Origin: Lysobacter sp. K5869
GTDB lineage: Bacteria > Pseudomonadota > Gammaproteobacteria > Xanthomonadales > Xanthomonadaceae
DNA length: 64,000 nt
Reading direction: 5' to 3'
NCBI RefSeq assembly: GCF_018847975.1
Contig: NZ_CP072597.1
Span: 5,495,001-5,559,000 of the forward strand
The notes beneath the pieces were generated by a model, which saw only the letters and a list, made by a program, of their open reading frames with translations, was not told where the DNA came from and ran no database searches. Both the position numbers and the translations under genes were made by a program. Positions 1 through 64,000 of the stretch are shown one piece after another; position 1 is the first letter of the stretch; each line of letters begins with the position of its first letter.

Positions 1-306
1 TTCCAAGGGCCGCCGCCGATCTTGCCTGTGCAATCCGGCCGGCGACCATCGAACCACATCCGTCGCGGTTTGGCCCGGATGGCGGGCCGTGGCGCACGGA
101 TCGAACGCGCATTGCGTCGCGATCCGCCGCCCCGCGGCGGCGGCCGGAGCGGGCGTACCCTCCCCCGGCCATGGCTGGCATTAGAAATCCCCCCGGATTC
201 GGGGAGAAATGAACGCAAGGCATTAACGAATAACCGAGCATCCTTTCCGCGCGCCGGGCGCGCGCTCGTAGCCTGCGGACTCCAAAGCCACACGCAGACC
301 GCCACC
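1..306. other. Upstream region of cysJIH, no convincing gene
   Basis: The frame of cysJ is open through this stretch, but the translation is Arg/Pro-rich and unlike any flavoprotein, so I do not extend the gene into it. An AT-richer pocket at about 181-240 contrasts with the GC-rich surroundings and probably holds the promoter and activator site. No gene ending from the left is evident. Confidence 0.5.
197..236 (+). promoter_or_regulatory. Candidate CysB-activated promoter region of cysJIH
   Basis: An ATTCGG (197-202) followed by ATTAAC (222-227) lies about 80-110 bp upstream of the chosen cysJ start. The same two words in the same order occur at 6720-6725 and 6742-6747 in the cysB-cysG divergent region. 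The surrounding bases (AAATGAA, AAAGGAT, ACCG) are also partly alike. A shared CysB operator/promoter is an inference; the spacing differs by three bases (25 versus 22). Confidence 0.35.
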
Positions 307-2169
307 GTGCCTGCCGCCGCCCCGTCCGCCCTCGCGTCCGCCGCCCCCGCCCTGCTCGCCGCGCCGCTGCCGGCCGACCGGCTGGATTCGCTCGCCCGCC
401 TCACCGACGGCCTGGACCGCGACAGCCTGTGGTGGCTGTCCGGCTACGCCGCCGGCCTCGCCCGCTCCGGCCTGACGCCCACGCCCATCGCCGCGGCCAT
501 CGCGCCGGAAGCCAAGAGCGGCGAACGCCTGAGCGTGGTCTACGGCAGCCAGACCGGCAACGCCAAGCGTCTGGCCGAACAACTGGCCGCGCAGGCCGAA
601 GCTGCGGGCCTGAGCGTGCGCCTGCTGCGCGCCGACGCGTACCCGACCCGCGAACTCAAGACCGAGCGCCTGCTGTATCTGGTGGTCAGCACCCAGGGCG
701 ACGGCGATCCGCCGGACGACGCGCGCGGCCTGATCGAGTTCATCGCCGGCAAGCGCGCGCCCGAGCTCAAGGGCGTGCACTACGCCGTGCTCGGCCTGGG
801 CGATTCCAGCTATCCGCAGTTCTGCGCCATCGGCGCCCAGCTCGACGCGCGCTTGGCCGAACTCGGCGCCACCCGCGCCTTCGCCCGCGGCGACGCCGAC
901 CTCGACATCGAAACCGTGTCCGGCCCGTGGCTGCAGCAAGCGCTGACCCAGGCCCGCGAAACCCTGAAGCCGGCCGCCGCGCATCTGGCCACGGTGACGC
1001 CGCTGCGCCCGATCGCGCCGGCCGCGCCGGCCTACCACCGCGACGCGCCGTTCGCGGCCGAGCTGATCGGCAACCGCCGCCTGATCGCCCGCGCCAGCAG
1101 CGCGCGCGGCGCGGTCGACGCGGACAAGGACATCCGCCACATCGAACTGTCGCTGGAAGATTCCGGCCTGCACTACCAGCCCGGCGACGCGCTCGGCCTG
1201 TGGCCGCGCAATCCGCCCGCGCTGGTGCAGGCGGTGCTGGAGACCCTGCAACTCGACGGCGAGGCCGCCGTCGCCCACGGCGGCCAGAGCCTGCCGCTGC
1301 GCCAATGGCTGGGCGAGAAGCGCGAACTGACCAAGCTCGCGCGCCCGTTCGTGGCCAGCCACGCCGCGCATGCGCGCAGCGACGAACTCAACCGCCTGCT
1401 CGCGCCCGACCAATCCGCGTCGCTGGCCGAACTGCTGGCGCGCACCCAGGTGATCGACCTGCTGCAGCGCTACGACGGCGCGTGGTCGGCCGAGGAACTG
1501 GTCGCCGCGCTGCGCCCGCTGACCCCGCGTCTGTACTCCATCGCCTCCAGCCAGAAAGCCGTGGGCGAGGAAGCGCACCTGACCGTGGCCCACGTCGAGT
1601 ACGCGAACGAATCCGGCCTGCGCTGGGGCGCGGCCTCGCACCAACTCGCCAGCGCCGAGGAAGGCGAGCGTCTGCCGGTGTTCATCGAACACAACGAGCG
1701 TTTCCGCCTGCCCGCCGACGGCAGCCGCGACATCGTCATGATCGGCCCGGGCACCGGCGTCGCGCCGTTCCGCGGTTTCGTCCAGGACCGCGCCGCCGAC
1801 GGCGCCTCGGGCCGCAACTGGCTGCTGTTCGGCAACCCGCATTTCCGCACCGATTTCCTCTATCAGACCGAATGGCAGGCGGCGCTGAAGTCCGGCCAGC
1901 TGCATCGCCTGGATTTGGCGTTCTCGCGCGATCAGGCGCACAAGGTCTACGTCCAGCACCGCCTGCGCGAACACGGCCGCGCGCTGTACGACTGGCTGCA
2001 GAACGGCGCGCACCTGTACGTGTGCGGCGATGCCACGCGCATGGCCAAGGACGTGCACGCCGCGCTGCTGGCGGCGATCGCCGAGCACGGCGGCCGCGGC
2101 GCGGAAGCGGCCGAGGACTACCTCAACGATCTGCAACAACAGGGCCGCTACGCCCGGGATGTCTACTGA
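307..2169 (+). CDS. cysJ: NADPH-dependent assimilatory sulfite reductase, flavoprotein (alpha) subunit
   Basis: Delivers electrons from NADPH through FAD and FMN to the CysI hemoprotein for the six-electron reduction of sulfite to sulfide in the cytoplasm. From the GTG at 307 the protein is 620 residues, close to the 599 of E. coli CysJ. The flavodoxin domain begins near residue 77 with YGSQTGNAKR. The FAD-binding RLYSIASSQ lies near residue 408, the NADPH-binding GPGTGVAPFRGF near 480, and the C-terminal RYARDVY ending is typical of the family. An open frame reaches back to position 22, but the extra 95 residues look non-native, so the GTG is preferred although no strong ribosome site is visible. 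First gene of a cysJIH set; 256 bp separate it from cysI. Confidence 0.93.
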   Translation: MPAAAPSALASAAPALLAAPLPADRLDSLARLTDGLDRDSLWWLSGYAAGLARSGLTPTPIAAAIAPEAKSGERLSVVYGSQTGNAKRLAEQLAAQAEAAGLSVRLLRADAYPTRELKTERLLYLVVSTQGDGDPPDDARGLIEFIAGKRAPELKGVHYAVLGLGDSSYPQFCAIGAQLDARLAELGATRAFARGDADLDIETVSGPWLQQALTQARETLKPAAAHLATVTPLRPIAPAAPAYHRDAPFAAELIGNRRLIARASSARGAVDADKDIRHIELSLEDSGLHYQPGDALGLWPRNPPALVQAVLETLQLDGEAAVAHGGQSLPLRQWLGEKRELTKLARPFVASHAAHARSDELNRLLAPDQSASLAELLARTQVIDLLQRYDGAWSAEELVAALRPLTPRLYSIASSQKAVGEEAHLTVAHVEYANESGLRWGAASHQLASAEEGERLPVFIEHNERFRLPADGSRDIVMIGPGTGVAPFRGFVQDRAADGASGRNWLLFGNPHFRTDFLYQTEWQAALKSGQLHRLDLAFSRDQAHKVYVQHRLREHGRALYDWLQNGAHLYVCGDATRMAKDVHAALLAAIAEHGGRGAEAAEDYLNDLQQQGRYARDVY

Positions 2170-2425
2170 TGTACGCCGTCGCTGTCCGCTGGTCCGAACA
2201 CTATTTCGTCGAACCGCGCCGCACGTCGCAGGCCGGCGATGCGTTTGTGGAGTCTACTGAGCGTCGCGGGACGTTCGGCTCTGCGCCCGCACCGCTTGCC
2301 CCGGCAGTCCGAATGGAGCGCGATCACCGCGCCGCCGCTCACGAGCGCGCCGACAAGAGCGCGTCTGCGGCGTCGCGACGCGCTCCGTTCGGCCTGCATT
2401 TCGCGGTGTTCGCCGGAGCGCCGGC

Positions 2426-4165
2426 ATGAGCGCGCATTCGGTCGAAGACATCAAGCTCGCCAGCGCTCGCCTGCGTGGCAGCCTGCTGGAAAGCCTCGCC
2501 AACCCATTGACCGGCGCGCTCAACGAGGACGACCAGACCCTCATCAAGTACCACGGCAGCTACCAGCAGGACGACCGCGACGTGCGCGAAGAGCGCCGTC
2601 TGGCCAAGCTGGAGCCGGCCTACAGCTTCATGATCCGCACCCGCACGCCGGGCGGCGTGGTCTCGCCGGAGCAGTGGCTCAAGCTCGATTCCATCGCCAC
2701 CCGCTTCGCCGAGCGCGGCCTGCGCATCACCACGCGCCAGGCGTTCCAGTACCACGGCATCATCAAGACCGAGCTCAAGTCCACCATGCAGGCGATCAAC
2801 GCCGCGCTGCTGGACACTCTGGCCGCGTGCGGCGACGTCAACCGCAACGTCGCGGTGGCGGCCAATCCGCAGGTCAGCGCCAGCCACGCGGCGGTGTTCG
2901 CGCAGGCCGCGGCGCTGTCGGAACACCTGCTGCCCAAGACCCGCGCTTATTACGAAATCTGGCTCGACGAGGAGCAGGTGGCCGGCAGCGGCAGCGAGGA
3001 CGAGACGATCTACGGGCAGGCCTACCTGCCGCGCAAGTTCAAGATCGGCTTCGCGATTCCGCCGTACAACGATGTGGACGTGTTCGCTCAGGATCTGGGC
3101 TACATCGCCATCATCGAAGACGGCGAGTTGCTTGGCTACAACGTCACCGTCGGCGGCGGCATGGGCGCGACCCACGGCGACCCGGAGACCTACCCGCGCG
3201 TGGCCGACGTGATCGGCTTCGTCACGCCCGATCAGGTGATTCCGGTCGGCGTGGCGGTGGTCACGGCCCAGCGCGATTTCGGCAACCGCCAGCTGCGCAA
3301 GCGCGCGCGACTCAAGTACACCATCGACGATCGCGGGCTGGACTGGTTCAAATCGGAAGTCGAACGGCGCGCCGGTTTCACTCTCCTTCCGGCGCGCCCG
3401 TTCGGCTTCCGCCACAACGGCGACCGCTTCGGCTGGGTCGACGGCGACGACGGCCGCGCGCATCTGACCCTGCGCATTCCGTCGGGCCGCATCGTCGACG
3501 GCGCGCTCGACGGCCGCGGCGAAGAGGTCACCCACCTCAGCGGCCTGCGCGAGATCGCGCAGTTGCTGGTGGAGGCCGACGGCGCCGAATTCCGCATGAC
3601 GCCGAACCAGAACCTGACCATCGCCGGCGTGCCCGCGGCGCTGCGCGAACGCGTCGATGCGCTGGTCGCGCAGCACGGCCTGGACGGCTACCGCAGCGCC
3701 AGCCCGGTGCGGCGCAACGCGCTGGCCTGCGTGGCGTTGCCGACCTGCGGGCTGGCGATGGCCGAAGCCGAGCGCTATCTGCCCGATTTCGTCGACGCGG
3801 TCGAGCGATTGCTGCAACGCCACGCCATCCCCGACGCGTCGATCAACCTGCGCATCAGCGGCTGCCCGAACGGCTGCTCGCGCCCGTACCTGGGCGAAAT
3901 CGCCCTGGTCGGCAAGGCGCCGGGCCGCTACAACCTGATGCTCGGCGCCGACCATCGCGGCCAGCGCCTGAACACGCTGTACCGCGAAAACATCAACGAG
4001 GCCGAAATCGCCGCCGCGCTGGACCCGCTGTTCGCGGCCTACGCCGGCCAGCGCGAGGACGGCGAAGGCTTCGGCGATTACCTCGTGCGCAGCCAGGTCG
4101 TGACCGTCCCCTATCCCACTCCCACCGGCATTCCCATCGCACTGGTTGCAGAGGCACACCCATGA
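2426..4165 (+). CDS. cysI: NADPH-dependent assimilatory sulfite reductase, hemoprotein (beta) subunit
   Basis: Catalyses sulfite to sulfide at a coupled siroheme-[4Fe-4S] centre. At 579 residues it matches E. coli CysI (570). The four cluster cysteines are visible as C-x5-C (Cys435, Cys441, in CVALPTC) and C-x3-C (Cys480, Cys484, in [10 protein letters not shown]). The last of these also ligates siroheme in this family. The ATG at 2426 gives a normal N-terminus. The stop overlaps the cysH start as ATGA, so the two are translationally coupled. The siroheme it needs is made by CysG, encoded at 6896-8356. Confidence 0.96.
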
Positions 4166-4914
4166 GCGCTCCGACCGATCCCGTCACCGCCGCCGAATCC
4201 CCGCGCGCGCTGGCCGAACTCAACGCGTGGCTGGCGACGCAGACCGCGCAGCAGCGCGTGGCCTGGGCGCTGGAGAACACCGCCGGCGAACACGCGCTGT
4301 CGTCGAGCTTCGGCGCGCAGTCGGCGGTGTCGCTGCATCTGGTGACCCAGCAGGCGCCGCAGATTCCGGTGATCGTGGTCGACACCGGCTACCTGTTCCC
4401 GGAAACCTATCGCTTCATCGACGAACTCGGCGAGCGCCTGTCGCTGAACCTCAAGGTCTACCGCCCGCAGATCGGCGTGGCCTGGATGGAAGCGCGCTTC
4501 GGCAAGCTGTGGGAACAAGGGCTGGAAGGGATCGAACGCTACAACCGCATGCGCAAGGTCGAACCGATGCAGCGCGCGCTGGGCGAATTGGGCGTGCGCA
4601 CCTGGATCGCCGGCTTGCGCCGCAGCCAATCGGGCAGCCGCGCGAATCTCGACTTCCTGCAGATCAAGGACGGCCGCTGGAAACTGCACCCGCTGGCCGA
4701 CTGGAGCGACCGCGACGTGTGGCAGTACCTGCAAGCGCACGATTTGCCGTACCACCCGCTGTGGCACGACGGCTATGTGTCGATCGGCGACACCCACACC
4801 ACGCGGCGCCTGGAACCCGGCATGCGCGAGGAAGACACCCGGTTCTTCGGGCTCAAGCGCGAATGCGGGCTGCATTTCGACAGTGAGCCCGTGCAGGAAA
4901 ACCAAGCGGCCTGA
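4162..4914 (+). CDS. cysH: Phosphoadenosine phosphosulfate (PAPS) reductase
   Basis: Reduces PAPS to sulfite with thioredoxin or glutaredoxin; the 250-residue length fits the family. The N-terminal nucleotide-binding loop SSSFGAQS is clear, and the catalytic cysteine sits in KRECGLH (Cys235) near the C-terminus. The additional CC pairs that bind an iron-sulfur cluster in APS-preferring plant-type enzymes are absent, so PAPS is the expected substrate. The start overlaps the cysI stop by four bases. No cysD, cysN or cysC is visible nearby, so sulfate activation must be encoded elsewhere. Confidence 0.95.
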
Positions 4915-4931
4915 TATCGCCGTGCGGTCCG

Positions 4932-5520
4932 TGTAGGAGCGGCGTAAGCCGCGACCGCGGGAATACAACCACGACGGAACTAGCGCCGCGAGCGGATACC
5001 TCGCGGTCGCAGCTCACGCAGCTCCTACAGGCAGATCGCGCCGCTACGCCGCGACCGTGCAACGACGAAAACCGCCGAAGTCCCTGTAGGAGCGACGCAA
5101 GTCGCGACCGCGGGAACGCAACCACGGCGAAATCAGCGCCGCGAGCGGAAACCCCGCGGTCGCAGCTCACGCAGCTCCTACAGGCAGATCGCGCCGCTAC
5201 GCCGCAACCGTGCAACGACGAAAACAGCCGAAGCCCCTGTAGGAGCGACGCAAGTCGCGACCGCGGGAACGCAACCACGGTGAAACTTGCGTCGCAAGCG
5301 GACACCCCGCGGTCGCAGCTCACGCAGCTCCTACAGGCAGATCGCGCCGCTACGCCGCAACCGTGCAACGACGAAAACAGCCGAAGCCCCTGCAGGAGCG
5401 ACGCAAGTCGCGACCGCGGGAACGCAACTACGACGAAGCCAGCGCCGCGAGCGGACACCCCGCGGTCGCAGCTCGCGCAGCTCCTACAGGCAGATCGCGC
5501 CGCTACGCCCCGATCGTGCC
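4932..5520. repeat. 153-bp tandem array (about 3.9 copies) of paired REP-like palindromes
   Basis: The word TGTAGGAGCG (TGCAGGAGCG in the last copy) starts at 4932, 5085, 5238 and 5391, exactly 153 bp apart. Each unit carries a forward arm (TGTAGGAGCGACGCAAG and onward), a spacer with CAACCACG, then the inverted arm ending AGCTCCTACA, then a linker with CAACGACGAAAAC. The pair can fold into a long cruciform. The same arms occur dispersed at 9771, 18551 and 47099. As 153 is 51 codons, several frames stay open through the array, but nothing suggests translation. It fills the gap between the convergent cysH and cysB. Confidence 0.9.
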
Positions 5521-5593
5521 AAGCCCTGAAAAAGAAAATCTCCCTGCCGTCGACAGGGGGATTCGTATGTTTCGCCGAACCGCGACGCGACGC

Positions 5594-6577
5594 TCAGGAA
5601 CTGATCGACTGCGTCAGCTCCACCCACGTCGGCGCCTTCGGCCACTGCGGCTCCAGATTGCCTTCCAGCACCCGCCGCAAATCGCGGCGGTCGATCTGCG
5701 GGGCCAAGCCCTGCACCAGTTCCAGCGCGTAATCGCGCAGCACCCGCGCGCGCGGGATCACCGCCCAGGTGATGCACTCCGGCACCGCGTCGGGCGCGAC
5801 CAGCGCCTTGAGGTCGTCGTCGCGCGAGGTCACCGCCATTTCCGCGAGCAGGCCGACGCCCAGGCCGGTGCGCACGTAGGTCTTGATCAGGTCGGCGTCG
5901 CGCGCGGTCATCGCCAGCTGCGGTTCGTGGCCGCCGGCGGCGAAGGCGCGGCGCAGCGAGGATTCGGGCCGGGTCGAGGATTCGTAGCTGATCAGCGGGT
6001 GCTGGGCCAGTTCGCCCAAGGTCGGCGCGCGGTCGAGCTTGGCTAGCGGATGTCCGCGCGGCACCAGCACCACGCGGCGCCAGCGGAACAGCGGCACCGC
6101 GAGGCCGCCCTCGGGCGGCGCGCCGGCGGTGCTGATCACCGCCAAGTCGGCGTTGCCGTGCGACAGGTGCGCGAGCACCTCGCCGTCGGCCGCGGCCTGC
6201 AGGTGCACGCTGACTTGCGGGAAATCGCGCTTGACCTGGGCGATCACCGGCGGCAGCACGTAGCGCGCCTGGGTGTGCGTGGTCGACAGCACCAGACGGC
6301 CGGCGTGCTGGCCGCGTTCGTTGGCGGCGTAGGCGCGGATGTTGGCCGCTTCCTCGAGGATCCGCCGCGCATGCGCGAGCACGCGTTCGCCGGCCGGCGC
6401 GATCGCCTCCAGGCTGCGGCCCTTGCGCACGAACAGCAGAAAGCCCAACTCGTCCTCCAGCTGCTTGAGCTGTTTGGACAGGCCGGGCTGGGTGGCGTGC
6501 ACGCGTTCGGCGGCGAGGGTGATGTTGAGGCCGGAGTCGGCGATGGCGACCAAGTAACGCAGTTGGGTCAGGGTCAT
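5594..6577 (-). CDS. cysB: LysR-family cysteine regulon activator CysB
   Basis: Transcriptional activator of sulfur-assimilation genes responding to N-acetylserine/O-acetylserine. At 327 residues it matches E. coli CysB (324). The N-terminal winged helix-turn-helix contains [17 protein letters not shown]. The effector domain keeps hallmark CysB blocks: [21 protein letters not shown], and [23 protein letters not shown]. The frame extends 39 codons upstream, but the ATG at 6577 begins with the conserved [10 protein letters not shown] start. It lies divergently from cysG across a 318-bp AT-richer region and convergently to cysH, so it is embedded in the set it probably regulates. Confidence 0.93.
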
Positions 6578-6895
6578 GGCGTGGCGATCCAGAATGAGAG
6601 TCGGGGCGGAATGCGGCGAACGGCGCAGCGGCGACAACAGCCGTCGCCCGCGTTGCCGCGGCAGCGGGTGTGCATCGCACGCATTCGCCAGCACCTCGAT
6701 TCCACGTATTTATCGCTCTATTCGGATGAAAGGATTTATAGATTAACCATCCACCGGCCCGACTGTCCAGTGTCGGCGCCGCAACGCTACGGCTCATTAC
6801 GTGACGGCATGTGCAAAGGCGGGGCCGTCATTTCCGCCGCGGCGGGGCGCGGCCGTAGGGTCGTCGCATCCTCTCCTCGCCGTCCGCCCGCCGCC
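6578..6895. promoter_or_regulatory. cysB-cysG divergent regulatory region
   Basis: A 318-bp gap between divergent genes. Its distinctive part is an AT-rich pocket at about 6703-6750 with ATTCGG (6720-6725) and ATTAAC (6742-6747), the same word pair found upstream of cysJ. CysB control of cysG and autoregulation are inferences from position and the shared words. The rest is ordinary GC-rich sequence. Confidence 0.45.
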
Positions 6896-8356
6896 GTGAC
6901 CCGCGCCTCGTCTCCCTTGTTCCCGCTGTTCGCCGACCTGCGCGGCCGCACCGTGCTGGTGGTCGGCGGCGGCGCAGTGGCGCAGCGCAAGGCCGCCGCC
7001 CTGCTCGACGCCGGCGCGCGCGTGCGGCTCGGCGCGCCACGGCTGAATCCGGCTTTGGCGGCCTGGGTCGCCGAGGGGCGCATCGAACATCTGGCCGGCG
7101 AATTCGTCGCCGCTTGGCTCGACGACGCCTGGCTCGCGGTCGCCGCCACCGACGACGAAGCGGTCAACCGCGCCGTCGCCGCGGCCGGCGAAGCGCGCCG
7201 GGTGTGGGTCAACGTGGTCGACGACGTCGAAGGCTCCAGCTTCCACGTGCCGGCGCGGGTCGAACGCGGCCCGGTGCAGATCGCGATCTCCAGCGGCGGC
7301 GGCGCGCCGATGCTGGCGCGGCATCTGCGCGAACGCCTGGAAACCGAACTCGACGAATCGCTCGGCGAACTCGCGCAGCTGCTCAGCGCCGAGCGCGCGC
7401 GCATCCGCCGGCACTATCCCGATCTCGGCCAGCGCCGGCGCTTCTTCGAGCGCGTGCTGGCCGGCCCGATTCCGTCCCTGCTGCGCGAAGGCCGCCGCGA
7501 CGACGCGCAGCGCGCGTTCGGCGCGGCCTTGATCGACGACAAGCCCGCCACGCCGCCCGCCGGTTCGGTGGTGTTGGTCGGCGCCGGCCCCGGCGACGCC
7601 GGATTGATGACGCTGCGCGGCCTGCGCGCGCTCAATCAGGCCGACGTGATCCTGCACGACCGCCTGGTCAGCCGCGAGGTCCTGCAGTTGGCGCGCCGCG
7701 ACGCCGAGTTGATCGAAGTCGGCAAGCAAGCCGGCAATCACCACACCACGCAAGACCGCATCCACGAGCTGATGCTCGAACACGCCCGCGCCGGCAAACG
7801 CGTGGTCCGGCTCAAGGGCGGCGATCCGTTCGTGTTCGGCCGCGGCGGCGAAGAACTGGAAGTGCTGGCGCAGGCCGGCATCGCCTTCGAGGTCGTGCCC
7901 GGCATCACCGCCGCGCTGGCCTGCGCCGCGTACGCCGGCGTGCCGCTGACCCATCGCGAGCATGCGCAGTCGCTGCGTCTTGTCACCGCGCACCTCAAGG
8001 ATTCGGCCGGCGACCTCGACTGGCAGGCGCTGGCGCAAGAGAAGCAAACCCTCGCGGTCTACATGGGCGTGGCCGGCCTGGATGTGTTGCGCGACAAGCT
8101 GATCGAACACGGCCGCGCCGCCAGCACGCCGTTCGCGCTGATCGAAAACGGCTCGCGCCGCGAGCAGCGCGTGGTGACCGGCACGCTGGCCGACTTGGCC
8201 GAGCGCGCGCAGGGCCATCGCGTGCAATCGCCGGCGCTGCTGATCGTCGGCGAAGTCGCCGCGCTGGCCCAGCGCCTGCATTGGTTCGGCGAGGCGCCGT
8301 TGACCGCGCTGCCCGACGCCGAAGCGACGCAAGCCGCGCTGGCCCAGGCCGCCTGA
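6896..8356 (+). CDS. cysG: Siroheme synthase: uroporphyrinogen III methyltransferase / precorrin-2 dehydrogenase / ferrochelatase
   Basis: Makes siroheme, the cofactor of CysI, from uroporphyrinogen III. The N-terminal half is the CysG_A dehydrogenase/ferrochelatase domain, with the NAD-binding [16 protein letters not shown] near residues 20-36. The C-terminal half (from about residue 222) is the SAM-dependent methyltransferase with [15 protein letters not shown] and [16 protein letters not shown]. From the GTG at 6896 it is 486 residues (E. coli 457). An in-frame ATG at 6809 would add 29 residues that do not resemble the family. cysK follows 36 bp later, so the two are probably one operon. 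Confidence 0.93.
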
Positions 8357-8392
8357 TTCCAATCACCTACCCCACGCCACGGGAGCCACCTC

Positions 8393-9370
8393 ATGTCGCT
8401 GCACGAAAGCATCCTCGACACCATCGGCGACACGCCGATCGTCAAACTGCACCGCCTCGCGCCGAAGCACGTGACGCTGTACGCCAAGGTCGAATCGTTC
8501 AATCCCGGCGGATCGGTCAAGGACCGCCTCGCTCTGGCGATCGTGCTCGACGCCGAGCAGCGCGGCCTGCTCAAGCCGGGCCAGACGATAGTGGAAGCGA
8601 CTTCGGGCAACACCGGCATCGCGCTGGCGATGGTCGCCGCCGCGCGCGGTTATCCGTTCGTCGCGGTGATGACCGAAACCTTCTCGATCGAGCGGCGCAA
8701 GCTGATGCGCGCGTACGGCGCCAAGGTCATCCTCACCCCCGCCGCCGAACGCGGCACCGGCATGGTGCGCAAGGCCGCCGAACTGGCCGAGAAGCACGGC
8801 TGGTTCCTCGCCCGCCAGTTCGAAAACCCGGCCAACCCGGCCTATCACCGCAACACCACCGGCCCGGAAATCCTGCGCGACTTCGCCGGCAAGCGGCTCG
8901 ATTACTTCGTGTCCGGCTGGGGCACCGGCGGCACCCTCAGCGGCGCCGGGCAGGTGCTGAAGCTGGCGCGGCCGGAGCTCAAGATCGTCGCCTCCGAACC
9001 CGCCGGCGCGTCGCTGCTGTCGGGCAAGGACTGGCAGCCGCACAAGATTCAGGGCTGGACGCCGGACTTCGTCCCGGCCGTGCTCGACCGCGCCATCGCC
9101 GACGAGATCCGTCCCATCGACGACGTCGTCGCGCGCGACACCGCGCGCCGTCTCGCCGCCGAGGAAGGCCTGTTCGTCGGCATCTCCGCCGGCGCCACCG
9201 TCGCCGCGGCGCTGGAAGTCGCGCAGGCCGCGCCGGAAGGCTCGGTGCTGCTGGCGATGCTGCCCGACACCGGCGAGCGCTATCTGTCCACGTTCTTGTT
9301 CGAAGGCGTCAACGAAGGCTCCGACGACGAATGGCTGAAGTCGCTGGAGCCGGAGGAAGTGGCCGCCTGA
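8393..9370 (+). CDS. cysK: Cysteine synthase A (O-acetylserine sulfhydrylase)
   Basis: PLP enzyme joining sulfide to O-acetylserine to give cysteine, the last step of the pathway encoded here. Its 325 residues match CysK (323 in E. coli). The PLP lysine is Lys43 in NPGGSVKDR, the substrate loop is EATSGNTGIALAM, and the phosphate-binding Gly loop GWGTGGTLSGAG is present. A GGGAG ribosome site sits seven bases before the ATG. The family also contains CysM and cystathionine beta-synthase-like proteins, so the A assignment is likely, not certain. Confidence 0.92.
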   Translation: MSLHESILDTIGDTPIVKLHRLAPKHVTLYAKVESFNPGGSVKDRLALAIVLDAEQRGLLKPGQTIVEATSGNTGIALAMVAAARGYPFVAVMTETFSIERRKLMRAYGAKVILTPAAERGTGMVRKAAELAEKHGWFLARQFENPANPAYHRNTTGPEILRDFAGKRLDYFVSGWGTGGTLSGAGQVLKLARPELKIVASEPAGASLLSGKDWQPHKIQGWTPDFVPAVLDRAIADEIRPIDDVVARDTARRLAAEEGLFVGISAGATVAAALEVAQAAPEGSVLLAMLPDTGERYLSTFLFEGVNEGSDDEWLKSLEPEEVAA

Positions 9371-9646
9371 GACCGCCGCACACGCGGCGCAGCCGCGCGC
9401 GAACGGCCGCGCGCCTAGGACGCACCGGCGCGGACGTGCCTCCGCGCCGGGACCGGATCGAACGCCGGCTGCGCTGCGTGCTTCACCTGCTGTAGGGCTG
9501 TATCGGCGATTCGCCGGCTGGTTTGCGAATCGCTTGCGTCGAGGTCGTTGGTTGCGACCGTTTCGCTCAGGTTGATGGTTCGATCCGTTTTCACCCGCTG
9601 CGCGCCATCGGCAAATCGCGCGCAACGGCGTTTCACCCGGGCACCC

Positions 9647-9729
9647 GTAGGGCGGGGCCCGCGGCGCAAGAAGCCGGGGAAGGCGGTGGCGACCGTTTCC
9701 GGCCGAAGGCGTCGCGGGCTTCGCCCTAC
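9647..9729. repeat. Inverted repeat, GTAGGGCG family
   Basis: GTAGGGCGGGGCCCGCG (from 9647) is mirrored by CGCGGGCTTCGCCCTAC (ending 9729), about 15 of 17 positions pairing, with a roughly 49-bp spacer. It lies in the 610-bp gene-free stretch between cysK and amgK (9371-9980), which holds only repeats as far as I can see. Confidence 0.7.
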
Positions 9730-9770
9730 ACTTTTGTGGGGCCCGCATCGACGCGGCTACGGACGCTCCC

Positions 9771-9868
9771 TGTAGGAGCGGCGCGAGCCGCGACCGCGAC
9801 ACTACGACTACGACGCTGCCTCCGCCGCGAGCGGAGACTCCGCGGTCGCGACTCGCGTCGCTCCTACA
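9771..9868. repeat. Paired REP-like palindrome
   Basis: A forward arm TGTAGGAGCGGCGCGAGCC at 9771 and its inverted partner ending CGTCGCTCCTACA at 9868 belong to the family amplified at 4932-5520. The spacer has diverged but keeps the CCGCGAGCGGAGACTCCGCGG motif, itself a small palindrome. Confidence 0.85.
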
Positions 9869-9980
9869 GGGAGCTACCGCGACGACGTCCAGGCCGGGCG
9901 CCGCATTCAGGCCCTGAGGTTGCGATCCGAGCCCGGACGGCTACCCTGTGCGCCGGCGGCCTTCGCCGCATGGAGCCTGC

Positions 9981-11018
9981 ATGACCCAGCCGCACCCCTC
10001 CGACCGCGACGCCGCGCGCCTGGCCTGGGCCCGCGCCGCGACCGGCGACGACCGCCTCGAACTGGTCCGCGCCTCCTTCGATGCCGGCTTCCGCAGCTAC
10101 TGGCGCGGCCGCGTCCACGCCGGCGCGCGCTTGCCCGAGGGCGACGCCATCGTCATGGACTCGCCGCCGGAGCTGGAAGACCCGCGCCCCTGGCTGCGCC
10201 TGCGCGAAGTGCTGGAGGCCGGCGGCGTGCGCGTGCCGCGCGTGTTCCAGGCCGATCCCGAACCAGGCTTCCTGCTGCTCGAAGACCTCGGCCGCGAGAC
10301 CGTCCTGCAAGCGGTCGAAGCCGGCCATGCCGAGGCCGACGCGATGTTCGACGCCGCCTTCGATCAACTGCTGAAGATTCAGGCGCTGCCCTGCCCCGAC
10401 GATCTGCAGCCTTACGACGAAGCCTTCCTGACCCGCGAGCTGCGCCTGTTCGACGAGTGGTTCCTCGGCCGCCACCTGGGCGTAAGCCTGGACTGCGGCG
10501 ATCTGGAGCGGCTCGATCTGGCCTACCGCCGCATCCTCGACAACGTGCTGGCGCAGCGGCAGGTGTTCATCCACCGCGATTTCATGCCGCGCAATCTGAT
10601 GCCGACCGCCGACGGCCTGGCGGTGATCGATTTCCAGGGCGCGCTGCGCGGCCCGATCGCCTACGACCCGATCAGCCTATTCCGCGACGCGTTCGTGAGC
10701 TGGCCCGAGGAGCGCGTCGAAGCGTGGCTGGCGCGCTACCACGCGCGCGCCGTCGCCGCCGGCATTCCCCTGCCCGATTACGCGCGCTTCCGCCGCGACG
10801 CCGATTTCGCCGGCCTGCAGCGCCACATCAAGATCCTCGGCCTGTTCGCGCGGCTCAATCATCGCGACGGCAAGCCCAAGTACCTCGCCGACGCGCCGCG
10901 CTTCCTGCGCTATCTCGATCTGGTGCTGCCGCGCTATCCCGAACTGCAGCCGCTCAGCGACATCGTCGAACGCTACGTGCGCCCGGCGCTGGCCGCCGAC
11001 GCGCAGGCTTCGGCATGA
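9981..11018 (+). CDS. amgK: N-acetylmuramate/N-acetylglucosamine anomeric kinase
   Basis: Aminoglycoside-phosphotransferase-fold kinase of 345 residues. In the AmgK-MurU peptidoglycan-recycling shortcut it phosphorylates the anomeric hydroxyl of MurNAc or GlcNAc. The catalytic loop HRDFMPRNLM and metal-binding VIDFQGAL are typical of the APH fold, and the family-specific context is decisive because murU follows with an ATGA overlap. This route bypasses de novo MurA-dependent UDP-MurNAc synthesis and is known in pseudomonads as a source of fosfomycin tolerance. The MurNAc-6-phosphate phosphatase (MupP) of that pathway is not seen in the window. Confidence 0.88.
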   Translation: MTQPHPSDRDAARLAWARAATGDDRLELVRASFDAGFRSYWRGRVHAGARLPEGDAIVMDSPPELEDPRPWLRLREVLEAGGVRVPRVFQADPEPGFLLLEDLGRETVLQAVEAGHAEADAMFDAAFDQLLKIQALPCPDDLQPYDEAFLTRELRLFDEWFLGRHLGVSLDCGDLERLDLAYRRILDNVLAQRQVFIHRDFMPRNLMPTADGLAVIDFQGALRGPIAYDPISLFRDAFVSWPEERVEAWLARYHARAVAAGIPLPDYARFRRDADFAGLQRHIKILGLFARLNHRDGKPKYLADAPRFLRYLDLVLPRYPELQPLSDIVERYVRPALAADAQASA

Positions 11019-11734
11019 AGGCGCTGATCTTCGCCGCCGGCCTGGGCGAGCGCATGCGCCCGTTGACCCTGCACACGCCCAAGCCGCTGCTGCCGGTCGG
11101 CGGCGCGCCGCTGATCGAATGGCATCTGCAAAAGCTCGCCGCGCTCGGCGTCGATGAGGTCGTGGTCAACACCTCGTGGCTGGCCGACCGCTTCCCCGCC
11201 GCGCTCGGCGACGGCGCGCGCTGGGGACTGCGCCTGCGCTATTCCTACGAAGGCGCCGCACCGCTGGAAACCGGCGGCGGCATGCTCAACGCGCTCAAGC
11301 TGCTGCAAGAAGACGCCGACCCGCACGCGCCGTTCCTCGTCGCCAACGGCGATATCTGGACCGACTACGACTTCGCCCGGCTGCCGCGCGAAGTCGACGG
11401 CGACGCGCATCTGCTGCTGGTCGACAACCCGCCGCAACATCCGCGCGGCGACTTCCAACTCGGCGCCGACGGCCGCGTCGCCAACGAGGGCGAACGCAAG
11501 CTCACCTACGCCGGCATCGGCGTGTACCGCGCATCCCTGTTCGACGATTGGCGCGACGCGCTCGGCGACGCCGCCGGCACCGAACTCGATCCGCCGCGCT
11601 TCAGCATCGTCCCGCTGCTGCGCCGCGCCGCGGATCGCGGCCGCCTGCGCGGCTCGCACCACGACGGCCGCTGGACCGACGTCGGCACGCCCGAGCGGCT
11701 GCGCGAGCTCGACGCGACGTTCGTCGCCGACTGA
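11015..11734 (+). CDS. murU: N-acetylmuramate alpha-1-phosphate uridylyltransferase
   Basis: Nucleotidyltransferase making UDP-MurNAc from MurNAc-1-phosphate and UTP. At 239 residues it has the signature [25 protein letters not shown] at the N-terminus, the metal-binding NGDIW, and a C-terminal [12 protein letters not shown]. The start codon overlaps the amgK stop, so the kinase and transferase are made together. The sequence also resembles mannose-1-phosphate guanylyltransferases, but the coupling to amgK supports MurU. Confidence 0.9.
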
Positions 11735-11792
11735 CGGACGCCGCGGCACTGGCGCCGGCCGCGGCGCGCGACTAGCATCCGCGCCGACGCTT

Positions 11793-12344
11793 ATGACCGA
11801 CCGACACAAGAAACTCAGCAAGTTCCTCAGCCTCATCCTTCGCCACGAACCGCAGGCCATCGGCCTGACCCTCGACGCCCAAGGCTGGGCCGACGTGGAC
11901 GAATTCATCGCCAAGGCCGGCGCGCACGGCAGGCTCTACAGCCGCACCCTGATCGAAGAGATCGTGCGCGACAACGACAAGCAGCGCTTCAAGCTCAGCG
12001 ACGACAAGCGCCGCATCCGCGCCAACCAAGGCCATTCCATCGACATCGATCTGGCGCTGACGCCGGTCGAGCCGCCGGCCACGCTCTATCACGGCACCGC
12101 GACCCGCTTCGCCGCGTCGATCCGGCGCACGGGCCTGGAAAAGCGCAGCCGCCAGCACGTGCACCTGTCGCTCGACCGCGATACGGCGGTCAAGGTCGGC
12201 AGCCGCCACGGCACGCCGCTGGTCCTGCACATCCGCGCCGGCGACATGCACGCGCAAGGCATCGCCTTCTATCGCGCCGACAACGGCGTGTGGCTCACCG
12301 ACGCGGTCGCGGCGGAATTCATCGACTGGCCGGCGCAGGGTTGA
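11793..12344 (+). CDS. kptA: RNA 2'-phosphotransferase (Tpt1/KptA family)
   Basis: Transfers an internal RNA 2'-phosphate to NAD+, yielding ADP-ribose 1'',2''-cyclic phosphate and nicotinamide. The protein is 183 residues, with the N-terminal LSLILRH motif (Arg17-His18), the central RIRANQGHS and LYHGT, all active-site features of the family. Bacteria generally lack the tRNA-splicing pathway that makes 2'-phosphates in yeast, so the physiological substrate is unclear. The ATG at 11793 gives the standard N-terminus. The next gene, five bases downstream, encodes a macrodomain, a fold that binds ADP-ribose derivatives. Confidence 0.93.
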
Positions 12345-12348
12345 GGCG

Positions 12349-12852
12349 ATGAAGCTGCGCGCGATCCGGGCCGACCTCACCACGCTGGCGCTGGACGCGA
12401 TCGTCAACGCGGCCAATTCCTCGCTGCTCGGCGGCGGCGGCGTGGACGGCGCGATCCACCGCGCCGCGGGGCCGGGCTTGGTGGCCGAATGCCGCTTGCT
12501 CGGCGGCTGCAAGACCGGCGAAGCCAAGCTCACCGGCGGCCATCGGCTGCCGGCCAAGCACGTCATCCACACCGTCGGGCCGGTCTGGCGCGGCGGCGAA
12601 CATGGCGAGCCGGAGCGGTTGGCGGCGTGTTACCGCAACAGCCTGCGCATCGCCGCCGAGCGCGGCTTCGCCGCCATCGCGTTCCCGTGCATCAGCACCG
12701 GCATCTTCGGCTATCCGGCGCAGGCGGCGGCGCGCATCGCGGTGGCGACGGTGCGCGCGCATTCCGCGCCGGCGCCGGCCGAGGTGGTGTTCTGTTGCTT
12801 CGGCGAGGCGGATCTGGCGATCTATCGCGCACTGCTCGAACCCGACGGCTGA
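12349..12852 (+). CDS. Macrodomain protein, YmdB-like ADP-ribose derivative hydrolase
   Basis: A 167-residue stand-alone macrodomain. [19 protein letters not shown] is the ADP-ribose-binding signature, and [11 protein letters not shown] is the phosphate loop. Related enzymes deacetylate O-acetyl-ADP-ribose or act on ADP-ribose 1''-phosphate. Being four bases after kptA, which generates an ADP-ribose cyclic phosphate, it may clear that product; this is an inference from context. Confidence 0.9.
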
Positions 12853-12861
12853 TACCTCCTC

Positions 12862-13578
12862 ATGTCCGACCACCGCTTTCCCGATTCCGAACGCGCCGGC
12901 GTGTACCGCGCGATCTTCGAACGCCGCGACGTGCGCTCGCAATTCCTGCCCGATCCGATTCCCGCACCGGTGCTGGCGCGGCTGCTGCGCGCGGCCCATC
13001 ACGCGCCGTCGGTGGGCTTCATGCAGCCCTGGGATTTCGTGGTGATCGACGACCCGGCGGTGAAGCGGCGGGTCAAGGCGCTGCACGAAAACGCGAATGC
13101 GCAGGCCGCCTCGCTGTACGCCGACGAGCGCGCGGCGCTGTACCGCAAGCTCAAGCTCGAAGGCATCGTCGACAGCCCGGTCAACCTGTGCATCGCCTGC
13201 GACCGCGAACGCGGCGGGCCGCATGTGCTGGGCCGCAACACCATGCTCGACGCGGATTTGTTCAGCACCTGCCTCGCCGTGCAGAACCTGTGGCTGGCCG
13301 CGCGCGCCGAGGGCATCGGCGTGGGCTGGGTCAGCATTCTCGAACCGGCCGATCTGGCCCGCGTCCTCGGCTTGCCCGAGCGGGTGCAGCCGGTGGCGTA
13401 TCTGTGTCTGGGCTACGTCAGCGAGTTCCTGCCGAAGCCGGAACTGGAAACCCGCGGCTGGCGCGAACGCCTGCCGTTGCCGACGCTGGTGCACGGCAAC
13501 GGCTGGGGCGAGGCGGTCGCGGATGAGGCGTTGGCGCAGGCGCTGGCGGAAATCGGCGGGGCCGGCGCGCGGGATTGA
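12862..13578 (+). CDS. bluB: 5,6-dimethylbenzimidazole synthase
   Basis: Flavin-destroying nitroreductase-fold enzyme that converts reduced FMN into dimethylbenzimidazole, the lower ligand of cobalamin. It is 238 residues. The N-terminal ERRDVRSQFLPDPI, the HHAPSVGFMQPWDFV block and the C-terminal GWVSILEPADLARVLGLPE are characteristic of BluB, as opposed to ordinary nitroreductases. It is nine bases after the macrodomain gene and probably co-transcribed. No other cobalamin genes are visible in the window. Confidence 0.9.
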   Translation: MSDHRFPDSERAGVYRAIFERRDVRSQFLPDPIPAPVLARLLRAAHHAPSVGFMQPWDFVVIDDPAVKRRVKALHENANAQAASLYADERAALYRKLKLEGIVDSPVNLCIACDRERGGPHVLGRNTMLDADLFSTCLAVQNLWLAARAEGIGVGWVSILEPADLARVLGLPERVQPVAYLCLGYVSEFLPKPELETRGWRERLPLPTLVHGNGWGEAVADEALAQALAEIGGAGARD

Positions 13579-13680
13579 TCGCACGCGTTCGCGTGGGTGA
13601 AATCGTTTGAGCGAGAGGCGGCGGCTCTACGCGGGCCGGCTGGCACGCGCGCATCGTTATGTACGAGAGAACTCACGCGG

Positions 13681-13856
13681 GCTCGTGCGTGCGCAGGCTC
13701 GTGCGTGCGCAGGCTCGTGCGTGCGCGGGCTCGTGCGTGCGCGGGCTCGTGCGTGCGCGGGCTCGTGCGTGCGCGGGCTCGTGCGTGCGCGGGCTCGTGC
13801 GTGCGCGGGCTCGTGCGTGCGCGGGCTCGTGCGTGCGCGGGCTCGTGCGTGCGCGC
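13681..13856. repeat. 16-bp minisatellite, 11 copies
   Basis: The unit GCTCGTGCGTGCGCGG is repeated 11 times with no gaps (starts at 13681, 13697 and so on to 13841). The first two copies end in CAG instead of CGG, and the last ends in CGC. Each unit contains a 12-base alternating purine-pyrimidine run (CGTGCGTGCGCG), a Z-DNA-prone composition. It lies between the convergent 3' ends of bluB and hda and ends 28 bases before the hda stop codon. The rest of 13579-13883 holds no gene. Confidence 0.95.
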
Positions 13857-13883
13857 CTGCCTGCGGCGGCGCGCGACGCCGCC

Positions 13884-14612
13884 CTATTCGTCGTCGATCG
13901 TCCGCTTGAGGAACGGAACCGTGATCCGCCGCTGCGCCGCCAGCGAGGCGCGGTCGAGCTTGTCGAGCAACTGGGTCAGCCCGCCCAGGTCGCGGTCCAT
14001 GCGCTTGAGCATCCACTCCAGCGCCGCCTCTTCCAGCGCCAGCCCGCGCCGCTGCGCGCGCTGGCGCAGCACCTGGGCGCGGCCGTCGTCGTCGAGCGGG
14101 GTCAGCACGATGCGCGTGCACTGCGACAGGCGCGAGCGCAGGTCGGGCAAGGTCAGCTTGAGTTCGTCGGGGTTCTCGCGCGCGGCGTAGATCACCGCGA
14201 TGCCGGCCTGACGCGCGCGGTTGTGGGTGTCGAACAGCGCGATCTCGTCCTCGCGGCGGCCGGCGATCGCTTCGATGCCGTCCAGCGCCAGCAGGTCGTT
14301 GTTGGTTTCCAGCGATTGCAGCGCTTCGCGCAAGCGGCCCACCGCCGCGCTCAGCGGCACGTAGGCGGCGCGGCGGCCGCTGAGGTCGGCCTGCGCGCAC
14401 GCGGCCAACAGCAGATGGGTCTTACCGACGCCGGCCGGGCCGACCAGATAGACCCAGTCGGCCTGGGTCGGATCGCGGTAACCGGCGGTTTCTTCGTTGT
14501 GGCTGGACAGGGAACGCAACTGCGCGATCGCGCCCTCGGGCGCGTTCACATACGTTTCCAAACGCTGGTCCGGCGAATGACGCAGGGCCAGCGGCAACTG
14601 CGGAATGCTCAC
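13884..14612 (-). CDS. hda: DnaA regulatory inactivator Hda
   Basis: AAA+ protein that, bound to the DNA sliding clamp, stimulates DnaA-ATP hydrolysis after initiation. At 242 residues it has the clamp-binding QLPLAL at residues 5-10, a Walker A GPAGVGKTH and the C-terminal sensor-2 region. A degenerate Walker B (LLALDGIEAI) is read in the middle of the protein. It overlaps the upstream permease gene by four bases (ATGA), as in other xanthomonads and pseudomonads. Its 3' end abuts the minisatellite. Confidence 0.93.
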   Translation of the reverse strand: MSIPQLPLALRHSPDQRLETYVNAPEGAIAQLRSLSSHNEETAGYRDPTQADWVYLVGPAGVGKTHLLLAACAQADLSGRRAAYVPLSAAVGRLREALQSLETNNDLLALDGIEAIAGRREDEIALFDTHNRARQAGIAVIYAARENPDELKLTLPDLRSRLSQCTRIVLTPLDDDGRAQVLRQRAQRRGLALEEAALEWMLKRMDRDLGGLTQLLDKLDRASLAAQRRITVPFLKRTIDDE

Positions 14613-15757
14613 TGCTTGCTCTCGCGCTCCGCTGCGTCGTCGGCGGCCGGTTCGGCCAGCGCGACGGGTTGATCGCCCGCGTACAGGCGGCTATGGGTGT
14701 AACGCTCCTGGGCGTAGCGCAGCAGCACGTTGACCACCGCCGCCACCGGCAGCGCCAGCAGCATGCCCAGGAAGCCGAACAATTGGCCGCCGGCGAGCAC
14801 GGCGAAGATCACCGCCACCGGATGCAGGCCGATGCGGTCGCCGACCAGCTTCGGGGTCAGCCAGTAGCTTTCCACCACCTGGCCCACGCCGAACACGATC
14901 AGCACGCCGAGCACGTGCTTCCAGTCGCCGTACTGCACCAGCGCGGCGACCACGCCGAGGATGATGCCGCTGGCCGGGCCGAGGTAAGGCACGAAGGTCA
15001 GCAGGCCGGCGATGATGCCGATCAGGATGCCCAGATCCAGGCCGACCGCCCACAGGCCGACGCCGTACATCACGCCCAGCGCCAGCATCACCAGGAACTG
15101 GCCGCGCAGGAACGCGCCGAGCACGTCGTTGGATTCGCGCGCCAGCCGGCCGACGGTGTCGAGGTAAGCGCGCGGAATCAACGAGGCGACGCGCTCGACC
15201 AGCTTGTCCCAGTCGCGCAGGAAGAAGAAGGTCAGCACCGGCAGCAGGGCGATGTTGGCGACCATCGCGATCAGGGCGAAGCCCGAGCGCGACAGATAGC
15301 CGAGCAAGGTGGTGGCGATGCCGCCGGCGCGCTCCCAGTTGCTGCGCACCAGTTCGATCATGTGGTTGAGGTCGAGCCAGACGCTGATCTGGAAGCCGGT
15401 GCGCTGCTCCAGCCACGGAATCGCGGTGTCGGTGAACCAGGCGCGGTAGGTCGGCAGCGACACGATCAGGGTGGTGATCTGGCGCTCGATCAGCGGCACC
15501 AGGATCAGCAGCACCAGCACCACCAGCAGCGCCATCAGGGTGAACACCAAGGTCACCGAGGTGTTGCGCGAGCGGCCGGTGCGTTCGATCCGGTCGACCA
15601 GCGGATCGCCGAGCCAGCCGAGCATGGCGGCGACCACGAACGGGGTCAGCACCGGCGCCAACACCCACAGCAGCCAGCAGGCGCCCAGGCCGAGCGCCGT
15701 CCATTGCAGACGGCGCAGGAACAGGGCGATCTCTTCCAACGGAGCGCGTTCGATCAT
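14609..15757 (-). CDS. AI-2E family (PerM/YdiK-like) membrane permease
   Basis: A 382-residue polytopic membrane protein of the PerM/AI-2E exporter family, with an N-terminal pair of membrane segments, a central soluble part and a C-terminal cluster of segments. The family signature appears as FVPYLGPASGIILG and LTPKLVGDRIGLHPV. Substrates are mostly unknown; some members export autoinducer-2 or sodium. It sits upstream of hda with overlapping codons and 12 bases after the DUF2066 gene, so the three genes form an operon. Confidence 0.88.
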   Translation of the reverse strand: MIERAPLEEIALFLRRLQWTALGLGACWLLWVLAPVLTPFVVAAMLGWLGDPLVDRIERTGRSRNTSVTLVFTLMALLVVLVLLILVPLIERQITTLIVSLPTYRAWFTDTAIPWLEQRTGFQISVWLDLNHMIELVRSNWERAGGIATTLLGYLSRSGFALIAMVANIALLPVLTFFFLRDWDKLVERVASLIPRAYLDTVGRLARESNDVLGAFLRGQFLVMLALGVMYGVGLWAVGLDLGILIGIIAGLLTFVPYLGPASGIILGVVAALVQYGDWKHVLGVLIVFGVGQVVESYWLTPKLVGDRIGLHPVAVIFAVLAGGQLFGFLGMLLALPVAAVVNVLLRYAQERYTHSRLYAGDQPVALAEPAADDAAERESKQ

Positions 15758-15769
15758 GCGGGCGTCGGC

Positions 15770-16858
15770 TCAGTGCAGTTGGAACACGGGCGGCTGGCCC
15801 TCGAGGCCTTCCAGGCCCACCAGGGTGTCGCCGGCGTCGGTCATGCGCTTGAAGCCGGGCAGGCCGGACAGCAGGTCGAGGTCGAATTCGACGCTTTCGG
15901 GGGTGGCGCGGATCGGCACGATCTTGCGCACCACGGCCAGGCCTTGCAGGTAGCCGGCCAGGCGGATGTAGTCGTCGGCGCTGCGCACGCCGGTGAAGAC
16001 GACGCGGTAGGTGCCCGGGGTGCCGGACACGCTGCGCTTGGCGTAGCGCTTCATCAGCGCGTCGGCGGCGCCGTCGGCGCCGCCGGCCATGACCTTGCGC
16101 GCGTCCACGTCGGTGGTGTTCCAGCTGTTGAGCACCTTGCCGCCGTCGACGAAGGACCAGTCGCCCTTCCAGCCGCCGGTCTTGACCCGGTAGAGCTTGC
16201 CGATCAGCTGCATCGGCGGGCTGTAGCGGGCCGAGGCGCGCGCCACCGCGGCGGCGTCGCCGCGCCAGATCGCGCCGACCGAGGCCTGTTCGGCGGCGCT
16301 GCCGCTGGGCAGGCCGAGGCGGTAGCCGCGTTCGACCGCGCGGTTGAGCGCGGCGCGCGCGGCGTTGGCCTGGCCGAGGCCGACCAGGCGCGGGCCGCTG
16401 CCGTCGTCGATCGCCAGCCACAGCACCGGCTTGGGCCGCGGCTGCGGCCAGATCGGCAGGCCCAGGGTCGCGGCGAGGTTCTCGACCTTCTCCTGGTCGA
16501 AATTGACCACCAAGGTGGTCTGGAAGGTCGGCGCGCCGGTGACCTGGGACACGCCCTCGTCCTGGCGGTAGTCGTAGCCGGTGGCGTAGTCCTTGGCCCG
16601 GCGCAGCTCCTGGCCGACGCCGGGGCGGCTGGCCGCGGCGCGGTCGCCGGACATCTTGCTGAGCACCTGCGCCAGCGCCCGCGCCATCGCGCCGTTGCGC
16701 TCGTTCTCGCTCTGGCCGCCGACCGGCACTTCGGCCGAATACGCGCCCTCGGCCTGGGCGCGGTCGCCCTCCACCCGCTGCGCGCTCGCGGCGAAACTCG
16801 CCAGCAGCGCCGCGGCCATCGCCCAAGTCCGGATTGCCTTACCCATCGACCCGCCCAT
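15770..16858 (-). CDS. DUF2066 domain secreted protein
   Basis: A 362-residue protein of unknown function with a cleavable signal peptide (hydrophobic AMAAALLASFAASA, cut before QRVEGDR). It matches the DUF2066 family normally found beside purM and hda. The chosen ATG at 16858 has AGGGA five bases upstream; another ATG four codons later is possible. The open frame extends 35 codons further, but without a signal-like N-terminus. First gene of the DUF2066-permease-hda operon, divergent from purM. Confidence 0.82.
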   Translation of the reverse strand: MGGSMGKAIRTWAMAAALLASFAASAQRVEGDRAQAEGAYSAEVPVGGQSENERNGAMARALAQVLSKMSGDRAAASRPGVGQELRRAKDYATGYDYRQDEGVSQVTGAPTFQTTLVVNFDQEKVENLAATLGLPIWPQPRPKPVLWLAIDDGSGPRLVGLGQANAARAALNRAVERGYRLGLPSGSAAEQASVGAIWRGDAAAVARASARYSPPMQLIGKLYRVKTGGWKGDWSFVDGGKVLNSWNTTDVDARKVMAGGADGAADALMKRYAKRSVSGTPGTYRVVFTGVRSADDYIRLAGYLQGLAVVRKIVPIRATPESVEFDLDLLSGLPGFKRMTDAGDTLVGLEGLEGQPPVFQLH

Positions 16859-17044
16859 CGCTGTCCCTATCTGTCCGTGGAGCGGGCGTCCCGCCCGCGT
16901 TGCGAGCCGCGTGGCCCGGCCCGTGCGGCCGTCCGCCGGCCTGGGGCCGACAGCGGCGTTCAAGGTCCGAAATGGTGCCGTAGGCGGGGCGGGGAGTCCA
17001 TTCGGAGGCTGAATGAGGGGGAGCGGGCGGATAAGCGGGCAGAT

Positions 17045-17117
17045 AGCGGATAGGAGTTAGAAGATAGCGAAAGGCCCGGCCGGCTTGGCTTTCGCTATCT
17101 TCTAGCTCCTATCCGCT
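17045..17117. repeat. 29-bp perfect RNA stem with 15-base loop upstream of purM
   Basis: The arm 17045-17073 and the arm 17089-17117 pair over 29 bases. The only DNA mismatch becomes a G-U pair in RNA. The loop is GCCCGGCCGGCTTGG. It lies in the 324-bp DUF2066-purM divergent gap, 66 bases before purM. The arms have an A/G-rich and a C/T-rich strand like the longer elements at 39614 and 44930. Whether it is a mobile repeat, an attenuator or both cannot be told from the sequence. Confidence 0.9.
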
Positions 17118-17141
17118 AACGCCTGGCCCGCCCCGGCCTGC

Positions 17142-17147
17142 TAAAAT
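17142..17147 (+). promoter_or_regulatory. Probable -10 element of purM
   Basis: TAAAAT 36 bases before the purM GTG, in the context CTAAAATCGCC. The same word in almost the same context precedes purN (34011). No good -35 hexamer is visible. Confidence 0.45.
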
Positions 17148-17182
17148 CGCCGGCTTCCCTCCGCGACCACCCCGGGGCCGCC

Positions 17183-18247
17183 GTGACCGCATCCTCCTCC
17201 GACACCTCCCCCAAGCCGCTGACCTACCGCGACGCGGGCGTCGACATCGACGCCGGCAACGAGGTCGTCGAACGCATCAAGCCGCTGGTCAAGCGCAGCT
17301 TCCGCCCCGAGGTGATGGGCGGGCTGGGCGGCTTCGGCGCCCTGTTCGACCTGTCGGGCAAGTACCGCGAGCCGGTGCTGGTCTCCGGCACCGACGGCGT
17401 CGGCACCAAGCTCAAGCTGGCCCAGCAGCTGGGCCGCCACGACACCATCGGCATCGACCTGGTCGGCATGTGCGTCAACGACGTGCTGGTGCAGGGCGCC
17501 GAGCCGCTGTTCTTCCTGGACTACTTCGCCACCGGCAAGCTCGACGTCGACACCACGGTCGCCGTGGTCGGCGGCATCGCCCGCGGCTGCGAACTCGCGG
17601 GCTGCGCGCTGATCGGCGGCGAGACCGCCGAGATGCCCGACATGTACCCGCCGGGCGAATACGATCTGGCCGGCTTCACCGTCGGCGCGGTCGAGAAGTC
17701 GCAGTTGCTCGACGGCGCGCGCGTGCGCCGCGGCGACGTGCTGATCGGCATCGCCTCCAGCGGCCCGCACTCCAACGGCTATTCGCTGATCCGCCGGATC
17801 TTCGACCGCGCCGGCCGTCCGGGCGACGTCGCCGTCGGCGGCGTGCGCCTGATCGACGCGCTGATGGAGCCGACCGCGCTGTACGTCAAGCCGGTGCTGG
17901 AACTGCTGCGCGCCAACGGCGGCGAGCATTCGATCCACGCCATGGCCCACGTCACCGGCGGCGGCCTGACCGAGAACATCATCCGCGTGATCCCCGAAGG
18001 CCTCGGCCTGGACATCCGCACCGCCACCTGGACCCTGCCGCCGGTGTTCGACTGGCTGCAGCGCGAAGGCGCGGTGCCGCGCGAGGAAATGTGGCGCACC
18101 TTCAACTGCGGCATCGGCTTCGTGCTGGTGGTGCCGGACGAAGCCGCGGCGGCGACCGAGGCCGACCTGACCCGCCTGGGTCTGGCGCATTGGCGCATCG
18201 GCGAAGTGGTCGGGCACAGCGGCGGCGAGCGCGTGCATATCGGTTGA
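17183..18247 (+). CDS. purM: Phosphoribosylformylglycinamidine cyclo-ligase (AIR synthetase)
   Basis: Fifth step of purine synthesis: ATP-dependent closure of the imidazole ring giving AIR. At 354 residues it matches the family (345 in E. coli). The N-terminal [19 protein letters not shown], the [15 protein letters not shown] loop, [22 protein letters not shown] and [15 protein letters not shown] are diagnostic. The GTG at 17183 is the only reasonable start. A strong terminator follows. In many proteobacteria purN is next; here it is about 15.8 kb away. Confidence 0.97.
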
Positions 18248-18273
18248 TCGCGGCGTTTCGCGATCGATCAGAG

Positions 18274-18300
18274 AACGGCGGGCTTCGGCTCGCCGTTTTT
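18274..18300 (+). terminator. Rho-independent terminator after purM
   Basis: AACGGCGGGC-TTCG-GCTCGCCGTT followed by five T residues: a ten-pair stem with one mismatch and a UUCG tetraloop, 27 bases after the purM stop. Confidence 0.85.
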
Positions 18301-18415
18301 CGTTTAGCGGCGCGGCTACGGCTACGGCTGCGATTAGCGGCTGCGATTAGCGGTTGCTGTTGCGGTTGCGGTTGCGGTTGCGACGATGGTTGCGAACGGC
18401 GCCGCCGCACCACCC

Positions 18416-18454
18416 CGTCATTCCGGCGAAAGCCGGAATCCATTTTGATTTTGC
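18416..18454. repeat. CATTCCGGC dispersed hairpin repeat (left side of the accessory block)
   Basis: CGTCATTCCGGCGAAAGCC and onward to CCATTTTGATTTTGC. The core TTCCGG-CGAAAG-CCGGAA is a hairpin. Copies recur at 33811, 33935, 60424 and 60491. It follows a short hexanucleotide run of GCGGTT (about 18360-18382) in the 489-bp purM-DUF2238 gap. Confidence 0.85.
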
Positions 18455-18550
18455 TGTCGCCGTTGTCGGCGAGCGCTTTCGCGTTCGCGTTTTTGTACGG
18501 GGAGTTGCCGGGCTCCGGGGAGCGGCGGCGGGGCGGCGTCGCTTCGGTTG

Positions 18551-18630
18551 GTCGCAGCTCACGCAGCTCCTACAGGGGCTGCGGAAAGTTTCGTCTCCGA
18601 CGGTAGGAGCTGCGCAAGGTGCGACCGCGC
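18551..18630. repeat. REP-like pair, inverted order
   Basis: GTCGCAGCTCACGCAGCTCCTACA (18551-18574) and a diverged GGTAGGAGCTGCGCAAGGTGCGACC (from 18602) are arms of the GTAGGAGCG family arranged tail to tail. No gene is seen between purM and the DUF2238 gene. Confidence 0.8.
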
Positions 18631-18736
18631 CAACCCAACCACAACGAAAACTGCGACGCCTGTTCCCTTCCCCACCCCGCTCCGGTAGTTTTCCCCCGTC
18701 ATCACCGGAACCCCCCGCATGCCCGCGCAAGGACGC

Positions 18737-19345
18737 ATGAGCGCTCCCAAGAAGGCCGCCCTGGCCTTCGTCCTGACCGTCTTCGCGATCACCTGGATCG
18801 CGCCGAAGAGCCCGTTCGAGCAAGCCATGCACAGCGCGCTGACCGTGGTCGGCCTGCTCTGGCTGTGGCGCCACGACCGCCGCTGGCCGCTGCGCGACGC
18901 GCATTTCCTCGCCATCTGCGGCTTCATGACGCTGCACTGCGTCGCCGCGCGCTGGCTGTATTCCTACGTGCCCTACGATCAGTGGATCCAATGGCTCACC
19001 GGCGGCTGGTCGCTGGACCGCGCGTTCGGCTTCCAGCGCAACCACTTCGACCGGCTGATCCATTTCCTCTACGGCGCCTGCTTCGCGCCGGCGCTGCGCG
19101 AGTACCTCCGCCAGCGCTGGCCGGCGCTGAGCGCGGGGCAGGCCTTCGTCCTCGCGGTGGCCGCGATCATGTGCACCAGCCTGATCTACGAATGGTTCGA
19201 GTGGGCCATCGCCCTGACTATGTCGCCGCAGGACGCGGAGTCCTACAACGGCCAGCAAGGCGACGTGTGGGACGCGCACACCGACATGTTTCTTGCCACA
19301 CTGGGCTCGCTCGCCGCCTGGCCGCGCAAGCGCGCCGCCGGCTGA
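18737..19345 (+). CDS. DUF2238 (YjdF-like) inner-membrane protein
   Basis: A 202-residue integral membrane protein with about five hydrophobic segments. RNHFDRLIHFLYGACFAPALRE and the C-terminal QGDVWDAHTDMFLATLGS are hallmark blocks of the DUF2238/YjdF family, whose function is unknown. The ATG at 18737 has AAGGA just before it; an in-frame ATG at 18719 is possible but has no ribosome site. It opens a run of small membrane genes in the accessory block. Confidence 0.8.
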   Translation: MSAPKKAALAFVLTVFAITWIAPKSPFEQAMHSALTVVGLLWLWRHDRRWPLRDAHFLAICGFMTLHCVAARWLYSYVPYDQWIQWLTGGWSLDRAFGFQRNHFDRLIHFLYGACFAPALREYLRQRWPALSAGQAFVLAVAAIMCTSLIYEWFEWAIALTMSPQDAESYNGQQGDVWDAHTDMFLATLGSLAAWPRKRAAG

Positions 19346-19393
19346 GCCCACGGGTTTCCGCTGCCCTGGACCGCTTCCGAGGAACCGCGCGCC

Positions 19394-19831
19394 ATGAACG
19401 ATCCGCTGCCGTCCGCCGCCGCGCCGAGCGCGCCGCCGTCTAAAGACGCCGCCCATCTCGATCTGATCGGCGTCTTCTATTACGTGCTCGCCGCCATCGC
19501 GGCGTTGTTCTCGCTGTTTCCGCTGATCCACGTGACCATGGGCGCGGCGATGATTTCCGGCGCGTTCGACCAGCCCGGCAACGGCGCGCCGCCGCAGATC
19601 GTGGGTTGGCTGTTCCTGGTCATGGGCGCGATCTTCATCCTCGTCGGCATGGCCTTCGCCGCGAGCATGGCGCTCGCCGGCCGACGCTTGCGGCAACGCC
19701 GCAGCTACACGCTGTGCCTGGTGCTGGCCGCGCTGAGCTGCATGTTCATGCCCTTCGGCACCGTAATCGGCGTCTTGGCCTTGGTGCTGCTGGTGAAACC
19801 CGAAGTCAAAGCGATGTTCGCCCCTGCCTGA
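19394..19831 (+). CDS. Small membrane protein, tandem paralogue 1
   Basis: A 145-residue protein I do not recognise. A Pro/Ala/Ser-rich N-terminus is followed by HLDLIGVFYYVLAAIAAL, then two or three more membrane segments separated by a basic loop GRRLRQRRSY, ending in MPFGTVIGVLALVLL. The next gene has the same plan (HLQVLSIFYYILAALGAL, AQRLRQRRGR, PLGTVLGVFTFVVL), so the pair arose by duplication. The genes are 21 bases apart and probably co-transcribed. No function can be assigned. Confidence 0.75.
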   Translation: MNDPLPSAAAPSAPPSKDAAHLDLIGVFYYVLAAIAALFSLFPLIHVTMGAAMISGAFDQPGNGAPPQIVGWLFLVMGAIFILVGMAFAASMALAGRRLRQRRSYTLCLVLAALSCMFMPFGTVIGVLALVLLVKPEVKAMFAPA

Positions 19832-19852
19832 TCCATGCGCCCGGACCACGCC

Positions 19853-20263
19853 ATGAACGCCCCTGCCGCCGACACGACCGCCGCCACCGACGCCAGCCAT
19901 CTGCAGGTGCTGTCGATCTTCTATTACATCCTCGCCGCCCTCGGCGCGCTGTCGCTGCCGGTGGCCGGCGTGATGGCCGCGGTGATGTTGAACATTCCCA
20001 ACCCGAACGCATCGGTGAACTTCCCGGAAGGGCGGGCGTATGCGCTGGGCCTGCTGGCCCTACTGGTGGCGGTCAATGTGGCCTTCGGCGTGGTGTCCTA
20101 CCTCGCCGCCCAGCGCTTGCGCCAACGCCGCGGCCGCAAGCTCTGCCAGATCGCCGCCGCCCTGACCTGCCTGTCGTTTCCGTTGGGCACCGTGCTGGGC
20201 GTGTTCACCTTCGTCGTGCTGAACCGGCCCTCGGTGCGGGCGGCGTTCGACGCGCCGCGCTGA
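19853..20263 (+). CDS. Small membrane protein, tandem paralogue 2
   Basis: A 136-residue paralogue of the preceding protein with the same order of segments: a soluble N-terminus, FYYILAALGAL, a second hydrophobic stretch, the basic RLRQRRGRKLC loop and a C-terminal hydrophobic stretch ending VVLNRPSVRAAF. An ATG 18 bases upstream (19835) would add six residues. Function unknown; it may form a hetero-oligomer with its neighbour. Confidence 0.75.
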   Translation: MNAPAADTTAATDASHLQVLSIFYYILAALGALSLPVAGVMAAVMLNIPNPNASVNFPEGRAYALGLLALLVAVNVAFGVVSYLAAQRLRQRRGRKLCQIAAALTCLSFPLGTVLGVFTFVVLNRPSVRAAFDAPR

Positions 20264-20334
20264 CGCCCGCCGCCCGCGGGGCGCCCCGCGCGGCCGATCC
20301 GCCGCCCCGGAAAGCCTGAACGACAACCCGCCGA

Positions 20335-20359
20335 ACTAGACAGGTCCACCCGCCTGTCC
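20335..20359 (+). promoter_or_regulatory. Operator copy 1 (phosphonatase-like operon)
   Basis: ACTAGACAGGTC (20335-20346), nine bases, then GTCC (20356-20359). Within it GACAGG and CCTGTC form an inverted repeat with an 8-base spacer. The 3' GTCC at the same distance is shared with the copies at 30099 and 31404. It starts 95 bases before the hydrolase ATG. Binding by the GntR protein encoded at 29313-30074 is an inference. Confidence 0.8.
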
Positions 20360-20429
20360 CCGCCGTGTCATCACCGGGTTGCGCCCGGTGCCCAAGCTGG
20401 AAGCCTGTCCCGCAGCGCCTCCGGCTTCC

Positions 20430-21119
20430 ATGAACTACCGTCTCGCTCTGTTCGATATCGCCGGCACCACCGTGTCGGATCCGGGTTTCGTCGCCGAGGC
20501 CTTCGTCGGCGCGATGACCGCCGCCGGCCATCCCATCGAGGCGGAGACCTGCCGCGCGCTGATGGGCTACCGCAAGCCCGAAGCGATCGCGCGCCTGCTC
20601 GGCGAGTCGGCGACGCCGGCGAAGATCGAGGCGATCCACGACGATTTCGTCGCGCGCATGCTGCGCTGCTACCGCGAGCGGCCCGGCGTGGCGCCGCTGC
20701 CGGGCGCGGAATCGACCTTCGCCCTGCTGCGCGCGCACGGCATCAAGGTCGCGCTGAACACCGGGTTCTCGCGCGACATCGCCGAGGCCATCGTCGCGCG
20801 GTTGGACTGGCACGGCCGCATCGACGCGCTGATCGCCAGCGACGAGGTGCCGCAGGGCCGCCCCGCGCCGCACATGGCCCAGGCGCTGCTGCGCCGCTTC
20901 GGCATCGACGACGCGGCCGCGCTGGTCAAGATCGGCGACACCGAGGTCGACATCGGCGAAGGCCGCAACGCCGGTGCCGGCCTGGTGGTCGCGGTGACCA
21001 CCGGCGCGTTCGCCCGCGCCGAACTGGAGCCGTATCGCCCCGACGCCATCGTCGATTCGCTGTTCGAGCTGCCGGCGCTGCTCGGCATCGACGCCGCCGT
21101 GCGCGACGACGCCGCATGA
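20430..21119 (+). CDS. Phosphonatase-like HAD hydrolase (PhnX-related)
   Basis: A 229-residue HAD-superfamily protein. The N-terminal motif is DIAGTTV with nucleophile Asp9, the DxAGT form peculiar to phosphonoacetaldehyde hydrolase and its sister clade (TIGR03351). Cap residue Lys49, in MGYRKPEAI, aligns with the Schiff-base lysine of PhnX, so C-P bond cleavage of a 2-oxoethylphosphonate is plausible. That sister clade is known to occur without the transaminase PhnW and next to FAD-dependent amine oxidases, as found here. The stop overlaps the transporter start. The operator at 20335 precedes it. Confidence 0.85.
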   Translation: MNYRLALFDIAGTTVSDPGFVAEAFVGAMTAAGHPIEAETCRALMGYRKPEAIARLLGESATPAKIEAIHDDFVARMLRCYRERPGVAPLPGAESTFALLRAHGIKVALNTGFSRDIAEAIVARLDWHGRIDALIASDEVPQGRPAPHMAQALLRRFGIDDAAALVKIGDTEVDIGEGRNAGAGLVVAVTTGAFARAELEPYRPDAIVDSLFELPALLGIDAAVRDDAA

Positions 21120-22405
21120 AAGCGCGCGTTTCCGCCGAGACGCTGCAATCCTGGCGGGTGACCCTGCTCGCCGGCGGCGCGGCGCTGATGGCGTACGCGA
21201 GCATGTACGCGTTCCGCAAGCCGTTCGCCGCGGCCTCGTTCCACGGCCAGCAGTGGTTGGACGTGGACTACAAGGTCTGGCTGGTGGTCGCGCAGATCCT
21301 CGGCTACATGTGCAGCAAGTTCCTCGGCATCGGCGTGATCGGCGGCCTGCGCCGCGAACGCCGCGCGCCGCTGATGCTGGTGTTGATCGGCAGCGCGTGG
21401 CTGGCCTTGCTCGGCTTCGCCGTGGTGCCGGCGCCTTGGAACATCCCGTTCCTGTTCCTCAACGGCCTGCCGCTGGGCATGGTCTGGGGTCTGGTCTTCA
21501 GCTATCTGGAAGGCCGCCGCACCACCGAGGCGATGGGCGCGATCCTGGCGTCGAGCTTCATCATGGCCTCGGGCATCGTCAAAAGCGTCGGCAAGTGGCT
21601 GCTGCTCAGCGGCGTGAACGAATTCTGGATGCCGTTCCTGACCGGCCTGCTGTTCGTGCCGCCGCTGCTGATCGCGCTGCGCCTGCTCGAACGCGTGCCC
21701 GCGCCCGACGCGGCCGACCGCGCCGCGCGCAGCGAGCGCTTGCCGATGAGCCGGGCCGAGCGCTTGGCGTTCGTGCGGCGCTTCCTGCCGGGCTTGGCGC
21801 TGATGATCGGCTGCTATGTCGCGCTGACCGTGGTGCGCGATTTCCGCGACAACTTCGAGGCGGAATTGTTCGCGGACCTCGGCTACGGCAACAACGCCGG
21901 CGTGTTCGCGCTGATCGAAACGCCGGTCGCCTTGGCCGTTCTCGCGTTGACCGCGGGGCTGACGTGGTTCCGCGACAACCTGCGCGGGCTGATGGCGCTG
22001 CACGGATTGATGTTCGCCGGCCTGATGGTCGCCGGCATCGCCACCCTCGCCTACCGCGCCGGCGCGCTGCCGCCGCTGTGGTGGCTGGCCTTGGTCGGCT
22101 TCGGTCTGTATCTGGCCTACGTGCCGTTCAACTGCGTGTTCTACGAACGCTTGATCGCGACCTTCCGCGTCGCCGGCAACGTCGGTTTCCTGATGTACCT
22201 GTCCGATGCCTTCGGCTATCTGGGCAGCGTCGCGGTGCTGCTGGCCAAGGAATTCTCCGGCCTGCAGCTGTCGTGGACCCAGTTCTTCGCCCAGATCGTG
22301 CTCGCGCTGAGCGCGGTCGGCGGCGCCTGCCTGTTGGCTTCGGCCGTGTATTTCCACCACCGCGCCAGCCGCCGCGCCGATGCGCCGGCGCTGGCGCCCG
22401 TCTGA
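21116..22405 (+). CDS. MFS transporter, DUF5690 / organophosphate-antiporter-like
   Basis: A 429-residue major-facilitator protein with about 12 membrane segments. ASMYAFRKPF in the first segment resembles the YxxRKxF motif of organophosphate:phosphate antiporters such as GlpT and UhpT. FLFLNGLPLGMVWGLVFSYLEGRRTTE is typical of the DUF5690 group. It is translationally coupled to the phosphonatase-like hydrolase and followed by the FAD oxidase gene, so import of a phosphonate substrate across the inner membrane is the natural inference; no member I know of has a proven substrate. Confidence 0.8.
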   Translation: MKARVSAETLQSWRVTLLAGGAALMAYASMYAFRKPFAAASFHGQQWLDVDYKVWLVVAQILGYMCSKFLGIGVIGGLRRERRAPLMLVLIGSAWLALLGFAVVPAPWNIPFLFLNGLPLGMVWGLVFSYLEGRRTTEAMGAILASSFIMASGIVKSVGKWLLLSGVNEFWMPFLTGLLFVPPLLIALRLLERVPAPDAADRAARSERLPMSRAERLAFVRRFLPGLALMIGCYVALTVVRDFRDNFEAELFADLGYGNNAGVFALIETPVALAVLALTAGLTWFRDNLRGLMALHGLMFAGLMVAGIATLAYRAGALPPLWWLALVGFGLYLAYVPFNCVFYERLIATFRVAGNVGFLMYLSDAFGYLGSVAVLLAKEFSGLQLSWTQFFAQIVLALSAVGGACLLASAVYFHHRASRRADAPALAPV

Positions 22406-22429
22406 CCGCTTCGACCCACTCATTCCCGC

Positions 22430-23584
22430 ATGAAAACTGATTCCGTACTCGTCGTCGGCGCCGGCATCGTCGGCCTCGCCATCGCCCGCGCGCTCGCCGT
22501 GCGCGGCCACCGCGTCACCGTGCTGGAGCGCTACGACCGCGCGGTCGGCGCCTCGGTGCGCAACTTCGGCATGATCTGGCCGATCGGCGTCACCAACGGC
22601 GCCGCCTACGAGCGCGCGCTGCGCTCGCGCGCGATCTGGCAAGAAGTGATCGACGGCGCGAAGCTGTGGCACGACCCTTGCGGTTCGCTGCACGTGGCCT
22701 ACGCGCAGGACGAATGGGAGGTGCTGGCGCAATACGCCGACGCCAACCGCGCGCTGCGCCCGTGTTCGCTGCTCGGCCGCGACGAGGCCTTGGCGATCTC
22801 GCCGGCCCTGGTCGGCGGCGGCCTGCGCGGCGCGCTGTTCAACCGCGACGAAATGCTGGTCGATCCGCGCGAGGCCCTCGCCGCGCTGCCGGGTTATCTG
22901 CACGAGCGCTACGGCGTCGAATTCCATTGGCGCACGCCGGTCACCGCGGTGGAAACCGGCCGCGTCCATTCCGGCACCCGCCGCTTCGACGCCGACCGCG
23001 TGTTCGTGTGCAGCGGCCCGGAGTTCGAGCAACTGTTCCCGCAGCTCTACGCCGCCGCGCCGCTGACCCGCTGCAAGCTGCAGATGCTGCGGCTGGCGCC
23101 GCCGGCCGGCGATCTGCGCCTGGGCGCGGCGCTGTGCGGCGGCTTGTCGCTGGTGCATTACGCCGGCTTCCAGCAGGCCGCCGACGTGGCGCCGCTGCGC
23201 GCGCGCTATCAAGCGCAGTACGGCGAACTGATCGAGCTGGGCATCCACGTGATGGCCGCGCAGAACGGCCGCGGCGAGATCACCGTCGGCGATTCGCACG
23301 TCTACGCCCACACCCACGATCCGTTCGACGAGCACGCGATCAACGCCCAGGTGCTCGATTACCTGTCCGGCTTCCTGCGCCTGCCCGATCCGCGCCCGAT
23401 CCAGACCTGGCACGGCATCTATCCCAAGCTCACCGACGGCAGCAGCGAATTCGTCGCCGAACCGCTGCCGGGCGTGACCATCGTCAACGCCGTCGGCGGC
23501 GGCGGCCTGGGCATGACCTTGAGCTTCGGGCTGGCCGAGGAGATCGTCGACGGCCGCTACGGCGCGGTGCGGCGCGCGGCCTGA
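22430..23584 (+). CDS. FAD-dependent aminophosphonate oxidase-like protein (TIGR03364 family)
   Basis: A 384-residue DadA/glycine-oxidase-type flavoprotein. The N-terminal dinucleotide fold is VVGAGIVGLAIARALAVRGH with the ERYDRAVGASVRNFGMIWP block of the TIGR03364 group, and the C-terminal FAD motif is NAVGGGGLGMTLSFGLAEEI. This family is known to co-occur with phosphonatase-like hydrolases and is thought to deaminate 2-aminoethylphosphonate-like compounds to the aldehyde that the hydrolase cleaves. It lies 24 bases after the transporter gene, completing a three-gene operon. Confidence 0.85.
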   Translation: MKTDSVLVVGAGIVGLAIARALAVRGHRVTVLERYDRAVGASVRNFGMIWPIGVTNGAAYERALRSRAIWQEVIDGAKLWHDPCGSLHVAYAQDEWEVLAQYADANRALRPCSLLGRDEALAISPALVGGGLRGALFNRDEMLVDPREALAALPGYLHERYGVEFHWRTPVTAVETGRVHSGTRRFDADRVFVCSGPEFEQLFPQLYAAAPLTRCKLQMLRLAPPAGDLRLGAALCGGLSLVHYAGFQQAADVAPLRARYQAQYGELIELGIHVMAAQNGRGEITVGDSHVYAHTHDPFDEHAINAQVLDYLSGFLRLPDPRPIQTWHGIYPKLTDGSSEFVAEPLPGVTIVNAVGGGGLGMTLSFGLAEEIVDGRYGAVRRAA

Positions 23585-23617
23585 GTGCGTCGTCGCGGCT
23601 CGGCGCCGCGATCCTTT

Positions 23618-23653
23618 CGCGGGCCATGGCGGCCTGACCCGCCATGGCCCGCG
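23618..23653. terminator. 15-bp perfect hairpin after the phosphonatase-like operon
   Basis: A 15-base arm (23618-23632) and its exact complement (23639-23653) flank a six-base loop, 33 bases after the oxidase stop. No T-tract follows, so it may be a transcript-stabilising or weak terminating structure. From here to 24106 I see no gene. Confidence 0.55.
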
Positions 23654-24106
23654 TCGTCCGCTCCGCTGGCTCCCCCATGGAGCGGCCGGTACCCGCCGGC
23701 GGGCGCGCTGCGCGCCCGGGCCGACCGCGCGGCGCATCCTTGGCCGACGCGGGACGGGCGGCACCTCCGTGTGCCTTGCTTCGACATCGCCGGTGCTTTC
23801 CGTCCGTGCGGCCCGCTGCTCGGAGCGGGCGTCGGGAAACCGCGGCGACGGCGTTCATTTAGCCCAACGACGGCGCGCATGGCGAGGCCTAAGCCGGGAT
23901 CGAACCGGGACAACGTGGGAAGCTTTCGCGCGCGCGGGCGGCGCGCAACGCGCGGCCGCGAACGAGGTCACGCATGCAGCGTGAATCCCGGCAAATTCGC
24001 TCGGATATCGTCCCGCTTTGTGCCCTGGATTTGCTTGGACGCCGCGCGGCGCGGCTCCTAGGCTGACTGCGTCGCGCTCCCCGCGATGCAACCAGGAGAC
24101 TCACCG

Positions 24107-24640
24107 ATGCGCCCGCTCTTCAAGGGAATGACGATCCAGACCGCGACCGTCGCCACGCTGCTGCTCGCCGCCGCGCTCGGCGCCGGCGACGCGTCCGCTC
24201 ACCAGACCAATCCGCAGTGCTATCTCGACGGCGTGCAGATTCGTCCGGTAGTGGAGTTCCGCTTCACTTCCAAGCAAGTCGCCGACTTCCACGCCGCGCT
24301 GCTGCGCCGCCCGCCGGCGCCGGGCGGCACCTGCCCGGCCGGCAAGGGCGCCGCCGGCGGCATGGTGACGCCGCGCTCGTGCGGTCAGGTCGACGACCAT
24401 TGGGACGTGGCGACCAAGATGGCCGCCGAGTACTGCGCGAAAGTGCAGACCGCCGCGCGCGCGACCACGCCGGTGCCGGTCGCCGAAGTGAACGCCCCGG
24501 ACAGCTATAGGGCCGCCGATCACCATCAAAGCTACACCTACAAAGCCGCCACCCCGACCATGCTGGTGCTGCAAGGCATGTGCGTGATCTGCGAGGTGCC
24601 CGCGGTATCGCCCGCGCCGAAGCAAAAGCGCGGCCGCTGA
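24107..24640 (+). CDS. Secreted cysteine-containing protein of unknown function
   Basis: A 177-residue protein with a signal peptide (ATVATLLLAAALGAGDASA, cleavage before HQTNPQC) and an AGGAG ribosome site eight bases before the ATG. The mature part has six cysteines (in PQCYL, GTCPAG, RSCGQ, EYCAK and CVICE), suggesting disulfides in the periplasm or outside. Two histidine-containing patches (DDHWD, DHHQSY) are present. I recognise no family. It is convergent with the TPR-PAS gene. Confidence 0.7.
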   Translation: MRPLFKGMTIQTATVATLLLAAALGAGDASAHQTNPQCYLDGVQIRPVVEFRFTSKQVADFHAALLRRPPAPGGTCPAGKGAAGGMVTPRSCGQVDDHWDVATKMAAEYCAKVQTAARATTPVPVAEVNAPDSYRAADHHQSYTYKAATPTMLVLQGMCVICEVPAVSPAPKQKRGR

Positions 24641-24665
24641 GCCGCGCCGTCCGCCGCAACGCCGT

Positions 24666-26819
24666 TCACACCAGGGCGTTGCGGCGGGTGTAGGCCAGCA
24701 CCGCGTCGACGTGGCGCTGCAGTTCGCCGCGCACGCTTTCTTCCAGCGCGCATTCGGCCAGCACGTAATAGCCCGAGCGCAGCACGTCGCGCCAACGCGG
24801 TTGGCGCGGCAGCTTGGACAGGCTCAGATACCGCTCCATCGCCCGCGCGCGCAGGCGGCCGTCGTCGACGGTGACGCGCCAGATGCGGCTCTTTTCCGCC
24901 AGCTCCAAGCGGCCCTGGCCGGTGCTGCGCTCCCAGGCTTCGACCACCGCCAGCATCAGTTCGACCAAGGCGCGGCGGAACGAATGGCGCAAGGCTTCGT
25001 CGCCCGGCGCGGCCGGTTCGTCGCCCAATTCGATCGCGTCGGCGGCTCCGGCGGCTCCGGCGGCTTCGACCGCCGCGGGCGCGACAGCCGCGGCGGCGCG
25101 TTGCAGTCCGAGCACGATCGATCCCTCGCCCTGCCCGCTTTCGCTCAGCTGCGCCTGCAAGCGTTCGCCGCCGAACGAGAACGCCAGCGTCTGCGGCGCC
25201 GACGATTCTTCCAAATGCTCCAGCGCTTGGGCGAAGCGGCGCGCGTCCTCGCCGATGAGCAAGTCGCCGAAGCCGCGCCCCGCCACCGGCGCGGCCGCGC
25301 CGGGCTGCACCAGTTCGCTGGCGGCGCGGTTGGCGGCGAGCACTTGCCCGGCGCCGTCGAGCACCAGCACCGCGTCTTCGCGGCTGTCCAGCGCGGCTTG
25401 CAGGCGCGCGCGGTCGACGCCGAGTTCGTCGGCGGCGCGGCGGTAGTAATCGATCTCCTCGTCCAGGCGCGCGCGCCGCGCCGCCTCGGCAACGCGCGCG
25501 CGTTGCTGGCGACGTAGGAAGAACACGGTCACGCCGAGCAGCGCGGCCAAGGCCGAGACCACGGTCAGCCACAGCGCCAGACTGCGCACGCGGTTCTGCG
25601 CGGCCAGCGCGGCGATGGTGCGGTCGCGCTCGGCGGTTTCGAAGCGCAGTTGCAGCCACTTGGTTTCGCGGTCGTAGCGCGCCTCGCGCAGGGCGAGCGC
25701 GGCGGCGTCCGATTCGCGCAGCGCGGCCATCGCCTGCGGCCATTCGCCCAGCGCCTCGTGCGCGGCGGCGAGTTCGGCCAGCAGCGTCGGGCGGTCGCTG
25801 TCGCGCGGCGCCAGCGCGCGCAGCGCGGCGGCGGCGCGGTCGCGCGCGGCGCGCGGCTGGCCGCGCGCCAGGTCCGTGCGCACCGCCTGCAATTGCAGCG
25901 GCGCCGGCACGAGTTCGCCGTCGGCCGCCGACACCGCCTCCAAGCCGCTGTCGACCCAGCGCTGCGCCGCGGCGGCGTCCTCGCGCAGCAGCGCGGCGCG
26001 CGCCAGTTCGGCGTAGGTGCGCTGCAGGTATTTGCGGTTGTCCCGGTTCGCCGCGAATTCGTCGCGCGCTTGCAGCAGCAGCGCTTCGCCGCCGCGCAAG
26101 TCGCCGCTGTCGAGCAACGCGGCGCCCCAGGATTCCAGGGTGTGCGCGGCTTCGACGAGGTTGCCGGCGGCGCGGTGGATCTCGCGGGCCTGCCGGTAAT
26201 AGCGCACCGCGCCGGACAGATCGCCCTGGCCGCGATAGATTTCGGCGAGGTTGTTGAGCGGACGCGCGACCTCGTTGCCGGGCAGGCCGCGCAACAGGCC
26301 GAGGCTGGCGGTCTGCGCCTGCACCGCGCCGCGCACATCGCCCAGGCGCAGCAGCGCGGCGCCGATGTTGCCCCAGCTCTTGCCTTGGGCGAGCCGGTTC
26401 TCCGAGCGCTCGGCCAGGGCCAGCGCGCGCTTGAACCAACCCAGCGCTTCCACCGGGCATTCGCTGTGGAATTCGAGCACGCCGCGTTGGCGCGCCAGCT
26501 CCTGCGCGACCGGCGGCGCCGGCGCGGCGCCGGCGGTCGCTTCGGCGCAGTCGAGCGCGCGCGCGGCATCGGCGTAGCGCGCGCCGTCCTGGTCCGCGCG
26601 ACTGCGCTTGTACAACTGCGCCAGCAGCGCCGACTCGTCGCCGCCGGGTTCCAGGCCGTAGTCGCGCAAGCATTGCGCCGGATCCGGCAGCACCGCGGCC
26701 GCGCTGGCGCACACCGGCGCGGGCGTCGCCACGACGTTGCCGCCCGCCACGACCGCGCCGCTGAGCGACCACAACACCGCCGACACCATCGCCCCGCGCC
26801 CGATCCGATCCTTAGCCAC
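24666..26819 (-). CDS. TPR-PAS membrane sensor protein with unknown output domain
   Basis: A 717-residue protein. After an N-terminal signal or anchor (AMVSAVLWSLSGAVVAGG) comes a periplasmic stretch of tetratricopeptide-like repeats (about residues 40-400, for example SWGNIGAALLRLGDVRGAVQAQ). A membrane segment (ALWLTVVSALAALLGVTVFFL, about 411-436), a short coiled coil and a PAS domain follow (about 470-570, ALDSREDAVLVLDGAGQVLAANRAA). The last 150 residues include LELAEKSRIWRVTVDDGRLRARAMERYL, which I cannot match to a kinase, cyclase or DNA-binding fold. The GTG at 26819 has GGGAG upstream; an upstream frame to 26888 exists. Confidence 0.75.
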   Translation of the reverse strand: MAKDRIGRGAMVSAVLWSLSGAVVAGGNVVATPAPVCASAAAVLPDPAQCLRDYGLEPGGDESALLAQLYKRSRADQDGARYADAARALDCAEATAGAAPAPPVAQELARQRGVLEFHSECPVEALGWFKRALALAERSENRLAQGKSWGNIGAALLRLGDVRGAVQAQTASLGLLRGLPGNEVARPLNNLAEIYRGQGDLSGAVRYYRQAREIHRAAGNLVEAAHTLESWGAALLDSGDLRGGEALLLQARDEFAANRDNRKYLQRTYAELARAALLREDAAAAQRWVDSGLEAVSAADGELVPAPLQLQAVRTDLARGQPRAARDRAAAALRALAPRDSDRPTLLAELAAAHEALGEWPQAMAALRESDAAALALREARYDRETKWLQLRFETAERDRTIAALAAQNRVRSLALWLTVVSALAALLGVTVFFLRRQQRARVAEAARRARLDEEIDYYRRAADELGVDRARLQAALDSREDAVLVLDGAGQVLAANRAASELVQPGAAAPVAGRGFGDLLIGEDARRFAQALEHLEESSAPQTLAFSFGGERLQAQLSESGQGEGSIVLGLQRAAAAVAPAAVEAAGAAGAADAIELGDEPAAPGDEALRHSFRRALVELMLAVVEAWERSTGQGRLELAEKSRIWRVTVDDGRLRARAMERYLSLSKLPRQPRWRDVLRSGYYVLAECALEESVRGELQRHVDAVLAYTRRNALV

Positions 26820-27038
26820 TGCCCGCTCCCGTTTTCCCCTGACGGAAGCTTTGCCGATCCCGGCGCGAAGCGGAAGCGAGGCGGGCACGCGCGATCGCCA
26901 CAGAAACCTGAACCAACGCGAGCGAAATCACACTCGGCATGGACTTCAATCGCAATCGCGCGAACCGGGGCATCGCGCCCCGATCCGATGCCGCCGCGCG
27001 CCGCCGCGCCGCAACCTCCGGCGCGGCGGCGCACGTTC

Positions 27039-29099
27039 TCAGCGCTGCAGACTCAAGCTCAGGTTGTCGGCGAAGGCGTCGCCTTGCGTGTTGCCGTGCT
27101 CGAAACGGATCTCGACTTCGGCCCATTGCGCGTCGGCCGGCACCGCGCCGCCGAGTTCGTAGCGCTGCATCGCGCCGTTGCCGCCGGCCGGCGCCAATTC
27201 GAACGCGGTGCCGGCGTACAGCGCTTGCAGCCCCGGCCAGCTGCCGGCGGTGATCGGCGCCGGATAGCCGGCGTCGGCGCGATCGAGCGTGCGGTCGTAG
27301 CGCAGATACTGGCCCGGCTTGAACAGATAGGACTTGCTGTTGGCGAAGTTCAGCGCGCCGGCCCAATGCGCCGGCCATTCGCCGGTGCCCGGCCAGGTGG
27401 ATTCGGACAGGTAGCCCGGGTAGTAGCGGTCGGCGCGATCCAGATCGAGGTTGTAGCGGATGTATTGGTCGCGCTTGAAGAAGTACAGCTGGCTGCGGCT
27501 GAACATCAACACCGCGTCGAGATCGCGCGCGCCGCCGGCGAACTTCTCCAGGCCCGGCCAGTTCCCGGCGATCGGCAACGGATAGCCGGCATCGGCGCTG
27601 CGCGTGGCCAGATCGACGCGGATGTATTGGCTGCCCTTGAAGAAATACGCCTTGCCGCTGCCGCCATCGAAGGCTGCGTCGATGTCGCGCGCGCCGCCGT
27701 CGAACTTGTCCAGCCCCGTCCAGTTGCTGGCGATGGATTGCGGATAACCGGTGGCGACGCGGTCGGCGGCGATGTCGTAGCGGTAGTAGTCGCCGCCGCG
27801 GAACACGTGGCCGACGCTGCCGCTGCCGAAGCTGGCCATGCGCCGCTCGTCGTAGAAACGCAGGAACACCCGCGCGCGGTGGCCGCTGGACGCGCCCAGA
27901 TCGGCCGACAGCGCGAAGCGCACGCCGCTCAGATCGAGCCCGCGCAAATCCACGCGCTGGCTCAGGGTGTTGCTGCGCGACGCGTCGCGGCCGATGAACA
28001 GGTTCGCGCCGCCGCCGGCCGGACGCGCCGGCAGCCACGAATACTGCGTGTAATCCACGACCTGCCCGCCGCCGCCCTTGCGCCAACCGGGCACGTCGCT
28101 GTCGTAAGCGCGGTCGCGGCGGCCGACCGAATATTCGGCGTCGCCGTTGGCGAGCAGTTCGGCGCCGAACGCCGGCGCCGCCTCGCGCGCGGGCCGCTGC
28201 ATCGGCCGGCCGTCGAGTCCGGCGGGCACGGCCAGGCCCAGATGCGCGAGGATGCTGGGCGCGACGTCGACCTGACGCGGCGCCAACCGCAACGGTTCCA
28301 GCCCGAGCTTGGGCACCGACGCGCCGCTGAAGGCGATCAGGGTCTTGCGGTCGTCCGGCGTGTTGTGGCCGTGATGCACCGAGCCGCCATGGTCGGTGCC
28401 GACGACGATCAGCCAATCCTCGTCGGCGTAGCTCGGCCGCGCGCGCACCGCCGCCATCAGCTTGCCGATCGAGGCATCGACGCCGCGGATCGCCGCGGTG
28501 TAGCCGTCGGCGTCGCGATTGAAATAGGTGCCGGCGTGGCCGGCGCCGTCGGGTTCGTTGAAGTCCAGCAGCAGCGCGTCCGGGCCGGCCGGCTGCGCCA
28601 GCAGTTCCAGCGCCTTGGCCAGCACCTTGGCGTCGCTGCCGGCGTTGAAGACGGTATCCACGCCGGTCCACGGCAGCTGCGTGGCCAACGGCGACCACGC
28701 CACCGCGACCGCGGTGTTCTTGTCCGGCGCGGCGCGTTCGATCCGGGTCAGCACGTCGGGCCAGTCGACGTAATTCTTGCCGCTGAAGCTGTTGTCGTAG
28801 ACGCCGTGCTTGTCGCGTTCCACGCCGGTGAACAGCGAGGACCAGCCGGTGCCGCTGATCGCGGTGTCGGCGGTGAGGCCTTCGCGGCCGAGATAGCCGT
28901 CGGCGACCAGCGCGTCGAGGTTCGGCGTGGCGACCGCGCCGTAAACGTCGCCGCGGAAACCGTCGGTGCCGATGAACAACACCTTCGGCGTCTTGGCGGC
29001 GGCGGGCGCACAGACCGCCAAGGCCAGCGCGAGCGCGGCGCTGAGCGGACGAAGGACGGTGCGGGTAACAGTGCGAACGATCGGGCGATGCGACGGCAT
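27039..29099 (-). CDS. Secreted alkaline-phosphatase-superfamily hydrolase with hemopexin propeller
   Basis: A 686-residue exported protein: signal peptide to about residue 35, then an NPP/alkaline-phosphatase-type catalytic domain. This has metal ligands in GTDGFRGD (Asp46), a nucleophile region SGTGWSS (about 82-88), DFNEPDGAGH and GTDHGGSVHHGH. From about residue 311 a jelly-roll-like module (ELLANGDAEYS) begins. At about 425-640 four hemopexin-type blades follow, each with YFFKGxQYIRxD-like and GYPxxIxxNWPGL-like motifs. The final 40 residues (QWAEVEIRFEHGN to DNLSLSL) read like the closing strands of the jelly roll. Likely hydrolyses a phospho- or sulfo-ester outside the cytoplasm; substrate unknown. 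Confidence 0.82.
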   Translation of the reverse strand: MPSHRPIVRTVTRTVLRPLSAALALALAVCAPAAAKTPKVLFIGTDGFRGDVYGAVATPNLDALVADGYLGREGLTADTAISGTGWSSLFTGVERDKHGVYDNSFSGKNYVDWPDVLTRIERAAPDKNTAVAVAWSPLATQLPWTGVDTVFNAGSDAKVLAKALELLAQPAGPDALLLDFNEPDGAGHAGTYFNRDADGYTAAIRGVDASIGKLMAAVRARPSYADEDWLIVVGTDHGGSVHHGHNTPDDRKTLIAFSGASVPKLGLEPLRLAPRQVDVAPSILAHLGLAVPAGLDGRPMQRPAREAAPAFGAELLANGDAEYSVGRRDRAYDSDVPGWRKGGGGQVVDYTQYSWLPARPAGGGANLFIGRDASRSNTLSQRVDLRGLDLSGVRFALSADLGASSGHRARVFLRFYDERRMASFGSGSVGHVFRGGDYYRYDIAADRVATGYPQSIASNWTGLDKFDGGARDIDAAFDGGSGKAYFFKGSQYIRVDLATRSADAGYPLPIAGNWPGLEKFAGGARDLDAVLMFSRSQLYFFKRDQYIRYNLDLDRADRYYPGYLSESTWPGTGEWPAHWAGALNFANSKSYLFKPGQYLRYDRTLDRADAGYPAPITAGSWPGLQALYAGTAFELAPAGGNGAMQRYELGGAVPADAQWAEVEIRFEHGNTQGDAFADNLSLSLQR

Positions 29100-29312
29100 A
29101 CGGCGTTCCTGCTGCGGATGGGAGCGCGCAGGCTAGAGGCCGATTGCATCGCCGGATGTGACCCGATCCGCGCAGCGGCGCGGGGTTGGACGGCATCGGT
29201 CACGATTCGGTCATCGTGCGATGAAAACGCGTGGATTCGATGCACATACGAAGCACATCGCTCCGTCGCATCGCGCTGAAACCGACGGCGCGCGCGTTCC
29301 GCGCCGCCGCGC

Positions 29313-30074
29313 TCAGCCTTCGTTGCTCACCATCAACTGCACCCAATCGCCGGCGAACGACGTCACCCCGAACTGCACCGGCGCGCCCTGCGGATCGACG
29401 TTGAGCGAATGCACGCACAGCACCGGCCGGCGCGTGGATTGGCCGAGCACGCGCGCGACCTCGGCGCTGGGCAGGCGCGCCATCACCGCGGTGTGCTTGC
29501 GCAGGTAATCGCGCACGCCGAACTCGGCCAGGGTACGGGTCACCGACAATTGTTCGGCGAACACTTTGTCCAGGCCGGGAAAACGCGCGGCCGGAAACCA
29601 CGCCTCGCTGTGGTCGACGGTGCGGCCTTCGACTTCGCTGGAATACACCACGCGGTGCACGCGTTCGCCCGCGAGCAACCCGAGCGAGCGCGCCACCGCG
29701 CGCGGCGGCGACTGGGTGCCGGTTTCGATCAGGCGATAGCGGCTTTCCACGTTGAGATCGTGCATCGCCTTGCCGAAGCGGGTGCGCCGGCCGATCGGGT
29801 AGTGGTACGGATGCTCCTGCACGAAGCTGCCGCGCCCGGTTTCGGTGCGCAGGAAGCCGCGCTCCTCCAACGCCTCGATCGCGCGGCGCACGGTATGGCG
29901 GTTGACGCCGAAGCGCTTGGCCAGATCGAACGCGGACGGCAGCTTGTCGCCTTCGCTGAGCGCGCCGGCGCGGATGTCCTTGAGCAGCGCGGTTTCGATC
30001 TGCTGCCACAGCGGCATCGCGGCGTCGCGCTGGGCCGGATCGGCGGCGGCGACCGCGGTAGCGGGGGATGTCAT
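29313..30074 (-). CDS. GntR/HutC-family (UTRA) transcriptional regulator, PhnF-like
   Basis: A 253-residue regulator. The N-terminal winged helix (MPLWQQIETALLKDIRAG, LAKRFGVNRHTVRRAIEALEERG) is followed by a UTRA effector domain (TGRGSFVQE, RVHRVVYSSEVEGRTVDHSEAWFP). The layout matches PhnF-type repressors of phosphonate genes. The ATG at 30074 has GGAGG four bases upstream. The gene is divergent from phnM, and an operator copy lies 25 bases before its start, so autoregulation is expected. It is the best candidate to bind all three ACTAGACAGGTC sites. Confidence 0.87.
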   Translation of the reverse strand: MTSPATAVAAADPAQRDAAMPLWQQIETALLKDIRAGALSEGDKLPSAFDLAKRFGVNRHTVRRAIEALEERGFLRTETGRGSFVQEHPYHYPIGRRTRFGKAMHDLNVESRYRLIETGTQSPPRAVARSLGLLAGERVHRVVYSSEVEGRTVDHSEAWFPAARFPGLDKVFAEQLSVTRTLAEFGVRDYLRKHTAVMARLPSAEVARVLGQSTRRPVLCVHSLNVDPQGAPVQFGVTSFAGDWVQLMVSNEG

Positions 30075-30098
30075 ACAACCTCCATCTGCGCTTGGTTC

Positions 30099-30123
30099 AC
30101 TAGACAGGTCGCATCGCGCGTCC
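30099..30123 (+). promoter_or_regulatory. Operator copy 2 (gntR-phnM divergent region)
   Basis: ACTAGACAGGTC (30099-30110), nine bases, then GTCC (30120-30123), identical in layout to the copies at 20335 and 31404. It lies in the 115-bp gap between the divergent regulator and phnM-like gene, 25 bases from the former start and starting 91 bases before the latter. Confidence 0.82.
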
Positions 30124-30189
30124 GTCGTCATGAGAACCCGCCGGCGTTGCATGACGGTGACAACCGCCCAGGCCTCGACCGGAACCGCA

Positions 30190-31332
30190 ATGACCGTTGC
30201 CGAATTACTGCTCGATAACGCCCGACTGGTCCTGCCCGACCGCGTCGTCCACGGCCACCTGCGCGTCGCCGGCGGGCGCGTGCTGGAGTTCGGCGAAGGC
30301 CGCCTGCGTTCGCCGTCGGCGCTGGATTGCGGCGGCGATTACCTGCTGCCGGGACTGGTCGAGCTGCACACCGACAACCTGGAAAAACACCTGCTGCCGC
30401 GCCCCGGCGCGCACTGGCCCGCGGCCGCGGCGGTGCGCGCGCACGATGCGCAGTTGCTCGCGTCCGGCATCACCACCGCGCTCAACGCGATCTCGGTCGG
30501 CGAAGAAGAAGCCGAGGAAGCGGTCGAGCCGCGCGGCGTGCTGGCCGCGCTGGCGCAGGCGCGCGAGGACGGCGCGCTGCGCATCGAACACGGCGTGCAC
30601 CTGCGCTGCGAGCTGCCCTGCCCGGATCTGCCGCAGCGCCTGCAACCGCTGCTGGACACGCCGCAGCTGCGCTTGCTGTCGCTGATGGACCACACGCCCG
30701 GGCAGCGCCAGTTCCACGATCTGGAGCGTTACCGCGCCTACGCCGCGCGCCACGGCAACGTCCGCGACGACGGCGCGTTCCAGGCCCAGGTGCGCCGCCT
30801 GCAAGACCTGCAGCACCGCCACGCCGCCGCGCACCGCCGCGTCGTGCTGGCGCTGGCGCGCGAACGCGGGCTGCCGCTGGCCAGCCACGACGATTCCGAT
30901 CTGGCCCACGTCGCCGAAGCGGTCGAAGCCGGCGCGCGCATCGCCGAATTCCCGGTCAACCTCGCCACCGCGCGCGCCGCGCGCGCGGCCGGGCTGAGCG
31001 TGCTGGCCGGCGCGCCGAATCTGGTCCGCGGCGGCTCGCACAGCGGCAACGTCGCCGCGATCGATCTCGCCCGCGCCGGCGCGCTCGACGCGCTGTCGTC
31101 GGATTACGTGCCGGCGAGCCTGCTGCTGGCCGCGTTCCAGCTCGGCGAGTGGGACAGCATCGGGCTGCCGCGCGCGGTGGCGATGGTGACCCGCACGCCG
31201 GCGCGCGCGGCCGGCTTCGAGGACCGCGGCGAACTCGCCGCCGGCCAGCGCGCCGACCTGCTGCGCGTGCGCGTGGTGCGCGGCTTGCCGCTGCTCGACG
31301 CGGCGTGGGTGGCGGGCGAGCGCCGGTATTGA
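30190..31332 (+). CDS. phnM: PhnM-like amidohydrolase (ribose methylphosphonate triphosphate diphosphatase family)
   Basis: A 380-residue amidohydrolase-superfamily protein, the length of E. coli PhnM (378). The family block LVELHTDNLEKHLLPRPGAHWP and the later LASHDDSD (about residues 231-238) carry probable metal ligands, and SSDYVPASLLLAAFQL is typical of PhnM. In the C-P lyase pathway PhnM removes pyrophosphate from ribose-1-methylphosphonate-5-triphosphate. No phnG-L genes are visible, so either those lie elsewhere or this copy has another substrate. An in-frame ATG at 30151 is an alternative start. Confidence 0.85.
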   Translation: MTVAELLLDNARLVLPDRVVHGHLRVAGGRVLEFGEGRLRSPSALDCGGDYLLPGLVELHTDNLEKHLLPRPGAHWPAAAAVRAHDAQLLASGITTALNAISVGEEEAEEAVEPRGVLAALAQAREDGALRIEHGVHLRCELPCPDLPQRLQPLLDTPQLRLLSLMDHTPGQRQFHDLERYRAYAARHGNVRDDGAFQAQVRRLQDLQHRHAAAHRRVVLALARERGLPLASHDDSDLAHVAEAVEAGARIAEFPVNLATARAARAAGLSVLAGAPNLVRGGSHSGNVAAIDLARAGALDALSSDYVPASLLLAAFQLGEWDSIGLPRAVAMVTRTPARAAGFEDRGELAAGQRADLLRVRVVRGLPLLDAAWVAGERRY

Positions 31333-31403
31333 GCCGCGACGGCACCACTGGGATCGATACCGCCCGGCTCGACACCACCTGAATCGGCGCCGCCCGCCGA
31401 TCC

Positions 31404-31428
31404 ACTAGACAGGTCGCCCCGGCAGTCC
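31404..31428 (+). promoter_or_regulatory. Operator copy 3 (TonB-dependent receptor promoter)
   Basis: ACTAGACAGGTC (31404-31415), nine bases, then GTCC (31425-31428), in the 176-bp gap between phnM and the receptor gene, starting 105 bases before the receptor ATG. Its presence suggests the receptor has its own promoter under the same control as phnM and the phosphonatase-like operon. Confidence 0.82.
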
Positions 31429-31508
31429 GCACCGCGCGCGCGGGCCTTCATATCGCCTCGCTGTAATGCCGCCCCATCGCCGCCGCGGCGCGCATTCCAC
31501 GAGATCCC

Positions 31509-33758
31509 ATGAACGTCCTCACCCGCACTCCTCTGGCTTCGGCCCTGTTCGCCGCGCTGCTGCCCCTGGCCGGCCACGCCGCCGCGCCCGTCGCCGACGC
31601 CGCGGCCGCCGGCGCGCCGCTCGAGCACGGCGACGCCGCCACGCTCGACACCATCTCGGTGATCGGCCATCGCGACACCCGCCAGGTCCAGCACGTCGGT
31701 CAGGTCGAACTGCAATCGGTCGCGCCGGGCACCAACCCGGTCAAGGTGCTGGAGAAGCTGCCCGGCGTGCATTTCGTCAGCTCCGACCCGTGGGGCAGCT
31801 ACGAATGGTCGAACCGCATCGCCATCCGCGGCTTCGCTCAGAACCAGCTCGGCTACGCGCTCGACGACATCCCGCTCGGCGACAACAGCTACGCCAACAA
31901 CAACGGCCTCTCGCCGAACCGCGCGATCCTGCCGGAGAACGTGGCCGAACTCGAACTGGCGCAAGGCGCCGGCGCGCTGCGCATTCCCTCCACCAGCAAC
32001 CTCGGCGGCGCGTTGCTGCTGCATTCCTCCGACCCGGCCGCCGAGTTCGGCGCGCGCGCAGGATTCGCGTTCGGCGACAACGCCACCCTGCGCAGCTTCG
32101 TGCGCGTGGACACCGGCGACCTCGGCGGCTTCAGCGCCTACGTCTCGGGCATGCGCAACGAGGCCGACCGCTGGAAAGGCGCGGGCGTGCAGGAACAGCA
32201 GCAGTTCAACGGCAAGGCCGTGTACCAGTGGGACAAGGGCCGCGTCGCGCTGTGGCTGTCGAACTCGCGCCGCAACGAAACCGACGACCCGGACCTCTCG
32301 CTCGACCTGATCCGCCGCTGCGGCTACGACTGGGACAACTACGCGCCGGACTGGCAGCGCGCGCTCGACGCCGCCAACGGCCGCTTCAGCGGCTGCGTCA
32401 AGACCAAGGACGACGCGTACTACCTCGCGCGCGGCCTGCGCAACGACGATCTGGCCGCGCTGTCGGGCGAATTCGACCTCAGCGACGCGCTGCGCCTCAA
32501 CGCCACCGGCTATTACCACCGCAACGAAGGCCAGGGCCACTGGTTCACGCCCTACATCAGTTCGCCGACGATTCCGATGGCGCTGCGCATCACCAGCTAC
32601 GACATCGAACGCAGCGGCTTCAACGCGCGGCTGAGCTACGCCGTCGGCAACCACACGCTGGAAGGCGGCGTGTGGCTGGAGGACAGCGTGCACGGCGCCG
32701 GCCGCAGCTTCGTCAACATCGCCGGCCCCATCGATGATCAGCGCTTCTTCGACCGCAGCGAGTTCGCCCAGCGCCTGTTCCGCCAGCGCTTCGACACCCG
32801 CACCCGCCAGTGGTATCTGCAGGACACGATGCGCTTCTTCGACGAACGCCTGACCGTCAACGCCGGTTTCAAGGGCCAGGACGTGGTCACCGACGGCACG
32901 GTCGTCGTCGCCGGCCGCGCCGGCGGGCGCCTGAGCGCGCGCGACGGCTTCCTGCCGCAGCTCGGCGCGTCGTGGCAGTTGAACGAGCGCAGCGACGTGT
33001 TCGCCAACTACGCCGAGAATCAGGCCGCGTTCCGCCCCGGCGTCAACGGCGCGTGGTCGCTGACCCAGGCCTCGTTCGACCTCAGCCGCGCCACCGCCAA
33101 GCCCGAGCAGTCCAAGACCCTGGAACTGGGCTGGCGCTACGGCGACGAGCATTACCAACTTTCCACCACGCTGTACGGCGTGAACTTCGACGACCGCCAG
33201 TTGGTGATCGTGCCCTGCCCCGGCGTGGTCAGTTGCCCGAACCAGTTCGCCAACGTCGGCAAGGCGCGCACGCTCGGCGGCGAAGTCGCGTTCGTGTGGA
33301 CGCCGAACGAACACCTGCGCTGGCTGACCAGCTATGCGTACAACGATTCGCAGTACCGCTCGAATTACGTCACCGGCGGCAAGTTGGTGGAGGTGCGCGG
33401 CAAGCAGATGGTCGACACGCCGAAGCAGTTGTTCGCGACCGAACTGAGCTACGGCATCGGCGAGGTCGAACTGCGGTTGGGCGGCAAGTACACCGGCAAG
33501 CGCTACTACACCTACAGCAACGACGCCGGCACCGACGCGTTCTGGCTGTGGGACGCGGGGGTGAGCTGGCAGAAGCGCGATCTCGGCCAGATCAAGTCGC
33601 TGCGGGTCGGGCTCAACGTCTACAACCTGCTCGACAAGACCTACATCGCCACGCTCGGCAGCAACGGCTTCCGCGATTACGACCCGCAGGGCACGTTCCA
33701 GACCCTGCTGACCGGCGCGCCGCGGCAGTGGTTCTTGTCGGTGGACGCGCAGTTCTGA
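31509..33758 (+). CDS. TonB-dependent outer-membrane receptor
   Basis: A 749-residue receptor with signal peptide (to about residue 25), TonB box DTISVIG (47-53), plug domain (VLEKLPGVHF, IAIRGF, ELAQGAGALRIPSTSNLGGAL) and a 22-strand-type barrel ending in the aromatic terminal residue of SVDAQF. The barrel closest resembles siderophore or ferric-citrate-type receptors, which does not fix the ligand. Sharing an operator with PhnM and phosphonatase-like genes suggests a phosphonate, or a phosphonate-containing natural product, as ligand. That is inference from regulation and position. Confidence 0.9.
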   Translation: MNVLTRTPLASALFAALLPLAGHAAAPVADAAAAGAPLEHGDAATLDTISVIGHRDTRQVQHVGQVELQSVAPGTNPVKVLEKLPGVHFVSSDPWGSYEWSNRIAIRGFAQNQLGYALDDIPLGDNSYANNNGLSPNRAILPENVAELELAQGAGALRIPSTSNLGGALLLHSSDPAAEFGARAGFAFGDNATLRSFVRVDTGDLGGFSAYVSGMRNEADRWKGAGVQEQQQFNGKAVYQWDKGRVALWLSNSRRNETDDPDLSLDLIRRCGYDWDNYAPDWQRALDAANGRFSGCVKTKDDAYYLARGLRNDDLAALSGEFDLSDALRLNATGYYHRNEGQGHWFTPYISSPTIPMALRITSYDIERSGFNARLSYAVGNHTLEGGVWLEDSVHGAGRSFVNIAGPIDDQRFFDRSEFAQRLFRQRFDTRTRQWYLQDTMRFFDERLTVNAGFKGQDVVTDGTVVVAGRAGGRLSARDGFLPQLGASWQLNERSDVFANYAENQAAFRPGVNGAWSLTQASFDLSRATAKPEQSKTLELGWRYGDEHYQLSTTLYGVNFDDRQLVIVPCPGVVSCPNQFANVGKARTLGGEVAFVWTPNEHLRWLTSYAYNDSQYRSNYVTGGKLVEVRGKQMVDTPKQLFATELSYGIGEVELRLGGKYTGKRYYTYSNDAGTDAFWLWDAGVSWQKRDLGQIKSLRVGLNVYNLLDKTYIATLGSNGFRDYDPQGTFQTLLTGAPRQWFLSVDAQF

Positions 33759-33810
33759 GCGAGCGCGGCGGCGTCGTTGCAGGCAACGGCGCCGCGGCTT
33801 GGAGGGCGGC

Positions 33811-33967
33811 GAAAATCAAAATGGGTTCCGGCTTGCGCCGGAATGACGGAGGGGTGGGGCGACGCGATCCGCCGATGCCGAGGACCTGCCTCCTCCTCAC
33901 CGTCATTGCCGAGGACCTGCGTCCTCCCCCTCACCGTCATTCCGGCGCAAGCCGGAACCCATTTTGA
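33811..33967. repeat. CATTCCGGC repeat pair (right side of the accessory block) with 35-bp direct repeat
   Basis: One copy in reverse (33811-33849, AAAATCAAAATGGGTTCCGG) and one forward (33935-33967) of the family seen at 18416. Between them a GCCGAGGACCTGC-containing unit of about 35 bp is repeated twice. They lie immediately left of purN, mirroring the copy right of purM. Confidence 0.85.
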
Positions 33968-34010
33968 CGTCGCCTTTCCCCATCGCCCCACCGCGATCCC
34001 CCGGATCGCC

Positions 34011-34016
34011 TAAAAT
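34011..34016 (+). promoter_or_regulatory. Probable -10 element of purN
   Basis: TAAAAT in CCTAAAATGCC, 30 bases before the purN start, resembling the purM -10 context. purN therefore seems to have its own promoter. Confidence 0.45.
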
Positions 34017-34045
34017 GCCGCACCGCTCCCAACCCGCCGCCCGCA

Positions 34046-34729
34046 ATGCCCCAGCCGCTTCCCCGCATCGCCGTCCTCGCATCGGGCCGCGGCAGCAACC
34101 TGCAGGCCGTGCTCGACGCGATCGCCGCCGGCACGCTGGACGGCGAGGTGGTCGGGGTGTTCTCCGACAAGCCCGCCGCGGCCGCGCTGCAGCGGGTCGC
34201 GCCGGACCGGCGCTGGTCGGCCGCGGCCAAGACCTACCCCACCCGCGACGCCTTCGACGCCGACCTCGCGCAGGCCGTCGCCGCCGTGCGCCCGGACTGG
34301 ATCCTGTGCGCCGGCTATCTGCGCATCCTCGGCGCCGCCTTCGTCGAGCGCTTCCGCGGCCGCACGATCAACATTCACCCCTCGCTGCTGCCCAAGTACC
34401 GCGGCCTGCACACCCACGCGCGGGCGATCGAAGCCGGCGACCGCGAGCACGGCGCGAGCGTGCATTTCGTCATCCCCGAACTCGACGCCGGCGCGGTGAT
34501 CGCGCAGGCCGTGGTGCCGGTGAACACCGGCGATACGCCCGAACTGCTGGCCGAACGCGTACTCGGTGTGGAACACCCGCTGCTGCTGGCAGTGATGCGT
34601 TTGGCGGTCTCGGGTCGGCTGGCTGAACACGGCGCAACCGTGCAGGTCGACGGTCATCCGCTATTTACGCCGCTGCGTTTAGATTTCGCCGGCCGTCTGA
34701 CCGAACCGGACAGCGGCGCGGCGGTCTGA
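34046..34729 (+). CDS. purN: Phosphoribosylglycinamide formyltransferase
   Basis: Third step of purine synthesis, formyl transfer from 10-formyltetrahydrofolate to GAR. At 227 residues it is slightly longer than the E. coli enzyme (212). The N-terminal phosphate loop SGRGSNLQ, the catalytic NIHPSLLPKYRGLHTHARAI and HGASVHFVIPELDAGAVI are diagnostic. It lies 95 bases before the first DUF3108 gene, and about 15.8 kb from purM. Confidence 0.95.
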   Translation: MPQPLPRIAVLASGRGSNLQAVLDAIAAGTLDGEVVGVFSDKPAAAALQRVAPDRRWSAAAKTYPTRDAFDADLAQAVAAVRPDWILCAGYLRILGAAFVERFRGRTINIHPSLLPKYRGLHTHARAIEAGDREHGASVHFVIPELDAGAVIAQAVVPVNTGDTPELLAERVLGVEHPLLLAVMRLAVSGRLAEHGATVQVDGHPLFTPLRLDFAGRLTEPDSGAAV

Positions 34730-34824
34730 CACCGCGCCCGGCGCGGCGCTTCGGGCCGCGCGCACAACGACCGCACCGCCCCCTTCCCTCCGCGCTTCGC
34801 GCACCAGGATCCGCCCGCGTCGTC

Positions 34825-35544
34825 ATGAAGCCCTTCCTGCCCCTGCTGCTGGCCGCGCTGACCGGCGCGGCCGCGCCCACCAGCGCGCTGGCGCTGGAAC
34901 CGTTCGTGGCCAACTACCAGGTGTTCAACGGCGGCAAGGCCCTCGGCGACGCCACCATGCAGGTCAAGCCCGAGGCCGGCCACTGGCGCATCGACCTGGA
35001 CATGCGCGCCGAGCACGGCATGCTGAGCCTGGCCGGCGCCGCCGCGCAGCAGACCACGGTGTTCGATCTGGTCGGCGACGCCTACCGCCCGCTGAGCCAG
35101 ACCATGGTGCGCAAGGTGCTGTTTTCCAAGCGCATCATCAACGGCGAGTACGACTGGGCCCAGCACAGCGCGCAGTGGAGCGGCGACGTCAAGGAACACC
35201 GGCGCAAGCCGATCCCGCTGCAGGACGGCGACATGAGCGGGCTGCTGATCAACCTCGCCGTGGTCCGCGACGCCCAGCCCGGCAAAACGCTGAGTTACCG
35301 ATTCGTCGATTCCGGCCGCGCCCGCCCGCACCAATATGTGGTGCAGCAGGAGCTCGAAGGCGTCAAGATCGACGACATGAGCTTCAACGCGATGCGCGTC
35401 AACCGCGTGCAGAGCGGCAACGAGGAAACCTCGATCTGGGTTGTGGACGGCGTCCCCACCCCGGTCCGCATCTTGCAGCGCGAAGACGGCCAGGACACGT
35501 ACGATCTTCGTCTGGTCGAATACAAAGGAGTCAACGAACAATGA
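34825..35544 (+). CDS. DUF3108 exported protein, copy 1
   Basis: A 239-residue protein with a signal peptide (LPLLLAALTGAAAPTSALA, mature start LEPFVANYQ). The DUF3108 fold is probably a periplasmic lipid- or polymer-binding beta sandwich; its role is unknown. Features are ANYQVFNGGKALGDATM at the N-terminus and EYDWAQHSAQWSGDVK, LLINLAVVRDA and PVRILQREDGQDTYDLRLVEY in the rest. The stop overlaps the ATGATG start of the second copy. Confidence 0.85.
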   Translation: MKPFLPLLLAALTGAAAPTSALALEPFVANYQVFNGGKALGDATMQVKPEAGHWRIDLDMRAEHGMLSLAGAAAQQTTVFDLVGDAYRPLSQTMVRKVLFSKRIINGEYDWAQHSAQWSGDVKEHRRKPIPLQDGDMSGLLINLAVVRDAQPGKTLSYRFVDSGRARPHQYVVQQELEGVKIDDMSFNAMRVNRVQSGNEETSIWVVDGVPTPVRILQREDGQDTYDLRLVEYKGVNEQ

Positions 35545-36233
35545 TGACCGCTAAGCTTCCGAACGTTTTCCGCATGGCCGCCTTGGCCGGCGCCCTGGCC
35601 GCGTTCAGCGCGCCGGCGCTCGCGGTGAAGCCCTTCAGCGCCGACTATTCGGCCAGCTACATGGGCATGCAGGGCGCGGGCCGCATGACCGTCTCCCAGG
35701 CCGACGGCAACCGCTGGAAGTACGAACTGTCGATCACCAGCCCGCTGGCCGAGGTCCGCCAGTCCACCACCTTCGACGAAGCCGGCGGCAAGCTGCGCCC
35801 GCTCAGCGGCAACGACTCGAGCAAGGTGCTGACCAAGAAGAAGAGCGTCACCGCCAGCTACGACTGGAGCCGCGGCGTGGCCACCTGGAGCGGCGACGTC
35901 AAGGGCGACCGCGCCGGCCCGATCAAGCTGCAGAACGGCGACCTCGACGCGCTGCTGGTCAATCTGGCGATCGTGCGCGACGCCACCGCCGGCAAGCCGA
36001 TGAGCTACCGCATGGTAGACGGCGGCCGGGTCAAGGAACTGAGCTACAGCGTGGTCGGCAAGGAAACGATCAGCGTGGGCGGCAAGTCGCAGCAGGCGAC
36101 CAAGGTGTCGAGCAAGAACGGCGACAAGGAAACCATCGCCTGGGTCGTCGCCGACGTGCCGGTGCCGGTGCGCATCCTGCAGCGCGACAACGGCAGCGAC
36201 GCGATCGACCTGCGGGTGCAGGCGGTGCGCTGA
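35541..36233 (+). CDS. DUF3108 exported protein, copy 2
   Basis: A 230-residue paralogue of the previous protein, signal peptide to ALA, mature VKPFSADYSASYMG. It repeats the blocks ASYDWSRGVATWSGDVKGD, LLVNLAIVRDA and PVRILQRDNGSDAIDLRV. An AAAGGAG ribosome site lies ten bases before the first of two adjacent ATG codons. The tandem pair after purN is common in this bacterial family; function is unknown. Confidence 0.85.
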   Translation: MMTAKLPNVFRMAALAGALAAFSAPALAVKPFSADYSASYMGMQGAGRMTVSQADGNRWKYELSITSPLAEVRQSTTFDEAGGKLRPLSGNDSSKVLTKKKSVTASYDWSRGVATWSGDVKGDRAGPIKLQNGDLDALLVNLAIVRDATAGKPMSYRMVDGGRVKELSYSVVGKETISVGGKSQQATKVSSKNGDKETIAWVVADVPVPVRILQRDNGSDAIDLRVQAVR

Positions 36234-36292
36234 GCCTTTCGCCGCGATACGCAGCGCCCTCGCCCCAACCCTTTCCCGCAAGCCGGGAAGGG

Positions 36293-36327
36293 AACGAAAA
36301 GCCCCGCGAATGCGGGGCTTTTCGTTT
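36293..36327 (+). terminator. Strong rho-independent terminator after the DUF3108 pair
   Basis: A 15-pair perfect stem, AACGAAAAGCCCCGC against GCGGGGCTTTTCGTT, with a GAAT loop and a T run inside and after the right arm. It can work on both strands. Confidence 0.9.
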
Positions 36328-36365
36328 CCGCTCGCCGCTGACGCATCCCGCGCTGCGCTCTTGCT

Positions 36366-36500
36366 CCCTCTCCCGCTTGCGGGAAGGGCTGGGGGGTGAG
36401 GGAAATGAGTGCCGCAGGCGCGAATGCTTTATGGCTCGAACGGCAAGGTCCGCAAGCAAAAGCGCCCTCACCCTGCCCCTCTCCCGCAAGCGGGAGAGGG
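36366..36500. repeat. Inverted repeat with CCCTCTCCCGC arms
   Basis: CCCTCTCCCGCTTGCGGGAAGGG and GGGGGGTGAGGG (36366-36403) are mirrored by CCCTCACCCTGCC and CTCTCCCGCAAGCGGGAGAG (36465-36500). Each arm is itself a hairpin. It fills the 333-bp gap between the convergent DUF3108 genes and murA, between two terminators. Confidence 0.85.
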
Positions 36501-36502
36501 AA

Positions 36503-36536
36503 AACGAAAAGCCCCGCGGATGCGGGGCTCTTCTCG
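36503..36536 (-). terminator. Rho-independent terminator after murA
   Basis: Read on the reverse strand: AGCCCCGC, a four-base loop, GCGGGGCT, then TTTTCGTTTT, 31 bases after the murA stop. Confidence 0.8.
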
Positions 36537-36566
36537 ATCGTCCTGCAACGTCGCGTCGTCAGGCGC

Positions 36567-37940
<1,374 letters not shown>

Positions 37941-38018
37941 CTAAGCGGATCGCGGGGCGCCCATGGTAGAAGCAGGCGCGCCCGGATGGGTGAGGCGACG
38001 GTGAAGTCGCCCGCCGGA

Positions 38019-38255
38019 TCAAGCCTTGGCGGCTTCTTCCGGGGTCAGGGTCTTCAGCGCCAGGGCGTGGATTTCGCCGCCCATGCGCTCGCCCAGGGTC
38101 GCGTAGACCAGGCGGTGGCGGGCCAGCGGCAGCTTGCCGCGGAAGGCCTCGGCGACCACGGTGGCCTCGAAGTGCACGCCGTCGTCGCCGCGCACCTGCG
38201 CTTGCGCGCCGGGCAGGCCTTGTTCGATCAGGGAGCGGATGATGTCGGCGTTCAC
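38019..38255 (-). CDS. BolA/IbaG-family protein
   Basis: A 78-residue BolA-fold protein, a class that works with monothiol glutaredoxins in iron-sulfur handling and, for BolA itself, in transcription. HFEATVVAEAFRGKLPLARHRLVYATLGERMGGEIHALALKTLTPEE is the whole signature, including the conserved histidine before the C-terminal helix. The GTG at 38255 has AGAGG eight bases upstream. The position before murA suggests the IbaG subgroup. Confidence 0.88.
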   Translation of the reverse strand: MNADIIRSLIEQGLPGAQAQVRGDDGVHFEATVVAEAFRGKLPLARHRLVYATLGERMGGEIHALALKTLTPEEAAKA

Positions 38256-38443
38256 GGCGGAAACCTCTGGGCTGGAGCGGCCGGCGCCCGGCCGGCTGGC
38301 GATGGGAAGGGGATGTCGGCGGCGTCCTGCCCGCTCCGGCGCTGGACCGGGCCGGGCACGGCGTCGGGCCGTGCGGGCTGAATAGGAAAGGCCCGGCAAC
38401 GGCGGATGTGCCGGCAGGGACGGCGCGGGGCGGACGAACCGCT

Positions 38444-38466
38444 TAGAATTGGCGGCTAGCCTAGCC
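38444..38466 (+). promoter_or_regulatory. Promoter-like region and palindrome upstream of kdsD
   Basis: TAGAAT (38444-38449) resembles a -10 element. The perfect palindrome GGCTAG-C-CTAGCC follows at 38454-38466. It sits in the 326-bp gap between divergent bolA and kdsD, and may control the kdsD-lpt operon. No regulator can be named. Confidence 0.35.
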
Positions 38467-38581
38467 GAAAGCCCCGGCTGCCGGAATGCCGGCCGCCGCA
38501 ACGAGCGTTTCCACGGCCGCCCGCAAAGGCCGCCCACGGCCGCGCCGGCTTCCAATCCGCCCCCAGGATCGCCCTCGCCTC

Positions 38582-39604
38582 ATGACCCAGTCCGTCCCCG
38601 CCCGCGCCCCGAACGCCACGATCCCCGCCGGGTCCGAGGCCGGCCTGGCCGAGAGCGGACGGCGGGTGTTCGCGATCGAGGGGCAGGCGCTGGCCGCGGT
38701 CGGCGAGCGCATCGACGGCGATTTCACCCGCGCCTGCCAGCGCATCCTCGCCGCCAGCGGGCGCGTGGTCTGCACCGGCATGGGCAAGTCCGGCCACATC
38801 GCGCGCAAGATCGCCGCGACCCTGGCTTCGACCGGCACCCCGGCCTTCTACGTCCATCCGGGCGAAGCCGGCCACGGCGACCTGGGCATGATCACCGACG
38901 CCGACGTGGTCCTGGCCCTGTCCTACTCCGGCGAAAGCGACGAAGTGCTGATGCTGCTGCCGGTGCTCAAGCGCCAAGGCAACGCGGTGATCGCGATGAC
39001 CGGGCGGCCGCAATCGACCCTGGCGCGCGAATCCGACATCCATCTCGACGTCAGCGTGCCGGCCGAAGCCTGCCCGCTGGATCTGGCGCCGACCTCCAGC
39101 ACCACCGCCTCGCTGGCGATGGGCGATGCATTGGCGGTGGCCTTGCTGGAAGCGCGCGGCTTCACCGCCGACGACTTCGCCCGTTCGCACCCGGCCGGCG
39201 CGCTCGGTCGCCGCCTGCTGCTGCACATCACCGACATCATGCACGCCGGCGACGAGGTGCCGCGCATCGGCGCCGACGCCAGCGTCAGCGAAGCGCTGGT
39301 GGAGATGAGCCGCAAGCGCCTGGGCATGACCGCGGTGGTCGACGGCGACGACCGCCTGATCGGCCTGTACACCGACGGCGACTTGCGCCGCACCCTCGAC
39401 GATCCGGGCGTGGACCTGCGTTCGACCCGGATCGAGGAAGTCATGACCCGTTCGCCCAAGACCATCGGCGCCGACGCGCTCGCGGTCGAAGCCGCGCAGC
39501 TCATGGAAACCCACAAGATCAGCGGCGTGCTGGTCGTGGATACTGAACGCCGCGTGGTCGGAGCGCTCAATATTCACGACTTGTTGCGAGCGCGGGTGGT
39601 TTAA
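38582..39604 (+). CDS. kdsD: D-arabinose 5-phosphate isomerase (KdsD/KpsF/GutQ family)
   Basis: Converts ribulose 5-phosphate to arabinose 5-phosphate, first step towards Kdo for lipopolysaccharide. 340 residues (E. coli 328): an SIS domain with VVCTGMGKSGHIARKIAATLASTGTPAFYVHPGEAGHGDLGM, then two CBS domains (ITDIMHAGDEVP and VMTRSPKTIGADAL). The open frame extends 32 codons upstream, but the ATG at 38582 gives the usual N-terminus. Confidence 0.94.
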   Translation: MTQSVPARAPNATIPAGSEAGLAESGRRVFAIEGQALAAVGERIDGDFTRACQRILAASGRVVCTGMGKSGHIARKIAATLASTGTPAFYVHPGEAGHGDLGMITDADVVLALSYSGESDEVLMLLPVLKRQGNAVIAMTGRPQSTLARESDIHLDVSVPAEACPLDLAPTSSTTASLAMGDALAVALLEARGFTADDFARSHPAGALGRRLLLHITDIMHAGDEVPRIGADASVSEALVEMSRKRLGMTAVVDGDDRLIGLYTDGDLRRTLDDPGVDLRSTRIEEVMTRSPKTIGADALAVEAAQLMETHKISGVLVVDTERRVVGALNIHDLLRARVV

Positions 39605-39613
39605 GAGCGAAGC

Positions 39614-39762
39614 GGGGAATGAAGGGAACTGGGAACAAGGGGAATGGCGAGCGCGATGCGCGCGGCCGTTCCGCAGCCTCCGCAGGTTCGCGCTTCGCTT
39701 CGTCCCATCCTCCCGCTACGCACCGACCATTCCCCTAATTCCCTTCATTCCCTTCATTCCCC
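39614..39762. repeat. Long inverted repeat with GGGAAT arms between kdsD and kdsC
   Basis: A purine-rich arm (39614-39647, built of GGGAATGAA, GGGAACTG, GGGAACAAG, GGGAATGG) is mirrored by a pyrimidine-rich arm (39727-39762) around an 80-base centre. It belongs to the same class as the elements at 17045 and 44930. It ends eight bases before the kdsC start, so the expected ribosome site is replaced by pyrimidines. Confidence 0.85.
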
Positions 39763-39769
39763 TTCTCCC

Positions 39770-40318
39770 GTGCCCTACAGCCACCTAAACGACTACCCCG
39801 CCGACATCCGCGAGCGCGCCGCGCGCATCCGGCTGGCCTGCTTCGATGTCGACGGCACGCTCACCGACGGGCGGCTGACGTACGACGAGAGCGGACGCGA
39901 GTTCAAGAGCTTCCACGTCCAGGACGGCCAGGGCTTGGCGCTGTTGCGCAAGCACGGCATCGCGGTGCATTTCGTCACCGCGCGCGGCGGCGCGATCGCC
40001 GCGCATCGCGCCGCCGAGCTCGGCGCGAGTTCGCACGGCGACGTCAAAGACAAGCTGGTGTGCGTGAAGCAGATCGCCGAAAGCCTGTCGCTGACGCTCG
40101 AGCAAGTCGCCTTCATGGGCGACGACCTCGCCGACCTGCGCATCCTTCCGCACGTCGGTCTCGCGGTCGCGCCGGCCAACGCGCACCCGTGGGTGCGCGA
40201 GCGCGTGCACTGGCGCACCCACGCGCGCGGCGGCGAAGGCGCGGCGCGCGAGCTGTGCGATCTGCTGCTGGGCGCGCAAGGCCACGCCGACGCGGTCCTG
40301 GCCGGAGCCTTGGGATGA
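39770..40318 (+). CDS. kdsC: 3-deoxy-D-manno-octulosonate 8-phosphate phosphatase
   Basis: HAD phosphatase releasing Kdo from Kdo-8-phosphate. From the GTG at 39770 it is 182 residues (E. coli 188). Motif I FDVDGTLTDGRL, motif II HFVTARGG and motif IV GDDLADLRILPHVGLAVAPANAHP are clear. The upstream frame reaches an ATG at 39644 inside the repeat, but those residues look non-native. Its stop overlaps lptC as ATGA. Confidence 0.92.
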   Translation: MPYSHLNDYPADIRERAARIRLACFDVDGTLTDGRLTYDESGREFKSFHVQDGQGLALLRKHGIAVHFVTARGGAIAAHRAAELGASSHGDVKDKLVCVKQIAESLSLTLEQVAFMGDDLADLRILPHVGLAVAPANAHPWVRERVHWRTHARGGEGAARELCDLLLGAQGHADAVLAGALG

Positions 40319-40881
40319 ACTGGCGCTTCCTCTCCACGGTGATTTTGCTCGCCGCCGCCGCGCTCACCGGCTGGGCATGGTGGTCGCAGCGCGACAAGCC
40401 GACGACGACCGCGTCGGAGTCGCGCCCGGATTACGTGCTGACCGATTTCAACGTGGTCGTGCTCGACAAGGACGGCCGCGAATCCTTCACCCTCAAGGCG
40501 CCGAAGCTGACCCGCAACCCGGCCGACAAGACCATGGACGTGGCCACGCCGCTGTTCCAGATCCCGGCCAAGCCGGGCAGCAACGGCGGCCCGTGGGAAG
40601 TGCGCTCGCAGCGCGGCTGGGTCAACGCCGAAGGCGACGAAGTGCGCCTGCGCGGACAGGTCAAGGCCGACAGCACCAACGCCGACGGCAAGCCGATCAA
40701 CATCGCCACCGAGGAACTGAACGTGTTCCCGGACACCAACAAGGCCACCTCGGCGGTCGCGGTCAACATGGTCCAGCCCGGCACTATACTGAGCGGTCTG
40801 GGTCTGGACGCCGATCTCGAGACCAAGAACCTCACCCTCAAATCCAACGTCAAGGCGCGCTATGAAGCGAAAGCCCGCTAA
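40315..40881 (+). CDS. lptC: Lipopolysaccharide export protein LptC
   Basis: Bitopic inner-membrane protein passing lipopolysaccharide from LptB2FG to LptA. 188 residues (E. coli 191): an N-terminal membrane anchor (STVILLAAAALTGWAWW) and a periplasmic beta-jellyroll with YVLTDFNVVVLDKDGRESFTL. The start overlaps the kdsC stop and the 3' end overlaps lptA by 20 bases. Confidence 0.93.
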   Translation: MNWRFLSTVILLAAAALTGWAWWSQRDKPTTTASESRPDYVLTDFNVVVLDKDGRESFTLKAPKLTRNPADKTMDVATPLFQIPAKPGSNGGPWEVRSQRGWVNAEGDEVRLRGQVKADSTNADGKPINIATEELNVFPDTNKATSAVAVNMVQPGTILSGLGLDADLETKNLTLKSNVKARYEAKAR

Positions 40882-41439
40882 TCTGCCGGCCCTGTGCCTG
40901 CTCGCCGCGCTGCTGGCGCCGGCCATGGCCGCGCACGCGCGCTCGTCCGACCGCAATCAGCCGATGAACGTCGACGCCGATTCCAGCAGCTGCTCGACCG
41001 CCGACGACGGCCCGTGCATCCTCACCGGCAACGTCAAGGCCGTGCAGGGCACGCTGCTCATCAACGCCGCCAAGGCCGACATCCGCCGCGCCGGCGGGGA
41101 GCTCAGCACCGTCCAGCTGACCGGCAATCAGGCCACGATCAAGCAAGAGCTCGACGACGGCTCGCCGTTCAACGGCCGCGCCAACAAGATCGACTACGAC
41201 GTGAACAAGGACACCGTCGTGCTCACCGGCAACGCCTTCGTCGACAAGGCCGGCGACACGATCAAGAGCGAGCGCATCGTCTACAACATGAAGTCGGGCC
41301 AGATCGAAAGCGGCGGCACCGGCGGCCGCGTGTCGATGCAGCTGCAGCCCAAGAACAAGGACGCGTCCGCCGCGCCCGCGCCGAAGCCGGCCGCGCCCAA
41401 GCCCGCGCCGGCCAAGCCCGCCAAGAAGGGAGGCGGCTG

Positions 41440-41440
<1 letters not shown>
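40862..41440 (+). CDS. lptA: Lipopolysaccharide transport periplasmic protein LptA
   Basis: Periplasmic bridge protein for lipopolysaccharide transport. 192 residues with a signal peptide ([19 protein letters not shown]), an OstA/LptA beta-jellyroll ([47 protein letters not shown]) and a Pro/Ala/Lys-rich C-terminal tail of about 30 residues that is not part of the fold. The family is recognisable without ambiguity by context. Confidence 0.93.
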
Positions 41441-42159
<719 letters not shown>

Positions 42160-42278
42160 CCTCGAGCCGGCTGTACGTCTCGAGCGGCTCCGGGCGTGAG
42201 GCGACGCCCGCGATGCGCGACTCCGGCCCCCCGCCCTTCGGCGGGCGGCCGCCCAACCGGTCGCGTCCCTCCTCGATC

Positions 42279-43736
42279 ATGAAGCCCCGCCTCCAAGCCT
42301 CTCTCGGACAACAGCTGGTGATGACGCCGCAATTGCGGCAGGCGATCCGCCTGCTGCAACTCTCGGCGGTCGAGCTGGAAGCCGAACTGGCGAGCGCGGT
42401 GGAAAGCAATCCGCTGCTGGACTGGACCGAGCCGGCGCCGCCCGAGCCGGGCGACTCCGGCGAGCCCATCCACGCCTCCACCGTCACCTCGTCCTCCTCG
42501 TCCGAGGACGGCAACGGCGAGAGCGCGCATCCGTCCGACGCCACGCCCGAGCCGGAGTGGACGATGGACGACGGCGAGACCTGGTACGAGCGGGTCGGCC
42601 CGTCCGACCACGACGACGATTCGCCCGCGGCCGAACAGGTCGCCGACGCCGAGACCCTGCTCGACCACCTGCTGTGGCAGTTGCACCTGAGCCCGCTGTC
42701 GCCGCGCGACCGCAGCATCGGCGTGGCCATCATCGAAGCCATCGACGACGACGGCTACCTGCGCGAACCGCTGCAGGCCATCGCCGATTCGCTGGCGCCG
42801 GAGCTCAGCGTCGGCGAAGACGAAGTCATGACCGTGCTGCATCAGGTGCAGCGCTTCGACCCGGTCGGCACCGGCGCGCGTTCGCTCAGCGAATGCCTGA
42901 GCCTGCAGCTGGGCACGCTGTCCAACGACACCCCGGGCAAGCAGCTCGCGCTGCAGATCGTCGCCGGCCCGCTCGAACGCCTGCCGCGCGTCGGCGTGCC
43001 CGGGCTGGCCGCCGAACTCAAGCTCGATCCGGCCGAGGTCGACGTCGCGGTGCAGTTGCTGCGCTCGCTCGACCCGCGCCCCGGCGCGCAGATGGGCGCG
43101 ATCTCCACCGATACCTACGTCACCCCGGATGTGGTGATCTGGCGCCAGCAAGGGCTGTGGCGGGTCGCGCTGTCGGAGGCGATGCGCCCGCGCATCAGCA
43201 TCCACCGCGGCTACGAAGGCATGATCCGCCACGCCAGCGCCTCCGACGCGAGCTATCTGCGCGGGCATCTGCAAGAAGCGCGCTGGCTGCTCAAGAGCCT
43301 GGAAGCGCGCGGCGACACCTTGCTGAAAGTGGCGCGTTGCCTGCTCAAGCAACAGGCCGCGTTCCTGGAATTCGGCGACAGCGCGCTGCGCCCGCTGACC
43401 CTGCGCGAGGTCGCCAACGAAGTCGGCCTGCACGAATCCACCGTCTCGCGCGCGATCGCGCGCAAGTACGCGCGCACCCCGCGCGGCACCGTGCCGCTGC
43501 GGGCGTTCTTCGCCTCCGGCATCGAGACCGGCGCCGGCGGCGAGGCCTCCAGCACCGCGATCCAGGCCATGATCCGGCGCCTGATCGAGGCCGAGAACCC
43601 GCGCAAGCCGCTGTCCGACGCGCGCCTGGCCGAGACCCTCAAGGCCACCGGCGTGCCGGTGGCGCGGCGCACCGTCGCCAAGTACCGCGAGGCGATGAGC
43701 ATCCCGTCCTCGCAGGACCGCGTGCGCATGGCCTGA
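42279..43736 (+). CDS. rpoN: RNA polymerase sigma-54 factor
   Basis: Alternative sigma factor recognising -24/-12 promoters with enhancer-binding activators. 485 residues (E. coli 477): glutamine-rich region I (SLGQQLVMTPQLRQAIRLLQLS), a Ser/Asp/Glu-rich acidic region II (about 55-120), the core-binding and helix-turn-helix regions (LREVANEVGLHESTVSRAIARKY), and the RpoN box ARRTVAKYRE near the C-terminus. The frame extends 79 codons upstream, but the ATG at 42279 begins with the conserved MKPRLQASLGQQL. Confidence 0.96.
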   Translation: MKPRLQASLGQQLVMTPQLRQAIRLLQLSAVELEAELASAVESNPLLDWTEPAPPEPGDSGEPIHASTVTSSSSSEDGNGESAHPSDATPEPEWTMDDGETWYERVGPSDHDDDSPAAEQVADAETLLDHLLWQLHLSPLSPRDRSIGVAIIEAIDDDGYLREPLQAIADSLAPELSVGEDEVMTVLHQVQRFDPVGTGARSLSECLSLQLGTLSNDTPGKQLALQIVAGPLERLPRVGVPGLAAELKLDPAEVDVAVQLLRSLDPRPGAQMGAISTDTYVTPDVVIWRQQGLWRVALSEAMRPRISIHRGYEGMIRHASASDASYLRGHLQEARWLLKSLEARGDTLLKVARCLLKQQAAFLEFGDSALRPLTLREVANEVGLHESTVSRAIARKYARTPRGTVPLRAFFASGIETGAGGEASSTAIQAMIRRLIEAENPRKPLSDARLAETLKATGVPVARRTVAKYREAMSIPSSQDRVRMA

Positions 43737-44064
43737 GCGCCCCCCCGGCGGCGCTGTCTGAACCGAGCCTCTCAGCCCCGTGCGCGACCGCGCCGCGGCT
43801 TATGCCGATTGCGCCCATCGCCATTGCAAAAACTTTACACAGTCGAAAAACCCTTGGCCGATCAAGGCCTTCGCGCGCGCCTACGACCAAAGCACGAAGC
43901 CGGCCCCTTGCGCCGGCGGCCCAGCGTGCGATGCTGGACTCCCTGGTTACGGCCAGGGCGTCACCCGGTTCCGTTTCGGTCCGGTAAGGCCGGGCGGAAC
44001 CTCTCGAATGGCTCAGAGAGCCATGCAAGTTCTGCATTCATCCGCGACGTGAAGGAGGTCCCCG
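43737..44064. other. rpoN-hpf intergenic region
   Basis: 328 bp without a gene. An AT-rich pocket at about 43824-43850 (TTGCAAAAACTTTACAC) stands out and could hold the hpf promoter, though no good -10 follows. A perfect Shine-Dalgarno AAGGAGG (44052-44058) lies six bases before hpf, unusually strong for this genome and consistent with high expression. Confidence 0.5.
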
Positions 44065-44391
44065 ATGCGTATCGAAACCCACGGCCAGCAGATCGAAGTC
44101 ACCGTAGCCCTGCGCGACTACGTGGAATCCAAGCTGGCCCGACTGCAACGCCACTTCGACCAACCTTTCGACGTCCGCACCCAGCTCAGCCTCGACAAGC
44201 CCGACCATCGAGCCGAAGCCACCCTCAATCTCGCCGGCCGCACCCTGCATTGCGATGCGGCGGCGGTGGACATGTACGCCGCCATCGACCTGCTCGCCGA
44301 CAAGCTCGACCGCCTGCTGATGAAGCACAAGAGCAAGCTGGTCGACCACCACCGCGGCGAGAGCCTGGCCCGCAATGGGGAACTCACCTGA
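44065..44391 (+). CDS. hpf: Ribosome hibernation promoting factor (short HPF, YhbH)
   Basis: Binds the 30S decoding site and promotes 100S dimer formation in stationary phase. 108 residues: MRIETHGQQIEVTVALRDYVESKLARL, then RAEATLNLAGRTLHCDA and MYAAIDLLADKLDRLLMKHKSK. It lacks the C-terminal dimerisation domain of long HPF. Position between rpoN and ptsN is conserved in proteobacteria. Confidence 0.95.
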   Translation: MRIETHGQQIEVTVALRDYVESKLARLQRHFDQPFDVRTQLSLDKPDHRAEATLNLAGRTLHCDAAAVDMYAAIDLLADKLDRLLMKHKSKLVDHHRGESLARNGELT

Positions 44392-44446
44392 GTTCATGGC
44401 GTAAACTCCGCGCCAGCCAAGCAACGCAAGCCACACCCCAGCCGTC

Positions 44447-44911
44447 ATGCCGCTTTACGACCTGTTGAGCGCGGAGCGCGTTGCGATCCTCGGAAACCCC
44501 GGCGATCGCAACGCGGTGCTCGAAACCGCCGCCCGCCTGCTCTCCGGCGGCGACCCGCGCACCGCCGCCGCGCTCGACGCCGGCCTGCGCGAACGCGAAC
44601 GCCTCGCCAGCACCGCCATCGGCCACGGCGTGGCCATTCCCCACGGACGCTCGCCGCTGCTGGAAACCGGCTGCGGGGCGTTCCTGCGTCTGGCCCGGCC
44701 GGTCGATTTCGGCGCCGCCGACGGCGAACCGGTCGATCTGGTCCTGGCCATGGCCGTGCCGGAACACCACGTGCAGCAGCACCTGCAGTTGCTGGCCGAA
44801 CTGGCCGAGCGCTTCGCCGACCCCGACTTCCGCGATTGCCTGCGCAGCGCGACGGATGCGGCGGAGTTGAGTCAGCGGTTGCTGGAGCGCTGTCGCTGTA
44901 ATGCGGCGTGA
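44447..44911 (+). CDS. ptsN: PTS IIA-like nitrogen regulatory protein (EIIA-Ntr)
   Basis: Phosphorylated by the phosphotransferase chain and used for regulation, not sugar transport. 154 residues with the phospho-histidine in [10 protein letters not shown] (His66). TAAACT at 44402-44407 is a plausible -10 element, so it may have its own promoter. Confidence 0.94.
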
Positions 44912-44929
44912 GGGCAGGAGCGGGAACAG

Positions 44930-45117
44930 AACAGCGGGAACAAGGAGCGGGATTAGGGAACTGGGGAGCGCGGCTTGTCTGAAAGCTGCGGCAAGTCCTG
45001 TTTTCCTGATCCCGCTTGTCGTTTGCGCTTTCCATTCCCAGCACCCGGCGTCCTTGCAGCCGCGCAGAGCCCCAGTTCCCCAACCCCGCTCCTCATTCCC
45101 GCTCCTCAATTCCCGCT
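44930..45117. repeat. Long inverted repeat with GCGGGAACAAGGAGC arms between ptsN and hprK
   Basis: The purine-rich left arm (about 44930-44977) and the pyrimidine-rich right arm (about 45055-45117) pair imperfectly over some 45 bases, with AGCGGG, GGGAACTGGGG and AGCGCGGCT mirrored. The class is the same as at 17045 and 39614. It fills most of the 248-bp ptsN-hprK gap. Confidence 0.8.
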
Positions 45118-45159
45118 GCGACCCGCGCCCGCCCCCAAACCCCGTAAACTCTCATCCCC

Positions 45160-46110
45160 ATGAGCAAAAGCATCCGCGCAGGCGAACTCTTCGAGCAGCA
45201 GCGCGACAAGCTGGCGCTGCGCTGGTTGGCGGGCCAACGCGGCGAGGGGCGTCTGGTCGAGGCGGTCAATACCGTCGCGCGGCGGCCGTCGCTGGCGGGC
45301 TATCTCAACGCGATCTATCCCAACAAAGTGCAGATCCTCGGCACCGAGGAGCTGACCTGGCTCGACGGCCTGGATTCGCGGCTGCGCTGGGAAACCATCG
45401 AGAAGATCATCCAGTTCCGCCCGCTGGCGCTGGTCATCAGCAAGGACCAGCCCTGCCCCGAGGACCTGCGCATCGCCGCGGAGGAAAGCGACACGCCGCT
45501 GTGGGTGTCGCCGCGGCGCGGGCACGAACTGCTCAATCACCTGCAATACCACCTGGCGCGCGCGCTGGCGCCGCAGATCACCCTGCACGGCGTGTTCATG
45601 GAGATCTACTCCATCGGCGTGCTGATCACCGGCGAATCGGGCTCGGGCAAGAGCGAGCTGGCGCTGGAGTTGGTGACGCGCGGGCATCGCTTGGTCGCCG
45701 ACGACGCGCCCGAATTCACCCAGATCGCGCCGGACGTGCTCGACGGCACCTGCCCGGAAATGCTCCAGGACCTGCTCGAAGTGCGCGGCCTGGGCGTGCT
45801 CAACATCCGCCAGATGTTCGGCGACACCGCGGTCAAGAACAACAAGTACCTGCGCTTGATCGTGCATCTGACCAAGCCGATGAGCGAGCCCAAGGCCACC
45901 GGCATCGAGCGCCTGACCGGCGACACCAGCCTGCGCCGCGTGCTCGACCTGGACGTGCCGATGATCACCCTGCCGGTCATGCCCGGCCGCAACCTCGCGG
46001 TGCTCACCGAAGCCGCCACGCGCTTGCACAGCCTGCGCATGAAAGGCCTCGACCCCGCCGCGGCGTTCATCGCCCGGCACAGCAACTTTCTGGAGCGCGG
46101 AGAATCGTGA
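45160..46110 (+). CDS. hprK: HPr(Ser) kinase/phosphorylase
   Basis: Bifunctional enzyme that phosphorylates or dephosphorylates HPr on Ser46. 316 residues: Walker [10 protein letters not shown] (residues 158-166) and the family signature [15 protein letters not shown]. HPr in this window keeps Ser46. TAAACT ten bases before the ATG suggests a very short leader. The stop overlaps rapZ as GTGA. Confidence 0.95.
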
Positions 46111-47033
46111 GCGGCGTGGAGTCCCATCAGGCCGGCGCGACGCCCGGCAACGCGGCCGAAACCACCGGCTTCACTCTGGTGATCGTCAGCGGCATGTCCG
46201 GTTCGGGCAAGTCGGTGGCGCTGAACACCTTCGAGGACCTGGGGTTCTACTGCGTCGACAACCTGCCGGCCGAGTTGCTGCCGCAGTTCGTGCAGAACGT
46301 GATCAAGGCCGAAGACGGCATGCCGACCAAGCTCGCGGTCGGCATCGACGTGCGCAACCGCCACAGCGATCTGGCCAACATCCCCGAGTGGCTGTCGGCG
46401 GTCGGCGCGCTCGGCGCCGATCCGCGGCTGGTGTTCTTCGAGTCCAGCGACTCGGTGCTGCTCAAGCGCTACGCCGACACCCGCCGGCGCCATCCGCTGA
46501 GCCAGTTCGGCCTCGCCCTGGCCGACGCGATCTCGCTGGAACGGCAGGTGCTCAAGCCGCTGCGGCAAATCGCCGACGCCATCGTCGACACCAGCGAATT
46601 CAACATCCATCAGCTGCGCCGCCACGTCATCACCGAGTTCGGCCTGGGCGTGGAAGCGGGCATGTCGCTGCTGTTCGAATCCTTCGCCTACCGCCGCGGC
46701 GTGCCGGCCGACGCCGACTTCGTGTTCGACGCGCGCGCCCTGCCCAACCCGCACTGGAACCCGGCGCTGCGCCCGCTCTCCGGCCGCGACGCCGGCGTGC
46801 GCGATTACCTGGAAACCCAGGCCGACGTGCAGCTCTACGTCGAACAGGTCGGCCAGTTCCTCGATACATGGCTGCCGCGCCTGCAAGGCGACAGCACCCG
46901 CAGCTACGCCACCATCGCCTTCGGCTGCACCGGCGGACGCCATCGCTCGGTCTATCTGGCCGAACGCATGGCCGAACACGCGCGCCTGCGCGGCTGGAAC
47001 GAAGTCGCGGTGCATCATCGCGAACTCGACTGA
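46107..47033 (+). CDS. rapZ: RNase adapter protein RapZ
   Basis: Nucleotide-binding adapter that in enterobacteria targets a small RNA controlling glucosamine-6-phosphate synthase to RNase E. 308 residues (E. coli 284): Walker A GMSGSGKS near residue 29, an N-terminal extension of about 20 residues, and the C-terminal [19 protein letters not shown]. The GTG start overlaps the hprK stop. The partner small RNAs cannot be recognised here. Confidence 0.94.
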
Positions 47034-47098
47034 CCGCGCGGTTTCCGCGAACGCCGCGCCACCGCACGCTTCACCTCGTCGCACTTGCGCCCGCTCCC

Positions 47099-47127
47099 TG
47101 TAGGAGCGACGCAAGTCGCGACCGCGC
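47099..47127 (+). repeat. Single REP-like arm
   Basis: TGTAGGAGCGACGCAAGTCG and onward, one unpaired arm of the family at 4932. The rest of the 341-bp gap 47034-47374 holds no gene that I can support. Confidence 0.8.
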
Positions 47128-47374
47128 AACCACGCTTACGACGCAAGCGACGCCTCGCCGCCGCCTCCCGCGCGACACGCGCGCAACCTGCGCGCACCAC
47201 GCCCGCACGTGAACCCACATCGCCGCTTCATGCGAAAAACCGCGGCGCATTACGAAATTTTCCCATTTTTGTACCGCAACCCTTGCACGCGCCCCCGTAG
47301 CTTCGGAACCGCACCGGAGCCGCGCGCCACGCGCATCCCGCGCTCCGCTGCCTGTCCCCATTCGGAGCCGCGAC

Positions 47375-47743
47375 ATGACCGCCATGATCCGCACGCTCGC
47401 CCCGCTGACGCTGGCCTTGATCGCCGCCGCCGCGCCGTCGGCCGCGTTCGCGCAATCGCAAACCACGCCGCACACCGCCGACCGCACCGCACCGATGCAA
47501 CGCACCGAACCGCCGGTGCACGACACCCAAGGCGATTCGCGCACGCCGCCGCCGAGCGACGCCATCGGCCCGGCGCGCTTCAGCGAACTCGACGCCAACG
47601 GCGATCAGAAGATCAGCCGCGACGAGGCCGCGATGGACGCGCGCCTGGCCGGCAGCTTCGCCGTCCACGATCTCGACCGCGACGGTTTCATCTCGCTGTC
47701 GGAATACCAGGCCGGCCAGAACAAACGCAGCGACGACCGCTGA
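47375..47743 (+). CDS. Exported EF-hand protein
   Basis: A 122-residue protein with a signal peptide (TLALIAAAAPSAAFA, mature QSQTTP), a low-complexity linker and two EF-hand loops, DANGDQKISRDE and DLDRDGFISLSE. Both have acidic residues at the calcium-ligand positions. Likely a periplasmic or secreted calcium binder; role unknown. It is inserted between rapZ and the EIIA gene. Confidence 0.8.
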   Translation: MTAMIRTLAPLTLALIAAAAPSAAFAQSQTTPHTADRTAPMQRTEPPVHDTQGDSRTPPPSDAIGPARFSELDANGDQKISRDEAAMDARLAGSFAVHDLDRDGFISLSEYQAGQNKRSDDR

Positions 47744-47801
47744 CCCACGGCACGCCGAGGCCTTTCACCCACCGCGCTGACCCGGTCAGCAAAGGATCGA
47801 C

Positions 47802-48131
47802 ATGAGCCACCCCGCCACCCGCACCGCCCTGCGACCGCGTTCGCTGGCCCTGGCGTTGAGCGCCGCGTTCGCCGCGGCCTTGCTCGGCGCCTGCAAGCAG
47901 CCCGAGCAGACCCCGCCGCCGGAGCCGGCGGCCGGCCCCGCGCCGGCCGCGCCCGCCGACACCACGCCGCCGGCGGACGCCGCGCCGCCCGCCACCGACG
48001 TCGCGCCGGCCGCCAACATGCCGCCGCCGACGGACACCCCGCCCAGCGATACGCCGCCGGCCGACCCGGCCGCGACCGAACCGCCGGCGAACCAGGACAA
48101 GGGCAAGACCGAGTCGCCGCCGAAGCCGTAA
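47802..48131 (+). CDS. Proline-rich small lipoprotein
   Basis: A 109-residue protein with a type II signal peptide, lipobox LLGAC (Cys at about residue 31), and a mature part made almost only of Pro, Ala, Thr, Asp and Glu. No fold is recognisable. It is probably an extended tether in the periplasm. Four terminator-like hairpins follow it. Confidence 0.7.
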   Translation: MSHPATRTALRPRSLALALSAAFAAALLGACKQPEQTPPPEPAAGPAPAAPADTTPPADAAPPATDVAPAANMPPPTDTPPSDTPPADPAATEPPANQDKGKTESPPKP

Positions 48132-48150
48132 GCGCCGGCTCCCCGCACGG

Positions 48151-48270
48151 GCCGCCCTCGGGCGGCCCTTTCATTCGCACCGCCGCCCTGGGCGGCCCTT
48201 TCATTCGCGCCACCGCCCTTGGCGACTCTTTCATTCGCACCGCCGCCCTCGGGCGGCCTTTTCGTTCGCG
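48151..48270 (+). repeat. Four tandem 30-31-bp terminator-like hairpins
   Basis: GCCGCCCTCGGGCGGCCCTTTCATTCGCACC-like units start at 48151, 48182, 48212 and 48242. Units 1, 2 and 4 keep the GCCGCCC/GGGCGGC stem and a T-rich tract; unit 3 has degenerated. They follow the lipoprotein stop. The remaining gap to 48620 is GC-rich with no supported gene. Confidence 0.85.
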
Positions 48271-48620
48271 CTGCGGCCGACGAACGGCCCGTTCGTTCGC
48301 ACCGCCGCCCACCGGCAGCCCTTCGTTAGCGCCGCCTCCCCGCGCACTTCGCGATGCGGCGCACGCGCCGGCCGCGTGCGCCGCGCCGCAACATGCGCGC
48401 GCCGCTCGTCCCGCGCCGGCCGCAGCGTCTGCGCGCGCGCCGCCGCGCATCCCCCATCCCGCACGCCGCGCAACGTCCGCCCGGGGCGCATCCACCTACG
48501 CCGGACCGCGTTCCCAACGCACATCGCCCGCGCCCGACCGTCCCGACCGCGCCGATCCCGAACGCCGATCGACCGTTCGGGCGCTTCCGGCCTGTCACCG
48601 TGCTCTGTTAAGTTGACGGC

Positions 48621-49013
48621 ATGTCCGTAGGCGTCCTTCTCATCACCCACACCGGAGTCGGCAGCGCGATGCTGCAGGTCGCCGGCCGTCTGTTGAACCC
48701 GCTACCGCTGCGCGCCGAAGCGTTCGAAGTGCCTTTCGACGCCGACCTCGACCAGCTGCTGCCGCAGGCCAGCGCCGCGCTGCGCCGGGTCGACGGCGGC
48801 GACGGCGTGCTGGTGCTGACCGATCTGTACGGCGCCTCGCCGAGCAACCTCGCCGCGCGCGTGGCCCGGCTCGGCACGCCGGTGCGGCGGGTCTCGGCGC
48901 TGAACCTGCCGATGCTGCTGCGGGTGATGAACTACGCCGAACTGGAACTGGACCAATTGCCCGCGGTCGCCGCGGCCGGCGCCCGCAACGGCGTGCTGCA
49001 CGACGACGCATGA
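48621..49013 (+). CDS. PTS fructose/mannose-type EIIA component
   Basis: A 130-residue EIIA(man)-fold protein with the phosphorylatable His10 in LLITHTGVGSAM and VLVLTDLYGASPSNLAARV. No EIIB, C or D permease is present, so it probably has a regulatory role in the phosphotransferase chain, as in other xanthomonads. TTAAGT at about 48606-48611 is a possible -10. ptsH follows after 130 bp. Confidence 0.9.
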   Translation: MSVGVLLITHTGVGSAMLQVAGRLLNPLPLRAEAFEVPFDADLDQLLPQASAALRRVDGGDGVLVLTDLYGASPSNLAARVARLGTPVRRVSALNLPMLLRVMNYAELELDQLPAVAAAGARNGVLHDDA

Positions 49014-49143
49014 ACCCCGCGGCGCATCGCCGCCGCGACAGGAAGCCCGAACATCGCATGACGCAAGCCGCCGTACCGCATTCCGACGTCCGCACTCCGC
49101 CGTCCGCGCACGCTGCGTTTGACCATTGCCTGAGGACCCCGAC

Positions 49144-49413
49144 ATGATCGAACGCGAACTCACCGTCTCCAACCGACTGGGCCTGCACGCCCGCGCCACC
49201 GCCAAGCTGGTGCAGGTGCTGTCGGCCTTCCGCAGCAACGCCACGCTCACCGCCAAGGGCCGCGAGGTCAACGCCAAGAGCATCATGGGCGTGATGCTGC
49301 TCGCCGCCGGCCAAGGCACCCACGTCAAACTGCGCGTCGAGGGCGAGGACGAGGCCAACGCGGCCGACGCCGTCGTCGCCCTGTTCGACCGCCGTTTCGA
49401 CGAAGACAGCTGA
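49144..49413 (+). CDS. ptsH: Phosphocarrier protein HPr
   Basis: An 89-residue HPr with catalytic His15 (GLHARATAK) and regulatory Ser46 (AKSIMGVM), the HprK target. The ATG at 49144 gives the standard length; an ORF extends six codons upstream. ptsI begins 14 bases later. Confidence 0.95.
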   Translation: MIERELTVSNRLGLHARATAKLVQVLSAFRSNATLTAKGREVNAKSIMGVMLLAAGQGTHVKLRVEGEDEANAADAVVALFDRRFDEDS

Positions 49414-49427
49414 GGCCGGAGGCGCGG

Positions 49428-51164
49428 ATGCGGCAGGAATTCCAAGGAGTCGGCGCTTCCCGCGGCAACGCGCTCGGCCGCGCGCGGGTGCGCTTGCCGC
49501 ACGCGCTGGAAGTCGCGGAAGAACGCATCGGCCGCGATCAGGTCGACAGCGAGCTGGCGCGGCTGCACGCGGCCATCGACACCGTGCGCGGCGAGATCCA
49601 CGTGCTGCGCGAGCGCTTGCACGGCGCGCTGGCGCACGAGGTCGGCGAGTTCCTCGACCTGCACACCCTGCTGCTGGACGACCCCGAACTGCTGCAAGGC
49701 CTGGACGAACTGATCCGCACCGGCCACTACGCCGCCGATTACGCGCTGCGCCTGCAGCGCGACCGCATCGCCTCGGTGTTCGAGGCGATGGACGACGCGT
49801 ATTTCCGCAGCCGCGTCGACGACATCGACCAGGTCATCGGCCGCATCCACGCGGCGCTGCACCGGCGCGATCACGACACCCAAGGCGTGGCCGGCGAGAT
49901 TCTCATCGCCGACAACGTCGCTCCCGCCGAACTCGCGCAATTGCAGGCGCAAGGGGTGATGGCCATCGTCACCGCCGCCGGCAGCGCGCTGTCGCACAGC
50001 GCGATCCTGGCGCGCAGCCTGCACCTGCCGCTGGTGGTGGGCGCCTCGCAGGCGCTGCTGAAGATCAACGACGGCGACGCGATCGTGGTCGACGGCGCCA
50101 CCGGCGCGGTGATCCTGGAACCCGACGCCGCCGACCTGCGCACGCACCGCGCGCGGGTGCGCGAGCTGGCGCGCGAGCGCAAGCAGCTGCACCGGCTGCG
50201 GCGCGAGCCGACCATCACCCGCGACGGCGTCGACATCAAGCTCTACGCCAACGCCGAATCGCGCGAGGACGTGGCCGAGGCGCACGCGCTCGGCGCCGCC
50301 GGCGTCGGCCTGTACCGCACCGAATTCCTGTTCCTGCAACGCAACGAGCTGCCGGACGAAGACGAACAGTTCCGCGTCTACCGCGACGTGGTGCTGGGCA
50401 TGACCGGCCGCAGCGTCACCATCCGCACCCTCGATCTGGGCGCGGACAAGGCCGACAAGACCGGGCTGGCGCTGCGCGACGAACCCAACCCGGCGCTCGG
50501 CGTGCGCGGCGTGCGCCTGTCGATGGCGCGCGAGGGCCTGCTGGAAACCCAATTGCGCGCGATCCTGCGCGCCTCGGGCTACGGCCCGGTGCGGGTGCTG
50601 GTGCCGATGGTCAGCGCCAGCGAAGAAATACGCACGGTGCGCACGCTGCTCGACAAGGTCGCGATCGATCTGCGCCGCGAAGGCCACGAGATCGCCGAGC
50701 GGGTGCCGCTGGGCGCGATGATCGAAGTGCCGGCCGCGGCGCTGGCCTTGCCCGCCTTCATCGGCACGGTGGATTTCCTGTCCATCGGCACCAACGATCT
50801 GGTCCAGTACCTGCTCGCCGTGGACCGCAACAACGAAGCGCTCGCCGACTTGTACACGCCGCTGCATCCGGCGGTGCTGCGGGTGATCCGCGACGTCATC
50901 AAGCTGGGCAAGGCGCGCGGCAAACCGGTCGCGGTGTGCGGCGAAATGGCCGGCGACCCCGCGTTCGCGCCGCTGCTGCTGGCGTTGGGGTTGGAAGAAT
51001 TCAGCCTGCATCCGGCGACGCTGCTGGAACTGCGCCGGGCGATCCGCGGGCTCGATCTGGCCGCGCTGCGCAAGCGCGCGCCGGCGCTGCTGCGCGCGAG
51101 CGACCGCAAGGGCATCGAACACTGGTTGCGCCAGAGCGGCGCGGCCGGCTCGGGCGCGCGCTGA
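49428..51164 (+). CDS. ptsI: Phosphoenolpyruvate-protein phosphotransferase (enzyme I)
   Basis: Transfers phosphate from PEP to HPr. 578 residues (E. coli 575): phospho-histidine His190 in GSALSHSAILARSL, the PEP-binding GVGLYRTEFLFL and IRTLDLGADK, and the C-terminal FLSIGTNDLVQYLLAVDRNN with the catalytic VCGEMAGDP. No sugar permease accompanies it, so the chain EI-HPr-EIIA is likely regulatory. Confidence 0.96.
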   Translation: MRQEFQGVGASRGNALGRARVRLPHALEVAEERIGRDQVDSELARLHAAIDTVRGEIHVLRERLHGALAHEVGEFLDLHTLLLDDPELLQGLDELIRTGHYAADYALRLQRDRIASVFEAMDDAYFRSRVDDIDQVIGRIHAALHRRDHDTQGVAGEILIADNVAPAELAQLQAQGVMAIVTAAGSALSHSAILARSLHLPLVVGASQALLKINDGDAIVVDGATGAVILEPDAADLRTHRARVRELARERKQLHRLRREPTITRDGVDIKLYANAESREDVAEAHALGAAGVGLYRTEFLFLQRNELPDEDEQFRVYRDVVLGMTGRSVTIRTLDLGADKADKTGLALRDEPNPALGVRGVRLSMAREGLLETQLRAILRASGYGPVRVLVPMVSASEEIRTVRTLLDKVAIDLRREGHEIAERVPLGAMIEVPAAALALPAFIGTVDFLSIGTNDLVQYLLAVDRNNEALADLYTPLHPAVLRVIRDVIKLGKARGKPVAVCGEMAGDPAFAPLLLALGLEEFSLHPATLLELRRAIRGLDLAALRKRAPALLRASDRKGIEHWLRQSGAAGSGAR

Positions 51165-51239
51165 AGCGGGCGTTCGCTGGAGCGGGCGTTCGCTGAAACC
51201 GGCGCTCGTTGAAGCCGGCGCTCGCCGAAGCCGGCACGT
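51160..51239 (+). repeat. Five diverged 16-bp tandem units at the end of ptsI
   Basis: GCTGAAGCGGGCGTTC and four variants (starting 51160, 51176, 51192, 51208 and 51224) run from the last codon of ptsI into the following gap. They diverge progressively and have no stable hairpin. The 241-bp gap to 51405 is otherwise empty. Confidence 0.8.
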
Positions 51240-51405
51240 CGCCCGCGCGGCTGGCGCGGGCGACGAGGCGAGCGCGCTGTCCGCGCGCGGCGCCGGATTG
51301 CGTTAGTCCGAGGTCGGGCTTGATCGGCGCCGGCGCGTCCGCCGCTTCGCGCGCGCGTCCCGCTCCGATCCGCGCCGGCGCCCTTCTCCCGGCCAGGACG
51401 ATCCG

Positions 51406-52233
51406 ATGCGCGCTCCCACTCAATTCACGCTCACCAGCGACGTTCCGGCCAGCGTGGGGGTAGCGACCTTCGTGATCGCGGACGCGCAGGGCCGCACGCA
51501 GCAATTGGCCGTGCCCAGCGGCGTCAGCGTCGCCCATCCCACCGACCCCGCGCTCGGTCCCTGGCAAGTGAGCTATCGCATCGACAGCCCCGCGCAGCCG
51601 ACTCCGGTCTTTCTCGGCGAAACCGCCACCGTCGCCGATCCGTCGGCGACGCTCAGCGTCGGCTTCGCGCTCTCGCAAGGCGGCGCGTCGGCGCCGGTCC
51701 TCGACACGCAATGGGCACCGGCGCTCACTGCGCCGGTCTCGATAACGCTGACGTTCGCCATGCAAGTGCAACAGCAGACCGAATGGGGCTGGGCCGCGGT
51801 CGCCCTGTCCGTCGCCGGCTATTACCGCGACGGACCGGGCGCCAACCTCAGCCAGTGCGCCCTGGCCAATTGGGCGCTGGGCCGCAGCGACTGCTGCAAT
51901 CGCGGAGCCGCCGTCGGCGCGGCCTGCAATCAACCGTTTTCGGTGCAGAACGCGCTGCGCCACTTGGGCAATCTCGGCGCGTACGTCCCGTCCCGGCTGG
52001 CCTTCGACGCCGTGCAAGCGCAGTTGTCCATGCGCCGTCCGATCGTCGCGATCATCGGGTGGAATACCGGCGGCCACCATGCCGTGGTCATCAGCGGCTT
52101 CGACACCCTGTCCGGGAAACAGCTCATCACGGTGCAAGACTGCGCCGGCGGGACCACGCAGATCGTCGAGTTCGGCCGTTTTCCAGCGATGGGCGCTTGG
52201 GTCGGCACCTGCACCACCGTCGGCGCGACCTGA
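51406..52233 (+). CDS. C39-like papain-fold protein with the catalytic Cys replaced by Gly
   Basis: A 275-residue protein without a signal peptide. An N-terminal beta domain (to about 115) precedes a papain-like domain: TEWGWAAVALSVAGYY, QCALANWALGRSDCC, CNQPFSVQNALRHLGNLG, GGHHAVVISGF and TVQDC. Related proteins read W-C-W-A-A at the first block. Here codon 128 is GGC (Gly), one base from TGC. The His (224/225) and Asp245 remain, and the frame is intact. A pseudo-protease (binding or inhibitor role) is likely; a recent inactivating mutation or sequencing error is possible. Confidence 0.72.
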   Translation: MRAPTQFTLTSDVPASVGVATFVIADAQGRTQQLAVPSGVSVAHPTDPALGPWQVSYRIDSPAQPTPVFLGETATVADPSATLSVGFALSQGGASAPVLDTQWAPALTAPVSITLTFAMQVQQQTEWGWAAVALSVAGYYRDGPGANLSQCALANWALGRSDCCNRGAAVGAACNQPFSVQNALRHLGNLGAYVPSRLAFDAVQAQLSMRRPIVAIIGWNTGGHHAVVISGFDTLSGKQLITVQDCAGGTTQIVEFGRFPAMGAWVGTCTTVGAT

Positions 52234-52330
52234 GCGCCGCGCAGCGTCGAGCCGGGCGCGAATCCGCAACAACGCCGCCGCTGCCGGCGTCGCGATCCGC
52301 GCTCAGCAATCTGCGCCTATCAATCTGCGC

Positions 52331-53500
52331 TCAGCCATCCACCGCGACGCCGACCGGGCAATCGGGCGCCTGCTCCGCATCGGGTTGCCGCGGCGATTGC
52401 CAGGTCGCCGGCAAATGCCGCAGCGCGCCCAACGCCGCGCGCGTGGCGCGGTTCAAGCTGCCGCCCTGATCGCCGCCCCAACTGTTGGCGAAGGCGAACA
52501 AGCCGATGCGATGGGTCGGGTCCACCGCCATGTACGAGGCATAGCCCAGCATCAAGCCGTCCTTGCACAGATAACCGTCGCCGATCTGCCAGCCCAGCCC
52601 CATGCGCAATTCGCGCTCGGTTTCTTGCTGGGTCAGCGCGATCGCGCGGCCGAGCACGTCCGGGCCGGGCTCGATCTGGCGCTCGAGGAAGTCGAGCATG
52701 TCCGGCAAGGTCGAGGACAGCGCACCGGCGCCGACCGCGGCCGACGCCGGATCGATCTCGCCCACGTCGATACGCGAATACGGCTGGCCGGCGCGCTGGA
52801 AATCGTAGGACCGCGCCAAGCGCCGCCGCACCGGGCCGAGTTCGACCTGGGTCGAACCCATCCCCAACGGTTCCAGGATCAAGCGGCGCGTCACCTGCGG
52901 CCACACGCGATAGCTGGCATCCCAACCCGGCTCGCTACGCGGCAGCTCGCTGTGCACGTGCGACATCAGCGCGCCGAGCAAGGCGAAGCCTTGGTTGCTG
53001 TAGAACCAGTACTCGCCGGGGCGGTAGCGCGGTTGGAAGTCGCGCAGAAAGCGCGTGGTGTCGTCGTAACCGTAGTGGCCGAACACGTAGCGGCCGCTCG
53101 CGCACGGCCCCTTCGGAAAGCCGGCGCTGTGGGTGGCCAGATGCCACAGCCGCACCGGCTCGTCGGCGGCGAACTCGTTGATGGACACCTCCGGCGGCAG
53201 CAACCGCGCCACCGGCGTCGTCAGTTCGACCCGCGATTGCAGCACCGCCATCGCCAGCAAGGTCGCGGTGAAGACCTTGGTGTTGGAACCGATCAGCATC
53301 ACCACCTCTTCCGGCGCGGCGTCGCCGCCGTCGCTCACCGGCACGCGGCCGTACTGGAAGTAGTAGCGCTGGCCCGCGACCGTCGCGGCGACCAGCACGC
53401 CGGGCGATTTGTCGTCTTCGGCGAAGCCCAGCGGCGCGACGACGGCCTCGAAGAACGGAGCGATCAGATCGCCGACGCGCTGCCGGCCGGGTGCGTTCAT
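52331..53500 (-). CDS. Serine hydrolase of the beta-lactamase/class C fold
   Basis: A 389-residue cytoplasmic-looking protein without a signal peptide. The S-x-x-K motif is SNTK (within LIGSNTKVFTATLL) and the Y-x-N motif is YSN (in YWFYSNQGFALLG). Such proteins include esterases, D-aminopeptidases and penicillin-binding-like enzymes; the substrate is unknown. It lies convergently to the C39-like gene and divergently to mgtE. Confidence 0.8.
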   Translation of the reverse strand: MNAPGRQRVGDLIAPFFEAVVAPLGFAEDDKSPGVLVAATVAGQRYYFQYGRVPVSDGGDAAPEEVVMLIGSNTKVFTATLLAMAVLQSRVELTTPVARLLPPEVSINEFAADEPVRLWHLATHSAGFPKGPCASGRYVFGHYGYDDTTRFLRDFQPRYRPGEYWFYSNQGFALLGALMSHVHSELPRSEPGWDASYRVWPQVTRRLILEPLGMGSTQVELGPVRRRLARSYDFQRAGQPYSRIDVGEIDPASAAVGAGALSSTLPDMLDFLERQIEPGPDVLGRAIALTQQETERELRMGLGWQIGDGYLCKDGLMLGYASYMAVDPTHRIGLFAFANSWGGDQGGSLNRATRAALGALRHLPATWQSPRQPDAEQAPDCPVGVAVDG

Positions 53501-53635
53501 GGCGGCTGTCCTTAGCGCCCGCGGACCGGGCGAGGCGAGTCTATAGAGCCGCCGCGGCGAGTTGATTCACTCTCGTTCACCGTCGCCCGCGCGCGTGCGG
53601 GCGGCCGCTCGCGCCGCGCGCGACGAACGTCGCGC

Positions 53636-53923
53636 TTACTGCCAGCTCGCGCTCAAGCCGGTGAAATGCAGCGTGTAGCCGGCGCGGGCGACGATCGTCG
53701 GCGCGATGAAACGGCCGGTGTCGCCGTCGGGGAAGTCGTGCTTGCCATTGCGGGGAAACAGCGCCGCGACATCGAACGAAGCGTCGATCGCGCTCGTGCC
53801 GGCCGCGCCGTCGGCGCTCGCCGACCTGAGCGTGCAGCGGACGGCATCGGCGACCGCATCGCAGCGGTCGCTCGCGTCCAGCGAAAGAAGCGGCTCGCAG
53901 GCCGGCCCGCTGGCGCAGGCGCC
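53636..53923 (-). pseudogene. 3' remnant of a decayed gene
   Basis: Reverse-strand frame ending in TAA (53636-53638) translates for about 95 codons into a well-composed protein with normal third-position GC use (SLDASDRCDAVADAVRC, ASFDVAALFPRNGKHDF, RAGYTLHFTGLSASWQ), but has no ATG or GTG start and gives way upstream to a GC-rich palindromic stretch. No family recognised. The 604-bp gap 53501-54104 otherwise shows no gene. Confidence 0.45.
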
Positions 53924-54104
53924 AGGACGCGCCCCGCGCCCACACGCACGCCCGCACGCCGGCGTGCGGGCGCGCCCCGGGCCGCACCGCGCGCCCGACC
54001 CACATCATCACTGTGCTTTGCCGCCGCCGCGGGCGATAATGCCGGCGCATTCGTTGGATTCGCCGGCTTCGTGGCCGCGTCCGTCCCCCGCCAGGAAGTA
54101 CCGC

Positions 54105-55466
54105 ATGGCCGAAGCCGTCCGCCACGACAAAACCGCACGTCAGCTGCGCCTGCTTTCCGATGCGCTCGACAGCGGCCGTCTGGGGCCGGTTCGCCGCCTG
54201 GTCAACACCCTCTCCCCCGCCGAGATCGGCAACCTGCTCGAATCGCTGCCGCCCGGCAAGCGCCAGGTGGTGTGGGGGCTGGTCGATCCCGAGGACGACG
54301 GCGAGGTGCTGGTCCACGTCGGCGAGGAAGTGCGCGAGAGCCTGCTCGCGGACATGGACCCCGACGAAATCGTCGCCGCGGTCGAAGACCTCGACATCGA
54401 CGACTTGGCCGATCTGGTCGAGGACCTGCCCGACACGGTCATCGACGAAGTGCTCAAGTCGATGGACCGCGACAACCGCGAGCGGCTCGAGCAGGTCCTG
54501 TCCTACCCGGAAGACACCGCCGGCCGCCTGATGAACCCCGACGTGGTGACGGTGCGCGCCGACACCACGATCGACGTGGTCCTGCGCTACCTGCGCCTGC
54601 GCGGCGAGCTGCCCGAACACACCGACCACCTCTACGTGGTCAGCCGCCGCCACCAATACCTGGGCCGCATCGCCCTGGCCGCGCTGCTGACCCACGAGCC
54701 CGGCACCCCGATCAACAAGCTGGTCGACGACGAACAGCCGGCCATCGACGTCGGCGAGACCGCCGGCGAAGTCGCCCGCCAGTTCTCCGACCACGACTGG
54801 ATCAGCGCGCCGGTCGTGGACGACAACAACATCCTGCTCGGCCGCATCACCATCGACGACGTGGTCGACATCATCCGCGAAGAGGCCGAGCACCAGGCCT
54901 TGAGCGCGGCCGGCCTGGACGAGGACGAAGACCTGTTCAGCCCGGTCCGGCGCGCGTTCCGGCGCCGTCTGATCTGGCTCAGCGTCAACCTGTGCACGGC
55001 CTTCCTCGCCGCCAGCGTGGTCGGCCAGTTCGAGGACTCCATCGCCAAGCTGGTGGCGCTGGCCGCGCTGATGCCGATCGTCGCCGGCATGGGCGGCAAC
55101 GCCGGCACCCAGGTGCTGGCGCTGATGATCCGCGGCCTCGCGCTCGGCCAGATCGGCGCCTCCAACGTGTGGACGCTGCTGCGCAAGGAGTTGTCGGTCG
55201 CGCTGATCAACGGCCTGTGCCTCGGCGTCGGCCTGGGCCTGATCGTGCTGATCTGGTTCCGCCAACCGGGCCTGTCGTTCGTGATCGGCACCGCGCTGAC
55301 CATCAACCTGCTCACCGCCGCCGCCGGCGGCGTGCTGGTCCCGATCACCCTCAAGCGCCTGGGCTTCGACCCGGCCCTGGCCGGCGGCGTGATTCTGACC
55401 ACGCTGACCGACGTGATGGGGTTCTTGAGCTTCCTGGGTTTGGCGACGTTGATTTTGTTGCATTGA
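54105..55466 (+). CDS. mgtE: Magnesium transporter MgtE
   Basis: Mg2+-gated channel/transporter. 453 residues: an N-terminal acidic helical domain (VEDLDIDDLADLVEDLPDTV), two CBS domains (LMNPDVVTVRADTTI, GRITIDDVVDIIREEAEHQ) and about five C-terminal membrane segments including ALMPIVAGMGGNAGTQVLALMIRGLA. AGGAA lies seven bases before the ATG at 54105. In related genomes it follows ptsHI directly. Confidence 0.94.
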   Translation: MAEAVRHDKTARQLRLLSDALDSGRLGPVRRLVNTLSPAEIGNLLESLPPGKRQVVWGLVDPEDDGEVLVHVGEEVRESLLADMDPDEIVAAVEDLDIDDLADLVEDLPDTVIDEVLKSMDRDNRERLEQVLSYPEDTAGRLMNPDVVTVRADTTIDVVLRYLRLRGELPEHTDHLYVVSRRHQYLGRIALAALLTHEPGTPINKLVDDEQPAIDVGETAGEVARQFSDHDWISAPVVDDNNILLGRITIDDVVDIIREEAEHQALSAAGLDEDEDLFSPVRRAFRRRLIWLSVNLCTAFLAASVVGQFEDSIAKLVALAALMPIVAGMGGNAGTQVLALMIRGLALGQIGASNVWTLLRKELSVALINGLCLGVGLGLIVLIWFRQPGLSFVIGTALTINLLTAAAGGVLVPITLKRLGFDPALAGGVILTTLTDVMGFLSFLGLATLILLH

Positions 55467-55530
55467 GGCGCCGCTGGCGCGCGGACGGACGGCGCCGCGG
55501 CAACGACGGCGCGCGGCTAATCTGCCGCGC

Positions 55531-56232
55531 ATGCTGCAACGCCAAGACATCGAAACTGCGGTCGAACTGCAAACCCGCAGCTACGCGCTGCTGCGCTGGC
55601 TGGCGCAGGCGGTGCAACGCGGCTTCATCGGCTTCGACGCCGCCCACGCCTACGCGCGCGACCCGGCCGCGGCCGAGGCCTGGGCGCGCCGCCATCATCA
55701 GGAACTGCCGCCCGACGCGCGGCCGCCGCAAGCCGACACGGCCGGATTCTTCCGCCTGTTCGCCGGCTATCTCGACAATGGCCACGCCCTCGTGCGCGAT
55801 CCGGGCAAACGCCTGTATTCGCCGGACGCGCATTGTTTTTGCGAGATGTGCAGCTGGTTCATCGACGGTCCGAGCCTGCGCGCGCGCCCGCCGAGCACGG
55901 GCGACCAGCGTCGCGCCGACCGGCAGATGCGCGCCAGCCTCGACGAATTGGCGCTGGAATGCGGACGCTTGTTGGATGAAGACGAAGTCGGCGCGTTGAT
56001 GCGGCGGGCCGAACTGCGCGAGGCGCTGGCCTTGCACGCTTACGCCGAAACCTTGCTGCGCCGCATACGCGGCGGCGGCAGCGACGCCGGCGTGCCGCTG
56101 GCGCTGTGGCGCCGTTTCGCCCGGACGCCGCAGGGCGCGCCCAAACGCGGGTTCCGCCTCGACGCCGATGCGATCTTGGCGGCGCAAACCCTGTTGTTGC
56201 AGCGCTTGAACGAACCCGCGCCGCCGCGCTGA
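55531..56232 (+). CDS. Protein of unknown function with a CxCxxC motif
   Basis: A 233-residue, mainly helical soluble protein that I do not recognise. The notable element is HCFCEMCSWF at about residues 92-101: three cysteines after a histidine, a possible metal site. The rest is Ala/Arg/Leu-rich. It lies 64 bases after mgtE and 82 bases before the esterase gene, all on the same strand. Confidence 0.65.
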   Translation: MLQRQDIETAVELQTRSYALLRWLAQAVQRGFIGFDAAHAYARDPAAAEAWARRHHQELPPDARPPQADTAGFFRLFAGYLDNGHALVRDPGKRLYSPDAHCFCEMCSWFIDGPSLRARPPSTGDQRRADRQMRASLDELALECGRLLDEDEVGALMRRAELREALALHAYAETLLRRIRGGGSDAGVPLALWRRFARTPQGAPKRGFRLDADAILAAQTLLLQRLNEPAPPR

Positions 56233-56314
56233 CGGCTGCCACGACGAATCCAGCGGGCTTGAACCCGCCCCGCTCTCCGGCCGATGATGCCCGAAGCCCG
56301 CCACGGAGCCCGCC

Positions 56315-57190
56315 ATGCCCGGCCGCCGTTCGCCTCGCGGCGCATTCGCGCTGCTGCTGTCCCTCGCGCTCGCCGCGCTGGCGGGTTGCCAATCCGCCGC
56401 TCACCGTCCCGCCGCCACGGCGCACACTCCGCCCGCCTCCGCCATGACCGACCCGCGCGCACACGGCCGCTTCGTCAGCCGCGAACTTCTGCTCGACAAC
56501 GGCGTGCTGCATCGCTACCAAGTGTTCGTGCCTGCGCGCGCGGCCGGCGGCGAGCGGCCGGCGCTGATTTTGTTCCTGCACGGTTCGGGCGAGCGCGGCG
56601 ACGACAACCGCAAGCAGCTCGAAGCGGGACTGGGTCCGGTGGTGCGCAAGCGCATCGACACGTTCCCGGCCATCGTCGTGTTTCCGCAGATGCACGAAGA
56701 CTGGACCGACGAGCAACGCTTCGACCGCACTGCGCTGGCGATCCTCGACCGCGCCGAAGCCGAGTTCGGCGCCGATCCGGCGCGCATCTATCTCACCGGC
56801 TTGTCGATGGGCGGATTCGCCAGTTTCGATCTGGCGCTGATGCAGCCGGACCGCTTCGCCGCGGTGGTGCCGATCTGCGGCGGATTCAAGGATCCGAAGG
56901 TGTGGGACCGTCAGCGCATCGCCGATCTCGGCGGCATGTGGACGCCGGACGAAGCCGCGCAGCGCATGAAAGGCGCGCCGTTCTGGATCTTCCACGGCGG
57001 CAAGGACGATGTGGTTCCGCCGCGGCTGTCGCGCGAGATGGCCGAGGCGCTCAAGCGCGCCGGCGCCGACGTGCGCTACACCGAGTTCCCCGAGGCCAAC
57101 CACAATTCGTGGGATCCGGCCTACGCCAGCGACGCGCTGTGGACCTGGCTGTTCGCGCAGCAGCGTCGAACGATGCCGACCGCTCGTTGA
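56315..57190 (+). CDS. Lipoprotein alpha/beta hydrolase (phospholipase/carboxylesterase-like)
   Basis: A 291-residue secreted esterase. The type II signal peptide ends LAALAGCQ (lipidated Cys at about residue 26). The oxyanion strand FLHGSGERGDDN, nucleophile elbow GLSMGG and catalytic His in EANHNSWD define the fold, related to the PHB-depolymerase/dienelactone hydrolase group. Exact substrate is unknown. It is convergent with pyrB. Confidence 0.85.
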   Translation: MPGRRSPRGAFALLLSLALAALAGCQSAAHRPAATAHTPPASAMTDPRAHGRFVSRELLLDNGVLHRYQVFVPARAAGGERPALILFLHGSGERGDDNRKQLEAGLGPVVRKRIDTFPAIVVFPQMHEDWTDEQRFDRTALAILDRAEAEFGADPARIYLTGLSMGGFASFDLALMQPDRFAAVVPICGGFKDPKVWDRQRIADLGGMWTPDEAAQRMKGAPFWIFHGGKDDVVPPRLSREMAEALKRAGADVRYTEFPEANHNSWDPAYASDALWTWLFAQQRRTMPTAR

Positions 57191-57242
57191 AAACGAAAGC
57201 GGCCGCGCGATCACGCGGTCGCATAGACGAACCGCCGCCCGC

Positions 57243-58178
57243 TCAACCCTTGAGCAGCGCTTCCAACACCGCCATGCGCACGGCCACGCCGTTGGCGACC
57301 TGAGTCAGGATCAGCGACTGCGGGCCGTCGGCGACTTCGTCGGTGATCTCCACGCCGCGGTTCATCGGGCCGGGATGCATCACCACCGCGTCGGGCGCGG
57401 CGCGCTTGAGCCGGGCCGCGGTCAGGCCGTAGTCGCGGTGGTAATCCTCCAGCGAATCGACCAGCCCTTCTTCCATGCGCTCGCGCTGCAGGCGCAGCAT
57501 CATCACCGCGTCCACGCCGTCCAGCGCGGCGTCGAGGTCGTGGCCGACGATGCAGCCGTCCAAGGTGCCGTCGTCCGGCAACAGCGAGGCCGGACCGACC
57601 GCGCGGATCTCGGCCGCGCCGAGCGCGCGCAGCGCTTGCAGATCCGAGCGCGCCACGCGCGAATGCTTGATGTCGCCGACCATCGCCACGCGCAAGCGCG
57701 AGAAATCGCGGCCCTTGGCCTGACGCAAGGTCAGCATGTCGAGCAAGCCCTGGGTGGGATGCGCGCTGCGGCCGTCGCCGGCGTTGACCAGACAGGTGCC
57801 GGGCCGCGCGTGTTCGGCGAGCGCGGCGACCGCGCCGTCCTCGCGATGGCGGATGACGAAGCCGCGCACGCCCATCGCTTCGATGTTCTTGAGCGTGTCC
57901 AGCGCGGTCTCGCCCTTGCTGGTGGACGACGACGACGCGTCGAAGTTGAGCACGTGCGCGCCGAGCTGCTGCACGGCCAGCTGAAAGCTCAGCCGGGTGC
58001 GCGTGGACGGCTCGAAGAACAGCGTGCACACCGCGGTGTCGGCGAGCGCGCGGCGGTCGTAGTGGCCTTCGGCGAACGCCTGGGCGCGGATCAGCAAAGC
58101 TTCGAGCGATTCGCGCGTGGCTTCGCGCAGGCTCAGCAGGTGGCGCGAACCGCCGCTGGCGGTAACGAAAGTGGTCAT
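57243..58178 (-). CDS. pyrB: Aspartate carbamoyltransferase catalytic subunit
   Basis: Second step of pyrimidine synthesis. 311 residues: carbamoyl-phosphate loop FFEPSTRTRLSFQ, SSSSTSKGETALDT and the aspartate-binding MLRLQRERM, HPGPMNRGVE. It lies 40 bases after ruvX on the same strand, the arrangement known in pseudomonads and xanthomonads. No pyrI regulatory subunit is visible. Confidence 0.95.
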   Translation of the reverse strand: MTTFVTASGGSRHLLSLREATRESLEALLIRAQAFAEGHYDRRALADTAVCTLFFEPSTRTRLSFQLAVQQLGAHVLNFDASSSSTSKGETALDTLKNIEAMGVRGFVIRHREDGAVAALAEHARPGTCLVNAGDGRSAHPTQGLLDMLTLRQAKGRDFSRLRVAMVGDIKHSRVARSDLQALRALGAAEIRAVGPASLLPDDGTLDGCIVGHDLDAALDGVDAVMMLRLQRERMEEGLVDSLEDYHRDYGLTAARLKRAAPDAVVMHPGPMNRGVEITDEVADGPQSLILTQVANGVAVRMAVLEALLKG

Positions 58179-58218
58179 GGGCGTCGCGGATTCGGGAGTG
58201 CGGACTTCGGGGGAAACG

Positions 58219-58707
58219 TCAGGGATGGGGCAATTGGTCGATCGGCGTGGCGTCGTCCGGCGCGGCCAGCCAGCGCTCGACGATCACCGCCGCGGCGACC
58301 GCATCCAAGGCTTCGGCGTCGCGCCGGCGTTTGCGGCCTTCGGCGCGGTCGGCGGCGAAGCGATGCGCGGCCTCGACCGAACTGGAACGCTCGTCGACCA
58401 ACACCACCGGCAATTTGTAGCGCGCGCGCAGTTGCCGGGCGAAGGCCAGCGCGCGTTGCCGCGCGGGCTGGTCGCCGCCTTCCAGCGTCATCGGATCGCC
58501 GACGATCAGGCCGTCGGGGCGCCATTCTTTCTGCAAGCGGTCGATCGCGGCCCAATCGGGGCCGGCGCCGTGCACGTCGATCACCGCCAGCGCGCGCGCG
58601 CCGTGGCCGAACGCGCTGGCCACCGCCACGCCGATGCGGCGCGCGCCGACATCGAATCCGAGGACGGTGCCGTCGCGTCGGATCGAATCGGAAGCGCTCG
58701 CGCTCAT
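58219..58707 (-). CDS. ruvX: Putative pre-16S rRNA nuclease RuvX/YqgF
   Basis: RNase H-fold protein of the YqgF family for 5'-end maturation of 16S rRNA. 162 residues: [14 protein letters not shown] (metal-binding Asp), [11 protein letters not shown] and [13 protein letters not shown]. The ATG at 58707 overlaps the yqgE stop. Confidence 0.92.
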
Positions 58708-59270
58708 GCGTGCCCGGCGTAATCGGCCAAGTGGGCGAAATCGACGCCGATGCGGCCGGCGGCGGCATGCCAGCGCGCGTCCAGCGGCAGCTGGAACAGC
58801 AGCTCGGCGTCGGCCGGCGCGGTCAGCCAATCGTTTTCGGTGATTTCGTGTTCGAGCTGGCCCGAACCCCAGCCGGCGCAGCCCAGCGCGACGATGGCGT
58901 GGTCGGGGCCTTCGCCCTTGGCCATCGCTTCGAGGATGTCGCGCGAGGTGGTGAGGAACAGATCGTGGGCGATGGCCAGGGTCGAATCCCAACGCGCGCC
59001 GCCGTCGTGCAGCACGAAACCGCGCTCGGGATGGACCGGGCCGCCGGCCAGCACGATCTGCGCGCGCAGCGCGTCGTCGCCGCCTTCCACGCCCATCTGC
59101 CCGAACACTTCGCCCAAGGTGTACTCCGAAGGACGGTTGACCACGATGCCCATCGCGCCGTCGTCGTCGTGCTGGCAGATCAGCGCGACGCTGCGCGAGA
59201 AATTGGTGTCGGCCAGCGCGGGCAGCGCGATCAGGACCTGATTGGCGAGGGGCGTGGGCATTACGGGCAT
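58704..59270 (-). CDS. YqgE/AlgH family protein (UPF0301)
   Basis: A 188-residue protein of unknown function: [38 protein letters not shown] and [14 protein letters not shown] are the family signature. It is coupled to ruvX. In other gammaproteobacteria the yqgE-ruvX pair is conserved. Confidence 0.93.
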
Positions 59271-59552
59271 GGGGGCATTCTAGCGTGCCCGACCGGAAAG
59301 CGGGGTCGAGGCCGGGCCGGCGGGCGGATCGAGGCCGCCATAACGCGAAATGCGGCCGATTCGGGCCTCGCGGGCGGGATGGGGGCCGAAGCGCGCTCGA
59401 TTCGGCGCCGATCGCCCGGCGGCCGGGCGGACAGCGCCCGCGGCCGACGTCCTCGCGCGCCCCATCCGGTCAAGCGGTGGCCTGGATTCGCGCCCGCCGC
59501 GCCGCGACAATCCCCTGCTCCGCCGCGCCCGCGGCGCGCCACGAGGCTTTCC

Positions 59553-60311
59553 ATGTCCGGCTATTGCGACATCGCCCCCGGCCATCCGATCCACGGCGAC
59601 TATCACGACCGCGAATACGGCTTCCCGCAACGCGACGAATCCGACCTGTTCGAGCGCCTGATCCTGGAGATCAACCAGGCCGGCTTGAGCTGGGAAACGA
59701 TCTTGCGCAAGCGCGAAGGTTTCCGCCGCGCGTATCACGGCTTCGACGTCGACGCCGTCGCCGCTTACGGCGAAGCCGACCGGCTGCGCCTGCTCGAAGA
59801 CGCGGGCATCATCCGCAACCGGCTGAAAGTCGACGCGGCGATCCACAACGCCCAGGTGATCCAGCGCCTGCGCGCCAGCCACGGCGGCTTCGCCCAATGG
59901 CTCGACGCGCATGTGCTGCACGAGGGCAAGCCGCGCGACAAGGCCGGTTGGATCAAGTTGTTCAAGCAGACCTTCCGTTTCACCGGCGGGGAGATCACCA
60001 ACGAGTTCTTGATGAGCCTGAGCTATTTGCCGGGGGCGCATCGCGAGACCTGCGCGGCGTATGCGCGGATCGAGAAGATCGGGCCGATTTGGAAGCGCAC
60101 GCGCGAGGCGGCGGCGCGGGCGGATGGCGCGGCGGGCTTCGAGGCGAACGCTAAGAAGCCGGCGGCTGTGGCGAAAGCCGCGAAGACGGCGGCTCGGCCG
60201 GCGACCGCGGCCAAGACTGCGCCTGCGAAAGCGCCCGTCGCGAAAACCAGCGCGGCGAAACGCGCCGCGAAGAAGGCGCAGGCGAAGCCGGACAAGAAGC
60301 GCTCGGGCTGA
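59553..60311 (+). CDS. tag: DNA-3-methyladenine glycosylase I with Lys/Ala/Pro-rich tail
   Basis: Excises 3-methyladenine from alkylated DNA. The first ~195 of 252 residues are the Tag fold: GYCDIAPGHPIHGDYHDREYGFP with Cys5 and His18, FRRAYHGFDVDAVAAYGE, and the C-terminal His/Cys pair in PGAHRETC (zinc ligands in E. coli Tag). E. coli Tag is 187 residues. The extra ~60 residues (KKPAAVAKAAKTAARPATAAK and on to KKRSG) resemble histone-H1-like tails. The long open frame upstream is not coding. Confidence 0.92.
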   Translation: MSGYCDIAPGHPIHGDYHDREYGFPQRDESDLFERLILEINQAGLSWETILRKREGFRRAYHGFDVDAVAAYGEADRLRLLEDAGIIRNRLKVDAAIHNAQVIQRLRASHGGFAQWLDAHVLHEGKPRDKAGWIKLFKQTFRFTGGEITNEFLMSLSYLPGAHRETCAAYARIEKIGPIWKRTREAAARADGAAGFEANAKKPAAVAKAAKTAARPATAAKTAPAKAPVAKTSAAKRAAKKAQAKPDKKRSG

Positions 60312-60423
60312 AGCCATCGGATATGCGGCTTGGCGTTGATCCTGGTTGCGCAAGCCGCCATGGAGCGCCCGCCTCGGCCGACTAGCCATCGTCCCGCAAA
60401 TCTCCGACGCAGCCCTTTTTCCC

Positions 60424-60529
60424 CGTCATTCCGGCGAAAGCCGGAATCCATTCTGCCGTTGTCGTTGCTCCGACTTAGCCGCGGCCGAAGCAAAATCAAA
60501 ATGGGTTCCGGCTTTCGCCGGAATGACGG
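60424..60529. repeat. Convergent CATTCCGGC repeat pair
   Basis: CGTCATTCCGGCGAAAGCC and onward at 60424 and its inverted partner at 60491-60529 (CAAAATCAAAATGGGTTCCGG) form a long palindrome in the 356-bp tag-DUF4153 gap, which is otherwise empty. Confidence 0.88.
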
Positions 60530-60667
60530 TCCGATCAGCGATCCGCGACTTCATTCCCCGCTCACTCAAGCGCGCCAACCTCTCCCGCGCCGACTCGCCG
60601 ACCCGCCACACGACCCGCCGCACCCGCCGCCCCACAGCGCCGGCCCGAGCCAATGCAAAGGAACCGC

Positions 60668-62506
60668 ATGACGTCCCACACCGCTCCCGCCCCCGCCGAA
60701 CTGTCGGGCAAGACCCGCGCCTTCATCGTCCTGATCGCGCTGCTGCAAGGCCTGCTGCTCTACCTCGCGCGGATCGACAGCCGCTTCGGTTTCGAGCTGG
60801 AAATCGCCTGGTACGCGCTGACCCTGTCGGTGCCCACGGCGATGCTGCTGACCGTGCAGCGCCTCGACGACGCGCGCTACTGGACTAACATCGCGCTCGT
60901 CGCCGCGGTCTGCCTGCCGCTGTCGATCTGGGCCGGCTGGAGCGCCGCCGGCGCGCCGGACCTGGACGAAGCCTCGGTGCTGGCGCCGTTCGCCGCCAGC
61001 CTCGCCATCGGCTTGTTCGTCGCCCTGCCCTATCTGCAATGCCGCCTCCATCACGGCCGTTGGTGCGCGCCGTATCGCGAACTGTTCGAGCACGGCTGGC
61101 AGAACGCGCTGACCCTGATCCTCACCGCCGCTTTCGTTGGCATCTGCTGGGCGGTGCTGGGGCTGTGCGCGGTGCTGTTCAAGCTGATCGGCATCGAGTT
61201 CTTCGCCGACGTGTTCAGCACGCGCAGCTTCGTCCACCTCGCCAGCGGCGTCATGATCGGCCTGGGCGTGTTGGTCGGCCGCACCCAGCAGCGACCGGTG
61301 CAGATCGCGCGGCAGATCCTGTTCGCGATCTTCAAGGGCCTGCTGCCGCTGGTGGCGCTGATCGCGCTGCTGTTCGTCGCCAGCCTGCCGTTCACCGGCC
61401 TGGACGCGCTGTGGAGCACGCGCTCGGCGACGCAGATCCTCACCTGCCTGATCGCGACCGTGGTGCTGTTCGTCAACGCGGTCTATCAAGACGGCGAAGC
61501 CGCGCCGCCGTACCCGCGCTGGCTGCGCTGGGTGGTCAACGCCGCGCTGCTGACCTTGCCGGTGTACGCCGCGCTGAGCCTGTACGCGCTGAGCTTGCGC
61601 ATCGGCCAATACGGCTGGACCGGCGAACGTTTCTGGGCCGCCTTGGCCGCGACGACGATGGGCTTGTACGCGCTGGGCTACGCGATCGCCGCGCTGCGCC
61701 GCGGCGACGGCTGGCTCGGCGGGCTGCGCCGGGTCAACGTCGCGGTGTCGCTGGTGTTGCTGGCGCTGGTGGTCGCGGCGAACTCGTGGCTGCTCGACCC
61801 GCACCGCCTCGGCGCCGGTTCGCAATTGGCGCAACTGCGCAGCGGCAAGACCGAGGCGGATAAATTCGACCTCGCCTATCTGCGCTTCGACGCCGGCCGC
61901 CGCGGCTATCAGGCGCTGCAAAGCTTGAAGGCCGATCCGCGCTTCGCCGCATCGGCGCCGAAAGCGCGCGCCAATCTCGAACGCGCGCTGGCGGCGACTC
62001 GTTCCTGGGAGTATCGCTCGGAGCTGTCCGAACCGCCGCAGAGCAAGACGCGCGGGCAGACGCTGCGCAAGCTGCAACGCGCCGACGGCCTCGCCGCGAT
62101 CGACCCGGCCTGGATCGAAGCCGCGCTGGCCGATCGCCTGCGTCTGCCCAATTGCCAGGACGAAAACGCCAACTGCGTGCTGGCCAGCCCCGACCTCGAC
62201 AACGACGGCCATGCCGAGTACTTGCTGTGCCGGATCGACGAGTGGGGCGTGAACTGCAACGCCTACGCGCTGCTGCCGCGCGGTTGGCGCGACATCGGCC
62301 AGAGCTATCTGTCGCAACGCGGCAGCGAAGCCGAAGCGGTGCTGCGCGCGAACAAGGTCGAAGTGGTGCCGCGGCGCTGGGGCGACATCCGCGTCGGAGC
62401 CGGCAACGACGCCGTGCGTTTGGAGCGTCCCGCGCGGCGCTACTGCAAGGAGGGCGAACAGGGCGAAGATTGCGAGCCCCGGGTCGCGAAATCGGCGCAG
62501 CGATGA
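60668..62506 (+). CDS. DUF4153 family membrane protein
   Basis: A 612-residue protein with some ten membrane segments in the first 375 residues (for example FIVLIALLQGLLLYLA, LLTLPVYAALSLYALSL) and a soluble C-terminus of about 235 residues. This carries TEADKFDLAYLRFDAGRRGYQALQ and paired cysteines LPNCQDENANC. The family is DUF4153, of unknown function. AAAGGA five bases before the ATG at 60668 fixes the start. Confidence 0.85.
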   Translation: MTSHTAPAPAELSGKTRAFIVLIALLQGLLLYLARIDSRFGFELEIAWYALTLSVPTAMLLTVQRLDDARYWTNIALVAAVCLPLSIWAGWSAAGAPDLDEASVLAPFAASLAIGLFVALPYLQCRLHHGRWCAPYRELFEHGWQNALTLILTAAFVGICWAVLGLCAVLFKLIGIEFFADVFSTRSFVHLASGVMIGLGVLVGRTQQRPVQIARQILFAIFKGLLPLVALIALLFVASLPFTGLDALWSTRSATQILTCLIATVVLFVNAVYQDGEAAPPYPRWLRWVVNAALLTLPVYAALSLYALSLRIGQYGWTGERFWAALAATTMGLYALGYAIAALRRGDGWLGGLRRVNVAVSLVLLALVVAANSWLLDPHRLGAGSQLAQLRSGKTEADKFDLAYLRFDAGRRGYQALQSLKADPRFAASAPKARANLERALAATRSWEYRSELSEPPQSKTRGQTLRKLQRADGLAAIDPAWIEAALADRLRLPNCQDENANCVLASPDLDNDGHAEYLLCRIDEWGVNCNAYALLPRGWRDIGQSYLSQRGSEAEAVLRANKVEVVPRRWGDIRVGAGNDAVRLERPARRYCKEGEQGEDCEPRVAKSAQR

Positions 62507-62534
62507 AGCGCGCGGCGCAGCGAACGCCGCGGCG

Positions 62535-63590
62535 CTAAAGCATCAGCGCCACATCCTTGGCCCGCGCGTCCGCCGGCGGCGCGCCGTGGGTCCAGAACGC
62601 TTCGACCCACGGCCGCACCAGGTCCAGTTGGGTCGAAGCGCCGCGCACCGCGCCGAAACGGCGCAGATTGTCGGATTGCAGCGCCAGCATGCGCGCGTCC
62701 TGATCGTTGACCCGTTTGAGGAAGGGCCACACCAGCGCGCGCACCAGCCATGCCGGCGCCCGGCGCTTCTCCACGTGCAGGGTCGCGAACACCGAAGTGG
62801 TGGCGACATCGTGCGGCGCGAAATGCAGGCTGATCCGGACCGCGCCGCCGTTGGCGTAGCGATACTCGATCTGCGCGCTGCCCGGCGCGTCGAACAGCGC
62901 GCGCTCGCTTTCGCGCGGCGACTCGAACAGGCGATACAGCAAACCCGATTGCTGGGCTTGGCCGAGGTAATCGACGACGAAGCCCTCGTCGGACGGCACG
63001 AACCGCGCCGTCGCCGGCTGCCGCGCGCCGCCGCGGCGCACCAGGCCGGGATGGATCCAGTGGGTATGCAAGGGATCGAGGAAGTTCTCGATCGCGTCGA
63101 TCACGTTCGCGCGCCATTGCGTCTGCCACAGGAAGCGGCGCGAACCGGGCGGGTTGCGCCGCACCATCGCCGGCAGTTCGCCTTCGTCGCGGCCATCGGG
63201 CCGCAGCCAGATCAAGCCGTCGTGCTCGCGCACCGCCGCGCTGCGCACCCGCACCTGCGGGAGCGCGCCGTCGGCCGGCATGCCCGGAATCCCGCACAAG
63301 CGGCCTTCGGCATCGAAGCGCCAACCGTGGTACGGGCAAGCCAAACCGCCCTCGCTGCACACGCCGCGCGACAGCGGCGCATGCCGGTGCGGGCAACGGT
63401 CTTCGAGCGCGAACGCGCGGCCGGCGCCGTCGCGCGCCAGCGCATACGGCCGGTCCAGCAAGCTCACCGCGACCGGCGCGCCGCGCAGCCGGCCGCTGCA
63501 CAGCGCGGGGAACCAACGCGCGGCGTGCGAGGGATGCCAAACGCTCATGCGCCCCGCATCGTGGGCAGCGTCTCGATCCATGACGGTCAT
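62535..63590 (-). CDS. Rieske [2Fe-2S] aromatic-ring or O-demethylase-type oxygenase
   Basis: A 351-residue terminal oxygenase subunit. Rieske cluster ligands are CPHRHAP and CPYHGW. The mononuclear iron site is in ENFLDPLHTHWIHPG (Asp and two His). It resembles vanillate-demethylase or phenylpropionate-dioxygenase-type enzymes. A reductase partner is not seen in the window. The ATG at 63590 overlaps the upstream GNAT stop (ATGA); later ATG codons would shorten it. Confidence 0.85.
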   Translation of the reverse strand: MTVMDRDAAHDAGRMSVWHPSHAARWFPALCSGRLRGAPVAVSLLDRPYALARDGAGRAFALEDRCPHRHAPLSRGVCSEGGLACPYHGWRFDAEGRLCGIPGMPADGALPQVRVRSAAVREHDGLIWLRPDGRDEGELPAMVRRNPPGSRRFLWQTQWRANVIDAIENFLDPLHTHWIHPGLVRRGGARQPATARFVPSDEGFVVDYLGQAQQSGLLYRLFESPRESERALFDAPGSAQIEYRYANGGAVRISLHFAPHDVATTSVFATLHVEKRRAPAWLVRALVWPFLKRVNDQDARMLALQSDNLRRFGAVRGASTQLDLVRPWVEAFWTHGAPPADARAKDVALML

Positions 63591-64000
63591 AGCTCGAATC
63601 TTCGCATGATCGGCACCCCGACCCGCCGGGTCAGCGCCGACAGCGCCGCCACGGCGCGGCGCGCCTTGGCCGGCAGGTGGCGCGCATACACCGCGCTGTA
63701 CTCGATGCTCGCCTCGCCGCCGCGCAAGCGCTTGAACCCGGCCGCGCCGGCGCTGAAGTTGATCGTCTCGCCGCCGGCGACGGCGTGCTCGAACGTGGTC
63801 GCGGTCAGCAGCCGGTAGAGCCCGAGGCGCTGCGGCAGATCGGTGTCGTAGCCGACGATGGGCGTGGTCAAGGTCGCGCCGAAACCGAAAACGCCGGCGA
63901 TGCACATCAACTGCCCGGCTTCGTCGCGAAATCCGTCGAAACGCAGCAGCCCGGCGCGATGCCATTCGCGCAGGAAGCGCTCGCTGTAGCGCGGGTTGAA
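63587..64000 (-). CDS. GNAT/FemAB-like N-acyltransferase, partial (5' end beyond window)
   Basis: The last ~137 residues of a protein reading RYSERFLREWHRAG at the window edge and FSAGAAGFKRLRGGEASIEY further on, a pattern of the Acetyltransf_6/BioF2-like and FemAB-like group. It ends overlapping the Rieske gene. The donor, acceptor and full length cannot be told. Confidence 0.6.
   Translation of the reverse strand, partial: FNPRYSERFLREWHRAGLLRFDGFRDEAGQLMCIAGVFGFGATLTTPIVGYDTDLPQRLGLYRLLTATTFEHAVAGGETINFSAGAAGFKRLRGGEASIEYSAVYARHLPAKARRAVAALSALTRRVGVPIMRRFEL

Follow-up and report, generated by a model that had tools for sequence, protein, structure and literature searches.

Three probable PhnF operators in a phosphonate gene region of Lysobacter sp. 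K5869

The window described here is a 64-kb stretch (64,000 nucleotides) of the Lysobacter sp. K5869 genome, in which three copies of a short sequence precede phosphonate-related genes. The features relevant to this report are as follows.

20335..20346, forward strand: operator 1 (candidate), ACTAGACAGGTC, upstream of the hydrolase operon, with a weak second element, CCTGTCC, at 20353-20359
20354..20371, forward strand: probable Pho box that overlaps copy 1 at its GTCC; sequence CTGTCCC-CGCC-GTGTCAT, matching at 11 of 14 positions
20430..21119, forward strand: PhnX-like HAD hydrolase; TIGR03351, 200.4 bits, below the cut-off of 218.9
21116..22405, forward strand: DUF5690 membrane protein, presumed to be a permease; PF18943, 538.2 bits
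22430..23584, forward strand: putative TIGR03364 (PbfD/HpnW-type) FAD oxidoreductase; 405.9 bits, cut-off 285.1
29313..30074, reverse strand: PhnF, a GntR/HutC-UTRA regulator with GntR and UTRA domains; TIGR02325, 233.9 bits, cut-off 156.8
30099..30110, forward strand: operator 2 (candidate), between phnF and phnM, 24 bp from the phnF start codon
30190..31332, forward strand: PhnM, orphan; TIGR02318, 433.7 bits, cut-off 390.55
31404..31415, forward strand: operator 3 (candidate), upstream of the TonB receptor, with GTCC at 31425-31428
31509..33758, forward strand: TonB-dependent receptor with plug and barrel domains; TIGR01783, 115.5 bits, below the cut-off of 223.5

The nearest profile to the hydrolase is TIGR03351, and the protein does not reach the cut-off of TIGR01422 (116.9 bits versus 220). 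It aligns to phosphonoacetaldehyde hydrolase with both the Asp and the Lys kept, which in PhnX are the nucleophile and the Schiff-base residue, respectively. The aligned Lys is the position that distinguishes 2iof from 2ioh (K/R). Comparison of PhnM and the TonB receptor with solved structures gave no match, DUF5690 (PF18943) was found in no paper in the literature searched, and among the papers listed for TonB-dependent phosphonate uptake none was on this subject by title or beginning of abstract. In Stenotrophomonas and Rudaea, the interval from the flavoenzyme to phnF lacks the genes seen here at 24086-29099, and no 12-mer match with ≤2 mismatches lies near these genes in 10 Lysobacter loci; they are therefore taken to lie outside the regulon.

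ACTAGACAGGTC-N9-GTCC occurs exactly, and on the forward strand, at 20335-20359, 30099-30123, and 31404-31428 of the window, as a first-pass annotation of this DNA had reported. That annotation had noticed no further copy, and with ≤3 mismatches allowed the single extra match in the window, at 54917, has three. The same search of 100 dinucleotide shuffles of the window yielded a mean of 0.19 matches, and no shuffle contained four. A genome-wide scan, which the annotation had proposed, located the 12-mer ACTAGACAGGTC three times in 5.97 Mb, every time within the window, with no unrelated copies and no occurrence of its reversed control. The 9-mer CTAGACAGG is present four times in the genome, versus 73 times for its reversed control, and operators 1-3 represent three of these four occurrences. 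The distance from each 25-mer to the ATG is 70 bp for the hydrolase, 66 bp for phnM, and 80 bp for the TonB receptor, in agreement with the 66-80 bp originally described. Also real is the inverted repeat claimed for copy 1, where GACAGG (20339-20344) faces CCTGTC (20353-20358).

The earlier view of a bipartite operator with a constant GTCC stands in part. In aligned relatives, and with close relatives included in the row counts, GTCC is kept at the fixed distance in 14/16 rows for the hydrolase promoter and 10/14 for the receptor promoter, but in only 2/15 for phnM/phnF; CCTGTC is confined to 9/16 hydrolase rows, with none in the receptor or phnM/phnF rows. A fixed GTCC half was accordingly retained for the promoters of the hydrolase and the receptor but dropped as a general operator feature. 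Judged from these alignments, the operator does not always include GTCC, whose presence at phnM is probably coincidental, given its retention in so few phnM/phnF rows.

Conservation at orthologous promoters and co-occurrence with the genes, both suggested as checks in the annotation, are evident among relatives. All three promoters bear a site in 10/10 Lysobacter loci. The 12-mer is present in 10 of 20 genus genomes, the same 10 that possess this PhnF, and in 0/10 genomes without it; at the family level, an 11-mer occurs in 5/5 genomes with this PhnF and in 3/144 without, although such counts are not independent because the loci are inherited as blocks. The site stands at orthologous promoters in Stenotrophomonas, is kept at such promoters although the flanks differ, and in both Stenotrophomonas and Rudaea is also found at a dissimilar TonB receptor. 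An inverted second copy was considered as a general feature of the operator; by eye, it can be seen in the alignment 22 bp away in three Stenotrophomonas receptor promoters and 21 bp away in Rudaea; elsewhere, it is degenerate.

A shorter core, CTAGAC, is shared by the PhnF loci of a second family (f2). Across 46 loci, it occurs 120 times in 51,462 bp of regulon promoters (2.33 per kb) and 15 times in 844,369 bp outside them (0.018 per kb), a roughly 130-fold difference in density obtained with promoter widths chosen after earlier results had been seen. At loci that have PhnF in common but not the hydrolase and flavoenzyme, the core persists upstream of phnF, the permease, and the receptor. 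It is absent at phnF in 10/10 f2 loci with the flavoenzyme and at the receptor in 6/10 of these, as well as at 6/17 permease and 5/17 receptor promoters of C-P lyase-type loci, and it was not found in one further locus (L186).

CTAGAC corresponds to the right arm of GTCTAGAC and of the HutC-type GntR operator GTMTAKAC, known from the dre-sites of NagR and DasR, which belong to the same regulator subfamily as PhnF. The position of a site beside phnF is likewise reminiscent of autoregulation in these systems. Full GTCTAGAC palindromes are found at nine sites in 7/31 f2 loci. In contrast to the known operators, the left GT is missing from the sites of Lysobacter and Stenotrophomonas, and the base following CTAGAC is mostly A rather than C. 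A CTAG-centred palindrome is ruled out in Lysobacter, where A precedes CTAG in 30/30 sites; since of the two arms GT...AC only the right one is present in all 30, the Lysobacter site would work in the manner of a HutC operator, but with a single arm of canonical sequence. The equivalent of NagR Arg48, the helix 3 Arg that reads G-4, is R in 46/46 PhnFs, whereas an Arg38 equivalent occurs in 0/46. As a separate matter, two other readings of the 12-mer, a Pho half-box and a -35 box (TAGACA), were rejected by eye, there being no partner 11 bp off and a variable distance at phnM to the next conserved block.

The Pho box, or PhoB site, consists of two CTGTCAT-like 7-mers set 4 bp apart. The candidate at the hydrolase promoter, which the GTCC of copy 1 overlaps, is kept in Lysobacter, Stenotrophomonas, and Rudaea, with 0/300 shuffles as good in 6/7 tested loci from these genera; it was not significant in two f2 loci (L176 and L185). 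Matches of equal quality number 83 genome-wide versus 41 for the reversed control. The top match in the genome lies upstream of a response-regulator gene (L096), and another precedes a peptidase M2 gene (L101). Scans of the pstS loci gave nothing better than 4-mismatch matches, so it is the conservation seen upstream of the hydrolase, and not known Pho genes of this genome, that underlies the assignment.

Because of its co-occurrence with the sites, the HutC-rule core, and the density of that core in regulon promoters, the GntR/UTRA protein at 29313-30074 is very probably what binds the three sites. The original reading, that this protein binds here and controls phosphonate uptake and cleavage, is thus supported by the comparative sequence tests. 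Positions, conservation, co-occurrence, and the match to the HutC rule are seen in the sequence itself; binding, repression, the effector, PhoB input, the substrate, and a task for the orphan PhnM are inferred. We consider it likely that the sites are operators of the neighboring HutC-type PhnF in the following scheme. PhnF would act as a repressor on phnF/phnM, on the TonB receptor, and on the hydrolase-permease-oxidoreductase operon. Repression would end once the UTRA domain binds an aminophosphonate that has been imported, or a product of this compound. Since operator 1 abuts the probable Pho box, full expression of the hydrolase operon would need both phosphate starvation, acting through PhoB, and release of PhnF. 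The aminophosphonate would enter via the receptor and DUF5690 permease, the PbfD-type flavoenzyme would oxidize it to phosphonoacetaldehyde, and the PhnX-like enzyme would hydrolyze the latter to acetaldehyde and phosphate.

An unlikely alternative is that PhnF is an activator of the structural operons and a repressor of its own gene only, with the sites possibly lying upstream of promoters. This fits their location ~60-105 bp before structural start codons across loci, and in the window 66-80 bp from these versus 24 bp from the phnF start codon; a TGTAAT noted by eye at 31462 would place operator 3 near -70. However, HutC regulators are mostly repressors. The review PMC10574752 describes PhnF of M. 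smegmatis, the one PhnF it was seen to name, as a repressor. It is much less probable still that the sites are bound by a different transcription factor encoded elsewhere: the missing core in L186 and at the phnF promoters of 10 f2 loci would be consistent with this, but the 12-mer does not occur in genus genomes lacking PhnF, the core follows PhnF into loci without the hydrolase and flavoenzyme, and it matches the HutC rule. Chance, or functionless remnants of a spread element, might be invoked for a short sequence whose GTCC is not kept at phnM, yet is hardly credible for a 12-mer confined in its genome to these sites and kept amid differing flanks, with its core so concentrated in regulon promoters. 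Under the preferred reading of PhnF as the repressor, a PhnF from bacteria that lack PhnJ gains a defined operator and regulon open to experimental testing, and DUF5690 and TonB receptors of three kinds become linked to the use of phosphonates.

Several known systems are partly comparable. The regulator of Salmonella phnRSTUVWX is of the GntR type. As described in PMC11203657, that system also combines phosphate starvation control with a dedicated regulator gene; it differs in GntR subgroup and in its genes. The PbfD/HpnW-PhnX clusters described in PMC10590968 and PMC11203657 likewise place a TIGR03364 flavoenzyme beside a phosphonatase in an operon without PhnW, but the Achromobacter cluster has a LysR regulator and PhnSTU transport, whereas the window has PhnF, DUF5690, and a TonB receptor. 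Finally, PhnF of C-P lyase operons is a TIGR02325 regulator, and the same regulator group lies beside phnHIJL in 20/46 loci; unlike these, the window's regulon has PhnM alone and no C-P lyase.

The phnM label given in the first-pass annotation is upheld by its TIGR02318 score, but the host genomes lack the expected partner: a genome-wide search for PhnJ as C-P lyase partner found it in 0/20 genus genomes. PhnW above cut-off was also found in 0/20, and on both grounds phnM is regarded as an orphan. Over the stretches covered at the 46 PhnF loci, a C-P lyase core is present in 20 and the flavin oxidoreductase in 25, with no locus having both, while PhnF, PhnM, and the DUF5690 permease are mostly retained, as is a TonB receptor belonging to one of three dissimilar kinds. 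Related bacteria thus keep the regulator and sites, often with a different set of cleaving enzymes. We tentatively suggest, with a little less than even confidence, a PhnF regulon with an exchangeable cleavage module. Its frame would comprise the regulator, PhnM, the DUF5690 permease, and a TonB receptor that has been replaced repeatedly; the insert would be either the core of C-P lyase or a module with a PbfD-type flavoenzyme, in most cases together with a PhnX-like hydrolase. It would follow that PhnM does not depend on C-P lyase for its role. Perhaps, once a nucleotide- or ester-linked aminophosphonate has been imported whole via the TonB receptor, PhnM trims it. The orphan PhnM is under purifying selection, which makes such a role directly testable.

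The 25-bp operator pattern lies where the first-pass annotation had placed it, at 20335 before the hydrolase operon, 30099 between phnF and phnM, and 31404 before the TonB receptor, and the distances from operator to start codon agree with those claimed. The assertion that the window holds no further copy also stood, the only other match having 3 mismatches. Genome-wide, the 12-mer occurs three times in 5,968,034 bases, always in the window, and its reversed control not at all. The 9-mer CTAGACAGG is found four times in this genome versus 73 times for its reversed control, and the fourth copy, at G000:C1:1681124 (G000 being the window's own genome, C1 its contig), lies 90 bp away from where an open frame on the minus strand begins. 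The genes of the predicted regulon are as follows.

Genes of the predicted regulon in the window
20430, PhnX-like HAD hydrolase (TIGR03351, 200.4 bits, under the 218.9 cut-off)
21116, DUF5690 protein, the putative permease (profile match)
22430, TIGR03364 flavoenzyme (above cut-off)
29313-30074, PhnF (TIGR02325 above cut-off; GntR and UTRA domains)
30190, PhnM (TIGR02318 above cut-off)
31509, TonB-dependent receptor (profile matches)

Aligned with phosphonoacetaldehyde hydrolase, the hydrolase retains both Asp and Lys. According to excerpts of two papers (PMC10590968, PMC10574752), PbfD1 of A. baumannii is placed under TIGR03364, and PbfD enzymes oxidise N-methyl-AEP to phosphonoacetaldehyde, one of them also taking AEP. 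Where phnW is absent, such a PbfD may stand in for PhnW (PMC10574752, excerpt). PhnW (TIGR02326) reached the cut-off in none of the 20 genus genomes, which all gave weak matches (23-31 bits), nor in any control genome. PhnJ was likewise found in 0/20, in a search that did detect it in E. coli as a control. Between flavoenzyme and phnF, Lysobacter carries a hypothetical gene, a TPR/PAS protein and a phosphodiesterase with hemopexin repeats (window 24086-29099); these three are absent from that place in Stenotrophomonas and Rudaea, and the phosphodiesterase is missing in L080 and L081 (L numbers denote fetched PhnF loci). Small paralogous genes adjoin the hydrolase operon at 19394-20263, with 1-3 recognisable copies in relatives.

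The site and PhnF co-occur. This PhnF (E up to 1e-40) is present in 10 of the 20 genus genomes, and the same ten carry the 12-mer; in all ten loci the three promoters each carry the site with at most one mismatch. Among 149 family genomes, a PhnF match below 1e-100 occurs in five, most others showing weaker GntR matches, and the 11-mer ACTAGACAGGT is present in 5/5 of these versus 3/144 others; such counts are not independent, since the loci are inherited as blocks. A scan of genome contigs gave 11 loci, 10 of them from close relatives (4 Lysobacter, 5 Stenotrophomonas, 1 Rudaea). Stenotrophomonas has sites at phnF/phnM as well as the hydrolase operon; in L088, L089, L091 and L082 a site also precedes a TonB receptor (TIGR01782, 549.6 bits) that is non-orthologous to the window's (BLASTP E 0.012). 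In Rudaea the site precedes yet another receptor (E 0.15 against the window's, 0.001 against that of Stenotrophomonas).

The bipartite form of the site was upheld in part. GTCC at the claimed distance is present in 14/16 hydrolase and 10/14 receptor rows, but in only 2/15 phnM rows; for GTC the counts are 15/16, 13/14 and 2/15, and for CTAGACAGGT itself 15/16, 10/14 and 15/15, respectively. Three Stenotrophomonas receptor promoters and Rudaea have an inverted site pair, with a CTAG-to-CTAG spacing of 22 or 21 bp as read by eye. These pairs suggest, tentatively because the Rudaea offset is one base shorter, that GTCC may be what remains of an inverted second half-site (GTCTAG).

PhnF at E up to 1e-30 was found in 36/398 genomes of the order, 31 of them in a second family (f2) that includes Rudaea, from which all 31 loci were taken at 19.5 kb each. 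Promoters were counted in 46 loci, omitting L092 as a second copy of L082 and any promoter outside the fetched stretch.

Promoters with CTAGAC or GTCTAG (operon 1, hydrolase-permease-oxidoreductase operon, or the permease promoter in the C-P lyase type)
Lysobacter: operon 1, 10/10; phnF, 10/10; receptor, 10/10
Stenotrophomonas: operon 1, 5/5; phnF, 5/5; receptor, 4/4
f2 with C-P lyase: operon 1, 11/17; phnF, 20/20; receptor, 12/17
f2 with flavoenzyme: operon 1, 10/10; phnF, 0/10; receptor, 4/10
L186: phnF, 0/1; receptor, 0/1

Overall, 120 cores lie in 51,462 bp of regulon promoters versus 15 in 844,369 bp outside, with region widths chosen after preliminary counts; random 350-bp windows from 47 loci contained the core in 401/9400 cases. 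The phnF promoters of the C-P lyase type (e.g., L158, L159, L162) have an overlapping double operator, GTCTAGTTATCTAGAC, in 14/20 loci, and TAGTTATCTA in 20/20 stretches. In L186, a diverged PhnF (46%) adjoins a TonB receptor of the Lysobacter kind (63%); its stretch gave no match to PhnM, permease, flavoenzyme or C-P lyase and no CTAGAC core.

Operators of HutC regulators obey GTMTAKAC (PMC4494728, excerpt), and in NagR bound to GTGGTCTAGACCAC, G-4 is read by Arg48 and G-5 by Arg38 (PMC4333415, excerpt). The Arg48 equivalent is retained in all 46 PhnFs; the Arg38 place holds Arg in none (F, Q, H, L or G instead). If the Arg38-type contact has been lost, an A after CTAGAC is to be expected, and A follows in 30/30 Lysobacter, 14/14 Stenotrophomonas, and 51/66 and 16/19 f2 sites. 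The full GTCTAGAC occurs at nine sites in 7/31 f2 loci and is absent from the Lysobacter and Stenotrophomonas sites. In DasR, phosphate is held by Arg142 and Arg144 (PMC4918961, excerpt), which align with Tyr144 and Ser146 of the window's PhnF, counted by hand on the alignment; with these arginines replaced, a sugar phosphate is an unlikely effector. PhnF would most likely repress until bound by an aminophosphonate; a less probable reading is that it acts as an activator, since the sites may lie upstream of the promoters.

At the PhnF locus, the C-P lyase core and the flavoenzyme are mutually exclusive, and PhnM is retained in both types. Within the fetched stretches of 46 distinct loci, 20 have the lyase core, 25 the flavoenzyme (23 with hydrolase), none both and one (L186) neither; Pfam matches in L159 confirm PhnH, PhnI and PhnJ as well as an ABC protein where PhnL would lie. 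PhnM is present in 44/46 (missing in L186 and in L083, cut by a contig end), the permease in 42/46 (missing in L162, L178, L179, L186) and a receptor in 42/46 (missing in L083, L160, L167, L168), the receptors being of the Rudaea (23), Lysobacter (15) or Stenotrophomonas (4) kind. A single well-supported branch splits the two locus types in the PhnF tree (46 rows, 100/99) and the PhnM tree (44 rows, 100/100). L186 and L169 sit on long branches, and both trees are unrooted and so do not give the direction of exchange. That PhnM is a decaying relic is ruled out by 98 columns invariant across 44 rows and by a dN/dS of 0.16-0.29 (window versus three Lysobacter relatives), within the 0.06-0.37 of its neighbours. 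The predicted operator resembles those of the HutC type, and the predicted regulon combines a TonB receptor, a DUF5690 protein, an orphan PhnM and an exchangeable cleavage module. No paper on this regulon, judged by title and abstract start, was found among the open-licence papers listed.

PhoB would most likely add phosphate control at the hydrolase operon. Promoters of 14 chosen loci out of the 46 were scored against the Pho box consensus, with 300 shuffles each. The best match in the hydrolase promoter covers 11 or 12 of 14 positions and is equalled by 0/300 shuffles in the window, L077, L080, L089, L082 and L169, by 7/300 in L073, and by 74/300 and 46/300 in the f2 loci L176 and L185. Permease promoters of loci without a nearby hydrolase gave 1/300 (L161), 2/300 (L167), 206/300 (L157), 146/300 (L165) and 198/300 (L158). 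Shuffles reach the match of the window's receptor promoter in 29/300 cases and that of its phnM promoter in 11/300, the latter compared with 8/300 in L077, 4/300 in L073 and 12/300 in L082; the phnM-promoter match takes in the phnF start region in the window and L073. Pho-box-like matches are not rare genome-wide (83 versus 41 for the reversed control). Three of them on the minus strand outside the window, at G000:C1:5587949, 5588156 and 5588363, are exactly 207 bp apart, apparently in a repeat array.
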